Positions 1 to 64,000 of a stretch of 64,000 nt of DNA are shown piece after piece. Positions within the stretch are counted from its first letter, which is position 1, and every line of letters starts with the position of its first letter. The notes below the pieces were generated by a model. The model ran no database searches. It was not told the DNA's origin and was given only the letters and a program-made list of their open reading frames with translations. The DNA lies in IMG/VR virus record IMGVR_UViG_3300019776_000919, positions 1 through 64,000 of that record; one strand, 5' to 3'. The position numbers were made by a program, and so were the translations under genes. The DNA comes from a virus.

Positions 1-1101
1 AGCAACCCTTCACCATCAAGTCCCCTCATGGAAGAGGGTACTGTTGTACAACTAGATATTCAAAGATCATTATGCAAAGTTAAAACTTTGAAGGGACAAC
101 TTTTACAAGATGTTACTTGGGCTTTACCATCAGGAGGTTCGACTCGTGGATCAATTAGAGTAACACCTTCTATGGGTGATCGGGTTATTGTTAATTTCGG
201 ATTAGGATACCCAATAATTACAAATTTCATCCCTAGAATACAGAGCCTTAATAGCGTAGATTCCTTAGTTATTGGATCAGGGGAAGGTTCAGTAGACATG
301 GGTTCATATGGTCCAAGTTCCGGGTCGGTTTCCGGGGACCAAAATAAACCCGATGACATGGTCGGCGGAGACACTCTAGTATCTTCTTCTGGAGGGGCTA
401 CTGTAGCGACTTTAAAGGGCGGTTCTGCGCTAATGAGAGCTGGCAGAGGTGCCGAAGTATTCTTGTTTAATTGGATTGGACTTGTCAGAATTGTTTCTCG
501 GAATTGGGCTCATTTTACAGACCTAAGTTCAGACGTAATAAAGAATTTCAACAATAGGCTTTATAGATATACTGGATATTCAAAATCTTTTTCTGATAAT
601 AAAAACGAAGATTACAAACTACATTTTTATTACGGAGATGTGAAAGCTGCTGAAACTATAAAAGCTGGATATGATACTTATACAGGTACTCCTGCTACAG
701 ATAGCATCTTATATAAGGAACAAGTCTCTGGACCCGCTTCGATAGAATATTGTAAAAGAACATATAATGATTCTGGTGAAATGGAGATTCTCATAAACAA
801 CGGGACTCATGTAACAAGAATAGTTCAAACAGCGGAACAGGTGCAAATAACTTGGAACAATCAAAACATTGTAACCATTACGGAAGCTTCTATTCATGCT
901 GTCCATAAAGACGGAGCGGATCTAATAATGGATTCCTCAAGTATAAGGGCTACCTTTGGAGGTAGCGTAGCTACTATAGCTAATTCTCAAGCAACCATTA
1001 CAAATGGGGCTGGATCTTTAACAGTAAGCCCTTCTACTACTTCCCTTGTAAATGGTGGACATTCTGTCATAGTTTCAAGTTCCGGGGTCAGTATTAGTTA
1101 A
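1..1101 (+). CDS. Baseplate spike / hub protein with OB-like domain (5' end may lie outside window)
   Basis: Likely part of the central baseplate spike. The first ~75 residues after the ATG at 28 read as a small beta-rich OB-like domain (short strands with GD and GYP turns), as in gp5/gpV-type spike proteins. It is followed by a glycine/serine-rich linker and a beta-rich C-terminal half with short repeating strands that ends in a Ser/Val/Gly-rich tail, as in trimeric spikes. The frame is open to base 1, so the protein may begin upstream; there is no Shine-Dalgarno before the ATG at 28. It heads a same-strand run of surface or tail genes. Function is inferred from fold-like features and context. 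Confidence 0.6.
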   Translation, partial: SNPSPSSPLMEEGTVVQLDIQRSLCKVKTLKGQLLQDVTWALPSGGSTRGSIRVTPSMGDRVIVNFGLGYPIITNFIPRIQSLNSVDSLVIGSGEGSVDMGSYGPSSGSVSGDQNKPDDMVGGDTLVSSSGGATVATLKGGSALMRAGRGAEVFLFNWIGLVRIVSRNWAHFTDLSSDVIKNFNNRLYRYTGYSKSFSDNKNEDYKLHFYYGDVKAAETIKAGYDTYTGTPATDSILYKEQVSGPASIEYCKRTYNDSGEMEILINNGTHVTRIVQTAEQVQITWNNQNIVTITEASIHAVHKDGADLIMDSSSIRATFGGSVATIANSQATITNGAGSLTVSPSTTSLVNGGHSVIVSSSGVSIS

Positions 1102-1119
1102 GGCTAAAATAAAGTACTA

Positions 1120-1704
1120 ATGGCTTACGACATATATACCAGGTCTTTTGGTACCCCTAATGCTAACAAACTAGTTTCTATTTCTTCAGTAGCTACCGGT
1201 CAACCAGCATTAATTTTATCTTCCCCTTTAGGGGGAGTTGTATCAACAACTGGAATGACTCGGCTAGATTCCAATGGAAATCTATATGTTTGTATCGATA
1301 CATCTGTTAGTTGGAATATTGCAGTACTAGAACAAAATTTTGTTAATGATTCTTCTGTAAGTTTAATAAGAAGAGTTGAGAAATTCGATTTGCTGAATAT
1401 AAAAGGAGAGTCTGGCACTATATATATAACTAATACTCTGCCAGTAGAATATTATCTCTGGGATGGTTCAGGTATGGTTTTATTACCGACTGCTATCCAA
1501 AGCAATTCCTTAAAAGGATATTCAGATTTAAACATTTCAAATATAGTCTATAATGATTCTGGTAAAATAGTAAGTTACATTAAGAACGGTGTTACTCATA
1601 CGGTAGATTACTCTGTACTTGGCAAGGTAACTATAAGTAATACTTCTGGTGCAAGCAAAACGTTTGTGCTAAATAACCAAGGAAAACCAATCTCTTTCAA
1701 TTAA
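1120..1704 (+). CDS. Unknown virion-associated protein
   Basis: A 194-residue protein of unrecognised family. It is rich in Ser, Thr, Val and Asn with alternating hydrophobic residues, typical of beta-structured phage surface proteins. It follows the spike gene by 18 bp and precedes the next gene by 2 bp, so it is probably co-transcribed with the baseplate or adhesin genes. No catalytic motif, signal peptide or membrane segment is visible, and no ribosome binding site is evident. Confidence 0.55.
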   Translation: MAYDIYTRSFGTPNANKLVSISSVATGQPALILSSPLGGVVSTTGMTRLDSNGNLYVCIDTSVSWNIAVLEQNFVNDSSVSLIRRVEKFDLLNIKGESGTIYITNTLPVEYYLWDGSGMVLLPTAIQSNSLKGYSDLNISNIVYNDSGKIVSYIKNGVTHTVDYSVLGKVTISNTSGASKTFVLNNQGKPISFN

Positions 1705-1706
1705 TC

Positions 1707-2093
1707 ATGGCAAAATTTGCGCATTCAGACACCCTAGATCAAGGCCCTAATCTTATTAAAACTTCCGCTACTAAAATGTTGTTAATATCTTCATATACCG
1801 TAGGGGATAGTTATGCAACTGTTACAGCTAATACCTTAGCTACAGTTAATATGACAAGTACGGATTATACTTTCTCAAGTTCAGGAAATAATAGACTTCT
1901 GACTGTGGCTAGTGGTAAATCTACTACTGCCACCGCAAGTGCTTCCGGTACTCCAGATTTACACATTGCTTTTACTGACGGCACCTCTAGAGTTTTATGG
2001 GTAACTGACGAAGCAAGTAATGTGGCTATTTCGAGCGGAGCTACTATCAATTTCCCGTCAAACATAACCTATACGACTCAACAGCCTACCTAA
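1707..2093 (+). CDS. Small beta-rich virion protein, Ig-like
   Basis: A 128-residue protein, rich in Thr, Ala and Ser with short strands, resembling a single immunoglobulin-like or decoration domain. Only 2 bp separate it from each neighbour, indicating translational coupling within the adhesin run. I do not recognise a named family. A capsid or tail decoration role is a guess from composition and position. Confidence 0.5.
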   Translation: MAKFAHSDTLDQGPNLIKTSATKMLLISSYTVGDSYATVTANTLATVNMTSTDYTFSSSGNNRLLTVASGKSTTATASASGTPDLHIAFTDGTSRVLWVTDEASNVAISSGATINFPSNITYTTQQPT

Positions 2094-2095
2094 TA

Positions 2096-3505
2096 ATGGC
2101 TACCCCCGTATCTAGTTACTTCGGCAACTCAGGAGGAAATAATAGCTATATCGGTATGGCTACACCTACTATTGCCCCAACCGGGAAGCAGGCGTTACTT
2201 TCAATCATACAAGCCGCCCCCTTAGGCTCCTGGTTTAAGGTTAATAGTAATGTATATCAATCGGTATGGGGGTCTACAGATTATGAGCCTGATTTTGGAG
2301 CCGGAGTTTCTAGCCCAGATGCTCAAATAAGACCCTGGTCTTCGTTTGCCTGGGATGACTCTGCCTGTAGATTAATTCTATGGGGAGGAGGTCATGCCAA
2401 CAGTTCAAGTAATTCTATGTGGATTTGGGAAGGCAAAGACCAACTTTGGAAAAGAGCTTTTTATCCAGCAAAGTTAACTGCTGCTGGAAATGATACAATA
2501 GATGGGGGACTAAGCAGTCCTGTAAGCTCCCATACTTATAGAAACCAAGTTTATTTATCTGTTATGAATAAGTTTGCTAGTTTCGGAGGGGCTTGTCAAC
2601 CAAGCGGGGCTGGTTGGGTATTACGAGATTCAGGCGGTACTGTGCTAAGAAGTATTATATGTTATATTGCAGACCTATCTAAAGCAGGATTAGGTATGGT
2701 GGGAGGCGCTTCTGGCAGTAATCAAAAAAGAAATTCTACTGCTTTAGTAAGTGTAGCCGGGGCACAAGCTTGGTCGGCAAGGGATTGGATAGGGGTTGGA
2801 CAATCTACGTCAATAACTAATTATTTATTGACAAGAATAAACGGATATGCTCAAGCTACTGTAGAATCTGGAAAAGACGTGGTTTACTTAAGTTGTGGAC
2901 CGGGAGGAGCTACATCTTTATATCTGGTCCGAATAGAATTTAATTCCGACGCTAGTACTGATGTTTTAACAATAGTAGGTGCCCCTGGTAGTAACGGTGC
3001 AAACTCAATGGGTGGAGCTATTGACACCACTAGAAAAATATCTATTGCAGCGGGAACTTCTACCAATCCTTTTTTCGTATGGAATCTAAATACTCCAGGT
3101 TTAAGTAATTACAGCATATCTGTACCTACATCTGCAATATCTGGGACTGGGGCTTCAGATGTCATATCTGCTATAACATCTGGATCGGCGTTGGGATTTT
3201 TATATGATGAAAAACGAAATTGTTTTATCATATGGCTTTGGGGAGGAATGCTGTATACTTTAACTCCTCCATCTAACCTATCCAATCTAGGAACGTCTGG
3301 GTGGATATGCACTAGAATATCTGACAATTCTGCATCACCCAGGCCTTTATACACTGGGGAGTTTGTACCCTCGGGGGCTCAAGAAACCGGCATACATGGT
3401 AAATGGCAGAGATCTGCTACATTAGATGTATATATAGGCTTACAAAATTCTTATGACGGGAATGTTTGGATGTACAAACCTTCCGATTGGACACTACCAC
3501 CATGA
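2096..3505 (+). CDS. Kelch / beta-propeller-like tail protein
   Basis: A 469-residue protein with several repeated blocks of the kind W-x-x-F-x-W-D followed by a LWGGGH-type turn and a W-W strand. This is what one expects from kelch or galactose-oxidase-like propeller blades (clear around residues 75-115 and 360-385). Such propellers in phage tails usually bind host surface sugars, so a receptor-binding role is inferred. Its stop codon overlaps the start of the next gene in an ATGA arrangement. Confidence 0.5.
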
Positions 3506-4809
3506 CCATTTCTCTTAATACAAGTCACTCTCTATATCCCAATCTAATATCATTGATTGCGGTTGATGGCGGTGTTCTAGTCGATGTAAAAAATCCATCC
3601 ACTGTATTTACCCCAGATGCATCTAGTTCATTTGGAACCGGGGGTTACGGACCATACTTCAGAACACTATCTGCTGGTACATATTCTCCTCAAGGCGCAA
3701 GTTTCTCTCCAGCCCTTTCATTTCCAACATCTTCTACGCCATTATCGTATTTTGTTGCCTTTAACAAAGTTGAGACAAGTGGTAGATTACTAGGTCATAC
3801 TACGGGAGGAGATACTTATTTACCCAACCTTGCAGTAACTGCAGGCGGGTTAGCTTCTATCGCAGAAGGTTACTCAGGCAGCACTTTAGCCACCGGTACT
3901 ACTAATATTAAAGACGGTGCACAACACACCGTAGCAGTGACGAGGCCTGCCGGAGATAGCCCCGCCTCTATTCTTTATGTAGACGGGGCATCCCAGGCCA
4001 CAGCTTCCGGGGTAAATTACGGAACTGCTGGGGTAGGGGTAAACTATATTGGCGGGGAACCCGGTCAGAATTCTATAACTGCAAATATTGTATTTATAGC
4101 ATTTTTTAATAAAGTCCTAACCTCTGCTGAAGTTTCAACCTTACACAGTTCTCTGACAGGGGGAGGATCTTTTGCCCTCATACAAGCTGCTGCGTTGTCT
4201 TTTTCTGGAACTATACCTGGACAATCAGGTGTTGTAGGGACAGCATTTTCGTGGTCTGGATCATCCTTAGCTAGCTTCTTTTCAAACGGCACAGCACCCA
4301 TTTCGTATTCTTATACGGGAACTTTGCCGCCTGGATTATCTTTCAGTACCAGTACTGGGATTATATCTGGTACTCCTACTACTCAAGGCACATACAACAT
4401 AACGCCTTCTGCTACGGATTCAAGTGGTAGTCCGGTTACTGTACCGGGAAATTCTTTCTCGATATCTATATTAGGGGCCGGGACTAACCTAACGGTATCT
4501 AGCAGTACTCAAAGTAATTTAAGTTCTACTGGTAATATTACTCAAATAGCCCCGGGCCAAGGCACGATTACTACCCTACCTTTGAAAAATAATACAGGTA
4601 GTTTACTAGCGTCAGTCTCCAATATAACTGTATGGATTTACAACGTATCTACTGGAGCTTTGGTCTTAACGTATAACGGCTTATTGTCCAATTCAAGCGG
4701 AATTTTAACTTTTACCGATCCTTTAATAGTATCAGGAATTTCTTATAGATTAGTTATACGTATTAATTCTACTGGGGCTGAGGGTTTAGTTACTGTAACT
4801 GCGGCGTAA
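3502..4809 (+). CDS. Adhesin with LamG-like and putative Ig (He_PIG) domains
   Basis: The start was chosen at 3502 because this ATG overlaps the previous stop (ATGA); an in-frame ATG at 3466 also exists. Residues ~1-225 look like a concanavalin/LamG-type jelly roll with a typical GGE..-N/S-strand ending. Residues ~235-325 hold a putative Ig domain with the diagnostic LPPGLSF...GTPTT..G.Y pattern of the He_PIG family. The C-terminal third adds another beta domain that begins with an STQSN-type motif shared with the next gene. The role is probably host-surface binding. Confidence 0.6.
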
Positions 4810-4813
4810 TGAA

Positions 4814-5632
4814 ATGAGTAAAAGCATCAGAGTAGATACTAACAGCCTAATATCTGGGGCTGTTGTAATAGGTGATAGAGGATTAGGAGTTTCAGGATCC
4901 TCTGTACCTAGTACCGGGGCGGGTGGCCCGGGGTATATTTATCCAAGTTTAAATCTCCCGGCTGATGCTAACAATGAATATATCGGGTTAATAGTAAGTC
5001 CTCCGTCTGCAGGGACTTTTTTTGCTAATGAAGATACTAGCGCTACCCTAACTGGAGCATCGACAGGCATATACCCATTTACAGTAAACTTAATAGAAAA
5101 TGGGATTAGCTTAGGGAATTTTACTAGCTATTTCTATATAAATACACCTATACCTGTAAATCTGGTTGTTGCAAATTCTGTTCAAAGTAATACTTCTACT
5201 AGCGTAACCATAACTAGAGTTAACAACTTAGTTGTTTCTAACTCAACTCAATCTAATTTTTCAAATTCAGTATCAATTTCACAAACTGTAAATTTAATTT
5301 CAGTTGCATCTTTACAGTTAAATAGTTGCAGTACGGGAACTATCAGTATCAGTTCTGGGTTACAAGCAACGTCTTGTGTACAAAACAATACAAGTTCTAC
5401 GGGGGCAATCTCCGTATTCTATAATTTACAAGGGTCTAATTCAACGCAGCAGAACTCTTGTACTTCTGGTTTTGTCTATGGACCCGGGTTAGGAATCCCC
5501 TTAGATGTAAGTCAATCCACCCAATCAAACTATTGCTTTAGTGGACCTATCCAAGTTTTACCTCCAGTATTTGTAAACATAATACCTATAACTGCAGGTA
5601 TTACCCTGGACGGTCAAATCATTCTTTTCTAG
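4814..5632 (+). CDS. Repeat-containing tail surface protein
   Basis: A 272-residue protein. After a ~110-residue N-terminal domain it carries about six imperfect repeats of ~22-27 residues, each centred on a (S/N)-x-Q-(S/L/N)-N motif followed by Ser/Thr/Gly and a hydrophobic strand. The same motif occurs once in the upstream adhesin. It probably forms an elongated beta-solenoid or fibrous module on the tail. This is the last plus-strand gene before the minus-strand reverse-transcriptase cassette, and its 3' end overlaps the convergent gene at 5619-5885 by 14 bp. Confidence 0.55.
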   Translation: MSKSIRVDTNSLISGAVVIGDRGLGVSGSSVPSTGAGGPGYIYPSLNLPADANNEYIGLIVSPPSAGTFFANEDTSATLTGASTGIYPFTVNLIENGISLGNFTSYFYINTPIPVNLVVANSVQSNTSTSVTITRVNNLVVSNSTQSNFSNSVSISQTVNLISVASLQLNSCSTGTISISSGLQATSCVQNNTSSTGAISVFYNLQGSNSTQQNSCTSGFVYGPGLGIPLDVSQSTQSNYCFSGPIQVLPPVFVNIIPITAGITLDGQIILF

Positions 5633-5885
5633 TTTTAGATGCCGGGTGATCGCCCCAATGAACCTTACCTTTAAATAAAGGCGGAGGAATCCAACGGGGT
5701 TTCGGGGAGATGGGGCCAAAACCTACTACTGCAATTTCACCGTTTTTACGAAGTCTGCCAAACATTACATGAGGAAAAGGCCCCCAGTGGGACCTTCTTA
5801 TAACTAAGAACCCTCTTCTGTTTTTTAGTTTTCTCCGCCTGTATAGGATTAAGGCGAAAATAATGCAATTAGAATAACCCCTCAT
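5619..5885 (-). CDS. Small conserved basic protein (RRSxWGPxPH / PRWIPPPLFKG type)
   Basis: An 88-residue basic protein with two striking conserved-looking motifs: RRSHWGPFPH near the middle and PRWIPPPLFKG with a trailing WGDH. As I recall, these motifs occur in small uncharacterised proteins of proteobacterial phages and plasmids. Function is unknown. It is convergent to the structural genes and lies downstream of the reverse transcriptase on the same strand, but a terminator hairpin at 5961-5993 separates the two. Confidence 0.55.
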   Translation of the reverse strand: MRGYSNCIIFALILYRRRKLKNRRGFLVIRRSHWGPFPHVMFGRLRKNGEIAVVGFGPISPKPRWIPPPLFKGKVHWGDHPASKTRKE

Positions 5886-5960
5886 TCTTGTATTTTAAGT
5901 CTGGGTCTACTTACAATGTAAGTTATTACAATATGTTAAATAAGCTAAAAAAAAATAAGC

Positions 5961-5993
5961 TAAAAAAACAGGTTATATTTAACCTTGTTTTTT
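5961..5993 (-). terminator. Terminator hairpin downstream of the RT gene
   Basis: The stem ACAGGTTA/TAACC-TTGT has one bulge and an AT loop. It is flanked by A7 on one side and T6 on the other, so it could act on both strands. It lies just after the stop codon of the reverse transcriptase. Copies of TAAGCTAAAA flank it. Confidence 0.6.
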
Positions 5994-6000
5994 ACCAGAA

Positions 6001-7227
6001 TTATGTAGTTATCTGTGATACGGTGAAATCGGAGGAATTCTTAAACCCCAACATCGCCTCTTTTATTTCCTCTGTAGTAGCAGGCATTTCTATGCCAGAG
6101 TTCCACGATAGTTCAGGTATTTGAACATCCGGATATTTTTTCAGATACGGTGTGGTAACTTTCTTGAATGCCAGTTTAAACGCCATACCGGCATCTGGAT
6201 TTAGCTGACACATCCAGTTTATGCGACCGGCATATTTCCGTATGAAAGCCTCGGGACTAAGCCTCGTTTTTGCCGCTTCGTGTTCTATTCCGTTTTGTTT
6301 GCAATTGTGAATTATTGCTCTAAGTTGAAGTCTTTCTGTTTTCTTTAAATTTACTTTTTCATTAACTACCGATCCACATACCCATTGTCGGTTATGCGGC
6401 CTCATGACTTTTGTTTTGGCATTGTTGATCAGAAACCCTGCATCATTGACAGCTTTCTTGATCGTATCCAATATAAGATTGGTATGTTCTTTTGCTTGAT
6501 CTAATGTATCAAATTTTTTATTATGAGATACTGTGATATCGTCTGCATAAATAGTTAGTTGCAGTTCATTCTCATCACAGAACGCTTTTACTACGGGGCC
6601 GAATGTGTATGCTGCAATTAAGTTACTAATTTTCGGGGCCGTTAATGAACCTTGAGGAACGTAAAACTTATAGGTGCATGCTTCTGCCAACAATCTTGCT
6701 GGCATTTCACCTATACCTAATTCCTTAAACAACTGTTCCACCATATATTCTTTAATGGATGGAAAAAAGTCTTTAATATCAAGGCTTATTACCACTTCTT
6801 TACCTAAGTGCTTTTCAGCCATCTTAGGAATAGATTTCCCCTTTTCAAATCCGTAAATGTATTCGGGGATTTCTACTTTATCCAGTATCCTACTTAAAAT
6901 TCGATACTGTAATACTCTCATCCCCGTATTTGGATTATGAATTTTCCTCAGCTTCTGCTTCGACGATTTCGTAGCCTTCTTCTTCAAGAAGAGTATGGAG
7001 TAGTGTGAGTTCTTGTTCTTTATAAACCAAGTCAGCTTCTGAGTCGTCTCCCACTCCAGTAACTTGGTCAAATCCTTGGATGTTGCGATCCCCGATATCT
7101 TTTGAAGTATTGGGTTTAGCTTGAACCTCTTCTGCGTCTTGCTTAGCTGTTTTGGTTCTTTCTTTTGTTCGATAATCATTATTGCAGAAGTCGTCATATG
7201 TAAGTGTTGTTTTTTTTGCCGGTACAT
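6001..7227 (-). CDS. Retron-type reverse transcriptase
   Basis: All core RT motifs are visible. There is a Y..LFLKKK..LRKIHNP block (motif 0/1) and an Q..IL.....P...GF.K.KSI block. DIKDFFPSI carries the first catalytic Asp, PQGSLTAPKISNL is motif 4, IYADDITVS holds the two catalytic Asps, and AGFLINNAKTK is followed by W-V-C-G-x-V-V-N in place of the retron V-T-G-L-V-V-N block. The order and spacing match retron RTs such as Ec86 closely; QG (not the IG/SQ of diversity-generating RTs) is present. The first ~98 codons overlap the upstream gene in another frame. Likely starts are the in-frame ATGs at 7197 or 7179 as well as 7227. No template RNA or effector could be assigned. Confidence 0.88.
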   Translation of the reverse strand: MYRQKKQHLHMTTSAIMIIEQKKEPKQLSKTQKRFKLNPILQKISGIATSKDLTKLLEWETTQKLTWFIKNKNSHYSILFLKKKATKSSKQKLRKIHNPNTGMRVLQYRILSRILDKVEIPEYIYGFEKGKSIPKMAEKHLGKEVVISLDIKDFFPSIKEYMVEQLFKELGIGEMPARLLAEACTYKFYVPQGSLTAPKISNLIAAYTFGPVVKAFCDENELQLTIYADDITVSHNKKFDTLDQAKEHTNLILDTIKKAVNDAGFLINNAKTKVMRPHNRQWVCGSVVNEKVNLKKTERLQLRAIIHNCKQNGIEHEAAKTRLSPEAFIRKYAGRINWMCQLNPDAGMAFKLAFKKVTTPYLKKYPDVQIPELSWNSGIEMPATTEEIKEAMLGFKNSSDFTVSQITT

Positions 7228-7663
7228 GTCTAATGGATCGTATTACGCCTCTTTTCAAATCACCTAGCGTTACGTAATACAATTCACGATCTATTACTAC
7301 AAACCCTTCTCTAACAATACCGGGGGGGAAATTTGCCCTCCAAATATTGTCGTTCATACGGGCTGGGGTCCCCATTTTATAGTAATAAAACTTCCCTTGA
7401 TAAGGGACTATATATCTACTTGATCTTCGGGCCAGCTTACTATCTACTTCTCCGTAAGCTGTACTACCTTTTGGCGCAATTATCTGTATACCAGTCTCAT
7501 ACGAAGGTATTTCATACCCGTAATCTATAAGATCTTTTTGAGTTACAGATATATTTTTTGGTATCGATGACCCGGCTTTAACGTATATTACTCCTTCTTC
7601 TTGTGGAGTTGCATTTACTCCAGCTGTTGTAGTTTCTACTGATTTGCTATTAGGAGTGCTCAT
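6935..7663 (-). CDS. Unknown protein overlapping the RT gene
   Basis: A 242-residue protein of unrecognised family: a short disordered N-terminus, a central compact region (residues ~30-150) rich in Tyr, Gly and Lys, and a very acidic C-terminal tail. Its last ~97 codons overlap the start of the reverse transcriptase in a different frame. It is in the same cassette and reads from the promoter at 7928. It could be a partner or effector of the RT, but nothing in the sequence shows an enzymatic activity. Confidence 0.55.
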   Translation of the reverse strand: MSTPNSKSVETTTAGVNATPQEEGVIYVKAGSSIPKNISVTQKDLIDYGYEIPSYETGIQIIAPKGSTAYGEVDSKLARRSSRYIVPYQGKFYYYKMGTPARMNDNIWRANFPPGIVREGFVVIDRELYYVTLGDLKRGVIRSIRHVPAKKTTLTYDDFCNNDYRTKERTKTAKQDAEEVQAKPNTSKDIGDRNIQGFDQVTGVGDDSEADLVYKEQELTLLHTLLEEEGYEIVEAEAEENS

Positions 7664-7699
7664 TTTATCTGTATCAGATCTTGAGCCCCCGAAATTTTT

Positions 7700-7849
7700 T
7701 TAAATAGCTGACGAAGTTTTGAACTGTTCCCGAGTAGTCAATATCACATTTCTGACAGTGTGATAGATTTCCAGGATAAAGTTACCAACTAAGATCATTG
7801 CTTTAGCTACTGCTTTAATTTTCGGGAGGAGGTTTAGTAAAGAGTTCAT
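7700..7849 (-). CDS. Small hydrophobic protein
   Basis: A 49-residue protein from the ATG at 7849 (an upstream ATG at 7894 would add 15 residues). Residues ~12-28 form one hydrophobic segment that could span a membrane or be a toxin-like helix. It lies between the early-type promoter at 7928 and the gene that overlaps the RT, so it is the first gene of that transcript. Its small size makes the call tentative; the same DNA could instead be transcribed as a structured leader or retron RNA. Confidence 0.4.
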   Translation of the reverse strand: MNSLLNLLPKIKAVAKAMILVGNFILEIYHTVRNVILTTREQFKTSSAI

Positions 7850-7927
7850 ATTTAGTTTTATTGTTTTAATGTAAAAATTCAGGTAAAATGACAAACTCTA
7901 ATTGGTCGTTCTATTCTACCTATTTTT

Positions 7928-7936
7928 CTTATACCA
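7928..7936 (-). promoter_or_regulatory. Early-type extended -10 promoter (RT cassette)
   Basis: TGGTATAAG on the minus strand followed by A4, the same box found upstream of eight other minus-strand cassettes in this window. The -35 is weak here. It faces the small hydrophobic gene and the RT operon. Confidence 0.65.
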
Positions 7937-7964
7937 GAAATTAACGAATTGTGTAGCAAATTAC

Positions 7965-8537
7965 ATGACGGAATTAAAATCTAACATGGTTTTAAATGGG
8001 GATTTTCTATTGTCCGCTCTTTCTAAAGAAAGATTGGCTAAATGTATAGATGAAAACCCCTCACTTAGAGGGTACATACGAGGGTATATTTCTGAAGAGA
8101 AATTACGGGATTACTTAGAAAATATTCCGGGTATTTCCGAAGTGAAAAAAATTCCCGATCTTCATTCTAAGAAGGGAGATTTTTCTTTTTTATATCAGAA
8201 AAAAGAATACTCAGTGGAATTGAAAAGTTTAAGTGATGATGTAAAAGAAGACTTTTTAAACTCCGGAGTCAAAGCATCCTTAAGTTTAAAAAGGACAGGT
8301 ATTCGTAAATTATCAGATGGTAGAACAACCATTTGCTTAGATAGAAATCAATTTGATATCCTGGCTATTTGTACTGTATCCATTGCTGGAGAATGGGGTT
8401 TTAAATTCATACTTAATAAATATCTACCAAGCGCCAGTATTGGACAAGAATACTTAAGCTCCAGTATAGTAATAAATACTGAAAATACTCCAATGCTGCG
8501 GGACACTATAATAGAAGTTTTAACAGATATAAGCTAA
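7965..8537 (+). CDS. Putative PD-(D/E)XK-like nuclease
   Basis: The start is taken at the ATG at 7965 because the longer frame (ATG 7902) runs through the promoter box of the opposite strand and encodes an unlikely leader. The protein has 190 residues. Around residues 75-95 it has a G-D-F-x-F strand followed 13 residues later by V-E-L-K. This Asp...Glu-x-Lys arrangement, with an upstream helix, is the signature of PD-(D/E)XK nucleases. No family was recognised, and the remainder gives no further clue. It is divergent from the RT cassette and begins the next plus-strand run. Confidence 0.45.
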   Translation: MTELKSNMVLNGDFLLSALSKERLAKCIDENPSLRGYIRGYISEEKLRDYLENIPGISEVKKIPDLHSKKGDFSFLYQKKEYSVELKSLSDDVKEDFLNSGVKASLSLKRTGIRKLSDGRTTICLDRNQFDILAICTVSIAGEWGFKFILNKYLPSASIGQEYLSSSIVINTENTPMLRDTIIEVLTDIS

Positions 8538-8546
8538 AATCTTAAC

Positions 8547-9188
8547 ATGCAATTGTCAAACGATCAGATCGTAAGCATTCTAATGGCCAAATATAAAAAA
8601 GATGGCGTAGATATGTCTCGTATCGTAGCGGATCCAGTTTTCCGTAGCCTGCCTTTAAATAGTCAAATTGAAGCATTGAAAGATAATGCGAATGATATCC
8701 ATTCTTCAATTAAGCCAGGATTGAATAACTCGGATATTAAGTCTATGGCCGTAGATGCTGGGTTTGCAGGAGTAGCAAGTACCCTAGGTGCAGGGGCTAT
8801 TATTGCAAAATCCGGCCTTGTAAATGGGGAAACTTTATCCTCAGTTCCAAGTCTAATTGCCCATAGCAAAGCTATGAGAAATGTAACTATCTTTGCAGGC
8901 CTTTCAGGCCTTGCTATTGGAGGATTAGCTTCTTTATTAAACAAGAGGTCTGAAATTAATCGAAGAAAAAATGCTGCTGCAGTTACTGAAAGCCTTTCTT
9001 TGAACCCTACTTCGGAGCGGGCTGTTGTAGCATTATCCAAGTTGCAGACATTCACAGGGTCAGGGGTAGATACTCAGATTGCCAACAGGGCATCCAGTAT
9101 GATGCTTGATAAATATAATAAAGGCAGCGAAAACATATTGCCTAACCTATATCAAGATAGGTTTCTTACTCATTTAAATTCCAAATAA
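8547..9188 (+). CDS. Unknown protein with two hydrophobic segments
   Basis: A 213-residue protein with hydrophobic, Gly/Ala-rich stretches at ~68-90 and ~112-130, which could be a membrane hairpin or buried helices. The ends are polar and helical. It is followed 4 bp later by another unknown gene, and sits in a plus-strand block with structural genes, suggesting a virion or assembly role. No motif was recognised. Confidence 0.5.
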   Translation: MQLSNDQIVSILMAKYKKDGVDMSRIVADPVFRSLPLNSQIEALKDNANDIHSSIKPGLNNSDIKSMAVDAGFAGVASTLGAGAIIAKSGLVNGETLSSVPSLIAHSKAMRNVTIFAGLSGLAIGGLASLLNKRSEINRRKNAAAVTESLSLNPTSERAVVALSKLQTFTGSGVDTQIANRASSMMLDKYNKGSENILPNLYQDRFLTHLNSK

Positions 9189-9192
9189 AAAC

Positions 9193-10083
9193 ATGATCGG
9201 TTATACCCTAAAACACGTACTTGAGCTGGTTCCAGAAGCTCTGCCTTTAGTTAAACAAGCTTCAGTCGACGCGGAATATCCAATCTCGTCAAAAGACAAT
9301 TGCTTAGCTTCCGCCTTAGCTATTAACTATAAGAAGAATTTCACAGGCGAAACTGTAGATTATGATGTTCTTCAAAAAGTAGCTAATGCAGTAGATTTAT
9401 ATAATTTAGAGGATACTGTTTCTACTCTGACTAATAAAATGATCTCTCGCAATTCTGCAAAGATTGTCAAACAAGCGAGTTTAGCAAATGAACCATCTTT
9501 TCTATTGAAGCAAGCTAACTGGATCGGTGATCTGGCAGGTATGACTAATGTCAGAGAAATGTCTGAGGCTGCAGAGGAACTGTTCGAAAAGGCTGCGAGT
9601 TTAAACGAAGCCGTAGATCCTAGAGTAGAGATGTATTCCGGTAGAGGTGTACTGGTCAAAGAAGCGGTCTTAGCTTCCCTTGAAGCTAGATTTTCGGCGG
9701 TAAAAGATAGCACTTTTGTAAAAATCGCCTCTGCTGTTGGGCAAGAACCTGATTTAATTTCTAATCCTAGAACAGTGAAATCTTTATGTTCAGTAATCAA
9801 CAAACTTGATGAAAAACATCAATTATTTTCAGTCGGATATAATTTTGTAAAAGAAGCTATGATCACAAAAAAGGCTAGCTTTACAAAATGTCAAGTCAAA
9901 GTTTCAGGTAAAGAATATCCTTTAGAGAAGATTCTAAGTCTTCCGTCCAACCAACTAGATGGGTATTTGGGCGAAGGTTTCACTAAAGAATTGAATAGTG
10001 ACCCTAATTCTGCGAAATATCTGATAGAATCCTTGCCTGCTGATAGTCAGCAAATATTGGCAACTATTCTGAAAAACGTTTAA
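9193..10083 (+). CDS. Unknown, mainly helical virion-type protein
   Basis: A 296-residue, mostly alpha-helical protein with repeated Lys-(Glu/Gln)-Ala segments (KQAS, KEA and KKAS) spread through its length. No enzyme signature is visible. Its stop overlaps the next start in a TAATG arrangement, which indicates coupled translation. Position among late-strand genes suggests a structural or internal protein. The family is not recognised. Confidence 0.5.
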   Translation: MIGYTLKHVLELVPEALPLVKQASVDAEYPISSKDNCLASALAINYKKNFTGETVDYDVLQKVANAVDLYNLEDTVSTLTNKMISRNSAKIVKQASLANEPSFLLKQANWIGDLAGMTNVREMSEAAEELFEKAASLNEAVDPRVEMYSGRGVLVKEAVLASLEARFSAVKDSTFVKIASAVGQEPDLISNPRTVKSLCSVINKLDEKHQLFSVGYNFVKEAMITKKASFTKCQVKVSGKEYPLEKILSLPSNQLDGYLGEGFTKELNSDPNSAKYLIESLPADSQQILATILKNV

Positions 10084-10610
10084 TGATAAACAAAGATATT
10101 AAAATTTCACATTTGATATTCTTGCTAAATACTAAATTTGGCGAAGAGTGGAAAGAATGGGAACCTGAGACTATAATGTCTGAAATAGGTTTTCCTGATT
10201 ATTTAGTCATGGAAAAAATCTATGTTCTTCAGACACTGAGTAAAGGTCTCAATGAGGCAATATCTATTCCCGAATTTTTTTGTTGGCTTTGTTCAATTGT
10301 AAACAACGACTACGCCGAATTTGAAACTCTAGAAATGCCTAATTGCTTAGAAATGGCTTGGGCTATCATAGAAGTGAAAAGGGTTGCTCAGCTGTTAAAC
10401 GTCGAGTTTAAACCCACCGAAGAGTTCTGCGACATAACAGGTTATCTTCTTAAAGAAGAGGGATTCTCAAAAACAACTTATCCATTCGAGTTTCTTTCTG
10501 AAAAATACTTTACCCCAGGTCAAACTGAAGAAGATGTAGCTTTAAAAAACAAAGGTATTCAAGCATATATTGCATTCATGGATAAGTCATTACCAACAGT
10601 AGAAACTTAA
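10083..10610 (+). CDS. Unknown protein
   Basis: A 175-residue acidic, helical protein, coupled to the gene before it (TAATG). It contains the pattern E-E-W-K-E-W-E-P-E-T near the N-terminus. No membrane segments or catalytic motifs are visible. It may work with the preceding helical protein, since the two genes are translationally coupled. Confidence 0.5.
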   Translation: MINKDIKISHLIFLLNTKFGEEWKEWEPETIMSEIGFPDYLVMEKIYVLQTLSKGLNEAISIPEFFCWLCSIVNNDYAEFETLEMPNCLEMAWAIIEVKRVAQLLNVEFKPTEEFCDITGYLLKEEGFSKTTYPFEFLSEKYFTPGQTEEDVALKNKGIQAYIAFMDKSLPTVET

Positions 10611-10611
10611 T

Positions 10612-11019
10612 ATGTCAACCTTACAAGCTACAATAAATACCGCTATTTCTTTTGCAATAGCCGGTCCTGACAATACTACTCCACTTACAGATAGTGGCAT
10701 CTATTTAGATGGTAATGTATCCTCAGAGACCATGACGGCTACTAGAATAGGCTCGACCTTAATGTGGAAATTGTCTTTTAGTCCAGCCTCCACCGGTACA
10801 TACACTATCTACGCTTTTGGCAAAGTGCAAGTCTATTTACAGGTCACCGCTCGCTCTGTTCAAAGTCTTCTTACTAACATTGAAGATGAAGCTTTAGGCA
10901 GTTGGTCATGGAATAAGACTACGGGAGTGCTTACTATGCTTCGTCAAAACGGTACTACGTTATCCACATATTCCGTGACAGATACATTAGCTTCTGCCAC
11001 TAGAGAAAAGCTCTCTTAA
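10612..11019 (+). CDS. Small beta-rich virion-type protein
   Basis: A 135-residue protein with the Ser/Thr/Gly-rich, short-strand character of phage tail or decoration proteins, ending in a polar helix. It starts 1 bp after the previous gene and is the last gene before the terminator at 11025-11053, where the convergent conjugation cassette begins. Confidence 0.5.
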   Translation: MSTLQATINTAISFAIAGPDNTTPLTDSGIYLDGNVSSETMTATRIGSTLMWKLSFSPASTGTYTIYAFGKVQVYLQVTARSVQSLLTNIEDEALGSWSWNKTTGVLTMLRQNGTTLSTYSVTDTLASATREKLS

Positions 11020-11024
11020 ATAAT

Positions 11025-11053
11025 CTAAAAAAGAGGGTTAACCTCTTTTTTTC
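11025..11053. terminator. Bidirectional terminator
   Basis: The hairpin AAAGAGG-GTTAA-CCTCTTT is flanked by an A-run on the left and T7 on the right. It separates a plus-strand gene ending at 11019 from a minus-strand gene ending at 11066, so it can end both transcripts. Confidence 0.8.
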
Positions 11054-11065
11054 TTCTTGTTAAGA

Positions 11066-12277
11066 TTATTCCGTCATAGGTTGTAACGGAGGTATTCCTT
11101 CAGGAAGTGGTGGGACAGGGATGGGGTTTAAAGTTACCCCTTCACTCTCTGGTGTTGATGCATCGGCAGTAGACGTAGCTACCTTTTTCTTCGGTTTTTT
11201 CACCGGAGTTAAAGGAGGTACTTCTTTAGACACTTGAACTTCTGGTACCGCTTCTTCTTTTGGAGGTCGAGGAATAGATTCAAAGTCCCCGGAAATAGTA
11301 ACCCTAAGGTTAGCTGCGGCGTAATCTACTAAAGTACTTTCTACGGGTTTCCAAAGAGTTTTGAATTCTTTAGTGTCACAGCCGTATAAAAACTCCCCAA
11401 CGTCTGATTCCGTTTTGCTGTGGTTTGTAGCACAACGCCGAATCCATTGCCGAGGCGTATTCCACTCTGTTACAATTGAGCCGTCTAAAGCATATCTAAT
11501 CCCGTCGTACGCCATAGGTTTCAAATACAAAAAGTTTTGAACTGTCGAGCATATCAACGCAGCCATCATATTGTTAATGGCTAACGATTGGGGTAGATCT
11601 ACGCAAGATAACTCAGACGCACTGCCACCTAGATCATTGTAGTAAGCCAGGTCAATCGGAATATAGTCTACATCTTCTGGGGCGGACAAGGCTTTCGGTA
11701 CATAATCTACCTTCCGTTGATTAAACGTAGTAGGTACAGAATTAGTGGTAAAAAATTTGATTTGACCGAAAGCATCCTCGTTACCAGCATCAATTACAAA
11801 TATATTCCTGGCACCGGTACTTGCCGTACGGTACAAGGACTGAGGACCTCTATATAAGAGGTTTCTCAAAATAGTTCGTCTAGCATCAGCAGAGTCAACT
11901 GCCAAAATAACTATTGAATTATTAAAGCTCGGTAATTGATCTGCTCCGATAAAAGTTATATTACCGGATAGAGTTATAAATTCAGTACAAGCAAAAATAG
12001 GGACGCCAAACGCATTGGCGTATCTGTTTGCTAATACTGCCGCTTTATTTTTTCCAACATCCTTTGCGACAAAATGTTGTCGCATCAAATTCTTCTCTTC
12101 TACTATGTCCCCGTCTATAACATAGATTGGTAGATTTGCAATCCAAGCTTGAGGGTTAAATTTAGTAGTACATGTTCTAACTAATTGAGATAGACCAGGC
12201 ATAAGCCTAGATCCGGTTCCACCAGCTCCGATTAGGATGATTGAACTGGGAACAAAATGAGGTTTATAATTGTACAT
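11066..12277 (-). CDS. E1-like / ThiF-family adenylating enzyme (PRTRC ThiF type)
   Basis: The first ~260 residues form a ThiF/MoeB/E1-type Rossmann domain. It has a GAGGTGS nucleotide loop at ~17-23, the YVIDGD strand, the N-L-x-R-Q block with Asn, Arg and Gln, and a downstream Lys (GKNKA). The ILAVDSADARR strand follows. Such enzymes adenylate the C-terminus of a ubiquitin-like protein. The C-terminal ~70 residues are a Pro/Lys/Glu-rich disordered tail. It is the last gene of a cassette that also holds a ubiquitin-like protein, an E2-like protein and a JAB peptidase, in the order seen in plasmid PRTRC clusters. It has its own upstream promoter (12315). A catalytic cysteine could not be assigned with confidence. 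Confidence 0.85.
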   Translation of the reverse strand: MYNYKPHFVPSSIILIGAGGTGSRLMPGLSQLVRTCTTKFNPQAWIANLPIYVIDGDIVEEKNLMRQHFVAKDVGKNKAAVLANRYANAFGVPIFACTEFITLSGNITFIGADQLPSFNNSIVILAVDSADARRTILRNLLYRGPQSLYRTASTGARNIFVIDAGNEDAFGQIKFFTTNSVPTTFNQRKVDYVPKALSAPEDVDYIPIDLAYYNDLGGSASELSCVDLPQSLAINNMMAALICSTVQNFLYLKPMAYDGIRYALDGSIVTEWNTPRQWIRRCATNHSKTESDVGEFLYGCDTKEFKTLWKPVESTLVDYAAANLRVTISGDFESIPRPPKEEAVPEVQVSKEVPPLTPVKKPKKKVATSTADASTPESEGVTLNPIPVPPLPEGIPPLQPMTE

Positions 12278-12314
12278 AAGTATGTAAGGGTATAAGTAAA
12301 AGTATTACCTTCTA

Positions 12315-12323
12315 CTTATACCA
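12315..12323 (-). promoter_or_regulatory. Early-type promoter upstream of the E1 gene
   Basis: TGGTATAAG on the minus strand, with TTGTAA 16 bp upstream of TATAAG. It lies between the JAB and E1 genes, giving the E1 gene a promoter separate from the rest of the cassette. Confidence 0.6.
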
Positions 12324-12336
12324 GTTTTTTGTTTAT

Positions 12337-13902
12337 TTACAAACCATTAGCCGCCAAATCATCTTTTGCTTTTTCCGGCAAAAGTTCAGCAAGCCGACGA
12401 AAAATATTGAGTCTATCACTCTCCCGAATAACTTCAAACATTCCGCTGATACTGCGCTCCAGCAAAACGGGGGAAGATGCTAACGTAGGAGTAGCTAAAT
12501 CAACGGCCATGTATGCTCTTGCTGCATCTACTCCGTGATTTATAGCAATCGAATCAAATTCACCCATCTCAGGGCCATTTTCTCCTACGAGTTCAGCTGC
12601 TGCCATATTGCGATCTATTTCCCGGAAATACTCGTCAGCTTGTTGACTCAAACTATCGTCTGATGCATCTTCTTGACTGAAAGAAGTCTCGATGATTCTG
12701 CGAGCGTTTTGCTTAATGGTTTCAGTTTCCGGATCCCCTGCCATGTTAGCAAAAAGTTCGTTATAGTCTTCTTCCGTCAATGCACCGTTTCCGATTTCCA
12801 CCAATTGAGACCCGTCTCCTCGAAATCGGCTCCCCGGCGGGACTCCTTCAGTATCTTGTGCCTTTGATGACGCGGACGTTTGAGTAGTTTGGCCCTGTTG
12901 GTGACGGCTTGTTTTCTGTTGCTTTTTCATCTCCGACGCTTGGCGTCGAAGTTCCCGCTTGATAGATTTTTTTGACACTGCACCCCCTTGGGCAGAAGTG
13001 TTTGTTTGAGTTGAAGTAGATTCTTCGTTAGAAGTGCCGGTCTGTTGTACCCCATGAATAGGTCCCGACATTCCATACCCAAAGCCAAAACTTGTTTGAG
13101 CGGGAGGGTTATTGTTAACTTGTCTAACGGGAAAATAAGTACGAGATTGGTTACTCTGCCAATTCCCATAATTACCGCCAGGGTAAGACACTGCTGCCGG
13201 AGTGTTGACGTTTACCTTGTCCAACCAAGTAGAAGGGATTTCTTTAGGAAGTTCTTTTTGTTCAAACAAGTCTGTCATTTGAACATCCATTCGACTGCCG
13301 TGGTAGGTAAAGCGGAATTTCATACTACGTTCCGGCTTATCGTTATGTCCGATAACTCCACTATACCGAATGCAATTTGTGTCGTCCCGATCATCAGTGC
13401 CGCTAAAGAATGCATTGAAGTCGGCATGTGAATGGATATCCACAACAATGGTAGATTCAGGAGGCAAAGACGACCAGTCATATGTTGCGCTGGCGTGACC
13501 TACAGTTTGGTTTGGAACGTGAAGGTGGTAACCTTCTTTCTCATTCCAAAGAATCCAAATCATTGCTTCGAGCGCTTTACCCTTCTTCACAATAACTTGG
13601 CGGAAGAATTCTTTAACTTCATTCAGCAAATCCATCGGGATTTTCCCGTCTGGTAGAAAATTAATCCCGGGAGTAACCTTAGGCAACGTAGCCCCAGGGA
13701 TTTCCTTAACCGGTAGACAAATATACCGAGCTTTGCCGCCAGCGCCAGGGCGCAAAATGTGATATTTAACCGGACCAGTTTCACTCATCATAAAGATTTG
13801 ACTGTAACCCTGCTGAATAGCTTGCTCTAGGGGGGTTATTCCATCAACAGTCTCATCTCCAAGTTCGATAATGCAGGAGATATAGGGTGCTAAGATTTTC
13901 AT
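12337..13902 (-). CDS. JAB/JAMM-domain peptidase (PRTRC protein A-like) with long C-terminal extension
   Basis: The catalytic metal-binding motif is complete: HSH followed by seven residues, Ser, two residues, Asp (within VVDIHSHADF...FFSGTDD, residues ~155-175), preceded by an N-terminal strand-rich region with a candidate catalytic Glu. JAB peptidases of this kind remove or process ubiquitin-like proteins. At 521 residues it is far longer than I expect for plasmid PRTRC protein A. The extra ~290 residues are Gln/Ser/Pro-rich and largely disordered (residues ~235-350), followed by an acidic helical tail. It follows the E2-like gene by 21 bp. What the extension does is unknown. Confidence 0.85.
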   Translation of the reverse strand: MKILAPYISCIIELGDETVDGITPLEQAIQQGYSQIFMMSETGPVKYHILRPGAGGKARYICLPVKEIPGATLPKVTPGINFLPDGKIPMDLLNEVKEFFRQVIVKKGKALEAMIWILWNEKEGYHLHVPNQTVGHASATYDWSSLPPESTIVVDIHSHADFNAFFSGTDDRDDTNCIRYSGVIGHNDKPERSMKFRFTYHGSRMDVQMTDLFEQKELPKEIPSTWLDKVNVNTPAAVSYPGGNYGNWQSNQSRTYFPVRQVNNNPPAQTSFGFGYGMSGPIHGVQQTGTSNEESTSTQTNTSAQGGAVSKKSIKRELRRQASEMKKQQKTSRHQQGQTTQTSASSKAQDTEGVPPGSRFRGDGSQLVEIGNGALTEEDYNELFANMAGDPETETIKQNARRIIETSFSQEDASDDSLSQQADEYFREIDRNMAAAELVGENGPEMGEFDSIAINHGVDAARAYMAVDLATPTLASSPVLLERSISGMFEVIRESDRLNIFRRLAELLPEKAKDDLAANGL

Positions 13903-13923
13903 GGTAGTTTCTACGCTTATAAA

Positions 13924-14703
13924 TTAATAAATTCGAAGTTCTTCGTAAGGAAAAGTGCCACCTTGATCGGCTAACTTTTTAAGGTGAGAATACCACTTAG
14001 AGTATTCCTCGTTTCGGAATTTAGGTTTTAACGCTGTTAAACCCAAGTCGTTATTAAAAGGAGCATCAAACAGTAATTGGTAGTAGGAGTGCAAACCTCT
14101 TAAATCTGGAAGTTTGTATGAACTGATTTTTGTATTGGATCCGTAACAAAGTTTTCCAGATTCATATACGTTAGTAAACGGTAAGATCGATACTCCATTC
14201 TCAGCGGTTATAAACGTACGAGGAATCTCTTGTAGAGAGTCCCTAGTTGCATAGTAACGCGTGTCATTGACTAAATATTCAGTCGGCCCGCTTTTTACCA
14301 ATGATTGAGAAATGATTACGTTCGGAAAAACAACATTGAACGGGCTATTGCTTAGATATTTAATCGGTTTAATACCGCCCGGATAATAGCAACAAACTCG
14401 AATTCCGTTTTTCGATTTTTCAAAATAAAAAGCGCCATTCGGCAACCATATTTCTTGTTTTTGAGATTCCCCAGTATCAGAAGCTTCCACGTTTGCATTC
14501 AGAAGCCCGATAAATTCAGGGTAACTAACAACTTTGTAAAGGCCAGGTGTTAGCTCTAGGCGGACACTATTCTGAAGCATTTCTACTTTGATAGCCTCCA
14601 CAGTAATTGTTTTTACGGGTTCCTGTTTAACTTCAGGGGGTTTTTCTGCGGCTGCGTCTTGTTCAACTACCGCCGTGGTATCTAATACAAAATCTGAACT
14701 CAT
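13924..14703 (-). CDS. E2-like protein (PRTRC protein B-like)
   Basis: A 259-residue protein. The central to C-terminal part (residues ~95-215) matches the E2-like fold of the PRTRC protein B family. It has a tryptophan/YPGG strand, a D-T-R-Y-Y-A block, and a diagnostic L-P-F-x-N-V-Y-E-S-G-K-L-C-Y-G-S segment whose Cys is the likely thioester-forming residue. The first ~35 residues are disordered and acidic. Its start overlaps the stop of the gene before it by 4 bp. Role inferred: accepts the ubiquitin-like protein from the E1 and passes it to a target. Confidence 0.75.
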   Translation of the reverse strand: MSSDFVLDTTAVVEQDAAAEKPPEVKQEPVKTITVEAIKVEMLQNSVRLELTPGLYKVVSYPEFIGLLNANVEASDTGESQKQEIWLPNGAFYFEKSKNGIRVCCYYPGGIKPIKYLSNSPFNVVFPNVIISQSLVKSGPTEYLVNDTRYYATRDSLQEIPRTFITAENGVSILPFTNVYESGKLCYGSNTKISSYKLPDLRGLHSYYQLLFDAPFNNDLGLTALKPKFRNEEYSKWYSHLKKLADQGGTFPYEELRIY

Positions 14704-15086
14704 AGGAAATCATCTAAGTCCGGTATTGAATACAAAGTAGGGATCTTTTTTGCCATAAAATTTAAACCTTGTATGGCTTTAGTCTTATCCGTGTAATTTT
14801 TATAGACGTGCCTGAGCATTGTATCTGCTATCAATCTCAGGTCTTCACTCACCCCTAAAGCTATTAAATCTTGCGGTGGCTTTACTTCTGATTGAAAACT
14901 TTTAAAGTCTTTTCTATAAATATAGGGATCAGGACCTATTGATTTAAGACTAGGGAGAATCCGGTCTCCAATAGTGTCTTTTGCACCAATAGGGCTAGAC
15001 AGTATCTTAATAGTTTCCCGGATCTCACCGAGGTCATCGGCCTTTTTTACATTAAAAGCTTGGGATACTAAGTTTGATAGGTTCAT
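14700..15086 (-). CDS. Unknown protein of the conjugation cassette
   Basis: A 128-residue, mainly helical, basic protein with no recognised domain. It overlaps the upstream gene by 35 bp and the E2-like gene by 4 bp, so the three are translationally coupled. In plasmid PRTRC clusters other genes occupy this slot. I do not know whether this is a diverged counterpart or a phage-specific substrate or adaptor. Confidence 0.55.
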   Translation of the reverse strand: MNLSNLVSQAFNVKKADDLGEIRETIKILSSPIGAKDTIGDRILPSLKSIGPDPYIYRKDFKSFQSEVKPPQDLIALGVSEDLRLIADTMLRHVYKNYTDKTKAIQGLNFMAKKIPTLYSIPDLDDFL

Positions 15087-15927
15087 TGGCGACCAATCTC
15101 GTAATTGTTTTCAATATTGTTGGGAGCTTCGGTAAGTAATATAGAGGATGCACTGGTTGATCTTTACTAGACTGCAAATACTCCTGTAACAGGGTATTAA
15201 CCAATTTAATGCTTTCTTCAGGATTGGATTTAATAGGGTCCATTTTAATTCTAAATTTATCCATAAGGTAACCGTATTTCCTATCCGTAATCCCGTTGAA
15301 ATTTCTGAAATCCCTCATGTTAAGGCAATCAGCAGTATCTGGGAAACTTGCGTATGTTTTATCTACCCGATTATTAGCCGGGATTATTTTTTCGCAATAA
15401 GTTGCTCTTTTGCTGAAAGTATGTATGACCCATGAGACCTCGAATATCTTCATTTCAGGTAGCAGTTTGCCATGGGCCAAATCTTCCATTAAGGTTCCAG
15501 CTCCTTTTTGATAAGGCGTTGGATTTAAAATCGATACTGAATTTTTTACACCCATTAAATTGGTAACGCAAAACTTCTGTATGAGCCGAACGTATCGCTC
15601 TAATACTTTAGTCTTTCTCGCTGCGCCAAGTTCAGTATCTACAAATCTAAATGTCATTACTAAGGATAAAGGATCCTCTGTAACCATTAATTGGAAAAGA
15701 TGATTGTCATAGCTCAGAGCTTCGGAAACCATCTGGGCTCGAATCCCATCCCGAATGTGCCGCCCTGAAATATTGTGTTGGCCGGTTAGGGCCCGCATAT
15801 AAGGAATCTTCTCCGCTAAAAGATCAGTGGACATCTGATCTAAAAGTGTTTTTATTACAGAGTCTGCAGCAACGTCTGTAATTTGAGAATCTTTAGGTAT
15901 TTTTATTTGAGTAACGATGCCTGCCAT
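15052..15927 (-). CDS. Putative PRTRC protein F-like protein
   Basis: A 291-residue protein without an obvious enzymatic motif; mixed helix and strand, with a YPELT-free, Lys/Arg-rich middle. The identification rests on position: in plasmid PRTRC clusters protein F follows the ubiquitin-like protein C and precedes the B, A and ThiF genes, as here. It starts after the terminator that follows the ubiquitin-like gene, so it depends on readthrough or on an unrecognised promoter. Sequence similarity could not be judged by eye. Confidence 0.45.
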   Translation of the reverse strand: MAGIVTQIKIPKDSQITDVAADSVIKTLLDQMSTDLLAEKIPYMRALTGQHNISGRHIRDGIRAQMVSEALSYDNHLFQLMVTEDPLSLVMTFRFVDTELGAARKTKVLERYVRLIQKFCVTNLMGVKNSVSILNPTPYQKGAGTLMEDLAHGKLLPEMKIFEVSWVIHTFSKRATYCEKIIPANNRVDKTYASFPDTADCLNMRDFRNFNGITDRKYGYLMDKFRIKMDPIKSNPEESIKLVNTLLQEYLQSSKDQPVHPLYYLPKLPTILKTITRLVANEPIKLSIPSF

Positions 15928-15953
15928 ATACCCTCAGTTGTAAATTGAAGGAC

Positions 15954-15979
15954 TAAAAAAAGCAGGCATCTTGCCCGCT
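15954..15979 (-). terminator. Terminator between the ubiquitin-like gene and the rest of the cassette
   Basis: On the minus strand GCGGGCA-AGA-TGCCTGC (one G-T pair) is followed by T7. It sits directly downstream of the ubiquitin-like gene. Partial termination here would make that protein more abundant than its enzymes. A second small hairpin (TAGCC/GGCTA) lies at ~15985-15999. Confidence 0.8.
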
Positions 15980-16002
15980 TATCCTAGCCTAAAAGGCTAA
16001 AA

Positions 16003-16212
16003 TTAACCCTTATTTCCCGTGCGGGGGGCAAAGGTAACTTCTCGAACATCACCCTCCGGGGTGGTGTTGACAACCGTGGTAGCAGTCATGTTATTGATGC
16101 CAGGGATCTGGGCACCGTACATACTTTGAATGCGAGCTGCGTCAAAGTCACCGGGGATGTTGTACAGAGCGTCGATGCTGGGGACACGGATAATAGTCTT
16201 AATAACGGCCAT
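16003..16212 (-). CDS. Ubiquitin-like protein (PRTRC protein C-like)
   Basis: A 69-residue protein whose length and layout match PRTRC protein C, a beta-grasp ubiquitin-like protein. A strand of the I-I-R-V type comes first, then a DFDAARIQSMYG helix, a P-G-I-N-N-M-T-A turn, two strands, and a C-terminus R-T-G-N-K-G. It is the first gene of the cassette, directly behind an early-type promoter and followed by its own terminator. The C-terminus ends in Lys-Gly, not Gly-Gly, so either the single terminal Gly is activated or the tail is trimmed. A weak AAGAGA sequence precedes the start. Confidence 0.72.
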   Translation of the reverse strand: MAVIKTIIRVPSIDALYNIPGDFDAARIQSMYGAQIPGINNMTATTVVNTTPEGDVREVTFAPRTGNKG

Positions 16213-16292
16213 AATGTTCTCTTGTTTCTAGAAAAAAAGGAAAGGGTAAAAAAGGAAAGTCAAAGATAAGAGAAACTCATCTTCGTACTTTT

Positions 16293-16321
16293 CTTATACC
16301 AGGTATTGCCAAATTATTGAA
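16293..16321 (-). promoter_or_regulatory. Early-type promoter for the ubiquitin-like cassette
   Basis: On the minus strand TTCAAT (16321-16316), 17-bp spacer, TATAAG in the extended form TGGTATAAG (16301-16293), followed by AAAAGTAC. A hairpin with AAGAT/ATCTT stem starts a few bases downstream, at the expected 5' end of the transcript. Confidence 0.75.
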
Positions 16322-16330
16322 AATTTATTA

Positions 16331-16340
16331 GGTTATAATA
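16331..16340 (+). promoter_or_regulatory. Putative late promoter box upstream of terminase
   Basis: GGTTATAATA lies 13 bp before the terminase start. Nearly the same box precedes the tail chaperone gene (17951) and the J-like baseplate gene (31206). No standard -35 is visible, which fits a phage-specific sigma factor, but the box is short and this is tentative. Confidence 0.4.
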
Positions 16341-16352
16341 CTAGATATATCT

Positions 16353-17948
16353 ATGGAAATTAAAGCATCTCAATTAGCCCCTGCAATTCTTCAACTAAAG
16401 GGGAAGCCGTTAGACCTGTCAGAGTATAAACCGTTTGAACTCGTATACGACGTATCTCCTCCTACATTAACTGCGTGTTGTGGAAGACAGATAGGTAAGT
16501 CAGTTAGTTTGGCAAGTGCTATTACAACAACGAGTATTTTACGCAAGCATTTTTCTACTCTGTTTGTAAGTCCTTTATCCCAGCAAACTTCTAGATTTTC
16601 AACTCAATATCTAGAACCTTTTATTAACTCTCCTATTGTTAAAAATCACTTCATAGATGCGTCTTCTAAGAAAAACGTATTTTCTAGAACTTTTACCAAT
16701 GGCTCTGCAGTTACTTTAGGTTACGCAGAGACGGAGCAAGACGCCGACCGTATTCGTGGGGTTTCAGCGGATCAAATGTATTTTGACGAGGTACAGGATG
16801 CCAGTTTGGAAGCTTTGCCTATTTTGGAAGAAACGCTGTCTGCCTCCGAGCACATGTTTAGACGATACACCGGTACTGCAAAAGGGGAATCGAATACTCT
16901 AACAGTTTTGTTTAAAAGATCTAACATGTTGGAGTGGGTTGTAAGATGTACTCACTGCGGAAAACACGCTATACCCAATGAGTTTGAAACCTGTTTAAAA
17001 ATTATTAACGCCAATCCTAACGGCCCAGGTTGTCCACATTGCGGCGGGTTGTTGGATATGAAAACTGGAGTTTGGATGGCTGGTAAACCAAGTGTAAAAA
17101 ATCACGTAGGTGTTCATATACCTCAATTTTGCATTCCAGCTAGAACCACCCCTAAGAAATGGGCGGAGTTGGTAGATAAGGCAAAAAGGTACGATCACAT
17201 TAAATTAAGTAATGAAGTTTTTGGATTACCCGTAGGAGCTGGTGGTAGACCTCTTTCTTTAAGACAAGTAATGGGAGTCTGTAACCCTTCAAGAACTTCT
17301 TTTGATACAGGTTTTCCTAAAGACGATAGAAATATCCTATTTACAGTGCTAGGTGTAGACTGGAGTGTTACGGGATCCGAAAAGAGTTATACCGTCGTTA
17401 CTGTTCTGGGATTTGACTACTCTGGTAAACAGTATATTGTGTACGCTCAGAGATTGGATGGTATTGATATACTAGCTCAAGTATCTAGAGTAATAGAACT
17501 CTATAGACAGTTCGAATGTTCACATATTGCCTCAGATAGAGGGGTTGGTGTTCTACAAGGTCAATTAATGAAGAGAGCACTTGGAGATGACAAAGTTAGT
17601 ATGATTAATTACGTTGCTGCAAAAGCGAACCTCCGTTTCGATAAAGAAGGTAATTATTTTGCTGCAGATAGAACTTTAGCAATTGATACTGCAGTTATCA
17701 AGATCAAGATGGGGCCCAGTAAATTGGAATCTCCAGCTTGGTCATTAATGGAAACGTTTTGGAATGACGCCCTGCATATATACGAAGAGGAATCGCATAG
17801 CGGTAGACGACTGTACAGAAAAGATGAGGACGGCACCGACGATTTCTTACACTCCTTAGTTTTCGCAAACATAGCTCATATGATTGTTAAAGGTGACTTT
17901 ACATATCAAGATAAAGAATCAATTGAAGATGATACTTTTAATTTCTAA
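16353..17948 (+). CDS. terL: Terminase large subunit (GpA-like)
   Basis: The DNA-packaging motor of 531 residues. The N-terminal ATPase shows Walker A (CCGRQIGKS, ~43-51) and Walker B (MYFDEVQD, ~139-146). A zinc-ribbon-like insert with two C-x-x-C pairs (CTHCG, CPHCGG) follows at ~196-233. The C-terminal RNase H-like nuclease has acidic residues in VLGVDWS, ASDRGVG and DDFLHS. The order ATPase, Zn ribbon, nuclease resembles lambda gpA-type terminases. There is no Shine-Dalgarno. No small subunit is recognisable nearby. Confidence 0.92.
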   Translation: MEIKASQLAPAILQLKGKPLDLSEYKPFELVYDVSPPTLTACCGRQIGKSVSLASAITTTSILRKHFSTLFVSPLSQQTSRFSTQYLEPFINSPIVKNHFIDASSKKNVFSRTFTNGSAVTLGYAETEQDADRIRGVSADQMYFDEVQDASLEALPILEETLSASEHMFRRYTGTAKGESNTLTVLFKRSNMLEWVVRCTHCGKHAIPNEFETCLKIINANPNGPGCPHCGGLLDMKTGVWMAGKPSVKNHVGVHIPQFCIPARTTPKKWAELVDKAKRYDHIKLSNEVFGLPVGAGGRPLSLRQVMGVCNPSRTSFDTGFPKDDRNILFTVLGVDWSVTGSEKSYTVVTVLGFDYSGKQYIVYAQRLDGIDILAQVSRVIELYRQFECSHIASDRGVGVLQGQLMKRALGDDKVSMINYVAAKANLRFDKEGNYFAADRTLAIDTAVIKIKMGPSKLESPAWSLMETFWNDALHIYEEESHSGRRLYRKDEDGTDDFLHSLVFANIAHMIVKGDFTYQDKESIEDDTFNF

Positions 17949-17950
17949 TC

Positions 17951-17960
17951 GTGTTATAAT
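17951..17960 (+). promoter_or_regulatory. Putative late promoter box upstream of tail chaperone
   Basis: GTGTTATAAT, 26 bp upstream of the ATG at 17987 and immediately after the terminase stop. It matches the boxes at 16331 and 31206. No -35 element is apparent. Confidence 0.4.
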
Positions 17961-17986
17961 ACCTAAACATTTAACCATAACTAACT

Positions 17987-18571
17987 ATGTCTAATTCTGA
18001 TTTTGAACTGCCGATTAATTCAAGAAATAAAAAGCCTCAAGGACCGGCCTCAGCGCCGTTTGTAGCCCCTAATAAAACTCCAAGCACCCCTAGCCCTACT
18101 TTAGCTACAAAATCGATTTCAGGGGCTTTAAATGAGTCCGGTGATGATGACGAAACTAAAGAACCTACCTCTAATAAAAATGGCGAACCTTTTTATCCAC
18201 AAGAAGAATTGTTCCGGGTATTTGATGAAATCATTTTCTCCGGCGAATACAGAGAATCATTTAATATCAGAGGGAAAGTTCCAGTTACTTTCAGAACTAG
18301 AACGGCAGAGGAGATTTCTGAAATTCAACGATTTATTGATTCTTCAGACTTCAAGTTGATTTCTACTGTAGAATCTGTAAGATCAGTCATGAATCTCAGA
18401 TATGCTCTGTGTAATTATAGGGATAAAAATTTAGAGCTAATGAAGGATACTGATAGAGCTGTTTTCATTGAAAGTCTACCTGGCCCGATTATAGGAATGC
18501 TTTTGAATCAACTAAGTAAATTTGATAGCAAGGTTAGTCAAGCTTGTAGAGAAGGTGAAGAAAATTTTTAA
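17987..18571 (+). CDS. Tail assembly chaperone, short form
   Basis: A 194-residue protein: a disordered Pro/Ser/Lys-rich N-terminus (~1-65) and an acidic helical domain typical of tail assembly chaperones. It ends at a TAA that directly follows a slippery AAATTTT heptamer. Position just upstream of the long tape-measure-like gene is the classic site of the chaperone pair that wraps the tape measure (as lambda gpG/gpGT). The second gene continues in the -1 frame. Confidence 0.75.
   Translation: MSNSDFELPINSRNKKPQGPASAPFVAPNKTPSTPSPTLATKSISGALNESGDDDETKEPTSNKNGEPFYPQEELFRVFDEIIFSGEYRESFNIRGKVPVTFRTRTAEEISEIQRFIDSSDFKLISTVESVRSVMNLRYALCNYRDKNLELMKDTDRAVFIESLPGPIIGMLLNQLSKFDSKVSQACREGEENF
18562..18568 (+). 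other. Programmed -1 ribosomal frameshift site
   Basis: The heptamer A-AAT-TTT sits immediately before the zero-frame stop codon TAA (18569-18571). Slipping one base back gives codons AAA and TTT, and then an open -1 frame starting TTA-AAA-CAA that runs to 18957. No ATG for the second frame lies at the junction (the first is at 18595). The site, its position and the -1 direction match tail chaperone frameshifts in other phages. Confidence 0.8.
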
Positions 18572-18585
18572 AACAACCCTGGGCA

Positions 18586-18957
18586 TTGCAACGAATGAAG
18601 TTGCACTTCCGGGGTATTCAGGTACCTGCCCTAGGAAGTCCTCGGGATATTGTGTACCGCAACTATTTATTGCACGAAACTAGAGTTGAAGCTAAAAAAC
18701 ACCAAATGTTATTGCTTACAACAATAGGTGCTCCGTTTATAACTACAGATTCAGCAAGATCTAGTTGGGATAGACAAGCTAAGCAAGCATTTGAAGAGTA
18801 TGTATCATTAATGTTTGGCGAAGAGGTAACTCCAAATATGAGGGAAGAGAATGAAATGATGGAGTTCTACATGAACAAAGTTAAAAATTCAAGTCCAGTT
18901 TTATCTGGAAGTTCTTCTAAAGGTAACTTGGTCGTATCTAATTTACCAGAGTTTTAA
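18586..18957 (+). CDS. Tail assembly chaperone, -1 frameshift extension
   Basis: This frame encodes the C-terminal part of the long chaperone form, reached by the -1 shift at 18562-18568; read that way the fusion continues ...E-N-F-L-K-Q-P-W-A-L-Q. The only starts near the front are a TTG at 18586 and an ATG at 18595, without ribosome binding site, so independent translation is unlikely. The segment has a conserved-looking W, an RNYLLHETRVE helix and a polar tail. It is followed by a terminator and the tape-measure gene. Confidence 0.78.
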   Translation: MQRMKLHFRGIQVPALGSPRDIVYRNYLLHETRVEAKKHQMLLLTTIGAPFITTDSARSSWDRQAKQAFEEYVSLMFGEEVTPNMREENEMMEFYMNKVKNSSPVLSGSSSKGNLVVSNLPEF

Positions 18958-18970
18958 ACATCTAAAATAT

Positions 18971-18995
18971 AAAGGCCCACATCAGGGCCTTTTTT
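18971..18995 (+). terminator. Terminator before the tape-measure gene
   Basis: The stem AAGGCCC/GGGCCTT with loop ACATCA is followed by T6. It would attenuate transcription between the tail chaperone and the tape-measure gene, as is common for the highly expressed chaperone. Confidence 0.75.
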
Positions 18996-18999
18996 CAAC

Positions 19000-21855
19000 A
19001 TGAATCCATACGGTCCTTCTGGCGATCCTTTTATGTCAAACGCCGATCAGGCGGCAAATAGTTTTTCAAACCCCATGAACATGGCTCACATGGCTCCTGG
19101 CTGGGGGATGAATCCTGCGTACCAAACACCTTCCTATGATGCTCCATACAGACCGGCTTACTCAGGCCCAAATCCGTATGCGTCGTATCAAAAGCCTGGA
19201 TTCTTTGGTTCAGCAAGCAGGCTATTTAATCCGTTCCATCAAGATCCTACTTGGGGAAATCCCTACGATCACAATAGAAGTTCTTTTGATGGATTAGCTA
19301 CTAGGCCTATTGATGGAGGCATGAATATAATGCAAAACTATGTAATGCCTACTGCTGCAATGTGGGCTACTAATAATGCATTTACACGAGCCATGGGTAG
19401 ATCAATTGGATCGGGCATTGGATCCGGGGTAATGCAAGGTCTTGGATTCGGTGGTAGAGCCGCCGGTGTGGCTGGAAGTGTAGGAGGTTTTGCTGGGGGC
19501 TTTTTAGGCCCATTGGCTGCAGGCCTTGCAGTAGCCAATGGGATAGATGCTACTATATTTCAACCTTACAATCGAGTAAGAGCAGCTACAGACGACATTA
19601 GGAATACGTTTTCTGGGATTACTATGCCCGGTAACGGAGGATCTTCTATTACAGGTCGTGGATTTTCTCGCGGAGAAGCCTCTAGGATTGGGAGCAGTAT
19701 TGACTCATTAGGAATGATGGATAGTACATTTTCTACTAATCAGTACCATGCTATTGCTTCTATGGGGATGAAAACCAATCTGTTTGATGATGTAAGTTCT
19801 GGAGCTGGCGTAACAAGTAGAGTATCTTCAATTGCATCTCAGATTAAGACAATTTTAGCAATATCGAAAGATCCTAATATACAAACCGCCATCGAGGAAT
19901 TAAGCAAGTTAAAAATGGGAGGGGCTAGTGTAGCTGGAGGGGCACATTCACAAGCTATGAGCGCGTACTCTAGTATCGGCATGAATGCAAGCGCTGCCGG
20001 GGTCTCTGTTCAAAGAATGATGAGTACAGTAGGTGCCCAAGGACAATACATGTTCCAAATGAACGGTATGACTCCTTATCTAGGCCAAATAGCAGCTTCA
20101 AATGCGTTTGCGGGATTTGCTTCCGCCCACAGAACAGGTCTTCTTTCAGACGGTGCTTTGGCCAGAATGGGCGGCACTGAAGGTGCTACTCAATCGGCAG
20201 TTGCTGCTCAGTTAACTGGCCAAAGAACAGCTTATAACATGATGGGTTTGGCTGTTAAAAATATGACCGGGGCTAGTACAAATGGATTTGTAGGTACTGC
20301 TTCAGCTTATGGGGCAATGGCCGCTAGAAATCCTATGGGAGTTGCAGGTCAACAGTTACTTCATGGCGATGAGTGGTTGAGTAGGCAATCCGAAACACCT
20401 GAGGGGTTCTTAACTTTAGAAAAAGGTGCAATTGAAAAATTACGTACTACAGGGCAAAGACCTACCGGTCCAAACGGTACGTATGATCCTGCGCAAGTCG
20501 CTATAGCTATGCAATCTATGGGAGCTACTCCTGCAGAAATTCAAGCTTATGCTAGGTTAAGACAATCTCAGACAAATTCTACCGTAGTAGATCACAATGT
20601 AAAAGCTTTCCGTGCTCAAACTATTGAAACAGTCGATGCTGCAATCGATCAAGCCGGAGCTAGGCAGGGCTTGGTAAATAGCACAATTAAGAGAGTTTCT
20701 GAATTTGGGAAATCAGCAGTTGATTCTTTATCTTTTGGTCGTACCGCTGCAGAGGGAGTAGGGGATTTTACTGACAACACTGAAAGTTTATTTTATAAAC
20801 ATTGGAAGGGGGTTGGTGTTAAAGACCTTTCTTCAGGAGATTTTAATAAGCAATTTGATATTCGAAAAATTAAGGATAAAGTATTGCTAGGAAAAGATCC
20901 TTTGAACATGAGTAAAGTTGGCATATTAGAGTCGATAAATACTGCTGCAAAATCAGGTGGCCCAGGATCGGCCGCAGCAAGAGAATTGTTAGAAAAAGGA
21001 TTTGATCATAAGGACGCTAAAGATTTACTAGTTAAGTTTTTAAAAGCCAGAGGAGATAGAGTTTCTAAAAATACGTTAGAGGATCTTGAAAAATCATCAG
21101 CTCCTTTTGACGAAATTGCTAAGATGGCCCGAGGTAACGTACTTAACTCTGGAAATCCTGGAGGGGTACTTGCGGATGATGCAAAACGTATTTCCGAGAT
21201 AACGGGTACTAAAGGGGACTTAGTTGATAATTTAAAAATACTAGGAGAGGCTCAAGAATTATTTGCCACGGAAGGCCCCTTAGGTTTAAAAATAGAAGAT
21301 GCCTTAAAAGACGGTAAGTATAAAGAGCTTGCCGGGGTCTTAAATAAATCTGACGATAAAGTAAGCGCTTTAACAAAAATGGTTAAGGATTCTGCTGAAG
21401 GAGGTTATAGAAAAGCCGCCAAACTTGCAGGATCAATGAGCATGTCAGTTGAAGAAATGTATGCTGCACCTACTAGATTTTCATCTGATCAATCAGTTGT
21501 CAAAGCTATTATTGATAGTAAAGGCGATAGAGTTAAATTAGCTGCCATACGTGCTGCAGAATTAAGTAAACGTAACGGTGGTTCTTTACGCGGAATGTCG
21601 GTATTGACTAATGATTATGCTAAAAGAGATGAACTGAATAATATATACTCCGCCTTGGATAAAGGAAATGAGCATATAAGCAATGCAAAAGAGTTATCAA
21701 AATCAGAGGTTAATTGGGGGAGTTTATCTAGTAGTATGGGGGAAGCCGCAAATGTTCAATTAGCCGCAGCTCAAATGAATTTACAAGCTGCTACTATAAA
21801 TGCGAAAAACAGAGGTATTCAATTTTCTGCAGGAAACTCTAAGCCTGCAAATTAA
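19000..21855 (+). CDS. Putative tape-measure protein
   Basis: The longest protein of this block (951 residues), located directly after the frameshifting tail chaperone, where phages encode the tape measure that sets tail length. The first ~110 residues are Pro/Tyr/Asn-rich. Residues ~140-185 form a Gly/Ala-rich hydrophobic segment that may insert into a membrane on DNA ejection. The rest is helical with many Ala, Ser and Met residues. No lytic domain is recognised. The length would correspond to a moderate tail, roughly 0.15 nm per residue by the general rule. Confidence 0.7.
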   Translation: MNPYGPSGDPFMSNADQAANSFSNPMNMAHMAPGWGMNPAYQTPSYDAPYRPAYSGPNPYASYQKPGFFGSASRLFNPFHQDPTWGNPYDHNRSSFDGLATRPIDGGMNIMQNYVMPTAAMWATNNAFTRAMGRSIGSGIGSGVMQGLGFGGRAAGVAGSVGGFAGGFLGPLAAGLAVANGIDATIFQPYNRVRAATDDIRNTFSGITMPGNGGSSITGRGFSRGEASRIGSSIDSLGMMDSTFSTNQYHAIASMGMKTNLFDDVSSGAGVTSRVSSIASQIKTILAISKDPNIQTAIEELSKLKMGGASVAGGAHSQAMSAYSSIGMNASAAGVSVQRMMSTVGAQGQYMFQMNGMTPYLGQIAASNAFAGFASAHRTGLLSDGALARMGGTEGATQSAVAAQLTGQRTAYNMMGLAVKNMTGASTNGFVGTASAYGAMAARNPMGVAGQQLLHGDEWLSRQSETPEGFLTLEKGAIEKLRTTGQRPTGPNGTYDPAQVAIAMQSMGATPAEIQAYARLRQSQTNSTVVDHNVKAFRAQTIETVDAAIDQAGARQGLVNSTIKRVSEFGKSAVDSLSFGRTAAEGVGDFTDNTESLFYKHWKGVGVKDLSSGDFNKQFDIRKIKDKVLLGKDPLNMSKVGILESINTAAKSGGPGSAAARELLEKGFDHKDAKDLLVKFLKARGDRVSKNTLEDLEKSSAPFDEIAKMARGNVLNSGNPGGVLADDAKRISEITGTKGDLVDNLKILGEAQELFATEGPLGLKIEDALKDGKYKELAGVLNKSDDKVSALTKMVKDSAEGGYRKAAKLAGSMSMSVEEMYAAPTRFSSDQSVVKAIIDSKGDRVKLAAIRAAELSKRNGGSLRGMSVLTNDYAKRDELNNIYSALDKGNEHISNAKELSKSEVNWGSLSSSMGEAANVQLAAAQMNLQAATINAKNRGIQFSAGNSKPAN

Positions 21856-21873
21856 TTATATTAAGATAGCGCT

Positions 21874-22110
21874 ATGGCAATTATCAATCAACCACGTAAG
21901 GACTTTGTACGTCCAGTACTTACTGCACTTACGCCATTAACCCTGTATTTAGAACGGGTAAATTCTATCTCTGAGGGGCTGAGAGACTCTTCTGATGGAT
22001 TCGATTATCTACCCATGCAGTTCGGAGGGATAAAAGGCCAGCAACAATCGCTTGTAGCCAACTCTGTAATCAAGGTTATTAATTTCAAGATATCATCAAA
22101 TGCCCAGTAA
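21874..22110 (+). CDS. Small tail protein of unknown function
   Basis: A 78-residue protein between the tape measure and a large tail protein, overlapping the latter by 11 bp. It is mixed in character with a Leu/Val-rich middle. No known motif. Its position suggests a tail or baseplate component. Confidence 0.5.
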   Translation: MAIINQPRKDFVRPVLTALTPLTLYLERVNSISEGLRDSSDGFDYLPMQFGGIKGQQQSLVANSVIKVINFKISSNAQ

Positions 22111-23707
22111 TATTTCCGATACAAATGTTTTCACTCCGCCAGGATCAAACGCTACTGCTGCAGAGGTAGACCAATACGTTTCTAAAACAACTGATGCTGT
22201 TCAAACAGTTACTATAACAGGTAAGCGTTTACGTACAAATGTTTTGCAAAAAGACGGGAAAATTACCCAGACAGAAAGATTATTCAGTACAAGGGCAAGA
22301 TATACCGCTACTGATCCTCAATCTGTAAATACAAATATAGAGGCATCTAGGGGGCAATGGGCGTATATGAAACTCATGACCAGTACCGCTCAAGCCAAAG
22401 AATATTCAAGCAAACAAACTTCTACTAGAGATGTAGCTTTTAAAGAACTCATAGGCCAAGATAGTGCTGTGTCGAAAATGGCAGATGCTACTGGAAATAA
22501 GAAATCAGGGTATGATAAATTTCTTATTACAGGGGTGTCTTGCAGCATGTCTGAAAAAATACAAATTTCAGAAGTGTTTGGAGATAATGAAGTGGTTTAT
22601 TATTTTGGACATCAACCAATGGTGTTTAATCTAAATGGATTACTGATAGATAGTGTCGATAATGATTGGTTAACAACTTGGCTGCAAATGTATAGTGATT
22701 TCTTACGTGGAAGTCAAACAGCTAAAAATTATGAATTGATCAGATTAGTACTACCTAATATGATTTTGACCGGCACTATTAGCGGTTTTAATTGGAGCCA
22801 GGATGCATCCAGAGATACAGACATACCTTTTAGTATGCAGTTTATTGCAAAAGTAATTGAACCGCTACCTACTTTAAGAGAAGGTATGGTTTTATCAAAT
22901 GGATTATCAAATGTAGATTTTTCGCAAGCATATAAACTTGTAAGTAAAAAAGAAATCAACTCTTTAAAAAATCAATTTGCAACTTTAACTTCTGTAATTC
23001 AAGACCCTCTATCTACAACTAAAGATAGAGCAGATGCACTATCCCAGTTAGGTACGGGACTAGGGGGAGCGTTCGGTAGTTTTTTAAATGCGTCATCTGG
23101 CACAATTACTCAGTTTCAATCTACGGTAGAGGGGTGGGATCAGACAAGCAAATCTACTATAAATGGATTACGTAATTCAGCTATGTTTCAAACAGTTACG
23201 TCTTCCTTAAATGGTATTCGTACTAACTTGTTCTCACCTATATACGGAGTACTTTCTAGTCTGACAAAACTAGTATCTAATACTCTCAACTCTGCAAATG
23301 CCCTTGTTAATTCCGCCATTAATCCAGTTAGAAATATTCTAAGGGATATTACTAATATTTCGGTTAAAGCAACAGCCCTAGTTAATTTAGTTAACAGCTC
23401 TATTACGGCGTTCGGTAGAAATGTAACGGGACAACTTAAAGGAGTAGAAGAAGATTACAAAACCGCAATTAAGTCTTTAAAACAAGCATCCGGTGCAATA
23501 GGAACTGCCCCTAAATCAGTATCTAATACGATTGCCCATATGTTTAGTAATGGGTTGTTGAACTCGAATACCGCATTTTTAAAATCATCTCCCAAATTAA
23601 CCTTTAATAGCCCATCTTTAACTTTAAGTTCAAGTATCCCAGTATCTAAAACAGCCCTTCTTTCCGGAGTACTTGGATATACTTCCGCTACTGCCAATTC
23701 ACTATGA
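22100..23707 (+). CDS. Tail / baseplate structural protein
   Basis: A 535-residue protein. The centre (residues ~145-260) has a repeated beta pattern (F-L-I-T-G-V, V-V-Y-Y-F-G-H-Q-P, F-N-L-N-G-L) followed by W-L-x-x-W-L-x-x-Y-x-x-F-L-R-G-S. The C-terminal half is helical and Ser/Asn-rich. It resembles tail-tube or baseplate connector proteins found after the tape measure, but no exact family is recognised. It ends 4 bp inside the next gene's start. Confidence 0.55.
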   Translation: MPSNISDTNVFTPPGSNATAAEVDQYVSKTTDAVQTVTITGKRLRTNVLQKDGKITQTERLFSTRARYTATDPQSVNTNIEASRGQWAYMKLMTSTAQAKEYSSKQTSTRDVAFKELIGQDSAVSKMADATGNKKSGYDKFLITGVSCSMSEKIQISEVFGDNEVVYYFGHQPMVFNLNGLLIDSVDNDWLTTWLQMYSDFLRGSQTAKNYELIRLVLPNMILTGTISGFNWSQDASRDTDIPFSMQFIAKVIEPLPTLREGMVLSNGLSNVDFSQAYKLVSKKEINSLKNQFATLTSVIQDPLSTTKDRADALSQLGTGLGGAFGSFLNASSGTITQFQSTVEGWDQTSKSTINGLRNSAMFQTVTSSLNGIRTNLFSPIYGVLSSLTKLVSNTLNSANALVNSAINPVRNILRDITNISVKATALVNLVNSSITAFGRNVTGQLKGVEEDYKTAIKSLKQASGAIGTAPKSVSNTIAHMFSNGLLNSNTAFLKSSPKLTFNSPSLTLSSSIPVSKTALLSGVLGYTSATANSL

Positions 23708-24546
23708 GAAACTATACAAATACGCTATTGTTTGAATCGGCTTTAGATGCTATAAGTCCGTCAAATGTTCAATTGTACAATGTTGCATTTCGCCTTTTTA
23801 ATCCGGTAGTTAAAGCAATAGAAAATGATTGCGGAACTTTGCTTGGGACTCCGATCCCAGTGGATTTTAAAGCTGAGGGATTTATTGAATTAGATACAGG
23901 TCTTCCTATTACAAAATCAAATATCATTTCATTAGCACTATCTAATTCTAGATTTGTAAGTGTTAGATCTGCGTATTCTTGCATTTCCAAAGGAGGGGTT
24001 TGTAAAACATGTTTGGCCGCATCGAAACCCAGAGTTTCTATTACGGTAGGCTCTACTTATCAAGTAAATCCTGAACTTATAATTTCTACTAACCCATCTG
24101 TACTGCTATCTGGGCAAACCACCGTCACCCTCCCGTATAATACAACTCAATATGATACGTTGTATATATATGATAATGGCGCATTAGTAAGTCAAAGTAG
24201 TTACACCGTGTCAGGATCAACTTTAACTTTTTCATCTGCCCCGGTCTCCGATAGGCCTTTACTATTAAAGTTCAGTATCTATTCAAATGTAGGTTTTTAT
24301 TACTGGTTAGCAGGTACTTATTCCGGATCTTTGCTTGGCATTAAATCCTTGGCAGAATTACCTTTACCGCTTAAACCCAGTTTATTGTTAAGTAACATAA
24401 ATAATTACGATATTGATAGTATTATTAAGTTGTTAAAAGATACTGAGATTGCAGATCAAGATTTCGTATCTTACATACCTTCGATAAAAGATCCTTTGGA
24501 AAAAGCTATTTTTGTAGTAACATTAGGGTCTATCTTTTTAAATTAA
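23704..24546 (+). CDS. Unknown baseplate-region protein
   Basis: A 280-residue protein overlapping the gene before it by 4 bp and abutting the hub gene. Around residues 92-106 there is a cysteine cluster (C-x5-G-G-V-C-x-x-C) that could bind a metal or form a disulphide. The middle (residues ~115-185) looks like a beta-sandwich domain. It may be a baseplate wedge or hub accessory. The family is not recognised. Confidence 0.5.
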   Translation: MRNYTNTLLFESALDAISPSNVQLYNVAFRLFNPVVKAIENDCGTLLGTPIPVDFKAEGFIELDTGLPITKSNIISLALSNSRFVSVRSAYSCISKGGVCKTCLAASKPRVSITVGSTYQVNPELIISTNPSVLLSGQTTVTLPYNTTQYDTLYIYDNGALVSQSSYTVSGSTLTFSSAPVSDRPLLLKFSIYSNVGFYYWLAGTYSGSLLGIKSLAELPLPLKPSLLLSNINNYDIDSIIKLLKDTEIADQDFVSYIPSIKDPLEKAIFVVTLGSIFLN

Positions 24547-27087
24547 ATGACTACTTTTGCAGCGTTCACATCAAACCCTACTTTTTATGGGGTTACCGCA
24601 CTTAAAGCAGTTCCTGCCAGTAAGAATAATACTGATGTAATTGCTCCGGATGTAAAGTTATATATTGAGGGTGTTCAAGTACCATTTGAAGCAATTTCTA
24701 TTAATCAATCATATAACAGTTTACCAACTGCAGAAATACAAGTTCCACCGAGCAGTGGGTTAATAGATATTACTAGAGGGTATGAGCCTAAAGTCCATGT
24801 TTTCTATAAAGATGATAACTATGGTGGATATCGGTTGTTGTTTTGGGGCCATATTAAAAGCACTAGTTATGGAAGAAGTAGGTCTCAAGGATCTACTTCA
24901 ATAAGCTTTCATTGCGAGCATAAAAATGCAATACTTTCTCAAGTAACAATGGACTTTACTGGGTGGGCTAATCAAAACTCAGATAGTGCTACTGATCCGG
25001 GGTCAAATGGAGGTGTGACTAAACCGCCAGCGTTTAGTTCAATGATGATGGTAGTAGAGGCCATGGGTGGAATAGAAGGTGTTGCTACTACAGATGAAAA
25101 ACTCTCTCCTTTTAATGAGAAGATATTCGATGCTCCAGTAAATAAACTTGATCCTTCCTTATCTAAATTAGAAAATCGTCTAAGCGGCATGCCGGGGGTT
25201 GCTGTTAATTTATGGAACCAATTAAAAAGAGGTGCTTACCTAAACAAGGTAGACAATATATCACTAACCTCTCTATATATTCCAGTGATAGAGGAAGGAA
25301 TTGGGTTTTTTAAAAGAATGAGCGGTCATCCGCTGCTAGAACAAAAGCTTCAAAATAGTAAACAGCCTTTCTGTCAGGATAATTCCGGTTCAAAATCAGT
25401 AAATATAATCGTACCTCCGTGCTCTAGAGTTAGTTTGGTTTCTGCCGTACAACGAGATTTGACCGTTAGAAACCTTTCTGCTATGTCTAGCATGTCTGGT
25501 GAGATGACTTCGTTTCATCAACTAATGCAGGGTTTTATGGAGTACTCAAAGTATGACGTTAATACTTTAGCTAGTCCCGCAGAAATTAATGCTAACCCCG
25601 GAGTGTATATAGAAGATGTGAACTCTACAGGAGTAGAGAAGTCAACTGTAGAAACAATACTTAAACCTCAAATACCTTTCTACTACAGCCCTATCTGTAA
25701 TGTACTGCTCCCCAGAATGTATCATTCTATTCAGGTTAATCAAGTAGAAAGTTCAGTCCCTACTAGAATAACAGTATTACATGATGCTATGCCGGGGGCG
25801 TCTAGTAATGTAAATACTAGTTTTAAAGCGCCTTCCTCTGTAAGAGAAGCGGTTGCATATAACTCTTTATTAATCGGTAAGAAGACAACTCAAGATTTAA
25901 AGCTATCGGATACTATGGCGTATTCTTTCCATATCCCAGGTAAACATGAAACTGGCACTGGAATACGCCACATGAGAGAAGCAATTCCTTGGTGGCTTGC
26001 TATCATCATGGGTGATGAAAACTTAAAGGGTGAAAGTACTCAGAGAGAAGAAGTTCCTGCAAAAGGCACGGAAGATTATAACCAGTTAATGTTTTTAAAT
26101 TCCGAATGGAGATCCAGATATGGCGTAGACGTTAAATATGGTAATGGAGATATTCAGTTAAATTTCAATGCCGCTAAAAATAATCTAAATCCTTATGATC
26201 CTTCAAATACTACTTTGCTGCCATACCAAAGAACTCTATTGGGTGCGGTAGATATTAAATTTTCCGAAAAGGTAGCAGAATCTAGGACGGGATCTATAGA
26301 TGCATTATTTAATCCATATATTATCCCAGGATACCCTATGGATGTTATAGATGACAGTCCTAATCATCCCAGTTTCCATGGCTACTGTACTTCTGTGACT
26401 CACACTATTACTGCTAGATCTATCTCCACTTCTATCGGTATGGTGTCCGTAACTACATATGCGGAGTTATCTAACTACTATATTCCTCCGGTTGCTCCGT
26501 ATCTTCAATCTGCGTTGAATATGATAAATGGTACTATTAATCAAGATTTATATAATAGTACTCCTGCAAACGACCCATCTCCATTCTCATCGTCTTCTTC
26601 AGTTCTTATCCAAAATCCTGTTGCTAAAGCTACAGCTGATACTTTTTATAAACAGGTACTTGGGGTAGGCTCAATATCACCAGATGATTTGATTCATTTT
26701 GCTTCCGGCAGAGCTTATCCTTTATATAGAAGAGCAGGGTTATTAATTCCAAGATTAGTTGCAGGGGCGGTTCCAAATATAAAACCTCATCACGCAGTTA
26801 CTCCTCACTCTAACTCTGAATCTAGAATAAATGATGATTACTATACTTCAGTAGGAAACCTTAGAATGGTCAGTAGACCTATTGAAAGCAAGGAAAGTAT
26901 TTCATCTAAGTTCGGGTATAATTTTATAGATCTAGACAGAGATCTTTATAACGATTCTTTTATAAACTACGTTAATCCTACCTTGGCATCTAATCTGTTT
27001 TTAGAGCCGGGTGCAAGTTTGTTCCTTGATTACATGGAAACTGAGGATTTTATTAATGCTGTAAAATCAAAGATTAACTTACAATAA
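24547..27087 (+). CDS. Baseplate hub protein (gpD / gp27-like)
   Basis: An 846-residue protein. Residues ~35-130 show the pattern of late control protein D / gp27-type hubs: an N-terminal strand pair (L-Y-I-E-G-V-Q-V-P-F-E) followed by F-W-G-H-I and a paired strand ending F-H-C-E-H. The long central region and beta-rich C-terminus are typical of the tube-like hub that caps the tail tube and carries the spike. No lysozyme motif is seen. Its last base is the first base of the next gene's ATG. Confidence 0.65.
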   Translation: MTTFAAFTSNPTFYGVTALKAVPASKNNTDVIAPDVKLYIEGVQVPFEAISINQSYNSLPTAEIQVPPSSGLIDITRGYEPKVHVFYKDDNYGGYRLLFWGHIKSTSYGRSRSQGSTSISFHCEHKNAILSQVTMDFTGWANQNSDSATDPGSNGGVTKPPAFSSMMMVVEAMGGIEGVATTDEKLSPFNEKIFDAPVNKLDPSLSKLENRLSGMPGVAVNLWNQLKRGAYLNKVDNISLTSLYIPVIEEGIGFFKRMSGHPLLEQKLQNSKQPFCQDNSGSKSVNIIVPPCSRVSLVSAVQRDLTVRNLSAMSSMSGEMTSFHQLMQGFMEYSKYDVNTLASPAEINANPGVYIEDVNSTGVEKSTVETILKPQIPFYYSPICNVLLPRMYHSIQVNQVESSVPTRITVLHDAMPGASSNVNTSFKAPSSVREAVAYNSLLIGKKTTQDLKLSDTMAYSFHIPGKHETGTGIRHMREAIPWWLAIIMGDENLKGESTQREEVPAKGTEDYNQLMFLNSEWRSRYGVDVKYGNGDIQLNFNAAKNNLNPYDPSNTTLLPYQRTLLGAVDIKFSEKVAESRTGSIDALFNPYIIPGYPMDVIDDSPNHPSFHGYCTSVTHTITARSISTSIGMVSVTTYAELSNYYIPPVAPYLQSALNMINGTINQDLYNSTPANDPSPFSSSSSVLIQNPVAKATADTFYKQVLGVGSISPDDLIHFASGRAYPLYRRAGLLIPRLVAGAVPNIKPHHAVTPHSNSESRINDDYYTSVGNLRMVSRPIESKESISSKFGYNFIDLDRDLYNDSFINYVNPTLASNLFLEPGASLFLDYMETEDFINAVKSKINLQ

Positions 27088-27293
27088 TGACTACCGCTAA
27101 CATAGAATCCGCATATTCAGGTTTACCTGCTGTAGCTAGTATACCTACAAACATTATGAATCCCGGGGTACTTAGTAATACTAGCTCTGCTCCAGAGTGC
27201 TTTGCGAATCAACGATTCAGTAATAAATTACAGGCGTACTTAGTTTCATATGTAAATTCAATCGCCAGTACTCATCCTATATTTGAAGGATAA
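27087..27293 (+). CDS. Small unknown protein
   Basis: A 68-residue protein, translationally coupled to the hub gene (TAATG overlap) and 6 bp ahead of the sigma-factor gene. Ser/Asn/Ala-rich with no recognised motif. Small baseplate proteins are common here, but no function can be assigned. Confidence 0.45.
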   Translation: MTTANIESAYSGLPAVASIPTNIMNPGVLSNTSSAPECFANQRFSNKLQAYLVSYVNSIASTHPIFEG

Positions 27294-27299
27294 ATAGAA

Positions 27300-28058
27300 A
27301 TGAATATAAACCCTTTCCCTGAAAGAGCCATTATTGACGATTCAGATACTGAAGAAGTTACTCCTCAGAAAATAGACTATAAATCTAAAGATTTAGAATT
27401 ATTTAATAAATGGAATGCTTCTAAATCTAAAAAAGATATGTCTGAATTAGTCAAACATTTAAATCCAATTATCCATAAATCAGTTGCCGGAGTTGCAGGA
27501 TCTGTACCAACATCAGCGTTAGCTGCGGAAGGTAAATTGTGGACTATTAAAGCAATTAAAACTTTTGATCCCTCTAAAGGTTTTGCTCTCAGTACTCATG
27601 TAATGAATTACATAAAAAGAATTAAACGAGTTAATTATAAGTATCAAAATTCCGTTAGATTACCGGAACATATGCAAACAGAATATCATTTATGGAATTC
27701 TGCCAAACAACAATTGTCTGACGAACTAAATGAAGAACCCACTCTTGAGCACCTATCTAAGAGATTAAACTGGCCAATGGCCAAAGTTAAAAGGTTTAAT
27801 GATAGAATATATTCTGACCTAATAGAAAGTGCTAGTGAAAACCCTACTCAAGTGACAGAATATTCTGATAATAATCTGATGATGAATCATATACTCTCCA
27901 ATCTAACTGAAGATGAACAATTCATATTAAAGAATAAAGGTAAGATGTCTGCTACTGAGCTTTCTAATAAACTTGGTGTAGATACAAATCGTTTAAATTA
28001 TTTGTCAAGAAAGCTAAGGGATAAGATTTTTAATATGAAAATGGAATTGGGAATCTAA
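27300..28058 (+). CDS. Phage sigma-70 family sigma factor
   Basis: A 252-residue protein. Region 2 is clear at ~60-118: A-A-E-G-K-L-W-T-I-K-A-I-x-x-F-D-P-x-x-G-F-x-L-S-T-H-V-x-x-Y-I, with an adjacent basic segment and a V-R-L-P-E-H start of region 3. A NEEPTLEHLSKRL helix pair (region 3) and a C-terminal helix-turn-helix (SATELSNKLGV, region 4) follow. It resembles alternative phage sigma factors that redirect RNA polymerase to late genes. It lies inside the tail operon. The GnTTATAAT boxes upstream of three plus-strand genes are candidate targets. Confidence 0.85.
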   Translation: MNINPFPERAIIDDSDTEEVTPQKIDYKSKDLELFNKWNASKSKKDMSELVKHLNPIIHKSVAGVAGSVPTSALAAEGKLWTIKAIKTFDPSKGFALSTHVMNYIKRIKRVNYKYQNSVRLPEHMQTEYHLWNSAKQQLSDELNEEPTLEHLSKRLNWPMAKVKRFNDRIYSDLIESASENPTQVTEYSDNNLMMNHILSNLTEDEQFILKNKGKMSATELSNKLGVDTNRLNYLSRKLRDKIFNMKMELGI

Positions 28059-28433
28059 ATGTCAGTCCTATCAGAAATATCCAATATCTTCAATAGCCTT
28101 TCTACTTTCCTAAAGGATACTAGGGGCTACATAAGTACGGGTAGTAGTTTCCCTGATATTTCTGATATCGAAAGCTTGACATATTCAGAATCCCTGACCT
28201 ACGTAACGTCTAACGCATTAGGATCAGCTGGTTTTGAAATCGGGGCAGTTCAGGAATCGATAATGACAGCCGACGCAGTAAGCAGAGAATGTGCTATGGC
28301 TGCTTTATCAAAAAGTGAATTGTATACAGATATATTAGCTGATCTAGATCGGGAAATTCAATATTACGACTCGTCAGAAGCCTATTTTCGAGGAGTAAGT
28401 TCCGGTCATAACACTAACGGAAGTAGATCTTAA
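28059..28433 (+). CDS. Unknown protein
   Basis: A 124-residue protein that begins immediately after the sigma-factor stop and ends 3 bp before the gp25-like adhesin. Acidic and helical with two Ser/Tyr-rich segments. No domain recognised; position suggests a tail component. Confidence 0.45.
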   Translation: MSVLSEISNIFNSLSTFLKDTRGYISTGSSFPDISDIESLTYSESLTYVTSNALGSAGFEIGAVQESIMTADAVSRECAMAALSKSELYTDILADLDREIQYYDSSEAYFRGVSSGHNTNGSRS

Positions 28434-28436
28434 TAA

Positions 28437-29735
28437 ATGAAATATAACCGTATTGGTACTGAAAAAAACCTTCAAGCTGGTAGTACTTATGATCTATTGT
28501 TAGTAAAGGTTAAAGGAGTTTATCCAGAAGGTCAAATCACTTTTGGCCTTTATGATACTCCTATGAAAATAACCGGGTTGCAAAAAGTAGCTCAGCACTT
28601 TCTAAGAGTATTGCTTTCATCAAAAGGGAGTGATCCTTTTTACCCTAAGAAGGGGACCTTATTTCCTAGTGTACAAGTAGGTTCTAACATTACTTCTAAT
28701 AATTCGGAATTGATCTCGGATATAGTAGAAGCTGTAGAAGATGCTTCTCAGCAAGTTAAAACAATGCTTAATAATGAAGGGGCTGATCTAGAATCGGCAC
28801 TTGATTCTGTTAAAGTACTAGGGGTTACTCCAACTGAAGAAGGCTGGATTTTAGTTTTATATATGCTCACATTAGCTGGAGAAGGTGCAGAAATTAGTCT
28901 GCCATCACCTAGTTTTGGAATAGATCCGGTAGAAATTGTAGATTATCCAGTTATACCGGTTACATCCCCTGGAGGAGGCGGAGGTGGAATTACCGAAGTA
29001 ACCGTAGTACCAACCGCTGCATTTTCACTAACCCCATCGTCAGGAGATTACCCCCTTATAGTTAGTTTCACTGATAGTTCTACGGGTGCCCCGACTTCAT
29101 GGAATTGGAATTTTGGGGATGGTAATACAAGTTCTATTCAAAGTCCTACCCATACATATACTTCAGCAGGGACATATTCACCTTCATTAGTAGTGGCTAA
29201 CTCTGCAGGATCTAATTCTGTATCCCACTCTCTAACCGTTACAGTCCCCTCTTCAGGTCCAGGATTTAACATTACATTTGAAGAGTATGGTGCAGATGCT
29301 ACATATTCCGGTAAAACAATCACTTCTTCTACGTATGCTGCATATCATGTGATTTTTGATTCGCATACCACTGTTTATAGAGCGGGAACTGGGCCGGGGT
29401 CTATTGCTACAATGCCCACCCCAGTCGGAGGTTTGGCAGTAGCTGCCGTTGGATATCCATATCCAGTAGTTATGACTTTTGACAGATCAACTGATATATT
29501 ACCCGGTACTTTAATTTTTGATCTATGTACTTCATCTTTTACCATTTCCGTTACAGCATATGACTACGATGATTATTCTGTTGGGCGAAATGTAGGGCCA
29601 TATCATTTGGCAGTGGAAATGGGCTGGTTACTTGATCAAACTTTAGATCTTTCCGAGTTAGGGTATATAGATAGAATAGAGTTTCAAGGGACGGGATTTT
29701 TTACCCTTAAAAATATAAGATTTATACCTGCATAA
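28437..29735 (+). CDS. Modular tail protein: gp25-like N-domain plus PKD domain (copy 1)
   Basis: A 432-residue protein. Residues 1-~165 share near-identical blocks with the next gene: N-R-I-G-T-x-K-N-L-Q at the start, then E-G-Q-I-x-F-G-L-Y-D and K-V-A-Q-H-F-L-R-V-L-L. This part is reminiscent of gp25-like baseplate wedge proteins. It is followed by a glycine linker, a PKD domain (residues ~195-275, with W-N-F-G-D-G-N-T-S), and a unique C-terminal beta domain (~280-432). A baseplate-anchored carbohydrate-binding role is inferred. Confidence 0.6.
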   Translation: MKYNRIGTEKNLQAGSTYDLLLVKVKGVYPEGQITFGLYDTPMKITGLQKVAQHFLRVLLSSKGSDPFYPKKGTLFPSVQVGSNITSNNSELISDIVEAVEDASQQVKTMLNNEGADLESALDSVKVLGVTPTEEGWILVLYMLTLAGEGAEISLPSPSFGIDPVEIVDYPVIPVTSPGGGGGGITEVTVVPTAAFSLTPSSGDYPLIVSFTDSSTGAPTSWNWNFGDGNTSSIQSPTHTYTSAGTYSPSLVVANSAGSNSVSHSLTVTVPSSGPGFNITFEEYGADATYSGKTITSSTYAAYHVIFDSHTTVYRAGTGPGSIATMPTPVGGLAVAAVGYPYPVVMTFDRSTDILPGTLIFDLCTSSFTISVTAYDYDDYSVGRNVGPYHLAVEMGWLLDQTLDLSELGYIDRIEFQGTGFFTLKNIRFIPA

Positions 29736-29739
29736 TCAA

Positions 29740-31149
29740 ATGAAAACTAATAGAATCGGAACTGATAAAAACCTTCAATCCGGGGGTACCTACGACCTGT
29801 TAATGGTAAAAATTGATGGCGTTTTTCCTGAAGGTCAAATATCGTTCGGATTGTATGATGTTCCTATGAAGATAACCGGGCTTCAAAAAGTAGCTCAGCA
29901 TTTTTTAAGGGTTCTACTTACAGGTAAAGGCAGTGATCCATTCTATCCAAATAAAGGGACTTCATTTCCACTATTAAACGTCGGATCTAATATTACAGAA
30001 TCTAGCCAAGAAATAATTGCAGATATTAAAGAATCTATTTCGGATGCGGTTAAACAAACCAGAGCAATGTTAAATCCTAACAATGAAGATAAAGAATCCG
30101 CCTTAGATGATGTTCAATTATCAGGAGTTACGGCTACAGAAGAAGGTTGGATAATCGTACTTTATTTAATAACACTAGCAGGTGAAGGTGCAGAAGTTGC
30201 AGTACCATTCCCAGCTTTTGGAATTGAAAAGCCAGTCAGTTATGAAGGATTTGTTATTCCGGATGCACCACCCCCTGTAATAGCTTCATTTACAGTAAAC
30301 CCTAACTCCGGTGCAGCTCCTTTATCTGTATTATTTACGGATACTTCTTCCGGCAATCCAAATACTTGGTTATGGAATTTCGGAGATGGTAATACGAGTG
30401 CTCTTCAAAGTCCAGTCCACATCTACAGCGCAGCGAATACATACGATGTAACTTTAACTGTTAGTGGAAGCCATGGGTCTGATACTTTAACAAAGACGGC
30501 TGCAGTAACGGTGACGGATCCTTACGCTGCGTACACAGGGCTATTATTTCATTTCGATGGATCTGTTGCAGATTCATCTTCAAATAACATTTCAGCTACT
30601 TTAGTAAATTCCGCATTTATAAATACAACTACTGTTAAATTTGGTACCGGTGCATTAGCTACTACTACGGCTTCAAATTCTAGATTAGTGACTGCTAACG
30701 TAGCCCCTCTGCAGCTTACAGGGCTTTGTACTATAGAATTTTGGGTAAATTTTACCGATGTAAGTGCTGGCCAGTATTTCGTCACATCTAATTATTCAGG
30801 CGGAAATAGATTTTGCTGGTTCTATACTGACGGGGCAGGTACTTTAAATGTTTACTTCCTAGGTACAACTTTTGCAACATCTGCAACAGTCACTACAAAT
30901 AATTGGATTCATGTTGCAGTAACTTGGGATGGTACCACTAGAAGATTTTTTAAAAATGGCAGTTTAATTTCTCAAGATACTACTATACCAAATTTCCAAA
31001 ACGCCCCGTTAGGATGGAGTATTGGTGGACCAGATCCTTCTATAGCAGGGGTTGTAGGTAATCCCGTTAAATACATAGATGAATTTAGAGTAACTTACGG
31101 TGCTGCTAGATATACGGCTCCGTTTACTCCATCTTCAACTCCGTTCTGA
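29740..31149 (+). CDS. Modular tail protein: gp25-like N-domain, PKD and LamG domains (copy 2)
   Basis: A 469-residue protein. It has the same N-terminal domain as its upstream neighbour (~1-165) and a PKD domain (~180-260, W-L-W-N-F-G-D-G-N-T-S). The C-terminus is different, a LamG/concanavalin-like jelly roll (~270-465) with W-V-N-F, W-I-H-V-A-V-T-W-D-G-T and I-D-E-F-R-V motifs. The pair arose by duplication followed by exchange of the C-terminal binding domain. A terminator-like hairpin follows. Confidence 0.62.
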   Translation: MKTNRIGTDKNLQSGGTYDLLMVKIDGVFPEGQISFGLYDVPMKITGLQKVAQHFLRVLLTGKGSDPFYPNKGTSFPLLNVGSNITESSQEIIADIKESISDAVKQTRAMLNPNNEDKESALDDVQLSGVTATEEGWIIVLYLITLAGEGAEVAVPFPAFGIEKPVSYEGFVIPDAPPPVIASFTVNPNSGAAPLSVLFTDTSSGNPNTWLWNFGDGNTSALQSPVHIYSAANTYDVTLTVSGSHGSDTLTKTAAVTVTDPYAAYTGLLFHFDGSVADSSSNNISATLVNSAFINTTTVKFGTGALATTTASNSRLVTANVAPLQLTGLCTIEFWVNFTDVSAGQYFVTSNYSGGNRFCWFYTDGAGTLNVYFLGTTFATSATVTTNNWIHVAVTWDGTTRRFFKNGSLISQDTTIPNFQNAPLGWSIGGPDPSIAGVVGNPVKYIDEFRVTYGAARYTAPFTPSSTPF

Positions 31150-31169
31150 CATAAAGTAATTCTATATAA

Positions 31170-31218
31170 ATAACCGGATCAATACTTAACAATAATCAGT
31201 ATTCCGGTTATAATCTTT
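31170..31218 (+). terminator. Terminator hairpin overlapping a late promoter box
   Basis: A long inverted repeat (ATAACCGGA...ATACT / AGTAT..TCCGGTTAT, 31170-31211) is followed by a T5 run just before the ATG at 31221. The right arm contains GGTTATAAT, matching the boxes upstream of terminase and tail chaperone. The same sequence may thus end transcription from upstream and start it for the J-like gene. Confidence 0.6.
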
Positions 31219-31220
31219 TT

Positions 31221-33191
31221 ATGTCAGATCTTTATTCAGTAATTTCGGGTATGCAACCCGATCAGCAAGATATCGTCGAGGCTGAATTACTTACCCGTCA
31301 AATATTAGAAGCTAATTATCCAGACCTAGATTTAAGAGAAGGTACTGGAATTCGAGACTTATTGGTAAGACCTTCTGCTTTTATTTTGGCTCTATGTAAA
31401 AAAGGCGTAGAGTATTACTTTTCACAAAATACTCAAAATAAAGTAGATAATTCTACTCCAACTGAAATTGTTGATGACATTCTGAGCAATCTTTTCTTAA
31501 CTAGAAATACTGGCACCTATGCGGTTATAAGTGCTAGATTGTACTTTGCCAGACAAAAATCAGTATCCCTAAATACTAACGTGAGTTTTTCTACTGATGG
31601 TAATTTGTTATTCTTCCCATCATCAGCAGTGTCATATCCCAGTACTGCAATGCAATATGATTCATTTCAAAATGAATGGTTTATAGACGTAGAATTAACT
31701 GCGGCCAGTAAAGGAGTTGCATATAACATTAGCTCAGGTAGCTTGTTATACTTTACTAATTTCGATCCTTACTTTTTACATGGGGAAATTAATTTCTTAT
31801 CTAGTGTAAGTACAGAACCTGAAACAAATTTGCAATTCATTGCAAGGGCTCAATATTCAATCAGTACTAGAAATCTAATAAATAAACCTTCTATTCTCAA
31901 CAGATTAACTTCTGATTTGAATTTTCTAAATCGCATAAAAGTAATAGGTGCTGGAGAAGCTGAAATTTATAGAGACCAAGCTTGGGTTAGAGGAGGTCCT
32001 GGTACTTCTAGAAATGCCTCTAGTATGGTTCTTACGGACGGGAATCTTAAGATGCAGATTTATATGCCGACTCATGGTTTCGTAGTAAACCAACAACTTT
32101 CGGTAATTGAGTCTGGTAGTTCGGTTAGTAAATTGGTTTTAAACAGAGTCCATGTAACAGACGTGGTTGATGCAGATAACTTTAAGATTAATATCGATGT
32201 TTCTGTAACCCCTAGAACTTTCTTATATCCAGTAGTCACCCCTTTAGAAGAGGATGTATATATTCATTTAGGTGGTCAAGTAGATATTCATTTATCTGAA
32301 ACAGTATCATCATCTTTACATCAATACACATTAGATTCTACTGGATCTGTAAATTTAACTGGACCTATATATAGCATAGTACGTAGCTCAGTATCTCCTG
32401 GCACAGCGGATACTGTTCCATTTGGAACTCCTTTTACGATTACGTATCCCGGTCATACTCAAGATAACAGTGCTACATTTTCTCAGGACGGTACAGGCAC
32501 TATCACAGTAGTATTAAAAAATCATCCTATGTCAGTAGGTAGAATGGTAAACATAGTGGGTTGGCCTACAGGATCTTCAAATTTACAGTTTACAGTATCT
32601 AGCGTAATAGACGGCAACACATTTAAAGTAGGATCGGGACTACCTATCTATACAGTAGACTCCGGATTATCTCCGTATATAAAATATGTATATCCAGGAA
32701 AAGATGTAGGGTTTTCTCAACGTCAAGTTTTAAAGGTGAGTTTTGGCCCTACTTATGCAGGGGGAACAGCTAGTTTTACTTCTAGTCAATTTGAATACTT
32801 AGATTCAGTACAACCATATTTAGAATTACCTGAAAATAGAGTTGTTTGCGCTGACCCTTTAGCAAGAGGGTTTGATATATACGCATTAAACGTTGGTATT
32901 ACTGTGTACGATACGACTCTCCCTACTACCGGTTACGTTCAGACTTTAGTAAATGATTTCTTAAAAACCTTAGCCCCAGGTCAAGATTTCATTTTATCGG
33001 ACTTAGTTGCGTATTTAACTTCTACGGGGGGTATTACTAATTTACAAACCCCTCTAAACGTTACATATACCTATTACACAAAAGACATGTTCCCTGGCAG
33101 AGCAGGTACTGTGACGGACGTACTTATGGCTGAATCAAGTACTTCGATTTATATTGTTAACTATGTATCTACTGCACTAATTCATCTATGA
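31221..33191 (+). CDS. Baseplate J-like protein (gp6/gpJ family)
   Basis: A 656-residue baseplate wedge protein. The N-terminus has the family pattern: a short helical lead, then D-L-R-E-G-T-G-I-R-D-L-L-V-R-P (~42-55) and a helix. A long region of strands follows, with A-S-K-G-V-A-Y-N-I-S-S-G (~167-178), as in J-like proteins. The C-terminal half contains inserted beta domains. Its stop overlaps the next start by 4 bp. It joins other wedge proteins and the tail fibres to the hub. Confidence 0.75.
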   Translation: MSDLYSVISGMQPDQQDIVEAELLTRQILEANYPDLDLREGTGIRDLLVRPSAFILALCKKGVEYYFSQNTQNKVDNSTPTEIVDDILSNLFLTRNTGTYAVISARLYFARQKSVSLNTNVSFSTDGNLLFFPSSAVSYPSTAMQYDSFQNEWFIDVELTAASKGVAYNISSGSLLYFTNFDPYFLHGEINFLSSVSTEPETNLQFIARAQYSISTRNLINKPSILNRLTSDLNFLNRIKVIGAGEAEIYRDQAWVRGGPGTSRNASSMVLTDGNLKMQIYMPTHGFVVNQQLSVIESGSSVSKLVLNRVHVTDVVDADNFKINIDVSVTPRTFLYPVVTPLEEDVYIHLGGQVDIHLSETVSSSLHQYTLDSTGSVNLTGPIYSIVRSSVSPGTADTVPFGTPFTITYPGHTQDNSATFSQDGTGTITVVLKNHPMSVGRMVNIVGWPTGSSNLQFTVSSVIDGNTFKVGSGLPIYTVDSGLSPYIKYVYPGKDVGFSQRQVLKVSFGPTYAGGTASFTSSQFEYLDSVQPYLELPENRVVCADPLARGFDIYALNVGITVYDTTLPTTGYVQTLVNDFLKTLAPGQDFILSDLVAYLTSTGGITNLQTPLNVTYTYYTKDMFPGRAGTVTDVLMAESSTSIYIVNYVSTALIHL

Positions 33192-34429
33192 CAGCACCGA
33201 TTTCTCTATTTGATGCTAAGGGGTTAGATGTAGGTTCTGATGCTCGGAATATGAGCTATCTATATGGCCTCTCCGACTTCTTTTCTTACGTATTTGAAGA
33301 TACGAGTACTGTCAACTTAATGTTAGAGGCGAACGCAGTTACTGCATCGGAAATTTATAGTAATTTTTTACAGCTCACTTCTTCCTTATCAATTTCAAGT
33401 ATTCAGACTACATTAGGCGCAAGTATAAAACTAATCCTTATCAAGGACTCGGATAAGGTGGGGAGTACTCCTAAATATAAAATCAATCTTCCTATTAGTA
33501 AAGCTAAATACTTAGCAAATAAACCATTTCTTCCTACAGATTTACTAGAATCGAACGTAGACTTCAGAATAACCCAAATAGATAGTGAATCTTGCTACAT
33601 TGAATTTGCAAAACCACTGATCAATCATACGTTTAGTAAAAGGCCTACTACTTCTGGTGAAAACGAATATGCAATTTGGGCAACCGATGTAATGATCGAT
33701 GCTCAATTAATGTATACCTATTATGGAAAAATACTAGGAGTAAACCCTGAAGTTTCCAGTGAGCAATTTTCTAATTTTATATATGGACTTTACTACCTCT
33801 ACGTAAATGGTCCTACTTTGCAAATAATGGAACAGGGGTTAAATCTTGTTTTAGGTATACCACTAGTAAGAAGTTCTTCTACTGTAGTTGATATTCGTTA
33901 TAACTCTACTACTAGTCAATATATAATCATTACTGATAATGAGCAGTACGTATTACCTACGGGAATATCTCCATTGGTAAATATAGGTGATTCACTAAGC
34001 ATAGGTGATAGTTTAGCTAAATGGATTGAATTAAAGGATTATACTTCCGATGGGGCGTGGTGGCTAAATGTAAGTATCCCTGATAATATTATTAAGAATT
34101 TATCTGGGAGTCAAACCGATAGATTTGCTAAAGCCGGTAGTAATTTTGATTACTTAATGTCAAACTACCTTTATAAAAATACGTTCCTAGTAAGAATTAA
34201 TATAGGTACTTTTAATGATAATAAGTACTTTTCATACTTATCTGATATATTGTATAATGCGAAGCCTTCCCACACTCAAGCAGTATATGTCTGGAGAATA
34301 GATTTAGGGAGTGTTAATGAAGGAGTTAGCGTATCTGAAGTATCTTTTACAACAAATCAAGTAGCAGCAGATATAGCCTCTATGCGGTCTATCAATACAT
34401 TCCAAATAAATTACACATATAATGATTGA
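33188..34429 (+). CDS. Baseplate wedge-type protein of unknown family
   Basis: A 413-residue protein that overlaps the J-like gene by 4 bp and the next gene by 8 bp. In myoviruses the gene after J usually encodes a further wedge or fibre-connecting protein, so that is the likely role. Sequence is mixed alpha/beta with conserved-looking Y-G-L and W-W segments. No domain name can be given. Confidence 0.5.
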   Translation: MTAPISLFDAKGLDVGSDARNMSYLYGLSDFFSYVFEDTSTVNLMLEANAVTASEIYSNFLQLTSSLSISSIQTTLGASIKLILIKDSDKVGSTPKYKINLPISKAKYLANKPFLPTDLLESNVDFRITQIDSESCYIEFAKPLINHTFSKRPTTSGENEYAIWATDVMIDAQLMYTYYGKILGVNPEVSSEQFSNFIYGLYYLYVNGPTLQIMEQGLNLVLGIPLVRSSSTVVDIRYNSTTSQYIIITDNEQYVLPTGISPLVNIGDSLSIGDSLAKWIELKDYTSDGAWWLNVSIPDNIIKNLSGSQTDRFAKAGSNFDYLMSNYLYKNTFLVRINIGTFNDNKYFSYLSDILYNAKPSHTQAVYVWRIDLGSVNEGVSVSEVSFTTNQVAADIASMRSINTFQINYTYND

Positions 34430-34922
34430 AAAAGAAACATCACAATTAGGTATGAGTCTCGGTCTTCGTGGGTTTCTTACCGTTGCTAAAATTTATGAAG
34501 ACGGAAATAGAGAAGTAATATTTGAAGATGAAAATCTTATTGTAAATGGTGGTCGTTTAATTGCAGCTAGGCAATTACAATATTCTTCAGGATCAGGAGA
34601 CCCTCTTTCATACGCAAAAATCGGAACCGGGGGAGCTACAGACGGTGCAGGTTTATATTTAAAAACTCCTACTGTAACAATGACTGATTTATATACCCCG
34701 GTAGGTATTAACATCCCTATTGTAAAAACCGCTCACAACGATTCTATACCAACAATAACATTATTAGCAAACGTAGATAATTCTGTTGCCAACGGACTAT
34801 ATATTAACGAAGCTGGGTTTTTCTCCGCATCGGGAGTAATGTTTAATATCAAAGTATTCCCCCGAGTACTTAAACAATCATCCTTTTCACTGACTCTAGA
34901 GTGGGTTTTACAAGTATCATAA
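34422..34922 (+). CDS. Tail fibre connector-like protein
   Basis: A 166-residue protein with a beta-rich layout. It has an early E-N-L-I-V-N-G-G-R-x-x-A-A-R-Q-L segment, a Y-A-K-I-G-T-G-G-A-T turn, and a C-terminal I-N-E-A-G-F-F strand. This pattern (N..V..G, KIGTG, NEAGLF) occurs in phage proteins encoded near tail fibres and baseplates. The function is inferred as attachment of fibres or collar. Confidence 0.5.
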   Translation: MIEKETSQLGMSLGLRGFLTVAKIYEDGNREVIFEDENLIVNGGRLIAARQLQYSSGSGDPLSYAKIGTGGATDGAGLYLKTPTVTMTDLYTPVGINIPIVKTAHNDSIPTITLLANVDNSVANGLYINEAGFFSASGVMFNIKVFPRVLKQSSFSLTLEWVLQVS

Positions 34923-34923
34923 T

Positions 34924-35286
34924 ATGTCTACCTATACAATTACAATTACTACTACTTTAGAACCAGACCACTACGTTGTTACTGCAACAGCAGTAGGAAC
35001 TGATACTTTACCGTCCGATATTTTTGTTTATGAAAACTTAGGTACCTCTACATTAGGATCCTACTACGGGGTCTGCTCTTATTTAGATTACGGAAGATTT
35101 CAACATTTTAACGGTACACCTATTCCAACGTTTGGAAATAGATTTGTAAAAACTTCAACGGCAACAATCTTAGTTCCACTGGATAAGAGTCCCGAGTCAG
35201 TAAAAGCTAAGATTGTTAGCGATATTACAAAATTTAAAAACGCATTCTTAATTAGTCACACTTCTACACAGGTATACACAGTATGA
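34924..35286 (+). CDS. Unknown tail-region protein
   Basis: A 120-residue beta-rich protein between the connector-like gene and the tail fibre. It overlaps the fibre gene by 4 bp, which indicates coupled translation. No motif recognised. Confidence 0.5.
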   Translation: MSTYTITITTTLEPDHYVVTATAVGTDTLPSDIFVYENLGTSTLGSYYGVCSYLDYGRFQHFNGTPIPTFGNRFVKTSTATILVPLDKSPESVKAKIVSDITKFKNAFLISHTSTQVYTV

Positions 35287-36122
35287 GTCTTAAGTTCACA
35301 AACAACGCCCGTACCTTGCTTACGGCTAATATTTCAGCAGTGGATACTACTATTCCAGTATCTTCTACGTCAGCTTTCCCTACTATCAGTTCAGGGGCCG
35401 ACGCTTTTTATGTAACTATTTCAGATGGAACAAATACGGAAGTAGTCTATGTCACGGGTAAAACAGGTACTTCTTTTACGGGTTGTGCTAGAGGTGTAGA
35501 CGGTACCACCGCTAGAGCTTTTACATCCACTACTCCAGTTGAACAAAGACTGAATGCAGGGGCTCTGAATTCATTCCTTCAATTAGGCGGCGGTATTATG
35601 GCCGGGAGTTTACAAGCTGCTTGGGATGCAAGCTTACCCTATGAAGTAGTTACTAAGCGACAGTTAGATACTGTAACAACAACTGCAAATAGTGCGGCGG
35701 CAACTGCTTCTAATGCATTGCCTCTATCCGGCGGTACCATGACAGGGTATATTACGTTGCACTCTGGAGCTACGGCATCTTTTCATCCCATAGCTAAAGC
35801 GCAATTAGATACAATACTTACTAGTTATCTAACCGTGGGTAATTTTGCAAGTTCGTTGGCTGCAAATGGGTATCAATATTTACCAAGCGGTTTGCTAATT
35901 CAATGGGGGTACCAGGCAACTCCAAATGGAAACTACTCATTCCCAATTGCATTTCCCAACGTATGTTATGTTATAGTAGCTGGTAATGCTGACTCTCAAG
36001 GTTCTAACGTAGATAACTCTTTTGCATACCCTGTTAGTTTGAGTCAATTTCATATGGCTTCTAAATCAAGTCCAGGTTCAATTTCTGCTTATCCTACGTA
36101 TTGGATAGCAATAGGAAGATAA
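35283..36122 (+). CDS. Tail fibre protein
   Basis: A 279-residue short fibre. The N-terminal ~90 residues form a beta domain typical of fibre attachment. The middle has a repeated L-G-G-G-x-M-x-G and L-P-L-S-G-G-T-M-T-G-Y-I motif, a common fibre shaft repeat. The C-terminus (G-Y-Q-Y-L-P-S-G-L-L-I-Q-W-G ... F-P-I-A-F-P-N) matches the knob of gp53-like / short-tail-fibre C-terminal domains that bind the host. A tail fibre assembly protein follows. Confidence 0.8.
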   Translation: MSLKFTNNARTLLTANISAVDTTIPVSSTSAFPTISSGADAFYVTISDGTNTEVVYVTGKTGTSFTGCARGVDGTTARAFTSTTPVEQRLNAGALNSFLQLGGGIMAGSLQAAWDASLPYEVVTKRQLDTVTTTANSAAATASNALPLSGGTMTGYITLHSGATASFHPIAKAQLDTILTSYLTVGNFASSLAANGYQYLPSGLLIQWGYQATPNGNYSFPIAFPNVCYVIVAGNADSQGSNVDNSFAYPVSLSQFHMASKSSPGSISAYPTYWIAIGR

Positions 36123-36125
36123 TTT

Positions 36126-36563
36126 ATGACGATATTTTTTAGTAAAACTCAAAACGGATTTTTCAATTCGGATATTCACCAGTCTATGCCAACTGATGTA
36201 ATAGAGATTTCAGATGAATTACATCAATCCCTACTTCAAGGGCAAAGTGAAGGTAGACAAATTTCAGCAGACGAGTCTGGTAATCCAATACTGGTAGACA
36301 GGTCGGGGCCGTTAGTCACAAAAGAAAATATGTGTTCCTTTATTCAAGCGGCGTTAGATGAAAAAGCCAAAGAATATGGATATGACAATATAATGTCAGC
36401 TATCTCCTATGCGGATGAGCCTGGGATTAATAAGTTTCAAACTGAAGGTAAAGCTTTCAGGCTTTGGCGTTCATTAGTATGGGATTATGTTTTTAACTCC
36501 CCAGAAAGCATAGCTCCGGCTGATGTTTTGGCAAATTTGCCAGAATTCTCCTTGGAAAATTAA
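36126..36563 (+). CDS. Tail fibre assembly protein
   Basis: A 145-residue protein that starts with a S-x-T-x-N-G-F-F-x-S-x-I-H pattern and has an early V-I-E-I-S-D-E-L-H-x-x-L-L-Q-G segment, as in Tfa/gp38-type fibre chaperones. It follows the fibre gene by 3 bp, the usual arrangement. Probably helps the fibre trimer to fold or stays at its tip. Confidence 0.75.
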   Translation: MTIFFSKTQNGFFNSDIHQSMPTDVIEISDELHQSLLQGQSEGRQISADESGNPILVDRSGPLVTKENMCSFIQAALDEKAKEYGYDNIMSAISYADEPGINKFQTEGKAFRLWRSLVWDYVFNSPESIAPADVLANLPEFSLEN

Positions 36564-36611
36564 CGAATTAAATCCTCATACAGCTTTAAAATAATAGCTT
36601 AAGAGGAAGTA

Positions 36612-37004
36612 ATGGCAGAACCAAGTTTAGCAACAGTAAGTGCAGGGGCAGGGCTGGTAGTAGTAGCTACCGTAGCCCTAGGCCCTATTCTAGGCGAATA
36701 TTCTATTATTATAGGATTCGGCCTGTTAGGTACATTAATTGCACTATCTGAATCTGTACAAACATCAATTTGGAAATCACTTCTTTTCGTGATAAGAGGG
36801 GTGATTTTCAGTTTTGTTTTTTCAGGACTTATAACTTCTTTAGTAGTAAAATACTTATTACCTCAAGACCTCGGTAACACTCCTTATATTGCAATGGGGG
36901 CAGTAGCTTTTGTAATAGGTTGGTCAAGTGACAGATTTCAAGTTATAAAAAATGCTCTTTTGAAAAGAGTATCCAAGATAGTAGATAAGAATGATACCCC
37001 ATGA
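36612..37004 (+). CDS. Holin-like membrane protein
   Basis: A 130-residue protein with three predicted membrane segments (~15-42, ~55-80, ~92-108) and a basic C-terminal tail, the layout of class I holins. A clear Shine-Dalgarno (AGAGGAAG) precedes the start, unusual in this genome. It overlaps the next membrane-protein gene by 4 bp. No endolysin was recognised nearby, so the lysis role is inferred from topology and position after the fibres. Confidence 0.5.
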   Translation: MAEPSLATVSAGAGLVVVATVALGPILGEYSIIIGFGLLGTLIALSESVQTSIWKSLLFVIRGVIFSFVFSGLITSLVVKYLLPQDLGNTPYIAMGAVAFVIGWSSDRFQVIKNALLKRVSKIVDKNDTP

Positions 37005-37504
37005 ACGCACTTGTTACTTTCGGATTTTTAACAGTAATAGTAGGTGGTTATCTGTTACACAAGGTGGATAAAACATACTCTTGGTTTACCCGAATGAGCA
37101 TAGTTGCCTTAACTATGTCTGGTGTTCTTATGATTTGGTTCGTAGCGTCAGTAAAAACTCCACCCGTAAGTGAAGCTAAGGTTGAAATTTTAGGATATAA
37201 CTCTCAAGGTTTAGTGGCATCATTCAGTGCGGTCAGTACTAGGAACTGTTCAATAGAAGGTATTGATGCCTTCACTATAAACCAAGGTGACCTTTCTTTG
37301 CTTCAATCTAAGTTTATCTATCTGGGAAAAAGCAACGGGGTTGAAAAAGGTTTCATTACAGTTTCCAATCCAGAGCATATCAGTTCGGATAAAATTACGT
37401 TTAAAACAAGGCATTTTTGCCCCTTTGGATTTCAAGTAGTTACTAAACTAGAAGAATTTAACATCCCTAAGATACTGGATAAATCCAAGGTGCAATTACC
37501 GTGA
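37001..37504 (+). CDS. Membrane-anchored protein near the holin
   Basis: A 167-residue protein with two N-terminal membrane segments (~3-20 and ~31-52) and a soluble C-terminal beta-rich domain with two Cys. It is coupled to the holin-like gene by a 4-bp overlap. Such pairs can be lysis partners or antiholin/spanin-like proteins, but the sequence does not settle it. Confidence 0.45.
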   Translation: MNALVTFGFLTVIVGGYLLHKVDKTYSWFTRMSIVALTMSGVLMIWFVASVKTPPVSEAKVEILGYNSQGLVASFSAVSTRNCSIEGIDAFTINQGDLSLLQSKFIYLGKSNGVEKGFITVSNPEHISSDKITFKTRHFCPFGFQVVTKLEEFNIPKILDKSKVQLP

Positions 37505-38130
37505 TGCAATATAAAAACTTTGAACTAACTCCTGGTATCTCTCAAGATTTAATATTTGAAATATTAGATGATACTTATTTAAAAGTCGATCTTACAGGAT
37601 ACACTGCAAAGTTAGAAGTTCTTAATGAAAATTCTTCACTCAGATTAACTTCAACTACCTCTTCTGTTATCGGACTGGGAAATCTAAAAGTCCCTGTAGT
37701 AGATGTTGACACATTAAAAATTGGTAGCGGTCAATATCAGTATCGCCTCGTATTAACAGACTCGTCTAGTAAAACCAGAGTTCAGTATAAAGGATTCTTA
37801 ACTCTTTCAGAGCCAGTATTCAATAGCGGGTCCATTGCCCCAGTTCAAAACGTTGTTTTGGCGGACGGGTCTTTATTCCTAAATGCCCCAGATTCATTAT
37901 CATTAGGAGTATGGTACTCAACAGTCAACCCGTATAGATTAATGGTTTCAGGTACTGGGGTTTTATCTATGGATTTAAGAGATCCTGCCGGAGCTATTAC
38001 TATGGATACTCAGAGATTTGTAGGAGATCCTACCAGTGAAGTTCAGTGGGTATTCTATTATGGTCCAAATCCCGGGTTTAGAATAAATCAAAACTCTGGT
38101 ACTAATACAATTAGGTTTGCACCCCAATGA
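37501..38130 (+). CDS. Beta-rich tail-associated protein
   Basis: A 209-residue protein. The first ~100 residues (F-E-L-T-P-G-I-S...D-L-T-G-Y-T-A-K-L-E-V) resemble the N-terminal domain of phage baseplate upper proteins such as BppU. The C-terminal half is a second beta domain. It overlaps both neighbours by 4 bp. The role is likely receptor-binding or baseplate decoration. Confidence 0.5.
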   Translation: MMQYKNFELTPGISQDLIFEILDDTYLKVDLTGYTAKLEVLNENSSLRLTSTTSSVIGLGNLKVPVVDVDTLKIGSGQYQYRLVLTDSSSKTRVQYKGFLTLSEPVFNSGSIAPVQNVVLADGSLFLNAPDSLSLGVWYSTVNPYRLMVSGTGVLSMDLRDPAGAITMDTQRFVGDPTSEVQWVFYYGPNPGFRINQNSGTNTIRFAPQ

Positions 38131-38399
38131 AACTAAAAAAAGTACAAGAAGGGTTACCTCCTGAAGATTGCCCGAAAGTAGTCCTTATTTCATGGGAGGA
38201 CGCCAAAGTAATTTCAGATGGTGGAGTCTGGATGACAAATAGAGAATTTGACTACGAACCCCATACGGTATGGCAGGTTGGGTTTTTATTAAAAGACGAC
38301 CCTGCCGGAATCATAATTGTAGAGGCGTGGCATAAAGATCTAATAGGGAATCCAACTCAAATACCCAGAGGTATGATTAAATCATTACAATACCTGTAA
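38127..38399 (+). CDS. Small unknown protein at end of the late operon
   Basis: A 90-residue protein, the last plus-strand gene before the inverted-repeat region. It has a P-x-V-V-L-I-S-W-E-D segment and a W-M-T-N-R-E-F-D-Y-E-P pattern. No family recognised. A terminator follows 19 bp after the stop. Confidence 0.5.
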   Translation: MKLKKVQEGLPPEDCPKVVLISWEDAKVISDGGVWMTNREFDYEPHTVWQVGFLLKDDPAGIIIVEAWHKDLIGNPTQIPRGMIKSLQYL

Positions 38400-38417
38400 A
38401 GTATAAATCTCACACTG

Positions 38418-38442
38418 AAAAGCACCGTTCTGGTGCTTTTTT
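38418..38442 (+). terminator. Terminator of the late structural operon
   Basis: Stem AAAGCACC/GGTGCTTT with a short GTTCT loop, followed by T6. It lies just after the last plus-strand gene. Confidence 0.85.
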
Positions 38443-38448
38443 CATTTC

Positions 38449-38641
38449 AAAGCCAGTTTTTATTTCCACTTGCCAGTTTTGTCCGAAATTTATGGCAGAA
38501 ATTGTTCCAGTAAAATCAGGCAAAAGCCAGTTTTTAAAAAAGCTAAAAATAAAAAGTGGCTTCAGAAGTTCCAGTATCTATTAAGGAAAGAGGGTCAAAA
38601 GCCAGTTTTCCACCTTTTTTTGAAAAAAATATACATACTCT
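38449..38641 (+). repeat. Large inverted repeat, left arm
   Basis: A 193-bp arm whose reverse complement recurs at 38815-39007, with only about seven mismatches outside one internal segment. It carries repeated copies of AAAGCCAGTTTT-type sequence. The 37-bp segment 38525-38561 has the same orientation in both arms instead of being inverted. The arm lies between convergent gene blocks and contains no credible gene. Confidence 0.9.
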
Positions 38642-38814
38642 GTGTGAGAGATGAATTGGAAAAAAGTAGAAGCCATAAAAACGTCTCTTATATATATTAT
38701 ATATATAGATCTCAGGAGAAGAATATATTATATATATAAGAAGATGTATGTTTTACTGGCACTTTAATATTACAATACTTAATTCTATTTTTCTAGAAAT
38801 TTTTTCTCTCTCAT
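38642..38814. other. AT-rich loop between the arms of the inverted repeat
   Basis: A 173-bp spacer with runs of alternating TA (38690-38706 and 38723-38740) on both sides of GATCTCAGGAGA. No gene is supported. The TA-rich segments would melt easily and could also pair with each other. Confidence 0.6.
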
Positions 38815-39007
38815 AGAGTATGTATATTTTTTTCAAAAAAAGGTGGAAAACTGGCTTTTGACCCTCTTTCCCTTATAGATACTGGAACTCTTGAAGCCAG
38901 TTTTTAAAAAAGCTAAAAATAAAAAGTGGCTTTTGCCTGATTTTACTAGAACAATTTCTGCCACAAATTTCGGACAAAACTGGCAAGTGGAAATAGAAAC
39001 TGGCTTT
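38815..39007 (-). repeat. Large inverted repeat, right arm
   Basis: The mirror arm of 38449-38641. Its internal 37-bp segment (38895-38931) occupies exactly the mirrored slot of 38525-38561 yet reads in the same direction, so this segment has been flipped relative to the arm. Confidence 0.9.
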
Positions 39008-39163
39008 ACAAGTAAAACGTAGATGTTTACTTTACAACCTACTTAAATTTATAGACGGTAAGAAACCCACTCTTTTCTTTAGTACCTCACCCCTTCTATT
39101 TCAAACGAAAACGGGCCTAGCTTCGTTTTAAATTTAAAGGTAGTACTACGCCCTACCCTAAGC
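39008..39163. other. Gene-free stretch with small hairpins
   Basis: No gene is visible. Two small hairpins occur: AAGTAAA/TTTACTT near 39010-39032 and AAACGAA/TTCGTTT near 39107-39128. It lies between the inverted repeat and the terminator of the minus-strand block. Confidence 0.5.
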
Positions 39164-39189
39164 TAAAAAAAGGGCTTAAAAGCCCTTTT
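39164..39189 (-). terminator. Terminator of the minus-strand metabolism block
   Basis: On the minus strand AAAGGGC-TTTTAA-GCCCTTTTTTTAGC. It follows the stop of the 332-residue gene at 39213. Confidence 0.85.
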
Positions 39190-39212
39190 ATCAAATTTGC
39201 TCGGAACTAGCT

Positions 39213-40211
39213 TCAGCCAATTAACTTACGCAAGAACCTGCGGATAGGTCCGGGACTTTTTTCCTTTTCTGAAACTACAGATGTCACCTGTTGAGCAGCA
39301 GGTTTTTCTTCAAGCGGAGTTTCCACTTTAGGTTCTGCTTTACTTTCCACTTCAGGCTCTTGTCTCAGACCTTTATTGTCGTGTATGTTTCGAGGAGTAG
39401 ATTTTGATTGCATTTCCTCATCGCAATCGTCAATTTCTTTGACTATCTTTTGAAGTTCAGCAATCAATCGAGCGGCCAAGGCCTCTTTCTCTTTAGCACT
39501 CATACCGGCAATAGTTGAGATATTAGGAATGATTTGGTTGGAAACCGTTTCATTCTCTAGCGTCAGCCCCAACCCTAGTTTTTGAAGCGACCCTGCTTTA
39601 TTCAGGATTTCTTTAGCTTTATTGTCAAATTCTTTATTTCCACTATGCATTCCGATAGCAGCTTTAATGGCTTCATCGAGGTTGTCTATTTTGTTTAGAA
39701 TGTCCGTTTCAAGATCGTTGTATTCCGGAAGGACGAGTTTGTATTCAGGAACATACCCTTCGATAGATAACCCTTCATACCGAATTTGAATAGGCAGCTT
39801 CATGGCTCTACGCATGTATTCCAGATTCAAAATGGAATTTAACCTAGAGAATCGAGGACCTAATACTGACAGTGAAGATGTCAATTCGATACCAGACCCA
39901 AAACTGAGGATATCCGTAAATAGGATAAACGTATCTGAAGACAAACTTTTAGGTGCAAAAGTGACAACCTTAGGTTTATCTTTTTGAAAACCCGCATCTG
40001 TATCAAGAGAATCCCGAAGGTTTCTCATTTCTACCATGAGACTGTTAAAAGCATCGATAGCTGCGAGGATGTCTGTAGTAGACATATCTCGAATAACAAA
40101 TCCAACGTTGATATTGCCTTTGGATTTAATGTCACCAACAATGTTTTTAACAAAAGCAGGGACTTCTTTATCCGAAAGAATAGAATCGAGATTTAAATGA
40201 AACTGGTCCAT
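39213..40211 (-). CDS. Unknown helical protein
   Basis: A 332-residue acidic protein, mostly helical with coiled-coil-like stretches (residues ~165-265). Its C-terminal ~70 residues are Glu/Lys/Pro-rich and disordered, ending in a basic R-R-F-L-R-K-L-I-G tip. It starts on the last base of the dTMP kinase gene region and is probably co-translated with it. No domain recognised. Confidence 0.5.
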   Translation of the reverse strand: MDQFHLNLDSILSDKEVPAFVKNIVGDIKSKGNINVGFVIRDMSTTDILAAIDAFNSLMVEMRNLRDSLDTDAGFQKDKPKVVTFAPKSLSSDTFILFTDILSFGSGIELTSSLSVLGPRFSRLNSILNLEYMRRAMKLPIQIRYEGLSIEGYVPEYKLVLPEYNDLETDILNKIDNLDEAIKAAIGMHSGNKEFDNKAKEILNKAGSLQKLGLGLTLENETVSNQIIPNISTIAGMSAKEKEALAARLIAELQKIVKEIDDCDEEMQSKSTPRNIHDNKGLRQEPEVESKAEPKVETPLEEKPAAQQVTSVVSEKEKSPGPIRRFLRKLIG

Positions 40212-40879
40212 TACATTACCTTTTTAAGAAAATCTAAAGTATTTGAAAAAACTTGGGTTCGAGTTTGATTTGCATCAACTACAAAATATGCAGATCTATT
40301 GCTTAAAATTCGTTGCTCATACCTTTCGGCAATATCTGACATGAAGTCCATTGCGTCATCGTCTAGTGCCTCAGAGACTTTATCCCTGAGTTGCAATCTA
40401 GATTCTGCTATACCAACTGCAACGTCTAAATATATTGTCACATCAGGGACAATAATATCCTTATGCTGGCTTTGTACTGCGTTAATGAAATCAGAAGATA
40501 CTCCCATTGCCCCTTGGTATGCCCAAGAAGAATCTGCGTGCCTGTCGGTAAGAACAACAGCGTTATCTTTCCTTGCAAGAACTTTTTGTATCATTAGTAA
40601 GTTTTCAACTCTGGCACCTTCCAGTAAAAGAAATGCTACTCGGGGATCTACTGAAGCTTTTTTCAAAATGCTTCTAACTCCGGTACCTACTTGAGTAGAC
40701 CCTGGCTCAAATAGTGTATATACAAAGTCGCTATTACTACGAAATTGAGTAGCTAATGCAGAAACTAAATCTGATTTACCGCTACCATCAATACCTTCAA
40801 AAGCAATGAACCGAACTTTTTTACCTGCAAAAGATTCGGGTGTGGGGTTAGTTTGTAAAAGTTTACTCATTTGTTTCAA
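40211..40879 (-). CDS. tmk: Thymidylate (dTMP) kinase
   Basis: Converts dTMP to dTDP. The P-loop (F-E-G-I-D-G-S-G-K-S, ~28-37) and the D-R-H block (V-L-T-D-R-H, ~112-117), with the following S-S-W-A-Y-Q-G segment, match the family. A C-terminal lid region with Arg-rich motif follows. The true start may be the ATG at 40870. It lies between a DHH phosphoesterase and an unknown gene in the nucleotide-metabolism block. Confidence 0.88.
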   Translation of the reverse strand: MKQMSKLLQTNPTPESFAGKKVRFIAFEGIDGSGKSDLVSALATQFRSNSDFVYTLFEPGSTQVGTGVRSILKKASVDPRVAFLLLEGARVENLLMIQKVLARKDNAVVLTDRHADSSWAYQGAMGVSSDFINAVQSQHKDIIVPDVTIYLDVAVGIAESRLQLRDKVSEALDDDAMDFMSDIAERYEQRILSNRSAYFVVDANQTRTQVFSNTLDFLKKVM

Positions 40880-40896
40880 TATTGTTGTGCTTTAAA

Positions 40897-41727
40897 TTAC
40901 AGCATACTAACTAACCACTCTATATCGGCTCGGCCACCTGATGCGTTTCGGTGACCCCCGCCATTAAAATTTTTTGCTACATTGGATACGTCAAAGTTAG
41001 ATTTAGTAGCCTCGCTTCTGAAACTTAATCTAACTACGCCAGACCCGTCAATGTACCAAAGAATTGCGTAATCAATGTCCAATTGCTTGCATAACTCATT
41101 ACCCATTTCTGAAGTTAAATGAGTAGTATTTAATAGGGCAATCTTACTACCACCGTAAGTCATTAGTTTTACATTACCAGATGGTATGACTCGGCCTACC
41201 TCTTTATCTTTATATTGAGAAATTGCTTCCCCACTATTTTTCAGAAAAGAAGATCCTTCCTTGCTTGAAATGGCATCCCATGCCCCCATATCTTCTGGAA
41301 TAACAGAAAGACCTGACAGTACTGCTTTTGTATCAGGTAACTCCCATCGCCAAAGATCACGGTCTTGGATAAATTCTAATAGGGTAGGGGTTGGTACGCC
41401 AGGATGAAAATATTCCCAAGCTAGTACAGCCCCGCTTTTTTCCATGTCGAATGTAGCGTAGGGCTCGTCACTTAAGATTTCTTTTGCAGACTTATGGTGA
41501 TCTAATACTTTCAGTACTTTAGACCTAGAGTACAAATCCCGTAAGAATTCTTTACTATATGAAAAATCTGCAATGTAGACTTCAGATCCTGATTCTATTT
41601 CCGGAGTAGGATCTTTATAATCCGCTGGAATATAAATAGCTTTATCACCGAATTTTTTCCAAGCAGCATACTTAGCCCCTAAACCATCCGTACAAGGATA
41701 GTGGTGAATTACATAAATTTTAGTCAT
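40897..41727 (-). CDS. DHH-family phosphoesterase
   Basis: A 276-residue protein with the DHH motifs: H-H-x-x-x-x-D-G (HHYPCTDG, ~8-15), an Asp in Y-I-A-D-F-S, and the DHHKS motif (~93-97). The DHHA1 C-terminal motif G-G-G-H-R-N-A-S-G-G follows at ~255-264. Such enzymes degrade short oligonucleotides (NrnA-like) or cyclic dinucleotides, so it could recycle nucleotides or blunt a nucleotide-signal defence. It lies directly after the gene-free structured region. Confidence 0.85.
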   Translation of the reverse strand: MTKIYVIHHYPCTDGLGAKYAAWKKFGDKAIYIPADYKDPTPEIESGSEVYIADFSYSKEFLRDLYSRSKVLKVLDHHKSAKEILSDEPYATFDMEKSGAVLAWEYFHPGVPTPTLLEFIQDRDLWRWELPDTKAVLSGLSVIPEDMGAWDAISSKEGSSFLKNSGEAISQYKDKEVGRVIPSGNVKLMTYGGSKIALLNTTHLTSEMGNELCKQLDIDYAILWYIDGSGVVRLSFRSEATKSNFDVSNVAKNFNGGGHRNASGGRADIEWLVSML

Positions 41728-41759
41728 TAGTGATTTGAACTTGGATTTGAATTGTAAAT

Positions 41760-42860
41760 TGATAACCTAAAGAAAAAGGGTTTCTTTTTCCTTCGTTGAC
41801 TGAATTGGATTCAATCTTATCATTCCTGATAAGATTGAAGACATCTCTGATAGATATCTTTGTTTATGTGGGGGTCGTGTTGGGTTTTATCGGGGTTTTA
41901 ATCCCCTGCACCGACAGCCTCACTAAGGACATACAGTTACTGTACATCTGAGCTACATCTTACTACCCTATTAACCAATGTAATTGGTAGTCTTTTGCCG
42001 CTATTTACTCAACGTGAAACGCCGTTATACTCCGGCTGAGTTTAAGAGAACGTTAACTCTGCACACCTCACGAGATCTGAGTACCAGGTGTTAATGGTCC
42101 AGCTGCATGCAGGATCCATGGAGGAGTGACTCTTGACCAAGTCATGCAATGACTAGGTCAGTTGGTTTCGAATAATGTATACACTATTCCTGACAGCATA
42201 TTCTTACACAATAAGATAGTTTTCGGCCTACCCTACTCTGTAAACATACACTTATCGAATACTTAACGTCTGGGTAAAGATTGAGCTTAATGAAACCATT
42301 TTCCCCGTTTCTATGAAAACTTCAGGGGGAAAAGACTATTATCGAGCAGTGACTGCTCAAAGCTTTTAATGCTACCAAAATCTTTACAAAAAAAGGATAA
42401 ACTTATCCACTGGGTATGAGGTGCTCTTCTTATTTATATAAAACTTATTAAATGTTCTATATAAGTTTTAAAAGAGACCACGTCGTAGATGTCCAATCCA
42501 GTGGCCAGTTCTTCGGTAGCCCAAGCTACCGAAAACAGCTTTGAAGATAGTTACGTTATCTTCATGCTTTTCAGCAATACTTTATCCGACTCAAATTAAT
42601 GAGTATTTCAAATCAAACAATACACTATATTTATTCATTATTTCTACTGCAGCTCTCTTTAGAACCGGTTAGTACTACTGGAGAAGACCTTATGTCGACA
42701 TATGTCGAGATCGATGTCCGCCGGGTAGTGCGTCAGTAGTCCTTGGCTAACAAAGTTAGCCAAAAGAGCTTTGAAGATAGTTACTCATCTTCCGCCGTTT
42801 GGCGTACTATATTTATATTTGATTTGAAATACAACCTAGGGTTTAACTAGGTTGTTTACA
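41760..42860 (-). ncRNA. Candidate large structured RNA (gene-free, hairpin-dense region)
   Basis: About 1.1 kb with no credible reading frame but a hairpin every 30-50 bp. Examples are AATCTTATC/GATAAGATT (41813), GACC-AGTCAT/ATGACT-GGTC (42134), GAATA..TGTATACA..TATTC (42170), TTTTCCCC/GGGGGAAAA (42299), AAAACTTAT/ATAAGTTTT (42439), and ACAACCTA/TAGGTTGT (42832). A 15-bp long-range pair (GTATTTCAAATCAAA at 42603-42617 with its complement at 42818-42832) closes a domain. Two related units (42480-42562 and 42715-42792) share a hairpin, AGCTTTGAAGATAGTTAC, and a second hairpin. Strand is inferred from the minus-strand neighbours. The place near a phage tRNA recalls GOLLD/ROOL-type ornate RNAs; class membership is not shown. 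Confidence 0.55.
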
Positions 42861-42875
42861 GCACTTTAAGTCTGT

Positions 42876-43079
42876 TTAGTCAGCTAAAGCAAATTCTTCG
42901 ATTGCTGCCATTTGCGCAGGACTTCGACTCTTCCAGCTTTTTGGCCAGTTATCAGGAGTCGGGGAATCTAAAGTTTCGATACTATCGCTATCTCGAAATG
43001 CAAGGTATGCGCCTTGATTATCTTTAATAATTGCGAAACCCTCATCTGGGTATTCGATAACTTGTTGCGTCATGCACAT
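42876..43079 (-). CDS. Small unknown acidic protein
   Basis: A 67-residue protein (possibly from the ATG at 43073) with a beta-strand start (V-I-E-Y-P-D-E-G-F-A-I-I) and a P-D-N-W-P-K-S-W-K-S-R-S segment. It looks like a real small phage protein rather than chance. It lies between tRNA-Arg and the structured region. No function can be given. Confidence 0.45.
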   Translation of the reverse strand: MCMTQQVIEYPDEGFAIIKDNQGAYLAFRDSDSIETLDSPTPDNWPKSWKSRSPAQMAAIEEFALAD

Positions 43080-43117
43080 GATGGTCTTTCAACGGTTAGA
43101 ATACTGCTAGGGAAAGA

Positions 43118-43194
43118 TGGCGTGTCCAGAGGGATTCGAACCCCCGACCTACTGCTTAGAAGGCAGTTGCTCTTTCCAGCTGAGCTATGGACAC
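43118..43194 (-). tRNA. tRNA-Arg (TCT)
   Basis: A 77-nt cloverleaf with acceptor stem GTGTCCA/TGGACAC, D-loop AGCTCAGCTGGAAAGAGC, and anticodon stem CTGCC/GGCAG around a TTCTAA loop (anticodon TCT, reads AGA). The T-arm is GGGGG-TTCGAAT-CCCTC, and CCA is encoded. It would support the AT-rich, AGA-using phage genes. Confidence 0.95.
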
Positions 43195-43197
43195 TTA

Positions 43198-43434
43198 TTA
43201 CTTCAGGATTTCAAAGTCCATTCGATGAGTGTAAATATCATCAGCTTGGACACCGACGCTCTTAGCAATAAGTCTAACAGTTTTGAATGACGGGGAATAA
43301 TCCGCATTCGTGCTAGACGCATGGCTAAGAACTCGGCTGACAGTCGTTCTGCTCAAACCAACGTATTCAGCCAACTGTGCGTTGTTGAAGTTACCTTGAT
43401 TCTTAAGTTTACGAAGATTTTCAGCGAGTCTCAT
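43198..43434 (-). CDS. Xre/Cro-type helix-turn-helix regulator
   Basis: A 78-residue protein with a helix-turn-helix of the Xre family: L-A-E-Y-V-G-L-S-R-T-T-V-S-R-V-L (~21-36). It is small, like Cro. It stands first behind the early-type promoter at 43491 and could control neighbouring cassettes. No matching operator palindrome was picked out. Confidence 0.75.
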   Translation of the reverse strand: MRLAENLRKLKNQGNFNNAQLAEYVGLSRTTVSRVLSHASSTNADYSPSFKTVRLIAKSVGVQADDIYTHRMDFEILK

Positions 43435-43490
43435 TTGTTTTCTATTTTGGTTAAGTTAAGAAATAAACCTATACATGGTTCTGTACTTTT

Positions 43491-43519
43491 CTTATACCAA
43501 AGAATAGAAAAAAATTGAA
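43491..43519 (-). promoter_or_regulatory. Early-type promoter for the HTH / tRNA-Arg block
   Basis: TTCAAT (43519-43514), 17-bp spacer, TGGTATAAG (43499-43491) then AAAAGTAC. A hairpin with an AACC/GGTT stem begins just downstream. Confidence 0.75.
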
Positions 43520-43903
43520 TCAATGAGCCCTGACTACAGCAGGTTTCTTGATATACTTCAGCTCAATGACTCGGTTCTTATTTCTCATTTCAGATAGCAT
43601 CTCTTTTATTTCACCGGGTAGATTCTTATCAGAAAACCCGGCAGGGATTACTAAAAGGTCTCTATTAGAATTAAACTGAGACTCACCCATTCTAGGGCTG
43701 TGAGATACATACTTGTGGTTAAATACTTTTTTCAATTCTAATTCTTCTTCGGATACCAACGGAGTATCAACTTTTATTTCAACGATTTCTTTATTTCCTA
43801 ATTCTTGCTTTTGCGCTTTCTTTTGCGTTTGCAGCATCGTTGAAAATAAAGGGTAAAGATGCAAGGCAACAAGCGTCCGCCTCATGATCAGTTTTAAATT
43901 CAT
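43520..43903 (-). CDS. Unknown protein overlapping the RuvC-like gene
   Basis: A 127-residue frame. The first 38 codons lie inside the RuvC-like gene, so the ATG at 43837 is a better start, giving ~105 residues. Acidic with several Lys/Glu-rich helices and a P-R-M-G-E-S segment. No domain recognised. Confidence 0.45.
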   Translation of the reverse strand: MNLKLIMRRTLVALHLYPLFSTMLQTQKKAQKQELGNKEIVEIKVDTPLVSEEELELKKVFNHKYVSHSPRMGESQFNSNRDLLVIPAGFSDKNLPGEIKEMLSEMRNKNRVIELKYIKKPAVVRAH

Positions 43904-44375
43904 ATGAATTATCTGTTATATGTTTTGCCAAAGCTACGCTGAATTTCTTATCGAAAGACGGCGATGGGTTACTAAATCCTGTATGTTGATTGCATATCTG
44001 AGATATTTTGATTTTCCAATCAATAGCTCTGATCATCTTTGGATACACACTTGAATCAGTACAAGCATTATACCCTAGAAATCGTGCTCTAATCATGCCT
44101 ATCAACATGGTTATGTTTTCAGTCTCTGAACTGAATACATTGTTGTATGGCACATATCTTTCTATAGTGATGAACTTTATCTCGAATTGAGAAGTATCAC
44201 TGATCATGGAATTGATTATGATTGGAAGTTCTTCTATAAAACCATAATCGTTTTTAGAAGGATTAAATACCCCAGATGCAATTACTTTTACTTTAAAAGG
44301 CTGTACTTTTTGAACTATGGAAAGTCCTAGGTTTACCCACCCAGGATCTATTCCTATTGAGATTTCTGTTTTCAT
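43791..44375 (-). CDS. RuvC-like Holliday junction endonuclease
   Basis: A 194-residue protein with the RNase H-fold pattern of RuvC: I-G-I-D-P-G-W-V-N-L-G near the start with catalytic Asp, I-T-I-E-R-Y in the middle with Glu, and D-H-E-A-D-A-C-C-L-A near the C-terminus with two Asp. It likely resolves branched DNA from recombination or replication. It abuts the PAAR gene start. Confidence 0.75.
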   Translation of the reverse strand: MKTEISIGIDPGWVNLGLSIVQKVQPFKVKVIASGVFNPSKNDYGFIEELPIIINSMISDTSQFEIKFITIERYVPYNNVFSSETENITMLIGMIRARFLGYNACTDSSVYPKMIRAIDWKIKISQICNQHTGFSNPSPSFDKKFSVALAKHITDNSYEFKTDHEADACCLASLPFIFNDAANAKESAKARIRK

Positions 44376-44686
44376 TATTCCGATTTAACAATAGAAGATC
44401 CGGATGTTATAGTACCGGTACCACCTTCTATTACGATAACTGCATCTCCTTGCCTAGCTATAGTTTTACCACCTGCACCTTTAAGCACTCCGCTACCCCC
44501 GGTTACTTTAAAATGATGACCACAATTAGTATTACCAGTATCGTTTACTGCTACCGCATCTTGACCATCAACTTTAAACCCGCCTGACCCGGACGTAAAT
44601 ACTCCTGTCCAGGCCCTGGGCGAACCGTGGGCAGTACAAGTACCGGCAACAGTATCTCCGACCCTTGCTATGCCCATTTGAGCCAT
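44375..44686 (-). CDS. PAAR-domain protein (baseplate spike tip)
   Basis: Start chosen at the ATG at 44686 (the ATG at 44698 lies within the nrdB frame). A 103-residue protein with the PAAR signature: A-R-V-G-D-T-V-A-G-T-C near the start, then H-G-S-P and C-G-H-H, and an A-R-Q-G-D-A-V repeat. The Cys/His residues could bind the stabilising metal. It would sharpen the tail spike. It is placed in the metabolism block, far from the baseplate genes. Confidence 0.8.
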   Translation of the reverse strand: MAQMGIARVGDTVAGTCTAHGSPRAWTGVFTSGSGGFKVDGQDAVAVNDTGNTNCGHHFKVTGGSGVLKGAGGKTIARQGDAVIVIEGGTGTITSGSSIVKSE

Positions 44687-45639
44687 TAATAAACCCATTC
44701 CCCAGACATTGAGTTCTTTGAGTACTGAACGGAAGTAGCTTCGAAGAAATTAGCAAAAGTATTGGATGTGATTAGGTCAATCCAAGGGAGAGGGTTTTCT
44801 TTGATTCCGAATTGTGGTTTCAATCCCATTTGCTGCATTCTATAATCACAGACGTAACGTACGTACGCCTTTACACTTTCTTCAGTTGCGTTGTTATTCT
44901 TACCAACTTTATAAGTAAGAGTAATGAATTCATCCTCTAGTGCAACGACTTTTCTGGCAGTCTCGTAGATTATCGCTTTAAAGTGATTATTGATAACCGA
45001 AGGATTTTCTTCCAAATAGAGATTAAACAAAGTAGTTAAACCGTTTACATGAACAGATTCGTCCCCGATGCTCCATTGATTACCACTTACCGTACCTGGT
45101 AATTTACCCTCTTGACTGAAAGAAAGCAGCATAGCAAACATGCCGAATAGGTTAACCCCTTCCATTAAGACTTGTTTTGCCAAATACAAAGCAATTTCAG
45201 AAGGGTTACCTAGCGGAGATTCTTCAATCATGAAATCATGCTTATCCTTCATTTCCTTAAAAGACAAAAACTCTGACATGAAAGCTTCGCTATCGTAACC
45301 TAACGTATCGTTAAGTCTCTTATACGCTTTCATATGTGTAGTTTCTCTTGCTGCAAAACTTAGCAGCATGATTCTTGCATCGGCATTCTTGAAAATAGGG
45401 AGCAGCCTATTTACGTAAGATGCACACACATCGGTATCGGATTGAGTAAACAATCGAAGAATGTTTTTTATGAACGCTTTTTCCTCTTCGGAAATAGTAC
45501 CATTCTTCCATTGCTCGCAATCTATTCTCATGTCCATTTCTTCAGGAATCCAATGACCGCGTTCATGTTCATCAGTGATTTCTTGAAGCTTCAAATACTT
45601 CGGTACAAAAATTTCATTAGTTTCAGTTAAATTTGACAT
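44686..45639 (-). CDS. nrdB: Class I ribonucleotide reductase, small subunit
   Basis: A 317-residue protein carrying all the di-metal ligands: Asp in F-T-Q-S-D, Glu and His in R-E-T-T-H, Glu in L-M-E-G-V, and Glu and His in D-E-S-V-H. The Tyr of A-Y-K matches the radical-bearing position four residues after the His. It ends E-W-V-Y, the usual docking tail for the large subunit. It lies 3 bp from nrdA and overlaps the PAAR gene slightly. Confidence 0.92.
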   Translation of the reverse strand: MSNLTETNEIFVPKYLKLQEITDEHERGHWIPEEMDMRIDCEQWKNGTISEEEKAFIKNILRLFTQSDTDVCASYVNRLLPIFKNADARIMLLSFAARETTHMKAYKRLNDTLGYDSEAFMSEFLSFKEMKDKHDFMIEESPLGNPSEIALYLAKQVLMEGVNLFGMFAMLLSFSQEGKLPGTVSGNQWSIGDESVHVNGLTTLFNLYLEENPSVINNHFKAIIYETARKVVALEDEFITLTYKVGKNNNATEESVKAYVRYVCDYRMQQMGLKPQFGIKENPLPWIDLITSNTFANFFEATSVQYSKNSMSGEWVY

Positions 45640-45642
45640 TTA

Positions 45643-47484
45643 TTATCCCTGGCAAGCAACGCAGTCAGCACCTTGAGTTGACCAATCAACTAAAGCTTTT
45701 CTTTCAATATTTTTAACAGTATCAATTTTGCTTTCACGTTCTGTACGGAAGTAATACAACGTAAGAACGTTTTCCGATTTCAAGAATTTCAAATGAACAC
45801 TATTAATATATTCTCTTGACATACCTGCAGTAAAGAACAGGTTTAGAGATTGAGCTTGAGAAATATATCCACCTCTTTGATCGGCTAATTCAATCAGCCA
45901 ATGTTGATCAATTTCATTGGCGCATTTAAATACTGCCTTTTCAATATCATTTAGTTCCGGTAAATGCTGAACAGAGCCGTTATGCTCTAGAATACTATTC
46001 CAAGTTGTTTTGTTATTAATACCTTTATGTTCCAGCAAGGCTTCTAGGTAGCGATTTTTCATAACAAAAGAACCAGCTCTAGTATCTTTAACAAAAATGT
46101 TTCTATACCACGGTTCAATAGAAGGAGATGTATTTGCTAAATCCGCAGAATTAGCGTTAGGGGCAATAGCAGTAAGTCTACTATTTCTCAACCCAGTACC
46201 TAACATATCTGGAGCTTCCCCACGTTCCAAAGCTAGTTTTTTACTTTCTTCAACTGCCCTAGAACTTATCAATCCGAATACTTGATGGGTTAATTGAACT
46301 GCAGAATTAAACCCTCCGCTTTCAAACGGGATCATTTTACTTTGAAGTAAACTATGCCATCCAAATGTACCTAAACCCAATGCTCTTTCACGTTCAGCAG
46401 AAAATTTAGCTTTTGCCAGACTAGCAGGCACATTGTCGATAAAGTATTGCAAAACATTGTCTAGGAATCGAATTAAATCTTGAACAATAGTCGTGTCTTT
46501 CCACTCTTCAAACTTTTCCAAATTTAAAGAAGAAAGGCAACATACGAAGGTTCTAAATTCATCCGTAGGTAAAGTAATTTCTGAACACAGGTTTGACCCT
46601 TTAACTTTTAAACCTAGCTTTTTCTGGGACTCTGGCATTTTTCTATTTGCCAAGTCAATTTTAAGCATAAAAGGCTCACCGGTCAACGCCCTGGTGTCAA
46701 GCATATCTTCCCAAATTGCCCTAGCACTGATGGTATCAAAAATTTTACCTGAATGAGGGCACTTTAACGCTATCTGTTTATTGGTGAGTACAGCATCAAT
46801 AAATTCATCGTTTAGGTTAACTGCACTGTGAAATTGTTGACGATTATCTGACCGGCGTTTGGCATCTCCACCAGGAACCCTAAAACGAATATGTTCCAAA
46901 ATGTCTGGATGATTGACATCCATGTAAACCGCTATGGCACCTCTACGACTACCACTTTGTTTAAAGTAGCCTATAGACGAATCAATTACCTTGAGGTAGG
47001 GTATGGGTCCAGGAGCTTTTTTAGACGTGCCACGGATCGAATTATGGGCTCCCATGCCTCCTCCTGCCATACTCAGAGTTGCCAATTCTTGAATAAAGTC
47101 AACTTGACCTTTTGCGCTATCAGGGATTTCTGCTGCGAAGCAAGAAATAGGCAAGCCTGTAATCTTTTCTTCCGGAAGAAAAAAAGAATTGTACCAGTAG
47201 TGAGCACCGGTTTTTCCAGGATCCTTAACCCATTTACCCTTCGCTGCATTCGAGAGTACTGGACTTGCATACATGAACCAATTATTGTATGCATAATCGT
47301 AGATACGTTGGGCTAGCTCATAATCCCCGTAGCAAAAAGTAGTAGCTGGGCGGGCAAGAGCTTGAGGAATAGTCTCCCCTTCTCTTATATAGTGACCTTC
47401 TAATAGGGTCTTTGAGAAATCATTAACATAGTCTGGGTTTTTTCTATCTATTTGAATTCCGAGATACGAGTATTTATTGGACAT
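45643..47484 (-). CDS. nrdA: Class I ribonucleotide reductase, large subunit
   Basis: A 613-residue protein with no N-terminal ATP-cone, so shorter than bacterial NrdA. It carries the catalytic Cys in P-I-S-C-F (~114), the N-L-C-S-E motif (~309-313), and paired Tyr in L-Y-Y-F (~578-581). The C-terminal redox pair is C-V-A-C-Q-G. It reduces ribonucleotides to deoxyribonucleotides with nrdB. It has its own early-type promoter at 47562 and an intervening terminator-like hairpin. Confidence 0.92.
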   Translation of the reverse strand: MSNKYSYLGIQIDRKNPDYVNDFSKTLLEGHYIREGETIPQALARPATTFCYGDYELAQRIYDYAYNNWFMYASPVLSNAAKGKWVKDPGKTGAHYWYNSFFLPEEKITGLPISCFAAEIPDSAKGQVDFIQELATLSMAGGGMGAHNSIRGTSKKAPGPIPYLKVIDSSIGYFKQSGSRRGAIAVYMDVNHPDILEHIRFRVPGGDAKRRSDNRQQFHSAVNLNDEFIDAVLTNKQIALKCPHSGKIFDTISARAIWEDMLDTRALTGEPFMLKIDLANRKMPESQKKLGLKVKGSNLCSEITLPTDEFRTFVCCLSSLNLEKFEEWKDTTIVQDLIRFLDNVLQYFIDNVPASLAKAKFSAERERALGLGTFGWHSLLQSKMIPFESGGFNSAVQLTHQVFGLISSRAVEESKKLALERGEAPDMLGTGLRNSRLTAIAPNANSADLANTSPSIEPWYRNIFVKDTRAGSFVMKNRYLEALLEHKGINNKTTWNSILEHNGSVQHLPELNDIEKAVFKCANEIDQHWLIELADQRGGYISQAQSLNLFFTAGMSREYINSVHLKFLKSENVLTLYYFRTERESKIDTVKNIERKALVDWSTQGADCVACQG

Positions 47485-47521
47485 TTATTATTTAAGAGTT
47501 TTAATTGTAATTTTTGTTGAC

Positions 47522-47553
47522 TAAAAAAAACTAGAGACCTAATGGTAGGTCTC
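47522..47553 (-). terminator. Terminator-like hairpin in the nrdA leader
   Basis: GAGACCTA-CCAT-TAGGTCTC then TAG-T8 on the minus strand, only a few bases downstream of the promoter at 47562 and ahead of nrdA (47484). It may attenuate nrdA. Confidence 0.65.
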
Positions 47554-47561
47554 GTATTTTT

Positions 47562-47570
47562 CTTATACCA
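47562..47570 (-). promoter_or_regulatory. Early-type promoter for the ribonucleotide reductase operon
   Basis: TGGTATAAG followed by AAAAATAC, with TTCAGA 17 bp upstream. Confidence 0.7.
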
Positions 47571-47592
47571 GGAAAAGTATTTTATCTGAAAA

Positions 47593-47952
47593 TTAACCGG
47601 TAGAAGCGTTATTTTCAGAAGAATTTTTTTCACCAGTTTGACCCTCAGTATTTTCTAGGGTTTCGTCACTGGGATTCATTTTTGATAACAATGTTATCAA
47701 GATGGCTATTGCTGTAACTACATTTTCAGATGGAATACCAGGATTCCAATGTTTGTTATCCGCAGGCCACCATACAGGAGTACCCTCTAAGCTTACCCCT
47801 TTCTCTAAAGAATAGGCTGAGTGGATTGCATAGCAAGCCGCCGCCGCACATTCTGAGCCGAAAGTCTTAGGGTCAGATTTTAATAAAACCCCTTCTTTTT
47901 CTAGTCGAGAAATTTCAGCGGTGATTTGTTGTTGGATTTTTTCAAAACTCAT
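47593..47952 (-). CDS. Small conserved phage protein (AAAACYA / WPADNKHWNP type)
   Basis: A 119-residue protein with the pattern G-S-E-C-A-A-A-A-C-Y-A-I then W-W-P-A-D-N-K-H-W-N-P and a hydrophobic helix. I recall similar short proteins in many phages with an E-G-x-x-A-A-A-A-x-Y-A motif, function unknown. The C-terminal ~25 residues are disordered. It overlaps the next gene by 4 bp. Confidence 0.5.
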   Translation of the reverse strand: MSFEKIQQQITAEISRLEKEGVLLKSDPKTFGSECAAAACYAIHSAYSLEKGVSLEGTPVWWPADNKHWNPGIPSENVVTAIAILITLLSKMNPSDETLENTEGQTGEKNSSENNASTG

Positions 47953-48449
47953 GATTTACTAGAGCCAGCGCTTAGTCCAGAAGTAAGTTGTTTTGTAAGA
48001 GAATCCATAGTTTTAGATAAATGTTGCTTTAAAACTTCGTTAGTTTTCTCAGTGAAAATCTTCTGAATCATCGAATCAATCCTCATACCGATTCGAGTTT
48101 CAATCAATTTCTGAGTATCTTCTTTATTCAGAATATCTGTAACTGCAGAACTCACGGTTTCTTGTATTTTTTTCTCTAAGTCCCTTTTAAATTCCGGCTT
48201 TAATTTATACGTTTCATATTTACCGTATCCGCTAGTACTCACAAATTTAGAATTGACTTCAGAAACCGTTTGGTTAATCTGAGATTTGATATCAAAATCC
48301 GCTTTTATTAGGGACGAGGAAGCTTCTTTATAAATAAACCTTTTGGTTATTTCTTCAATGACACATTGCTGAAGTTGCAAACGTACTTCTGACCCTGCGG
48401 GGAATAGTGTTTTTACCGCTGAACCATCTAGCTTTAATTCAATTGACAT
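47949..48449 (-). CDS. Unknown helical protein
   Basis: Start taken at the ATG at 48449, 2 bp after the preceding stop (an ATG at 48503 is also possible). A 166-residue, largely helical protein with repeated Lys/Glu heptads (~60-150), suggesting a coiled-coil. No recognised domain. Confidence 0.5.
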   Translation of the reverse strand: MSIELKLDGSAVKTLFPAGSEVRLQLQQCVIEEITKRFIYKEASSSLIKADFDIKSQINQTVSEVNSKFVSTSGYGKYETYKLKPEFKRDLEKKIQETVSSAVTDILNKEDTQKLIETRIGMRIDSMIQKIFTEKTNEVLKQHLSKTMDSLTKQLTSGLSAGSSKS

Positions 48450-48451
48450 TT

Positions 48452-48655
48452 TTAAACTCGAAAAGTTTCTGATAGATCTACTTTTAGTTCGTCTGGATGA
48501 CAACCTTTTACCTTACCAGTACCAACTAAATACCCAAGTTCATAGCCTTTATATTTCCCGAAGCTATAACCCCACATTATACAACAAATTCCTACGACAG
48601 TAACGGTAAGAATTACTGCAACCCCTATTGCAATATTGGTAAAAACCGGGTGCAT
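48452..48655 (-). CDS. Small membrane protein
   Basis: Start taken at 48655, where stop and start overlap (TAATG) with the gene before it. A 67-residue protein with one strong membrane segment (~6-30) and a short Gly/Tyr-rich tail. Function unknown; single-span phage proteins of this size may act in membrane or superinfection functions. Confidence 0.55.
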   Translation of the reverse strand: MHPVFTNIAIGVAVILTVTVVGICCIMWGYSFGKYKGYELGYLVGTGKVKGCHPDELKVDLSETFRV

Positions 48656-49077
48656 TAGAACATCTCTAATTGAGTAGTTGTTGGTAATCCTAAAGCCCAC
48701 TGTTTTAAATAATGATCATCTTTATTCTTTGGAAATTCTACTTCTTCTAACTCATCTATAGAATATAATCGAATGCATCCATTTCCATAGTTTCTCTCAT
48801 TACTTACGGCGGAAAATACTTTACTACATTCCGAGTTATCATAATTCCGCTCCAACACACCGTACCCTTGAGAAATTGCATATATACTTTTCAGAGAGGT
48901 AATTTCTATAAAAAATACACGGTTGGGGTACTTGGTTGTAGTAGACCAAGGCTCCTCTTTAAATTCAGAGTTTGGAGGATGACAATTCGGCCATCTAAAA
49001 TATCCAAAATCGTGAGATATGGTAGCCCCAGGCTTTATACGGGCCCAGAAGAAAGACTTTGTGACTTTAGTGTCCAT
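48655..49077 (-). CDS. Unknown protein
   Basis: A 140-residue protein with several Trp and Tyr residues (F-F-W-A-R-I, G-Y-F-R-W-P, P-W-S-T-T-T-K-Y) in a compact alpha/beta layout. It overlaps its upstream neighbour by 11 bp and is coupled to the next gene by TAATG. No family recognised. Confidence 0.5.
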   Translation of the reverse strand: MDTKVTKSFFWARIKPGATISHDFGYFRWPNCHPPNSEFKEEPWSTTTKYPNRVFFIEITSLKSIYAISQGYGVLERNYDNSECSKVFSAVSNERNYGNGCIRLYSIDELEEVEFPKNKDDHYLKQWALGLPTTTQLEMF

Positions 49078-49444
49078 ATTCTTTTAAGAAATTTTCAAAA
49101 TCTTTTTTCAACAACTCAGCCATTTCCCCTCTAACCGGTTTGCCATCGGCAGCATCCCTTTCTAAGACGTTACAAATCATCTTGACAGATGCACACAATT
49201 TAATGTGCGCAGCCTCTTTTTTACTGGCAGTATCAGGAGGGAATCCTAACTTTATATCTTTTTGTACTTGTAAGGATTCTTTGATCGAAGAAGCTTCTTG
49301 TTTTCCTAAAAACTTTTCTTCGATGGCTTTAGTAGCTTGAATCATATCCGCTAAAGTTCGAATTTCTTGTTCAGCCGGTCTAATTTGACCGGGAGCATGA
49401 GTTTTATTTGTTACTTTGTGAGCGGGTTGAAATGGTATAGACAT
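49067..49444 (-). CDS. Unknown helical protein
   Basis: A 125-residue Lys/Glu-rich helical protein. TATAAT lies 5 bp before the ATG, so a promoter with a very short leader is possible. No domain recognised. Confidence 0.5.
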   Translation of the reverse strand: MSIPFQPAHKVTNKTHAPGQIRPAEQEIRTLADMIQATKAIEEKFLGKQEASSIKESLQVQKDIKLGFPPDTASKKEAAHIKLCASVKMICNVLERDAADGKPVRGEMAELLKKDFENFLKEYGH

Positions 49445-49450
49445 ATTATA

Positions 49451-49473
49451 CTGACCCGGTTACCCGGGCCAGT
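49451..49473. other. GC-rich hairpin after the Pnkp gene
   Basis: CTGACCCGG..CCGGGCCAG, 8 bp after the Pnkp stop. No T-run follows on the minus strand, so it may be an mRNA 3'-end structure rather than a true terminator. Confidence 0.4.
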
Positions 49474-49480
49474 TCCTTAT

Positions 49481-52078
49481 TTATAGACGAGGGTCAAGGA
49501 GCTTTTCTTGCTTCATTTGACCAATCATTTTAACAACGTACATTTTCCGGTCTTCATCATTTGCAGTTAGCATGGCTGATGCTAAAGCATGTTCCTGAAT
49601 ACTTGTACGGACTTTGCCTGAAATGTTCTTTTGACGACACAGACGGAGATATCGTTCCGGACGCGTATAGTCGTAACCATACACAATCCGTAGATACTCC
49701 TCTGAGCGTACTTTTAAGAACGGCAGTTCTGAGTTAGGATCTTCAGCCTTGACTACTAACCCTTCCATACCATTCTCGATAGTAAGGACATTGAAGAATT
49801 GTTTTGCAACTTCCACTTCTTCCGGCTTGGTCGTATCTATCTTCAAATAAGCGTCTTTATTTACGCTTTTAAAGTTGATAGATTGTAGCTGCTTAGACCA
49901 ATCCGTTACTGAAGTATCTGAATTATACAACACTTTGAATGGCCTAAATTCAACCGGAGTATCTTTGGTAAACAGCGCCAATGATTGGTGGAATTTCTTC
50001 AAATCTTGTTGTCGATTCGAAACATCCATTTCAGTTGCAAATCCGGTAAGTTTACTGAATTCAGAATCTGAAGCCAACGTCGTCAATTCATGATTGACCA
50101 AAAGCCCGTATGGATAAAAGTGAGAAGTAATGAGCCCCTCACCTAATGCCATCCACGGAAGAAGTTCTCCGTCGATGATCATATCTCCATAGGTCTCCAA
50201 GTCTGACGCTCTCTTAGCGTGTTCCGATAGTAGAAATTGCTTGTATTCTTCCGGAGTTTTCCCATGCACTCCTTTAATTACCCAGCCGCCACGACTAACG
50301 GCAAACGTTTTTTCAGGTTGACCCTTGTACAAATACAGCTGGCAACGACTACCCATGTATTTGCTTTCCAACGTTACTTCCGTTACTCCCCGATTTTTAA
50401 AGAAGTTAAACGCCCCTTCGAGAGGTTCGATTTTTTCATTTGAACTAGGTGCCGGAGCCATAGTTCCAGAAATATATCGAACACCGTTTTTCATGACTTG
50501 ATCCAAGAGACGTAAATCCCTTGCCTCTAAGTCATAGTCGAGGATGTTGAATTTGTTGTCTACCAGAATACCTTTTGCAAGGTCTTTAGCAACCGAAGGA
50601 TCTTCGACCCGAGTCTTGCATTTGATTTGAATTTGACTTGCAATCTTACCGTTTTCGATAAGAACTGCGGTCAGATCCCCTCCATACACAGCACCGGTAT
50701 CTAAGAAAACCTTATTTTTAAAGTTGAGCTTTTTGAACCTATCACTTTGCATCGAGGTCACATGACCAAAAATATGCAAAGGCATACTGGCATCAGCTTC
50801 TTTATAAAGCCAATTCAGATTTTCTTGGACTGATTTTTCACGGTCTTTAATTCGATAGTTTCTTTGGGCAGTTAAAGTATTGTCGTGTACTTTACCTAGC
50901 TCAGAATTCAGGCACGGCGCATGGGTAATGTAGACGGGTAGGCTACCATCTTCTGCAAACGTGTTGATAACTGCAAAAGGAAGTGATTGCTCAAAGATCT
51001 TAAAGAACTTTTCACGATGCTCCTCACTTTTCTCCAGAACCGAAACAGACGTAAAATAGTCCTTTTCAATTTCTAGATTGGGCTCAATCATCCCTTTCAG
51101 ACGCTTATAGACATAATTTTCGTGATTACCGATAATTACTATGTCGGTAGAAATACGCCCATACATCAAATCAACCATCCGAAGAGTATCGTTACCCTTG
51201 TCAAGATAATCCCCGACATGAATGATTCGATATTCTTCCGGAATTCGACTGATCAGCAGTTGCAGTTCATCAACGCATTCGTGAGAGTCTCCAATTACTG
51301 CAAACTTAGAAATCCCATCTCCCCCGTTGTAGTTAATTTCCGAGCACTCAAATTGAAGTTCAATTTTTTGCTTGGCAATTTCAGTAAGGGCGTGATCTTC
51401 CCATACTCCAGATGCGCCTTCAAACCACCAAGAGTTGTCTCGGGGAAGATCCCAGCCAAAAGACTCTTTATATGAAATCCGTAGACGCTCATCAAAGTTT
51501 TTTGCCTTAAGAGCAGGAAGGATTTTTCGGCGGAATTTGATAACTGAATTTTCAATGATTGCTTTTTCAGATTCAGTGTCTTCCTCATGGAAGTAATCCG
51601 AGCGATTCTTGTATTCAAAAGTAACTAGAACAACTTTATAGCCGTTTTCTTTACCAATGTTGAGAACCAGTTCCCGAAATTTCTCATCCATACCTGTAGT
51701 ATCTATTACTACAATCTCAGTGGAGATGGGGAAAGATACTGCTGCCCTGTATTTAGTAATGAGAAGCTTAAAAGCTTGTTCACTTACCGCCTGCATACCT
51801 TGAGTGTATTTGCTTGATGAGGCATACGGGGACAGATTTGAAATTTTCAACAAATCTTTGCGAATACGATCAGACGAGATGACCTCCCAGGGGATCATCA
51901 TTGCATCGCTCAAATTTGCAATGTCTTCAGCAAATTGAGATTTACCAGAAGAAGTGGGTCCGCAAAGAACAAACACCGTATGCGGAACCAAATTGATCTT
52001 CGGGATCAAATTGATGGGAGGTTCTGTGTTGCTAGAAGTATCGTTTGAATTCATGGTATTTTCGCTAGTCATTATCAA
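49481..52078 (-). CDS. pnkp: Polynucleotide kinase-phosphatase-ligase (bacterial Pnkp type)
   Basis: An 865-residue three-domain RNA-repair protein, the length of bacterial Pnkp. The N-terminal kinase has the P-loop G-P-T-S-S-G-K-S (~39-46). The central metallophosphatase has V-I-G-D-S-H-E (~263), V-G-D-Y-L-D-K-G (~290), and I-G-N-H-E (~320). The C-terminal nucleotidyltransferase has K-Y-M-G-S-R (motif I Lys), D-G-E-L-L-P-W and E-G-L-V-V-K. These steps mend 5'-OH and 2',3'-phosphate ends of cut RNA, and the ligase is switched on by Hen1, whose gene overlaps this start by 4 bp. It probably repairs tRNA cleaved by host anticodon nucleases. Confidence 0.9.
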   Translation of the reverse strand: MIMTSENTMNSNDTSSNTEPPINLIPKINLVPHTVFVLCGPTSSGKSQFAEDIANLSDAMMIPWEVISSDRIRKDLLKISNLSPYASSSKYTQGMQAVSEQAFKLLITKYRAAVSFPISTEIVVIDTTGMDEKFRELVLNIGKENGYKVVLVTFEYKNRSDYFHEEDTESEKAIIENSVIKFRRKILPALKAKNFDERLRISYKESFGWDLPRDNSWWFEGASGVWEDHALTEIAKQKIELQFECSEINYNGGDGISKFAVIGDSHECVDELQLLISRIPEEYRIIHVGDYLDKGNDTLRMVDLMYGRISTDIVIIGNHENYVYKRLKGMIEPNLEIEKDYFTSVSVLEKSEEHREKFFKIFEQSLPFAVINTFAEDGSLPVYITHAPCLNSELGKVHDNTLTAQRNYRIKDREKSVQENLNWLYKEADASMPLHIFGHVTSMQSDRFKKLNFKNKVFLDTGAVYGGDLTAVLIENGKIASQIQIKCKTRVEDPSVAKDLAKGILVDNKFNILDYDLEARDLRLLDQVMKNGVRYISGTMAPAPSSNEKIEPLEGAFNFFKNRGVTEVTLESKYMGSRCQLYLYKGQPEKTFAVSRGGWVIKGVHGKTPEEYKQFLLSEHAKRASDLETYGDMIIDGELLPWMALGEGLITSHFYPYGLLVNHELTTLASDSEFSKLTGFATEMDVSNRQQDLKKFHQSLALFTKDTPVEFRPFKVLYNSDTSVTDWSKQLQSINFKSVNKDAYLKIDTTKPEEVEVAKQFFNVLTIENGMEGLVVKAEDPNSELPFLKVRSEEYLRIVYGYDYTRPERYLRLCRQKNISGKVRTSIQEHALASAMLTANDEDRKMYVVKMIGQMKQEKLLDPRL

Positions 52079-53376
52079 GCAACCTTTTTAAAGTGAACCA
52101 TGAATGAACAAGGTTCTGAATTTATAACATCACCTAATGCAGAAACTTCTACATCAAAATGTTTAGGCGTAGCGATTGAACTAAGAAAGTCGCTTAGATC
52201 TTTCAGATCAGGTTCCCACTTGTGGTCATCGTGTCGGAATTGACCTTCTAAACCGTAGTTGACATTGAACGCATGATTAGGCATAGTAACCACTACGTTA
52301 GTAGGGCCTTCACCGCCATTTAGAATTGCTTTAAGAATCTCGATGGATTCTTTACGATCCATGTGTTCCAATACTTCTGACAACAATACATCATTGTTTT
52401 CAGCAATAGATGGATTGGAAGATAGAAATTCCATGTCAAATCTTTGATTGATGACATCGATATTTTCAATCTTGCGTTTCTTTAAACGTAAAGAATTAAT
52501 CTCGCAAATTTCAGGATCTACTTCAAACGCCAGAATCTGTGTGTAATCTGGCGACAATTTCAAAGAGTGGGACAACTCCCCGCATCCGATATCGAGCAGG
52601 CAGTCAGATACTCCTTTAGTCGAAAGAATACTTCTGACTGCATTCAATCGCTGGTTTTGATTATTACCCATTTGGAAAGTCATAGTTGCAGTATCTAAGA
52701 TACCCAATTTTCGTGCCTCTTCAAATAAAGGCCGGTTTGTTATAGCCCGTGAAATAAACAGGTGACGCAACGCATATGGGGCATCTGCGGAATTCAAAGA
52801 TCTCAAATATTTGAATACTACTTCTTTGTTCATCGGCACATACAAAGATTCGTCACTTAAAGTAACAATGATGCAGATAATTTGAAGCGTATTGAGGACC
52901 GCCGACACTGTAGGTCCAGTGACCTTAACCTTGTGGATAAAATTACTAACGTCTTTGTTCAAAGGCGTCATTTCAATTTGACATTCACCTTTGATTTTTA
53001 GCCAATTTACAATACGAGGGTTGGCTTGAATCACAACTTCTACATAAGCAGAGTTTGCAATAGGAATATCTAATTCATTACCGAGGGCTGCGGAACGTAA
53101 AGCCTCATTAATAATTTGGATGGGTGAATAGGGACTTGCATATCGAGTCAAGTCCAGATACTCAAATTCTCCGTTTTCACTAAAAGAATTTTCTAGATCT
53201 GAGTCTTTAAACAGAATTCGAAATTCTGAATTATCCGGCTTTGAAAACCAGCCGTAAATATTACCTTTGCGAACTTGTCGTTTAAAAGGTGTTTTAGATT
53301 CTTGAATCGTAGCGGGATTCTTAGAAAGGATAAAAGAAAATTGAGGATTGGATGAACCAACGGTAAGAATCGTCAT
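52075..53376 (-). CDS. hen1: Hen1-type RNA 3'-terminal 2'-O-methyltransferase
   Basis: A 433-residue protein of bacterial Hen1 length. The first ~220 residues are the Hen1 N-terminal domain, which activates Pnkp. The C-terminal methyltransferase starts with L-D-I-G-C-G-E (AdoMet loop, ~260), then S-E-V-L-E-H-M-D (E-x-x-E-H metal ligands), T-M-P-N-H-A-F-N and F-R-H-D-D-H-K-W-E (substrate/metal motif). The metal ligands expected of Hen1 are all present. It methylates the 2'-OH at the repaired site, which blocks re-cleavage. It has its own early-type promoter. Confidence 0.88.
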   Translation of the reverse strand: MTILTVGSSNPQFSFILSKNPATIQESKTPFKRQVRKGNIYGWFSKPDNSEFRILFKDSDLENSFSENGEFEYLDLTRYASPYSPIQIINEALRSAALGNELDIPIANSAYVEVVIQANPRIVNWLKIKGECQIEMTPLNKDVSNFIHKVKVTGPTVSAVLNTLQIICIIVTLSDESLYVPMNKEVVFKYLRSLNSADAPYALRHLFISRAITNRPLFEEARKLGILDTATMTFQMGNNQNQRLNAVRSILSTKGVSDCLLDIGCGELSHSLKLSPDYTQILAFEVDPEICEINSLRLKKRKIENIDVINQRFDMEFLSSNPSIAENNDVLLSEVLEHMDRKESIEILKAILNGGEGPTNVVVTMPNHAFNVNYGLEGQFRHDDHKWEPDLKDLSDFLSSIATPKHFDVEVSALGDVINSEPCSFMVHFKKVA

Positions 53377-53429
53377 GTGTGTTTCCCTATACGGGTTCCG
53401 TTGTTAAAAATAAATAACCTGGCACTACT

Positions 53430-53458
53430 CTTATACCAAATTACAACTGATTATTGAA
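53430..53458 (-). promoter_or_regulatory. Early-type promoter for the hen1-pnkp operon
   Basis: TTCAAT (53458-53453), 17-bp spacer, TGGTATAAG (53438-53430), then AGTAGTGC. Confidence 0.75.
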
Positions 53459-53818
53459 TATGGCGTTTCTTTGTTTGACAACGCTTCTATTTAAATCTTT
53501 TAAATACTCTATCTGCCTAGCAAAATACAACTTTTTCCGTTGGCTTTTTGTAGCCAATTTTTGGTCAAAAATTTGTTGTAAAGCCTCTACTTGACGAGCA
53601 TTAAGTTTTTCTGCCTCCAGTAGATCTAGTGTGTAATGAAAGCTTTCGGCCAATGTAGAATATGCTTTACCATCTATTTCAAACCACGCATTATTAACTT
53701 CGCAATAATAACCATCTCTATTAAATTTCGGAGGTATTTCCTTGCAACACTCAAGAAGTTCCTCTTCATCTAGGTTTGTCATCCAAAATTCTAACTGAAG
53801 GACTTTTGTTTTAGGCAT
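53441..53818 (-). CDS. Unknown protein
   Basis: A 125-residue protein with an N-terminal strand-rich half and a Lys/Arg-rich helical C-terminus. It overlaps the dCMP deaminase gene by 8 bp and its end contains the -35 of the hen1 promoter. No family recognised. Confidence 0.5.
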   Translation of the reverse strand: MPKTKVLQLEFWMTNLDEEELLECCKEIPPKFNRDGYYCEVNNAWFEIDGKAYSTLAESFHYTLDLLEAEKLNARQVEALQQIFDQKLATKSQRKKLYFARQIEYLKDLNRSVVKQRNAIFNNQL

Positions 53819-54287
53819 TCGTATGTCTCCACACTTTAACGGTTTCAGGATCTACACAAATATAAGGTATACCAGCTTCTTTAAACATCATCTCTCCGAC
53901 TTCTATAGATGTCTGCCAATCCGAACTTAGAGATTTGCTCGTATCATCAATGATTATTTTCAAAGGACGATGCTGGATAATATTACCGGCACAGGCGGCA
54001 CAAGGTCTATGAGTTACATGAAATGTAGAATTTTCTAGGGATCCTGTGCTGAAATGAATCGCATTTAATTCCGCATGTACCATCATGAGTCGTTTAAGGT
54101 TCTTATCATTCAATCTTTCCGGCGTATCCTTTACCATCTTAGGAAAGCCGTTGAACCCTTGACCTATTACTATGTCATTTTTGGAAATGACACACCCTAC
54201 TTTTGTAGACGGGTCTTTTGACCATTGCGCTATGAATTTTGCCTGGTTTAAGTATCGAAGGCTCCAATGGGAAATCATTTCATTCAT
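53811..54287 (-). CDS. dCMP deaminase
   Basis: A 158-residue zinc deaminase. The H-A-E motif (~72-74) and the P-C-A-A-C motif (~94-98) are intact. It makes dUMP from dCMP, feeding thymidylate synthesis together with the phage dTMP kinase. It overlaps the next small gene by 4 bp. Confidence 0.88.
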   Translation of the reverse strand: MNEMISHWSLRYLNQAKFIAQWSKDPSTKVGCVISKNDIVIGQGFNGFPKMVKDTPERLNDKNLKRLMMVHAELNAIHFSTGSLENSTFHVTHRPCAACAGNIIQHRPLKIIIDDTSKSLSSDWQTSIEVGEMMFKEAGIPYICVDPETVKVWRHTNA

Positions 54288-54484
54288 ACAGAATACCCTA
54301 TATCAACATTAGGTACCCCTACGATACTTTCTTTTGAGAAAATACGCCATTTACCATCCTGGAAAATTACCTTAGTTTCTTCCCCGTCCAGAATAATAAT
54401 TAACGTATCAGTTCGTTCCAGTTTTACCTTCGCCTCGGAATATCTGAGCAAAGGTAAATCCATGTCTGCAGTTGTTAAAATCAT
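54284..54484 (-). CDS. Small unknown protein
   Basis: A 66-residue protein coupled to the dCMP deaminase by a 4-bp overlap. Beta-rich (L-E-R-T-D-T-L-I-I-I-L-D-G-E-E). It is the first gene of this short operon. No function can be given. Confidence 0.45.
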   Translation of the reverse strand: MILTTADMDLPLLRYSEAKVKLERTDTLIIILDGEETKVIFQDGKWRIFSKESIVGVPNVDIGYSV

Positions 54485-54497
54485 ATTTTTTTTACGT

Positions 54498-54526
54498 AAA
54501 AAAAGCCTATTGAAATAGGCTTTTTA
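54498..54526. terminator. Bidirectional terminator
   Basis: AAAAAAAGCCTATT-GAAA-TAGGCTTTTT; a T-run follows on the plus strand and an A-run (T-run on minus) precedes it. It separates the GC-rich island from the deaminase operon. Confidence 0.8.
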
Positions 54527-54544
54527 GCTTAGTCAAATATTGAC

Positions 54545-55579
54545 TTAAGCGGGCTTCTTGACGACAGGTTTACCTGCCGGTTTAGCGGAAGGCTTGGCGG
54601 CATCCGGGCCACCCCAGATTTGCCAAGCCCCGATGTTGGCGTTCTTGTTGAACGCAATGTACCGCCATGCCGGGTGCGTCTTGGGCGTTGAAGCGATGTC
54701 TTCGGCGTTGTCCAGAATGCATTTGCGGAAGCTGGCCAAAGCCTTGCCCATCGGAGAGGTAGCTGAGTAATTCGTCACCAGCATCGAACTCATGATCTGA
54801 AACGTCGGAACTCCGCTGCCCAAGGTCGGGTATGTCAGAGAATCTTGGTTCGGGTAGATCATCTTCAAGCGGGCCAGAAGTTCTGCAGGAACGGGCAGGA
54901 GCTTCAGTTCAGCCATGCGTCCCTTCAGGTTTGTCAGAACACCGGAAGGCTGAGCAGTCACCAGGATGGCGGCATCGTAGTCACCCTTCAAGACGCCGTC
55001 CACCGCTTCAGCTGAGCTTTTGACTTCGACCAGATTCATCGGCAAATTGCCAACGCTGGGGTGGGCCAACATCTTGCCCGTGACCAAGCTGCCACCGGCA
55101 GCAGCAACGGTCATGCCTTGCAGATCAGCGACGGTCTTCAAGATGATTTCTTCACCGCTCATCGAGAACTTGCCGATGGACAGTGCAACCCCGCCAACCG
55201 TGGCGACCTTCTTTTTGCCGAAATTGGCCCGGGTAATGAAGTGAGCTTGCTCGGGGAAAAGCGGCAGCAGAACCCGCAGACTTGTCAGATCACGTTGGTT
55301 GCGATTCAGCTCGGCAACGTCCATTTGAACGATGCTGACCCCGGCGTCGTTGGACAGCAAAGCATCCAGATTCGCTGAACTTCCGCTGGAAACCTTGGGG
55401 GTCACCACGTAACCGTCGCTTTTGCAGGCGGACGCTGCTTCGGTGACAAACCGAAAATAGCTGCCGGAGCTGTCACCGGTCGGTACTTCCAGCACCGTTT
55501 GGGCAAAACTGCTCATGCTCAGACCGATGCACAAAACAGCCAAGATGGCAGCAAAACCGCCATTGAAAAACTTTTTCAT
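54545..55579 (-). CDS. TAXI/TRAP-type periplasmic solute-binding protein
   Basis: A 344-residue protein with a signal peptide (~1-26, hydrophobic core then S-F-A-Q). It has the TAXI-family layout of a bilobed binding protein: G-S-Y-F-R, G-S-S-A-N-L, T-V-A-A-A-G-G-S-L-V-T-G, and D-A-A-I-L-V-T. A Lys/Pro-rich tail follows. It is GC-rich, unlike the flanking phage genes, and an AGGAAG sequence precedes the start. A role for a secreted binding protein in a phage is unknown. It is the last of three coupled GC-rich genes. Confidence 0.75.
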   Translation of the reverse strand: MKKFFNGGFAAILAVLCIGLSMSSFAQTVLEVPTGDSSGSYFRFVTEAASACKSDGYVVTPKVSSGSSANLDALLSNDAGVSIVQMDVAELNRNQRDLTSLRVLLPLFPEQAHFITRANFGKKKVATVGGVALSIGKFSMSGEEIILKTVADLQGMTVAAAGGSLVTGKMLAHPSVGNLPMNLVEVKSSAEAVDGVLKGDYDAAILVTAQPSGVLTNLKGRMAELKLLPVPAELLARLKMIYPNQDSLTYPTLGSGVPTFQIMSSMLVTNYSATSPMGKALASFRKCILDNAEDIASTPKTHPAWRYIAFNKNANIGAWQIWGGPDAAKPSAKPAGKPVVKKPA

Positions 55580-55585
55580 TTCGAT

Positions 55586-55747
55586 TCACTTCCTCGGGTT
55601 GTTGGCCATTTGGCCGATAGCGGAATCCATGTTGGATCCAGATTGAGTCGGGATGACGGTTTGTTTTGAACCACCTTCTTGCCCCTGAGATAGGAACAAA
55701 ACAATGGCACCGAACAAAGCCAGACCCACGGCGGTCAGAGCTTTCAT
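55586..55747 (-). CDS. Small single-span membrane protein
   Basis: A 53-residue protein with one N-terminal membrane or signal-like segment (~4-20) and a polar tail. AGAGGT just before the ATG is a good Shine-Dalgarno and overlaps the stop of the preceding gene. It is GC-rich and lies between the coiled-coil membrane protein and the TAXI protein. Confidence 0.65.
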   Translation of the reverse strand: MKALTAVGLALFGAIVLFLSQGQEGGSKQTVIPTQSGSNMDSAIGQMANNPRK

Positions 55748-55748
55748 G

Positions 55749-56567
55749 CTACCTCTTGATGGGTTGCGGTTGGTAAATTTTGCTGTCCAGCGTTTCCAGG
55801 ACCACAGGACTGCTTTGCGTCAGTGCAGGCTTTGCCCCGGGAGGTGAAGCAGTCGCAAGAGTTTTTGCACGAGCAGAATCCGTCATGACGCGTTTCATGT
55901 GGTCCAAGTTGGCAAACGAATCGGTCATTCGTTTTTGGATTGCCAGGATCGATTCATCCTGCTGGATCTTGGCAATGGCTTCCGTTTTGCCAATACGGCC
56001 AGCAAATTTCGACAGACTGTCGCTGGACTGAGTAGCCCGCCAAATAGAGTCGGCCCGCTTGATCTGCTTGGAAAATTCCACCAGACCATCTTTGGCTTCA
56101 GAAATGGCTTGGTACACCAGCTCCCGGGTTTGAACCATAGATTCCAGGTGAGCCTTGAAGGCCGCAGCATCTTCTGGATAATTGCGGGCAATTTCTGCAA
56201 CTACCGGCTTGTGAGCTTCAACTTGTCTGCTGAACTCGTTTGCCATTTCCTCGTCAGCGTTGATCTGCTGCTGAGCCTTGTTGTAAAGGTTTTGCAGAGT
56301 CTCGACCGGATTTCTTCGGCTCTCCCATTTGATGGCTTTCAGGGTGGCATTACCCACCATGATGCCAAAAACAGGAGCCATCTTCAACGCAGTCCAAGCG
56401 ACTGCGCTGGCCACCAGAAGCCCTATCAAGCCGCCAATTGCCATGAAGATAAAAGGTGCGACCATAACGCACCCGACCAAGCCTAGGACCCAAGCTATCG
56501 TGCCTGAGAATCCTGTGCTGGTCGCCCCATCGAGGGGTTTGGGAAGGAACTTTTCAGAAAAGGACAT
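55749..56567 (-). CDS. Membrane-anchored coiled-coil protein
   Basis: Start taken at the ATG at 56567 behind AGGAG; the longer frame from 56627 would run into the tRNA-Leu. A 272-residue protein with two N-terminal membrane segments (~22-45, ~48-72) and a long coiled-coil C-terminal part (~100-250). GC-rich and Shine-Dalgarno-led, like its partners. Not a recognised family. It may form a membrane complex with the two downstream genes. Confidence 0.6.
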   Translation of the reverse strand: MSFSEKFLPKPLDGATSTGFSGTIAWVLGLVGCVMVAPFIFMAIGGLIGLLVASAVAWTALKMAPVFGIMVGNATLKAIKWESRRNPVETLQNLYNKAQQQINADEEMANEFSRQVEAHKPVVAEIARNYPEDAAAFKAHLESMVQTRELVYQAISEAKDGLVEFSKQIKRADSIWRATQSSDSLSKFAGRIGKTEAIAKIQQDESILAIQKRMTDSFANLDHMKRVMTDSARAKTLATASPPGAKPALTQSSPVVLETLDSKIYQPQPIKR

Positions 56568-56597
56568 TGGATCTCCTATTAGTCCTTGTTTGTTAAC

Positions 56598-56682
56598 TGG
56601 TGTGGGTAGAGGGACTCGAACCCTCAAGCCTTGCGACGAGGCATTTTAAGTGCCTTGTGTTTACCGATTTCACCATACCCAC
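56598..56682 (-). tRNA. tRNA-Leu (TAA)
   Basis: An 85-nt cloverleaf: acceptor GTGGGTA/TACCCAC, anticodon TAA in a CTTAAAA loop, a long class II variable arm, T-arm GGG-TTCGAGT-CCC, and encoded CCA. The HNH gene upstream ends in TAG whose G is the first base of the tRNA. Confidence 0.95.
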
Positions 56683-57119
56683 TATGTATTTTTATAAGAT
56701 ACTTTCTTAATTACATTTTCTATTGTTTTTCTGCTAACCCCGTATTTTACAGATAGCAATGAAATGAACCCTCGTGTCTTAGGGAACGACCTTATCTCTG
56801 AAACATCTTTTTCTGAAAGTTTTGATCTACCGTTCCCAGAACCGGAAAGTTTAGACTTGTGACTTTCAGAAAGAGATATTCCTTTTGATGGTGAGAAATT
56901 TTTACGCTGCTTTTTTACGTTATCTGATTTTGACAACAACTGTAAATTAGAAATATCGTTGTTTAAACAGTTATCATCAATATGATCCACTTCCATGGCG
57001 GGATCAATTTTTACACCATGATGTTTTTCGTATAGGTAGCGTGGATATGAAACGGTCTTACCATCGATTATGATAATCAATCTACCATCTGTTCTTTGGT
57101 AAGGACCGTGCGTAGCCAT
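56682..57119 (-). CDS. HNH homing endonuclease
   Basis: A 145-residue HNH nuclease. It has an N-terminal D-G-R-L-I-I-I-I-D-G-K pattern, the core D-H-I-D-D-N-C-L-N-N-D-I-S-N-L-Q (~45-60) and a NUMOD-like C-terminal helix (L-S-V-K-Y-G-V-S-R-K-T-I). AT-rich unlike the GC-rich genes on either side. Its stop codon shares a base with tRNA-Leu, typical of free-standing mobile nucleases inserted next to tRNA genes. Confidence 0.85.
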   Translation of the reverse strand: MATHGPYQRTDGRLIIIIDGKTVSYPRYLYEKHHGVKIDPAMEVDHIDDNCLNNDISNLQLLSKSDNVKKQRKNFSPSKGISLSESHKSKLSGSGNGRSKLSEKDVSEIRSFPKTRGFISLLSVKYGVSRKTIENVIKKVSYKNT

Positions 57120-57122
57120 TTA

Positions 57123-57395
57123 TTAATGCCCCTTTGACTTCAGTGCCAGATCTAGCATCTTGTTTTCTGCTTCCAAGGAATTGATCTTTGCTTGAAGTCT
57201 TTCAAACTCCACTGCGATAACTCGGAACCTCCTGGCGTGAACCAGAAATTCTTTTCCTTCAGGCAAGCCTGTGTACTCAGCGGCAAGCCGTTGAGATTCC
57301 AGTGCCCAATCTAAAGGCGTAATCAGAATGGATGGAATATTCTCCACCGGGGTTTCCGGAGTCAATGTCCGGCTCGTTTTTTCAGGACTTGTCAT
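57123..57395 (-). CDS. Small coiled-coil protein
   Basis: A 90-residue, GC-rich protein ending in a coiled-coil (~60-85). It is the first gene behind a canonical TTGACA/TACAAT promoter. No family recognised. Precedes the HNH gene by 3 bp. Confidence 0.5.
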   Translation of the reverse strand: MTSPEKTSRTLTPETPVENIPSILITPLDWALESQRLAAEYTGLPEGKEFLVHARRFRVIAVEFERLQAKINSLEAENKMLDLALKSKGH

Positions 57396-57403
57396 AGTCT
57401 CTT

Positions 57404-57433
57404 ATTGTAGTGGAAATCGACAGACTTTGTCAA
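57404..57433 (-). promoter_or_regulatory. Canonical sigma70 promoter at the island border
   Basis: TTGACA (57433-57428), 18-bp spacer, TACAAT (57409-57404) on the minus strand. Distinct from the phage's TTCAAT/TGGTATAAG boxes. It drives the 90-residue gene, the HNH gene, tRNA-Leu and probably the GC-rich trio. Confidence 0.75.
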
Positions 57434-57436
57434 GCC

Positions 57437-57547
57437 TTATCGGAAAACAAACGGAAGGGCACAAAGACCCACGATGAGGATTGCAATCCCCTCCACGGCG
57501 AAAGGGTCTTCTTTGACCCATTGCTTGATTTGTTCGATGCGGTTCAT
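57437..57547 (-). CDS. Very small membrane protein
   Basis: A 36-residue protein with one membrane segment (~17-33). A Shine-Dalgarno-like CGGAGAAA precedes the ATG at 57547. GC-rich. It reads from the early-type promoter at 57590 and ends just before the canonical promoter. Confidence 0.55.
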   Translation of the reverse strand: MNRIEQIKQWVKEDPFAVEGIAILIVGLCALPFVFR

Positions 57548-57589
57548 TTGGTTTCTCCGGTTTGATTAAAGATATATCTCTGTACTAAT

Positions 57590-57619
57590 CTTATACCATA
57601 AATTACAAATAGTATTGAA
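57590..57619 (-). promoter_or_regulatory. Early-type promoter
   Basis: TTCAAT (57619-57614), 18-bp spacer, TGGTATAAG (57598-57590), then ATTAGTAC. An AGATATATCT palindrome follows at the expected transcript start. Confidence 0.72.
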
Positions 57620-57630
57620 TGTAAATTTAA

Positions 57631-57655
57631 GCTAAAGAAACGGGGCTGCCGTTTC
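57631..57655 (-). terminator. Terminator after the 128-residue gene
   Basis: GAAACGG-CAGC-CCGTTTC then TTTAGCTTA on the minus strand, 11 bp after the stop at 57666 and just upstream of the promoter at 57590. Confidence 0.65.
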
Positions 57656-57665
57656 TGAGGGAAGT

Positions 57666-58052
57666 TTAGACTTCCACAAACCCAACGTGTTTGAACACGC
57701 TCTTTTTTACTACTTGACCTTCCGGGCCGAGGGACTCTTCCGAAACCCTTTCAGAAAAAGCGTACACTGGCTTCAGGTCCAGTTCTTTACATTTAGCCTC
57801 CAGAAAAGGCATTAGGAACGGAGCCCCGCCGATCATCACTGCGGCCGTATCTAATCCTTTTTCGAAGACTTCTTGGAGGCCTAGGGAGGCGATACCCATA
57901 GCCCTCGCCGCTATCCACTTCTTCTCAGGGAGGCTCTCAAAAGATAACAACTCCTTGAGCTTTTTCAAGGAATCCCCTTCCAGGTTAATAACCCCAGCGT
58001 TGACCTGCTCAGGAGTTGCCTTGTGTTGAGTAAGATTGATAATCACTGACAT
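57666..58052 (-). CDS. Conserved phage/plasmid protein of unknown function
   Basis: A 128-residue protein starting I-I-N-L-T-Q-H-K-A-T-P-E-Q, with M-I-G-G-A-P-F-L-M-P-F-L-E in the middle and a K-K-S-V-F-K-H-V-G-F-V end. I recall this pattern from widespread small bacterial, plasmid and phage proteins, all uncharacterised. It has its own promoter (58096) and terminator. Confidence 0.6.
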   Translation of the reverse strand: MSVIINLTQHKATPEQVNAGVINLEGDSLKKLKELLSFESLPEKKWIAARAMGIASLGLQEVFEKGLDTAAVMIGGAPFLMPFLEAKCKELDLKPVYAFSERVSEESLGPEGQVVKKSVFKHVGFVEV

Positions 58053-58095
58053 ATACCCTCATATATATGGAAAAGGAATATTCCTTCGTACTATT

Positions 58096-58125
58096 CTTAT
58101 ACCATTTTTCATTCTTGCAATTGAA
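58096..58125 (-). promoter_or_regulatory. Early-type promoter
   Basis: TTCAAT (58125-58120), 18-bp spacer, TGGTATAAG (58104-58096), then AATAGTAC, with an AAGGAATATTCCTT hairpin directly downstream. Confidence 0.75.
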
Positions 58126-58135
58126 AAAACCAAGC

Positions 58136-58156
58136 TAAAAACAAGGCTCACGCCTT
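58136..58156 (-). terminator. Terminator after the zinc-ribbon gene
   Basis: AAGGC-GTGA-GCCTT then GTTTTTAGC on the minus strand, following the stop at 58170. Confidence 0.65.
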
Positions 58157-58169
58157 ATTTTCCACAAAG

Positions 58170-58343
58170 CTATCGAGCCTTATATTTCTCTTTACCAGTC
58201 CCGTCACAACCTCCGCATTTAGGGCGTCTACCGCTATCGTATCTACCGCTCCCGTTGCAAGCTACGCATGGCCTGGTTTTCCAACCATATATGTATTTTT
58301 TATAGTACTCCGTTCGATCTGCTTTTCTTTCCAAAAAGGTCAT
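58170..58343 (-). CDS. Small DnaJ-type zinc-ribbon protein
   Basis: A 57-residue basic protein with two C-x-x-C-x-G-x-G repeats (C-V-A-C-N-G-S-G and C-G-G-C-D-G-T-G), as in the zinc centre of DnaJ. Likely binds one zinc. Small stand-alone proteins of this sort are common in phages; the target is unknown. It ends the operon that starts at 61816. Confidence 0.65.
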   Translation of the reverse strand: MTFLERKADRTEYYKKYIYGWKTRPCVACNGSGRYDSGRRPKCGGCDGTGKEKYKAR

Positions 58344-58346
58344 ATT

Positions 58347-58796
58347 TTACGCTGGTGTCGGAGGAGTTAACAATCCCAAATCTTGGATCGCCTTAGTGTA
58401 TTTAGGGAATTTCTTAACAACAGCTTCGACTGAATAGCAGGAATCTAATTGTATTTCAGTTTCCCGTATAAGAGTACCAAATTTAACGCTTTCTTCTTCT
58501 TTTTGCCTAACTATGTCTGCCATTAAAGTTTTCAGTTCTTCAGGGACATCGTTTTCTGAAGGCCAGAAATAAATATTAGTACGTAGATTATAAGAATACA
58601 CAAACTTTTGATTTCTACCAAAATAATTACTATATTCCGGATCTTCTAGAGTTTTCTTTACGTAGTCGGGAGCTTTATTAAAGAAGTAGTCTTGCTGAAC
58701 TTTGAAAAGAATCGACTCAAAATCTGGCCTCTCTACGCCATAAATGAATTTGTTTCGGATATTTCTTCTATTGTATGAAGTTAATCTAGTTGCCAT
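58347..58796 (-). CDS. Unknown phage protein
   Basis: A 149-residue protein with many aromatic residues (F-I-Y-G-V, D-Y-F-F, Y-S-N-Y-F) and a helical middle. It may be related to small nucleotide-modification-associated phage proteins, but nothing in the sequence proves it. Ends 3 bp before the zinc-ribbon gene. Confidence 0.45.
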   Translation of the reverse strand: MATRLTSYNRRNIRNKFIYGVERPDFESILFKVQQDYFFNKAPDYVKKTLEDPEYSNYFGRNQKFVYSYNLRTNIYFWPSENDVPEELKTLMADIVRQKEEESVKFGTLIRETEIQLDSCYSVEAVVKKFPKYTKAIQDLGLLTPPTPA

Positions 58797-58804
58797 TTGT
58801 TCAG

Positions 58805-59134
58805 TTAATTATTGCGTTTGGTTAAATTATAAAGTTCATCATGAGTCGAATCCCAATACTCCATATCTACCGGAGATGGTACATATTCCGGGTCTATTAT
58901 TATATCTGTGACAATTTGTTTCCAGATCTCTAATCGTGCGGACTTACTTATAACTTGCTGAATACGTGGATGCTTAAAGTTAGGCTCTTTCTGAGATTCC
59001 TCCCAAACAGCTCGTCCAAAAGCCAAGATTACTTCTAAATCTGCACCTTTAAGTTTATCCATCCCCCATTGCGATCCGATTTTTATTAAATTCAAATCTA
59101 ACGAGTCATTGTTTATATTGCTTGTTTTTTCCAA
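58805..59134 (-). CDS. Unknown protein
   Basis: A 109-residue acidic helical protein, overlapping its upstream neighbour by 22 bp. No motif recognised. Confidence 0.45.
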   Translation of the reverse strand: MEKTSNINNDSLDLNLIKIGSQWGMDKLKGADLEVILAFGRAVWEESQKEPNFKHPRIQQVISKSARLEIWKQIVTDIIIDPEYVPSPVDMEYWDSTHDELYNLTKRNN

Positions 59135-59433
59135 GTACGGCCTTGATAATACTCTTGATTTTTTGCCACTGCAAAAGCATAGGCTTCTCTGTGGTATTCC
59201 CAGTATTGTTCACCTGAAAAACCGGATGGGGTTACTACGGTCCAGAGCCCATGACGTTTTACAAGTCTTGGTTTTTTTACAGGTGATGTTTCAAGAACTT
59301 TAATCCTGTTTTTAATTATTAGATCTATCAAATCCAAGTTTGAACAGGTGCATGTTTTCCCCCAAGGTTTTTGTCCTGGAAGTATTCCTGAAGCGGATTT
59401 CAACCCTCCGCATTTTGTACAAATCATAGTCAA
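59113..59433 (-). CDS. Small protein with a putative zinc-binding N-terminus
   Basis: A 106-residue protein with C-T-K-C-G-G at residues ~5-10 and C-T-C about 20 residues later, a plausible zinc ribbon. The rest is basic with H-R-E-A-Y-A-F-A near the end. It overlaps the lipoprotein gene by 4 bp. Confidence 0.5.
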   Translation of the reverse strand: MTMICTKCGGLKSASGILPGQKPWGKTCTCSNLDLIDLIIKNRIKVLETSPVKKPRLVKRHGLWTVVTPSGFSGEQYWEYHREAYAFAVAKNQEYYQGRTWKKQAI

Positions 59434-59699
59434 GGCTTATTATAAGAAGAGTAAGAGGAATACCAAACACAATTGTTTTGATTGTGTATATATTTACCGT
59501 CTTGGGTTAGTACATAAGGCTTAGGTTCATTTCGTGAATAAACCGCCCACCCTTTAATTGATATTCCTGGGCAAAAGATTTCCGCTTGAATTTTTGCCTC
59601 TGGTAATGGTACGTAAGTCTGAGTTTCACAACCTAACATACTACCGAATAACACGATCAGGAAGAAGAAAAACAGAGTAACTTTATTGATTCTTTTCAT
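59430..59699 (-). CDS. Small lipoprotein
   Basis: An 89-residue protein with a lipoprotein signal: basic start, hydrophobic core and a lipobox-like G-S-M-L-G-C ending at Cys24. It may be anchored in the outer or inner membrane. Phage lipoproteins are often superinfection-exclusion or spanin proteins; this is inference. Confidence 0.65.
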   Translation of the reverse strand: MKRINKVTLFFFFLIVLFGSMLGCETQTYVPLPEAKIQAEIFCPGISIKGWAVYSRNEPKPYVLTQDGKYIHNQNNCVWYSSYSSYNKP

Positions 59700-59846
59700 T
59701 TAGAAAATCCCGAAGTATTTCAGTAGAAACTCTACGGATAAGTATAGAGAGTAAACGGGTATAATTAAAGCTAAGGTTGTTAACCAAAAACCTTTAGCTA
59801 AAATGATACCCATTATGTGTAAGATTAGGATTATAAATCTGAACAT
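59700..59846 (-). CDS. Small membrane protein
   Basis: A 48-residue, very hydrophobic protein with probably two membrane segments. It ends one base before the lipoprotein start. Too short for a function call, but the tight spacing between two real genes supports it. Confidence 0.5.
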   Translation of the reverse strand: MFRFIILILHIMGIILAKGFWLTTLALIIPVYSLYLSVEFLLKYFGIF

Positions 59847-59858
59847 ACTGTTTATCGG

Positions 59859-60044
59859 CTACGGAAAAACAGACCAAAGTAGCTTTATTACTTGCCACAG
59901 GAAATATCCAATCATACCTGTGAACCCGAGTAAACCAAGAAGACCTATAGGTAAATAGATTGGATCTGGAACCTTAACTAAATTGCCATCTATTGCATTA
60001 ACTATTGCTGCCAATACTAATAAACAAAAGCAAATTGCAATCAC
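59859..60044 (-). CDS. Small membrane protein with two spans
   Basis: A 61-residue protein with hydrophobic segments at ~2-16 and ~28-55 separated by a Pro/Asp-rich loop. Follows the 181-residue gene by 3 bp. Function unknown. Confidence 0.5.
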   Translation of the reverse strand: MIAICFCLLVLAAIVNAIDGNLVKVPDPIYLPIGLLGLLGFTGMIGYFLWQVIKLLWSVFP

Positions 60045-60047
60045 GAG

Positions 60048-60593
60048 TTAGTCCTTTTTGCTTAGAAGATCTTGGAATTTTTTTTCGTAATACTTCATGT
60101 TCATCCCGTCCTCTCCGGAAGAGTCTTTAATAAGATCCTCCATTAATTCGACAGCCTCTTGGTTAAACGCTTTCAATTTAGCATGATCTTTTAAAACAAC
60201 TTCAAATAGATCAGCTGCTTTCTGAGCATCATACAGAGTTCGTTCTAATTTTGCTTTTAAAACCCCTGCTTCTGAACCTACCCCACGAAAACAATACTCT
60301 GCAAATCGAACCCCTTCTTCGAATGCAGAAGCTTCTTTTTCCGTAGGGTCTTGTATGCTACTTAGCAGCCCTACTCTAATTTCCCCTTCAGGTAGGGGTT
60401 TATTTTTAAACTTGTTCTGCTCGTCTAGAATTTCCACTACTTCAGAAGTAAGCCTATATTTGCAAGAAAAAGCATGAGTCTCAACTCTCGGAGTTTTTGT
60501 GTTGCAATTACAAGAACCTACTAATAGTTCAGTAAGTTTTTTACTTAGGTTTTCATTTGGAAATCCCGCCAGCTTCTTAATTTGGTCGTTCAT
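60048..60593 (-). CDS. Unknown Cys-containing helical protein
   Basis: A 181-residue protein. Residues ~28-45 contain C-N-C and a further Cys. The remainder is helical, Lys/Glu-rich, suggesting coiled-coil. No family recognised. Confidence 0.5.
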   Translation of the reverse strand: MNDQIKKLAGFPNENLSKKLTELLVGSCNCNTKTPRVETHAFSCKYRLTSEVVEILDEQNKFKNKPLPEGEIRVGLLSSIQDPTEKEASAFEEGVRFAEYCFRGVGSEAGVLKAKLERTLYDAQKAADLFEVVLKDHAKLKAFNQEAVELMEDLIKDSSGEDGMNMKYYEKKFQDLLSKKD

Positions 60594-60596
60594 GAA

Positions 60597-60956
60597 TTAA
60601 CCTTTTTCCAATTTTGCCAATTTTGACTGAAGTTTCATAATTTGATGCTCCATGGCATTCACGAGATCTGGATAACTTTCTACTTTATAAAATTTACAAA
60701 GCTCCGGATCTGGTCTAGGAAGAACTAGACATGGCATTTTTTCTTCCGGTTTAAATTGTTTTGAGAATTGCAGTGAATTCAGAATATATACCAGGCCATT
60801 GTCTTTGACTACCCAGTGGTCAATAGCTCTATCTTTTATCTGCGCAACTGCGTCTTCCGCCCAAGTTGGTACTTCAAATAGACTTGTATTTTTATTTATT
60901 AAAATTGCGTCTACGATAGTTACATACTTAGCCAACTCAAACGCTCCATTCGTCAA
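60597..60956 (-). CDS. Unknown protein
   Basis: A 119-residue protein with a C-terminal coiled-coil (~100-117) and a middle V-L-P-R-P-D-P-E-L-C segment. It overlaps the upstream gene by 20 bp. Function unknown. Confidence 0.5.
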   Translation of the reverse strand: MTNGAFELAKYVTIVDAILINKNTSLFEVPTWAEDAVAQIKDRAIDHWVVKDNGLVYILNSLQFSKQFKPEEKMPCLVLPRPDPELCKFYKVESYPDLVNAMEHQIMKLQSKLAKLEKG

Positions 60957-61509
60957 AACTAAGCATCTTTAAAGGCCCTCCGCTAGAATCTACAACCCAT
61001 TTACCGACCTCCGAGTTATATTGCATGGGTAAGAAGGCTTTCTTTTCTTCATTCCAAAAACCGAAAAAGATTGGACCCCAATATGATTTAGGGACTTGAT
61101 TGAGATCTAGTCCCATAGTTTTTTTACGCAGCTTATAAATTCCTGAAATTGTCGGGGGCTTCGAATAAGGAGTCCAACCTTCTTTAGGCTGTATTTCTGG
61201 ATTTGCAGACGTATTATTAACTGGTTTACTGGAAGCTTCGCTACCCACCGGCAAACCTGAATACAGTGGCCACCCTTCTACTAAAGGTTCACCTGTCCAA
61301 GGGTTGTATTTCCAAGTAGGATCTAAGCCACTTACAGTCTTTTGCAAGATGGCCTTTCCCTCCGCAAAAGGAACAGTATTTTTCGTACACGATATACCAT
61401 CGAAGGATGAAATAGTTAATGTGCCGTTATGTGTTAACGGAGAGCTTAAATTGTTAGTCCCAGGTTTTGGAAATAATTCATTCAGAGTAATGTTTTTAGA
61501 TTCAAGCAT
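60937..61509 (-). CDS. Unknown protein
   Basis: Start taken at the ATG at 61509 (an in-frame ATG at 61542 also exists). A 190-residue protein with Pro/Trp-rich segments such as W-K-Y-N-P-W-T-G-E-P and W-P-L-Y-S-G. C-terminal half has W-G-P-I-F-F-G-F-W. Not a recognised family. Confidence 0.5.
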   Translation of the reverse strand: MLESKNITLNELFPKPGTNNLSSPLTHNGTLTISSFDGISCTKNTVPFAEGKAILQKTVSGLDPTWKYNPWTGEPLVEGWPLYSGLPVGSEASSKPVNNTSANPEIQPKEGWTPYSKPPTISGIYKLRKKTMGLDLNQVPKSYWGPIFFGFWNEEKKAFLPMQYNSEVGKWVVDSSGGPLKMLSFDEWSV

Positions 61510-61816
61510 TTTTAAACCTTTGTATTTTTTCGTAAACAACATCCGCTCTGTTATCTACTTCAACTAAGAGTTGATCCCTTATTTCTTCAGAAATAAATTT
61601 TGATTCATGCATAGTCATTATTCTGTGCTCGTCCCATTTTATAGCTTTAATTTCTCTTTTTATTGAACGAAATTCTAATTGAATTGATATCCAATAAAAC
61701 GTAGGTATACCTAATGCAATACTTGTAAATACAAGGCCAACAATAAAATAGTCTTTTAGCAAAAGGCCTGCCATTATAGAAAAGAAAAAGGAGGCGTATT
61801 TAAGTTCTTTTTTCAT
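61502..61816 (-). CDS. Small membrane protein with coiled-coil tail
   Basis: A 104-residue protein: two membrane segments (~8-24 and ~26-48) and a helical Lys/Glu-rich tail. It is the first gene behind the promoter at 61865. Confidence 0.55.
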   Translation of the reverse strand: MKKELKYASFFFSIMAGLLLKDYFIVGLVFTSIALGIPTFYWISIQLEFRSIKREIKAIKWDEHRIMTMHESKFISEEIRDQLLVEVDNRADVVYEKIQRFKNA

Positions 61817-61864
61817 AAGCTTTTTGTATAAGTTAAAGAAGAAACGTGTTCGTCTCTTTCTTAA

Positions 61865-61893
61865 CTTATACCATAAATATTACAAGGATTGAT
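61865..61893 (-). promoter_or_regulatory. Early-type promoter for the 61.8-58.2 kb operon
   Basis: ATCAAT (61893-61888), 17-bp spacer, TGGTATAAG (61873-61865), then TTAAGAAAG. An AAGAAA/TTTCTT hairpin starts just downstream. Confidence 0.72.
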
Positions 61894-61900
61894 TTATTGA

Positions 61901-64000
61901 TTACAGCAACAAACTGCCACCAAAACTGGCTGCGGATTTGGTTTTAATCTTTTCAATTATTGCATAGATTTCTGTTTGAGTAACTCCGGAATGTACAACT
62001 TCCGTTTCACCCCAAGAGATGCCAACATCGCCTTCACAACCAATGGGTAATTGGAGCCAAGGAAATGCTTTCATCGGGTATTCATCCATGGTCCGATAAG
62101 TTAGGTTAATAACTTCTGCTGCTTTTTCTATGGGGCACTCAATTTCTATCGAATCGTAGCTTGATTCAAAAATATTTTCATATTTTTATGGACTATATCA
62201 TAATGTGTTTAATACCCAAGTACCAAACACATTCCGTGCGCTCTAGAGGTTTTACCACCCGGTCAGGGCTCCATACCTTAGTCTCTGAACCTTCCACCTA
62301 TTCCTAGGCGGCTTGGCTGCTGATTATCCAATCTTTCTCTTTTTCAAACTATCACGTTTACTATTACTAATTACGTTGTAGTAGAGAAAGCTCTCAGGGG
62401 TTTCCAGCAATTCACACGGTTTTCAGTTATTCCTCACGAAATAACGCCGCCTACGTTAACGGTACATGTACAAATAGCACCGAAAGGTTTAACTACTCTA
62501 TTTACTTCTGTAAAAGTAGCCAAGCCGATAGTACTAGTTGCGCTTTGAATGATTACGTTTTGACTGTTGCGCAAAGAACCGTTATAAGCGGCTGTAGGCT
62601 TGAAGCAATTATAAGTCCCGAACTGACGCTTGCGTTGGCCAAGCGGAGTAATACTGAACTGATTGTATAGTGCAAATTTATGAGCTTTTTCAATGTATTC
62701 CTTTACTTTAGGGAAAGTGTTAAAGTACATTGCAATGAGCGTTTCAGCTTCCGATTTTTCCAGGTTAAGCTGCATTGCAATGCCTGCGATTGAAGATCCG
62801 TATAAGCAGATACTCTATATGTTTCCATATAGTCTAGACTATACCATCATCCTTTTATCTGTGAATCGATAAAGGATGCTCGCCGTGTTATGGATAAATC
62901 CATCCTAGTATCATCTGTTCTAGATGACCTATGAGTCGTTGAACCATTTATAACCATCCCTGGTTATTCTGGCTGCTGATTGCCATACCTGATTTCAGGG
63001 TTAGGGTTCCAGCAATTGAGCGAGTTTGCATACTTATGTTACCACAAGTAGGTACCGTAATCAATACTAAAAGTCAAAGTCTTGCTCAGCTGGCGCAACT
63101 CTTTATATTCCCTATATTTAGGATGACTGCTGTCTGACAACACAGCAATAATCTCTTCATAAGGAATCTTTCTCATGGCACTTGCAGAGAATGAATGGAA
63201 GTCCAATCCCTCTGCAATAGCTTTCAGCATAGCTGGCTCTTTGGATATGTTTGCTAGAACCTTGACTTCAGCAGAGCTAAAGTCAAAGCTAATAAACACA
63301 TACCCCTCCCTTACAGTATAACAAGTTCTTACGTTGTATCCGTGCCTTGCTCTTGGGAGCTGGGTCAGGTTAGGATCTGAACCGGTTATACGGAATGAAG
63401 AGGTGCCAAATTGATTGTAACTGGGATGAATTCGTCCGTCTCTTTTTACCCAGTCTTTGACGTACGTTTTAATGAACGTATTATGAACCGAGGAAATATC
63501 ACGGCGAACAGCCATATCAGCTAGGAACTGAAGCTTTTCATCTTTAGTTACGTATTTACCACCTAAAGGATCTAATCCTGCAAGAGTCAATAAGGCAACT
63601 CCATCAGTAGCAGGTTCACCACCTTTCGTAGTAAACGGTACTTCAAACCCTAGTTCTTCATACAAAAAGCTAGCTACTGCAGGGCCAGAATTTAAATCAA
63701 TTTTCTTCCCAATTTGAGAGAATATCTTATCTTCTAATTGAGCTATTTGCTCAACCATCTTTCTATCAAGGAATTGATTGCGGGGGATGGAATAACCCAT
63801 ACCTGCAATTTCCAAGTCGATAAGAAATTCATGAGCTGGTATTTCTAATTCCAAAAAGCTTTGAATTATAGGCGGAGCTTTCGAGTCCACTCTATTGCCC
63901 CGATCATCAAAATCGATAATCGGAGTTTCCATTACTAAATCTGGAAAAGTCTTGGCTAAAAGTTCAGACGTAGCAATGCAATCTATGCCTGCATAAGTAT
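61901..64000 (-). CDS. polA: Family A DNA polymerase, split by two group I introns, partial
   Basis: The gene enters at the right edge and ends at 61901. Exon 1 (~64000-63055) opens with Y-A-G-I-D (exonuclease motif III-like Y-x-x-x-D). It then has polymerase motif A (F-D-F-S-S-A-E) and motif B (R-x-x-S-K-T-x-x-F-S-I-D-Y-G). Exon 2 (~62799-62459) continues motif B as S-S-I-A-G-I-A and reaches the strand before motif C. Exon 3 (62159-61901) begins inside motif C, giving V-Y-D-S, with Tyr where V-H-D-E usually has His. The usual T-V-x-D-S frame is rebuilt only when both introns are removed. Confidence 0.88.
62160..62458 (-). ncRNA. Group I intron in polA (intron 2)
   Basis: A 299-nt intron without an ORF. 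Core elements in order: P (GAATTGCTGGAAA, 62413-62401), Q (AATCAGCAGCC, 62325-62315), R (GTTCAGAGACTAAGGT, 62290-62275), and S (GATATAGTCC, 62199-62190). The 5' exon ends ACCGT; CCGT can pair with intron GCGG through the usual U-G at the splice site. The intron ends in G, and splicing rejoins T-V-Y-D-S in frame. Confidence 0.9.
62799..63055 (-). ncRNA. Group I intron in polA (intron 1)
   Basis: An ORF-free intron of about 257 nt with the same core: P (CAATTGCTGGAA, 63018-63007), Q (AATCAGCAGCC, 62981-62971), R (around 62945-62928), and S (GGTATAGTC, 62845-62837). It interrupts polymerase motif B right after Y-G. Exact ends are ambiguous by a few bases because TACGG occurs on both sides of the junction. 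Confidence 0.85.

Follow-up and report, generated by a model that had tools for sequence, protein, structure and literature searches.

Sequence data have revealed, since 2006, prokaryotic operons that combine an E1, an E2, a ubiquitin-like protein (Ubl) and a JAB peptidase. To our knowledge, those to which a role has been assigned serve in bacterial defence, and no function has been established for the PRTRC type. Bil (ISG15-like) and CBASS type II (Cap2/Cap3) are such defence systems; they apply the same E1, E2 and JAB logic to a protein target but use other E2 families, and the cassette described here has no family-level match to them. The PRTRC clusters of plasmids (class 6d, PMC1779556; e.g. 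Polaromonas pPNAP01) encode, in order, a Ubl, a protein of ~300 aa, an E2, a JAB and an E1. In the literature searched, which excludes most subscription journals and preprints, no description of PRTRC or of such a cassette in phages was found. We consider it probable, from sequence comparison, that the locus presented here encodes a complete phage Ubl conjugation and deconjugation pathway that is core to one clade of large phages and has presumed intracellular targets in early to middle infection.

The DNA analysed (the window) comprises bases 1-64000 of a 169,713-base (169.7 kb) virus record, a phage related to Salmonella phage Arash. Six consecutive ORFs of 69, 291, 128, 259, 521 and 403 aa run on the minus strand from 16212 down to 11066. 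They are flanked by plus-strand genes ending at 11019 and by the divergent terminase large subunit gene (16353..17948, plus strand; phrog_675, 3.4e-52), which serves as the clade marker. The first-pass annotation had proposed a six-gene cassette here, and the ORFs lie where it placed them; as dozens of viral contigs show this arrangement of genes again, it is not due to chance. The likeness to the order of PRTRC clusters that it noted, C-F-B-A-ThiF, also holds, except that an additional gene (X) precedes B and the protein at the place of F is dissimilar. A bidirectional terminator-like hairpin (11027..11051, terminator scan) marks the cassette end.

The first gene (16003..16212, minus strand) encodes the 69-aa putative Ubl, which ends ...PRTGNKG. 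On its own, this protein matched no curated family and did not match PRTRC_C, and a tblastn search with the Ubl against plasmids gave no match. Among its 23 homologues, 8 matched PRTRC_C (best 4e-29) and 7 matched Prok_Ub, and G66-x-K68-G69 is invariant in the alignment with PRTRC C and viral Ubls. The AF2 model (pLDDT 91) consists of two strands, a helix and two further strands, followed by a disordered free tail. Its top PDB matches were protein L/G B1, CIDE-N and a Ub-like domain, all of them beta-grasp and none significant (E >= 0.06). The protein is predicted from this model to be a small beta-grasp ending GNKG; of the fold check proposed earlier, the topology and the kind of best match agreed, and significance was not reached.

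A Ubl gene is present in 74 of the 81 non-redundant viral loci. In 13 of the 74 the Ubl is repeated in tandem (2-6 copies; six in locus L092, five in L038 and four in Bacillus phage KLEB27-3), every unit ending G-x-K-G, so that by sequence these genes look like polyubiquitin. Tandem Ubl domains in one gene are likewise found in bacterial poly-Ubl operons (Iyer class 6e), but these mostly have an E1-JAB fusion and a Cys-less E2-like domain, whereas the viral E1, JAB and Cys-bearing E2 are separate proteins. Residues beyond the last Gly occur in 36 of the 74 viral Ubl genes. Tandem or extended Ubls would therefore need cleavage, presumably by the JAB; the Ubl of the window ends at G69 and needs none, and the JAB here would therefore mainly deconjugate. 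Because of the conserved K-G tail, digestion with trypsin would reduce the tag on a target lysine to one Gly (+57.02 Da). This is the mass added by iodoacetamide alkylation, with which the Gly remnant would be confounded in routine proteomics of Ubl targets.

The E1/ThiF-like adenylating enzyme (11066..12277, minus strand) matched PRTRC_ThiF (TIGR03736) at 4.4e-25, with 88.4 bits against a cut-off of 144.75, and Pfam ThiF at 1.8e-10. In the alignment of phage and plasmid proteins, which was too diverse for a pattern scan, the residues G17xGG, D55, D57, N63, R66, Q67, K78, D128 and C225 are invariant. The similarity extends over ~240 residues, well past the nucleotide-binding loop and including the catalytic Cys, which bears out the assignment as an E1. 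The JAB/JAMM metallopeptidase (12337..13902, minus strand), which has a long C-terminal extension, matched PRTRC_A (TIGR03735) at 1.5e-19, with 70.4 bits against a cut-off of 101.8, and Prok-JAB at 2.3e-8. The complete JAMM motif reported at first pass was confirmed, as E112, H157-S158-H159, S167 and D170 are invariant among the phage and plasmid relatives. In two lineages the JAMM site is split by group I introns. Insertion of such introns is typical of conserved working genes and counts in favour of the pathway.

Matches of the E1 to ThiF models and the small size of the Ubl could also fit a sulfur-carrier or cofactor pathway of the ThiS/MoaD kind, in which the E1 is a simple adenylyltransferase. 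We regard this as highly improbable, since an E2-family protein with an invariant Cys and a JAMM peptidase nearly always stand alongside, the Ubl tail is G-x-K-G, and genes for thiamine or molybdopterin are lacking both within the cassette and next to it.

The E2-like protein (13924..14703, minus strand) scored just below the gathering threshold of Pfam Prok-E2_D (1.5e-4, 22 bits; gathering score 25), a family matched by 20 of 24 members of its own family (best 8.7e-47). Against PRTRC_B (TIGR03737) it reached 12.5 bits (cut-off 131.45, E 0.068). The candidate catalytic residue C186 and G188 are invariant in phage and plasmid relatives, within the motif P-x-x-N...C-x-G. Class 6d E2 proteins have a conserved His downstream of the Cys (Iyer et al., PMC1779556). 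The phage protein carries FNND where plasmid PRTRC B carries FTHP, a position taken to be the site of this His, and in the alignment the downstream His is absent from the E2 of the window. FN.D occurs in 44 of 81 viral E2s and an FTH-like pattern in 18. A Foldseek search of the PDB with the AF2 model (pLDDT 86) found no UBC fold match (best E 0.16); the label 'E2' therefore rests on the family profile and the Cys, and a UBC fold is presumed here. The earlier description of an E2-like protein with a candidate Cys is thus upheld for the Prok-E2_D profile and the invariant C186, with similarity at the level of the family profile only.

Two proteins of the cassette have no assigned family. The 291-aa protein (15052..15927, minus strand) occupies the PRTRC F position, is fast-evolving and has positional homologues across the clade. 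It matched no curated family on its own, none of 19 members of its family matched PRTRC_F in NCBIfam, and hhalign of the family with PRTRC F gave a probability of 0.06%. It had been named a probable protein F; position and size agree, and with no profile similarity this identity was rejected. The X protein (14700..15086, minus strand) lies between the F position and the E2 throughout the clade and matched nothing of note among curated profiles. Its acidic C-terminal tail ends D-F-[ILV] (DLDDFL in the window), with F127 nearly invariant in the clade. As a guess, the F-position protein and X could be substrate adaptors.

All parts of Iyer class 6d are present in the cassette, namely a Ubl with C-terminal Gly, an E2-like protein with a Cys, a JAB and an E1. 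It shares with PRTRC plasmids the Ubl tail G-x-K-G, Prok-E2_D, the conserved Cys, the JAMM motif and the E1 motifs. Unlike them, it has the extra X, long JAB and E1 tails and FNND in place of FTHP, and it falls on a separate branch. No ParB_N was found in the 169.7-kb record, in a search that detected its positive controls; PRTRC E was not matched in the record either, a weak negative, with no positive control detected. With no similarity to PRTRC F and neither ParB nor PRTRC E detected, we regard the cassette as working like the PRTRC (class 6d) core without being a full member. The resemblance to PRTRC noted at first pass therefore stands for the Ubl/E2/JAB/E1 core and its order, while all scores stay below the PRTRC cut-offs.

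A scan with the JAB alignment found 80 viral loci, and in nearly all of these E2, JAB and E1 follow in that order. A search based on the terminase (identity >=45%, plus one at 36%) does not presuppose the cassette. Counting contigs with >=2.3 kb upstream of the terminase, the cassette is present in 40 of 40 assessable contigs of the terminase clade, a number that includes near-duplicates. An opposite-strand E2 gene lies in the fetched flank in 38 of the 40; L098 and L144 are contigs of L021 and L038, with the cassette further off. Loci with terminase identity <=33% had no cassette within the fetched flank. In a midpoint-rooted tree of E1, E2 and JAB, the 27 cassettes linked to a terminase fall into a single clade with support 1.0, and the branch of the plasmid PRTRC clusters stands separate from it. 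Distances of the cassette enzymes correlate with those of the terminase (Mantel r 0.90 for E1, 0.83 for E2 and 0.91 for JAB; p <= 0.0002). Presence in every assessable contig, the single clade and the correlation strongly support, on sequence grounds, that large phages of one clade (about 165-190 kb) have the cassette as a vertically inherited core feature.

The terminase of the window is 46% identical to that of Salmonella phage Arash and 42% to those of Vibrio phages D69, D148 and D181, in which both terminase and cassette are present. Bacillus phage KLEB27-3, Acinetobacter phage ME3 and Burkholderia phage BgVeeders33 are more distant carriers of the cassette. A search of bacterial genomes with the terminase, made for the host, gave distant matches only (30% or less). 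In the nearest relative, the E1, JAB, E2 and Ubl are 46-65% identical, neighbouring genes 33-74% and the terminase 88%. An arms-race (Red-Queen) divergence of the cassette was rejected, its identities lying within the range of the neighbouring genes with only the terminase higher.

The distribution also bears on whether the cassette is an accessory module for counter-defence, by which the phage would inactivate or mimic the Ubl-based immunity of its host (CBASS type II, Bil). Accessory genes of that kind tend to have a patchy distribution, whereas this cassette occurs in all assessable clade members and is co-inherited with the terminase. Related enzymes do act in bacterial anti-phage defence (PMC10097602, PMC11354881), and the E1 has weak PADLOC E1-E2 matches. 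Searches for Bil- and CBASS-specific families gave only weak E1 matches over the nucleotide-binding part and none beyond it, and we think such a module improbable. A core gene could nonetheless have a counter-defence function.

Transcription signals were next compared across the record. The Ubl gene is preceded by a putative promoter, TTCAAT-N17-TGGTATAA (16293..16321, minus strand), which 22 of 23 relatives retain ahead of their Ubl gene. K-mer enrichment combined with strand bias identified its core, TGGTATAAG, at 30 sites in the 169.7-kb record, all 30 on the minus strand and none on the plus strand, where ~1 per strand is expected. The sites are mostly intergenic, 30-90 bp before minus-strand genes such as that of ribonucleotide reductase. 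In its fuller form the consensus reads TTCAAT-N17-TATAAG, with TGG ahead of the second box (an extended -10) and usually AATAGTA after it, so that by sequence this class resembles a sigma-70 extended -10 promoter. A scan with the sigma-70 consensus showed no enrichment above shuffles, and a search for a plus-strand (late) promoter motif found only weak AT-rich repeats. The cassette holds two of the TGGTATAAG sites, one before Ubl and one 46 bp before E1 (12315..12323, minus strand; motif search), the latter without a TTCAAT box. An intrinsic terminator (hairpin and T run; 15960..15980, minus strand) follows the Ubl stop codon. A terminator is found at this place in 20 of 21 loci compared to 3 of 105 shuffles, after E2 in 1 of 20 loci and after JAB in 7 of 21. 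The Ubl should therefore exceed the enzymes in amount. The proposal that the cassette, set between structural genes of the opposite strand, is transcribed separately and under its own control is now backed by the genome-wide motif.

The minus strand that carries TGGTATAAG is the non-structural strand. This promoter class speaks against a role confined to late virion assembly, and judging from promoter and strand, the cassette probably acts on intracellular proteins in early to middle infection. A late role would have it tag or process virion proteins in head or tail assembly, or be packaged and injected itself. Such a role would suit the fixed site beside terminase and tail/spike genes across the clade, and lambdoid phages do have a Ubl and JAB pair in tail assembly (PMC1779556); this pair, tail proteins I and K of lambda, has no E1 or E2 and is encoded within the tail assembly genes.

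The particle proteome of Arash also bears on a late role. Arash (OQ632216, PMC10585845), a myovirus and the characterised member of the clade, shares the terminase, portal, RNA polymerase subunits, capsid and many other structural genes with the phage of the window. Its cassette lies at the same place beside TerL under the same minus-strand promoter class (identity 31% for E1, 29% for E2 and 32% for JAB). The Arash annotation recognises no gene as Ubl machinery; the E1 and E2 are labelled 'structural protein', and the true Ubl ORF (L004:107-307) was missed, an overlapping wrong frame being annotated instead. Gp246-249 and Gp251 were listed by mass spectrometry in purified particles (PMC10585845). 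The paper counts 252 CDS (PMC10585845) and GenBank 251, and the two numberings appear to be offset by one after gp239, which would account for all five 'structural' labels that GenBank has in this region. With this offset, we infer 3, 2, 5 and 2 unique peptides for the E1, JAB, E2 and F-position protein, respectively; the true Ubl was evidently missing from the search database. Primase and DNA ligase, each seen by two unique peptides, are also among the 116 proteins (of 252) on the particle list (PMC10585845), so intracellular carry-over is likely, and it would give counts such as the 2-5 of the cassette proteins. Together with a promoter class and strand that are those of non-structural genes, these counts make a late role unlikely in our view. 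The place of the cassette between structural genes speaks against an intracellular role, and the Arash particle listing could point to a virion role.

In the preferred reading, an intracellular conjugation pathway, the E1 would adenylate the exposed C-terminal Gly of the Ubl (GNKG) and the Ubl would be handed via C225 of the E1 to C186 of the E2. It would then be attached to a lysine or other nucleophile of a target protein, and the JAB metallopeptidase would take it off again. Where relatives have a Ubl gene that is tandem or extended at the C-terminal end, the JAB may also mature the Ubl precursor. The targets would be intracellular proteins, either of the host or of phage replication and transcription, in early to middle infection. 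That conjugation takes place is what we infer from the conserved sequence features. The whole resembles the ubiquitin machinery of human cells, with a small tag, two enzymes predicted to attach it and a third to take it off. Since it is present in all close relatives open to checking, protein tagging looks fixed in the life cycle of the family. A more far-reaching version, which we hold doubtful, is that these phages obligately run their own Ubl cycle, some with a polyubiquitin-type precursor, and that E1, E2, JAB and conjugates may travel in the virion and tag the host from the first minutes.

A fixed, vertically inherited version of this pathway in a clade of lytic phages with a cultured member, Arash, makes its function testable, with a gene of 66 codons. 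It would be a viral pathway with a full set of writer and eraser enzymes, and polyubiquitin-like genes would be maintained in phages.

In three lineages of viral relatives, an inserted element splits the cassette's JAB/JAMM metallopeptidase gene at the codons of the catalytic HSH motif. Rfam matches identified the interrupting element as a group I intron in Acinetobacter phage ME3 (L008:5862-6198) and at a second locus (L072:9318-9595). The third lineage, comprising the loci L122, L123 and L143, carries an insert of ~1.1 kb (L122:5778-6914), compared to only 0.3 kb in L123, and the inserts of these three loci had no match in Rfam. Two group I introns were also detected on the minus strand of the window, at 62169-62467 and 62815-63073 (Rfam, ~3e-18 each), where they sit among ORFs resembling the DNA polymerase genes of Salmonella phage Arash. 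Beyond the window, comparison with Arash gp206 revealed that the RNA polymerase beta-like gene is present as two ORFs (record 116420-119812 and 120110-121264), which may reflect an intron, a frameshift or a real split.

A reverse transcriptase gene (minus strand, window 6001-7227; PF00078, 1.3e-23) lies close to the structural genes and is possibly part of a diversity-generating retroelement. A search around it for direct repeats of at least 40 nt (window 1-8600) returned only one, which was weak. A phage-borne Pnkp-Hen1-type RNA repair gene pair was also found on the minus strand (window 49481-52078 and 52075-53376), with a TGGTATAAG promoter upstream at 53438.

For the cassette's Ubl, the Arash annotation (gp251c; OQ632216 180513-180713, L004:107-307) uses the wrong frame, and the correct product is a 66-aa protein with the C-terminus RRTGTKG. 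Protein X (window 14700-15086) and its relatives throughout the clade end in an acidic stretch followed by D-F-[ILV]-COOH, a terminus reminiscent of SSB-type docking tails.

Follow-up and report, generated by a model that had tools for sequence, protein, structure and literature searches.

An ORF-free segment of a phage genome from IMG/VR very probably specifies a structured non-coding RNA of about 1.1 kb, encoded on the minus strand and belonging, as judged from its sequence, to a previously uncatalogued phage RNA family. The window (the whole 64,000-nt stretch analysed here) is part of a 169,713-bp record from a phage whose terminase is closest to those of Salmonella phage Arash and Vibrio phages D181, D148 and D69 (42-46% identity). 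The candidate gene sits between a 67-aa ORF and a DHH phosphoesterase gene, the same arrangement as in its relatives (Table 1). The original prediction, which had placed a large structured RNA in a gene-free stretch of about 1.1 kb beside a tRNA-Arg gene, was borne out in these respects: no ORF of at least 60 aa is present on either strand between positions 41728 and 42875, a tRNA-Arg(tct) gene indeed lies close by on the minus strand, and covariation is present in the relatives. Nor was any protein-coding signal found, the indels that separate relatives L005 and L093 not being multiples of three. No promoter-like site was found on the minus strand. The 67-aa ORF had no family match, and a low-confidence structural model of its product (pLDDT 66) suggests four strands followed by a helix.

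Table 1. Features of the putative RNA gene and its surroundings (window coordinates).
Feature	Position	Strand	Remarks
Whole RNA gene (predicted)	41769..42875, approximate ends	-	ORF-free; MFE z about -15 (10 shuffles); four tandem domains
Domain 1	42603..42832	-	Outer 15-bp helix 42832-42818/42617-42603
Domain 1, inner closing stem	42813...42619	-	AAUAUA-GUA...AG-UGUAUU
Hairpin A of domain 1	42773..42792	-	Loop ...AGUAACU...
Domain 2	42395..42587	-	P1 GGAUAAA-GUAU ... AAG-UUUAUCC
Hairpin A of domain 2	42543..42563	-	Loop ...GUAAC...
AG-UCA-CU triloop hairpin	42342..42360	-	Between domains 2 and 3
Domain 3	42049..42270	-	P1 GACGUUAA-GUAU ... GAG-UUAACGUU
Domain 4	41794..42016	-	P1 CGUUGA-GUA ... 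CAG-UCAACG
Hairpin A of domain 4	41928..41948	-	AG-UAA-CU triloop
13-bp perfect hairpin	41810..41839	-	Inside domain 4
Terminal hairpin, A/U-rich	41769..41791	-	U-rich 3' side; possible terminator; not called by consensus scan
67-aa ORF	42876..43079	-	Directly 5' of RNA; position conserved in relatives
tRNA-Arg(tct)	43118..43194	-	Upstream of RNA, same strand
DHH phosphoesterase gene	40897..41727	-	3' of RNA; positional anchor
Divergent Pnkp (kinase-phosphatase-RNA ligase)	49481..52078	-	PNKP_ligase, E 1.4e-30
Hen1-like RNA 3'-end methyltransferase, Pnkp partner	52075..53376	-	Hen1_N, E 2.6e-34

Folding and domain architecture

The claim that structure in this segment exceeds chance held for hairpin count, summed stem length and folding energy alike. 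The minimum free energy (MFE) of the minus strand is -350.7, against -260.8 +/- 5.8 for 10 dinucleotide shuffles, a difference of about 90 kcal/mol; four coding controls gave z values between 0 and -1.7. Eighteen hairpins with stems of at least 6 bp were counted in 1116 nt of the minus strand, compared to 9.4 +/- 2.2 (maximum 15) in 200 shuffles. Hairpin density is thus above that of the shuffles, but the spacing, one per 62 nt, is sparser than the 30-50 bp announced beforehand. Pairs summed over stems amount to 148, the corresponding figure for 434 other segments of the same 64 kb being 76 +/- 21 (maximum 128).

The RNA appears to be built of repeated domains. A stem (P1) closes each of them; its sequence varies from unit to unit, but it lies between constant flanks, P1-GUA(U)...(AUG)AG-P1'. 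Four such domains, none overlapping another, lie on the minus strand, a number reached by none of 1000 shuffles; none was found on the plus strand, and the four-domain tiling is unique among 560 segments of 1125 nt taken across the 64 kb. The 15-bp long-range pairing of the original prediction (42603-42617 with 42818-42832) is perfect, falls exactly at the positions given for it and closes domain 1. The two related units described alongside it (42523-42554 and 42753-42784, 88% identical over 32 nt) were also recovered and correspond to domains 1 and 2, but the domains number four. Family membership was judged by at least two tandem P1-GUA...AG-P1' domains on one strand and by AG-NNA-CU triloop hairpins; besides its four domains, the window RNA has two strict and two variant hairpins of this type.

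Relatives of the window RNA

Plain DNA similarity gave no match to the RNA, either in phage records or in loci retrieved through the neighbouring genes. Since Rfam gave nothing either, relatives were sought by synteny, as ORF-free stretches in phages with a relative of the DHH gene. IMG/VR phages yielded about 12 distinct relatives. A hairpin-dense, ORF-free stretch of approximately 0.6-1.2 kb precedes the DHH gene in L002, L003, L005/L010, L063, L079/L093 and L098 (L numbers designate individual loci); wherever DNA is available, a homolog of the 67-aa ORF lies ahead of the stretch. Several relatives thus display the order small ORF, RNA, DHH gene on a shared strand. In L098, three tRNA genes lie ahead of the 67-aa ORF homolog; in L063, a tRNA-Met gene is found inside the ORF-free stretch. 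Most of the DHH-linked stretches finish with a hairpin plus U-run ahead of the next gene. With 10 shuffles, their MFE z values range from -7 to -16, except for L002, a weak member with one domain and a z of only -3.3, and in most members the energy is lower on the transcribed strand.

A search of every fetched locus for clustered AG-NNA-CU hairpins added L007, L033, L071-73 and L082; in oriented loci, the hairpin A clusters are on the DHH strand. L004 was noticed solely through the ORF-free DNA upstream of its Ro60-like gene. By descriptor, no convincing member was detected in Salmonella phage Arash and Vibrio phages D181 and RYC, which were scanned almost whole, or in the scanned part of XacN1 and sm033. 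Three loci from a first pattern scan (L154, L158 and L160) look like chance occurrences. A further pattern scan of viral sequences and of 84,980 prokaryote genomes returned seven stretches, of which none had the P1 stem.

Two other stretches deserve mention. L040 contains 1.1 kb of ORF-free DNA (4243-5356) near tRNA-Gly/Arg/Met genes, with excess structure that is stronger on the reverse strand; it does not clearly belong to the family. In L232, from a 322-kb phage record, a 2-kb ORF-free stretch (3528-5529) adjoining a TROVE gene carries a few domain-like closing stems and may be a more distant member.

Conserved motifs and covariation

From these comparisons, each family member is predicted to consist of one to four multi-helix junction domains in tandem. 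A short AG-NNA-CU triloop hairpin is usually part of a domain, and an intrinsic terminator usually lies at the end of the RNA. Across 12 RNAs, 21 stems of the P1-GUA...AG-P1' type were counted where 0.66 would be expected (maximum 3 in 200 shuffles); the triloop hairpins number 14 in seven members, the expectation being 0.46 (maximum 4 in 500 shuffles). Both motifs were first seen by eye, partly in the sequences then counted, so that these enrichments are partly in-sample and independent checks matter. The DNA upstream of the Ro60-like gene of L004 (L183), a held-out case, contains two domains with P1 stems of 10-11 bp. L071 fails the strict P1 rule.

L005 and L093 are 67.6% identical over about 700 nt. 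Their consensus fold has an energy of -170 kcal/mol, compared to -86 +/- 7 for column-shuffled alignments; the 22 doubly changed pairs do not go beyond the null (17.4 +/- 2.4, maximum 22), as the predictor seeks covariation in the null alignments too. A clearer signal came from the 3' 0.45 kb of L071, L155, L156 and L157, with a consensus energy of -56 against -18.6 +/- 3.9 and 27 doubly changed pairs compared to 7.5 in the null (maximum 15 of 60). Doubly changed pairs make up five of eight in hairpin A. DNA similarity searches of phage records and neighbouring-gene loci yielded no close homolog of the window sequence, and for this reason covariation is shown in relatives only. Kinship of the window RNA with L063 is suggested by a local alignment score of 55, attained by none of 500 shuffles, and by a 12-mer, GACGTTAAGTAT, at the start of domain 3 that is common to both. 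A covariance model (R1) derived from a MAFFT alignment of the L005/L007/L071 group, with the base pairs of hairpin A only, did not detect the window.

Association with RNA-repair genes and possible roles

Pnkp and Hen1 form a bacterial RNA-repair pair. In the window, their genes are 7-10 kb upstream of the putative RNA, on the same strand. A PNKP_ligase match was found in 11 of 16 RNA-carrying records and in none of 18 DHH-bearing records in which the RNA was not found (Fisher 1.5e-5), L004 being counted among the carriers and the non-carriers being judged on fetched DNA only. The RNA chaperone Ro60 (TROVE) is encoded in nine carriers and two non-carriers, namely L025, with no RNA beside TROVE, and L031, which has a 2-kb ORF-free stretch. 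Either Pnkp or Ro60 occurs in 15 of the 16 carriers, the exception being a 12.9-kb fragment, and in 2 of the 18 non-carriers. Because the carriers are related phages, shared ancestry could account for part of this association. Ro60 lies immediately 3' of the RNA in L007, L071, L072, L155, L156 and L157. No Ro60 (TROVE) gene was found in the record of the window phage, which is linear and may be incomplete. In some carriers, tRNA or tRNA-like modules lie inside or beside the array.

According to surveys of jumbo phages, tRNAs, RNA ligases and TROVE proteins serve to counter the cleavage of tRNAs by the host (PMC7824862). Together with the Pnkp/Ro60 association, these surveys favour a role of the RNA in phage tRNA upkeep or repair, a proposal we make tentatively. 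The RNA would be co-transcribed with the tRNA and small-ORF genes next to it and would fold on its own into a stable scaffold. During host attack on tRNAs, this scaffold might hold or protect the tRNAs or the enzymes that repair them. The narrower idea that the RNA, alone or with Pnkp-Hen1 or Ro60, is a tRNA-repair compartment or scaffold directed against host anticodon nucleases is rather unlikely. If true, it would amount to an RNA-based tRNA-repair particle in which phage tRNAs (and, in some phages, tRNA-like Y RNAs) are held, protected or repaired.

Alternatively, the RNA could form an RNA-only homo-oligomeric cage or particle that works like GOLLD or ROOL, its link to tRNA repair being incidental; this is a proposal about how the RNA works and not about its membership in either class. 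It is large, ornate and phage-encoded, with adjoining tRNA genes and, in the L063 locus, a tRNA inside, which is the setting of GOLLD and ROOL (PMC12286853). Both of these form homo-oligomeric nanocages, and expression of GOLLD rises during lysis (PMC12286853). Tandem related domains and numerous short loops would also suit loop-loop and A-minor contacts. Against the cage, neither sequence nor model comparison relates the RNA to GOLLD or ROOL. A cage of this kind and a role in tRNA upkeep are equally plausible, each a possibility short of an even chance, and are mutually compatible.

The position of the RNA directly upstream of the DHH gene, on the same strand and in several members with a terminator ahead of that gene, could also denote a cis-acting leader such as an attenuator or a riboswitch array. 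This is improbable: the next gene is Ro60 in L007, L071, L155, L156 and L157, L002 and L003 have other ORFs in between, and a multi-domain structure of 0.6-1.2 kb is larger than known leaders.

Comparison with known RNAs

GOLLD and ROOL belong to a mere handful of known giant ornate bacterial and phage RNAs, and neither has an assigned function (PMC12286853). The window RNA resembles RNAs of this type. GOLLD (RF02032) is large (often more than 800 nt), ornate, found in phages and prophages near tRNA genes and sometimes contains a tRNA (PMC12286853); the window RNA, a large phage RNA near tRNA genes, shares this setting. GOLLD has one conserved 3' half, unlike the window RNA with its repeated P1-GUA...AG-P1' domains. 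ROOL (RF03087) likewise is large, ornate and phage-borne and often lies close to tRNA islands (PMC12286853); it differs in that the tandem-domain architecture belongs to the window RNA. OLE RNA, too, is large, structured and bacterial, and forms a homo-oligomer (PMC12286853); the window RNA is phage-borne, lies in another gene context and has no Rfam match.

The original prediction had left the choice between a GOLLD/ROOL-related RNA and a new class, and had proposed a covariance search of Rfam. This search, at gathering and relaxed thresholds in the window and the relatives, returned no family at the RNA. Over 14 carrier records, the best match to the GOLLD model scored 5 bits, a chance value compared to the gathering score of 150, and the ROOL model gave no match either there or in the control genomes, so that the ROOL search is without a positive control. 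To our knowledge, GOLLD and ROOL have not been described as having a repeated P1-GUA...AG-P1' architecture. A divergent GOLLD or ROOL missed by the Rfam models would be similar in size and setting and likewise free of ORFs, but in view of these results we consider this reading quite improbable. Thus, of the two options initially offered, kinship with GOLLD or ROOL was not upheld, and the RNA in all likelihood represents a new class inside the broad kind of giant ornate phage RNAs, as judged against open-licence PubMed Central papers. A further class, without kinship in sequence or Rfam model, whose members combine repeated domains by simple rules and recur in one gene context (tRNAs, Pnkp-Hen1, and Ro60 with its Y RNAs), would make the question of what giant phage RNAs are for testable, and would offer structural biologists a modular target.

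Two other known types were discarded. In some carriers, probable YrlA/Y RNAs associated with Ro60 (RF02553) occur within or beside the giant-RNA locus, adjoining Ro60; the Ro-binding stem, GNNCCG-N-GGUUAUC ... UUG-NNC, is absent from both strands of the window RNA, which rules out that it is itself a Y RNA. A self-splicing intron of group I or II was ruled out, as Rfam recognises no catalytic core at the RNA. Elsewhere in the window, Rfam identified two group I introns close together (62169-63073, minus strand), in what reads by eye as a DNA polymerase gene.

Palindromic hairpins could form in DNA as well, but a DNA-level feature (palindromic repeats, a recombination or packaging site) is most improbable given that the fixed GUA...AG flanks and the four domains are confined to the minus strand, that folding energy in most members is lower on the transcribed strand, that terminators are at the 3' end and that hairpin A clusters, in loci whose orientation is given, share the strand of the DHH gene.

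Y RNA cassettes and additional observations

Arrays of small cassettes lie beside phage Ro60 genes in L157 (6590-7440), L184 (5170-6020), L185 (4280-5500), L183 (reverse strand), L181 (6150-6700) and L179 (5590-6520). Each cassette begins with a covarying 6-7-bp stem, followed by CG-N7-10-GGUUAUC, by about 30 nt or a tRNA-like module, and by the stem partner. The tRNA-like module is entered from the anticodon side, its 3' half coming before its 5' half. Among 37 cassette stems, 32 match their own partner, against 11.8 by chance. Thirteen modules pair as circularly permuted tRNAs, and a reading of the cassettes as circularly permuted tRNA genes was considered. It was displaced by the stem-CG-N-GGUUAUC bracket and by the match of one cassette to YrlA (RF02553; E 1.8e-8, below the gathering score), which make a Y RNA reading more likely; the Y RNA model RF00019 found no match. 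The cassettes are probably phage Y RNA arrays with tRNA-like modules.

The window phage has 12 tRNA genes and a permuted (two-piece) tmRNA gene detected by ARAGORN (G000 101936-102267; L172 17936-18267, minus strand). An ORF at 44375-44698 (minus strand) reads by eye as a PAAR-type spike-tip protein. Finally, a retron-like reverse transcriptase is encoded at 6001-7227 on the minus strand (PADLOC RT_III-A, E 3e-63; NCBIfam retron models below cut-off), its gene overlapping a 242-aa ORF.
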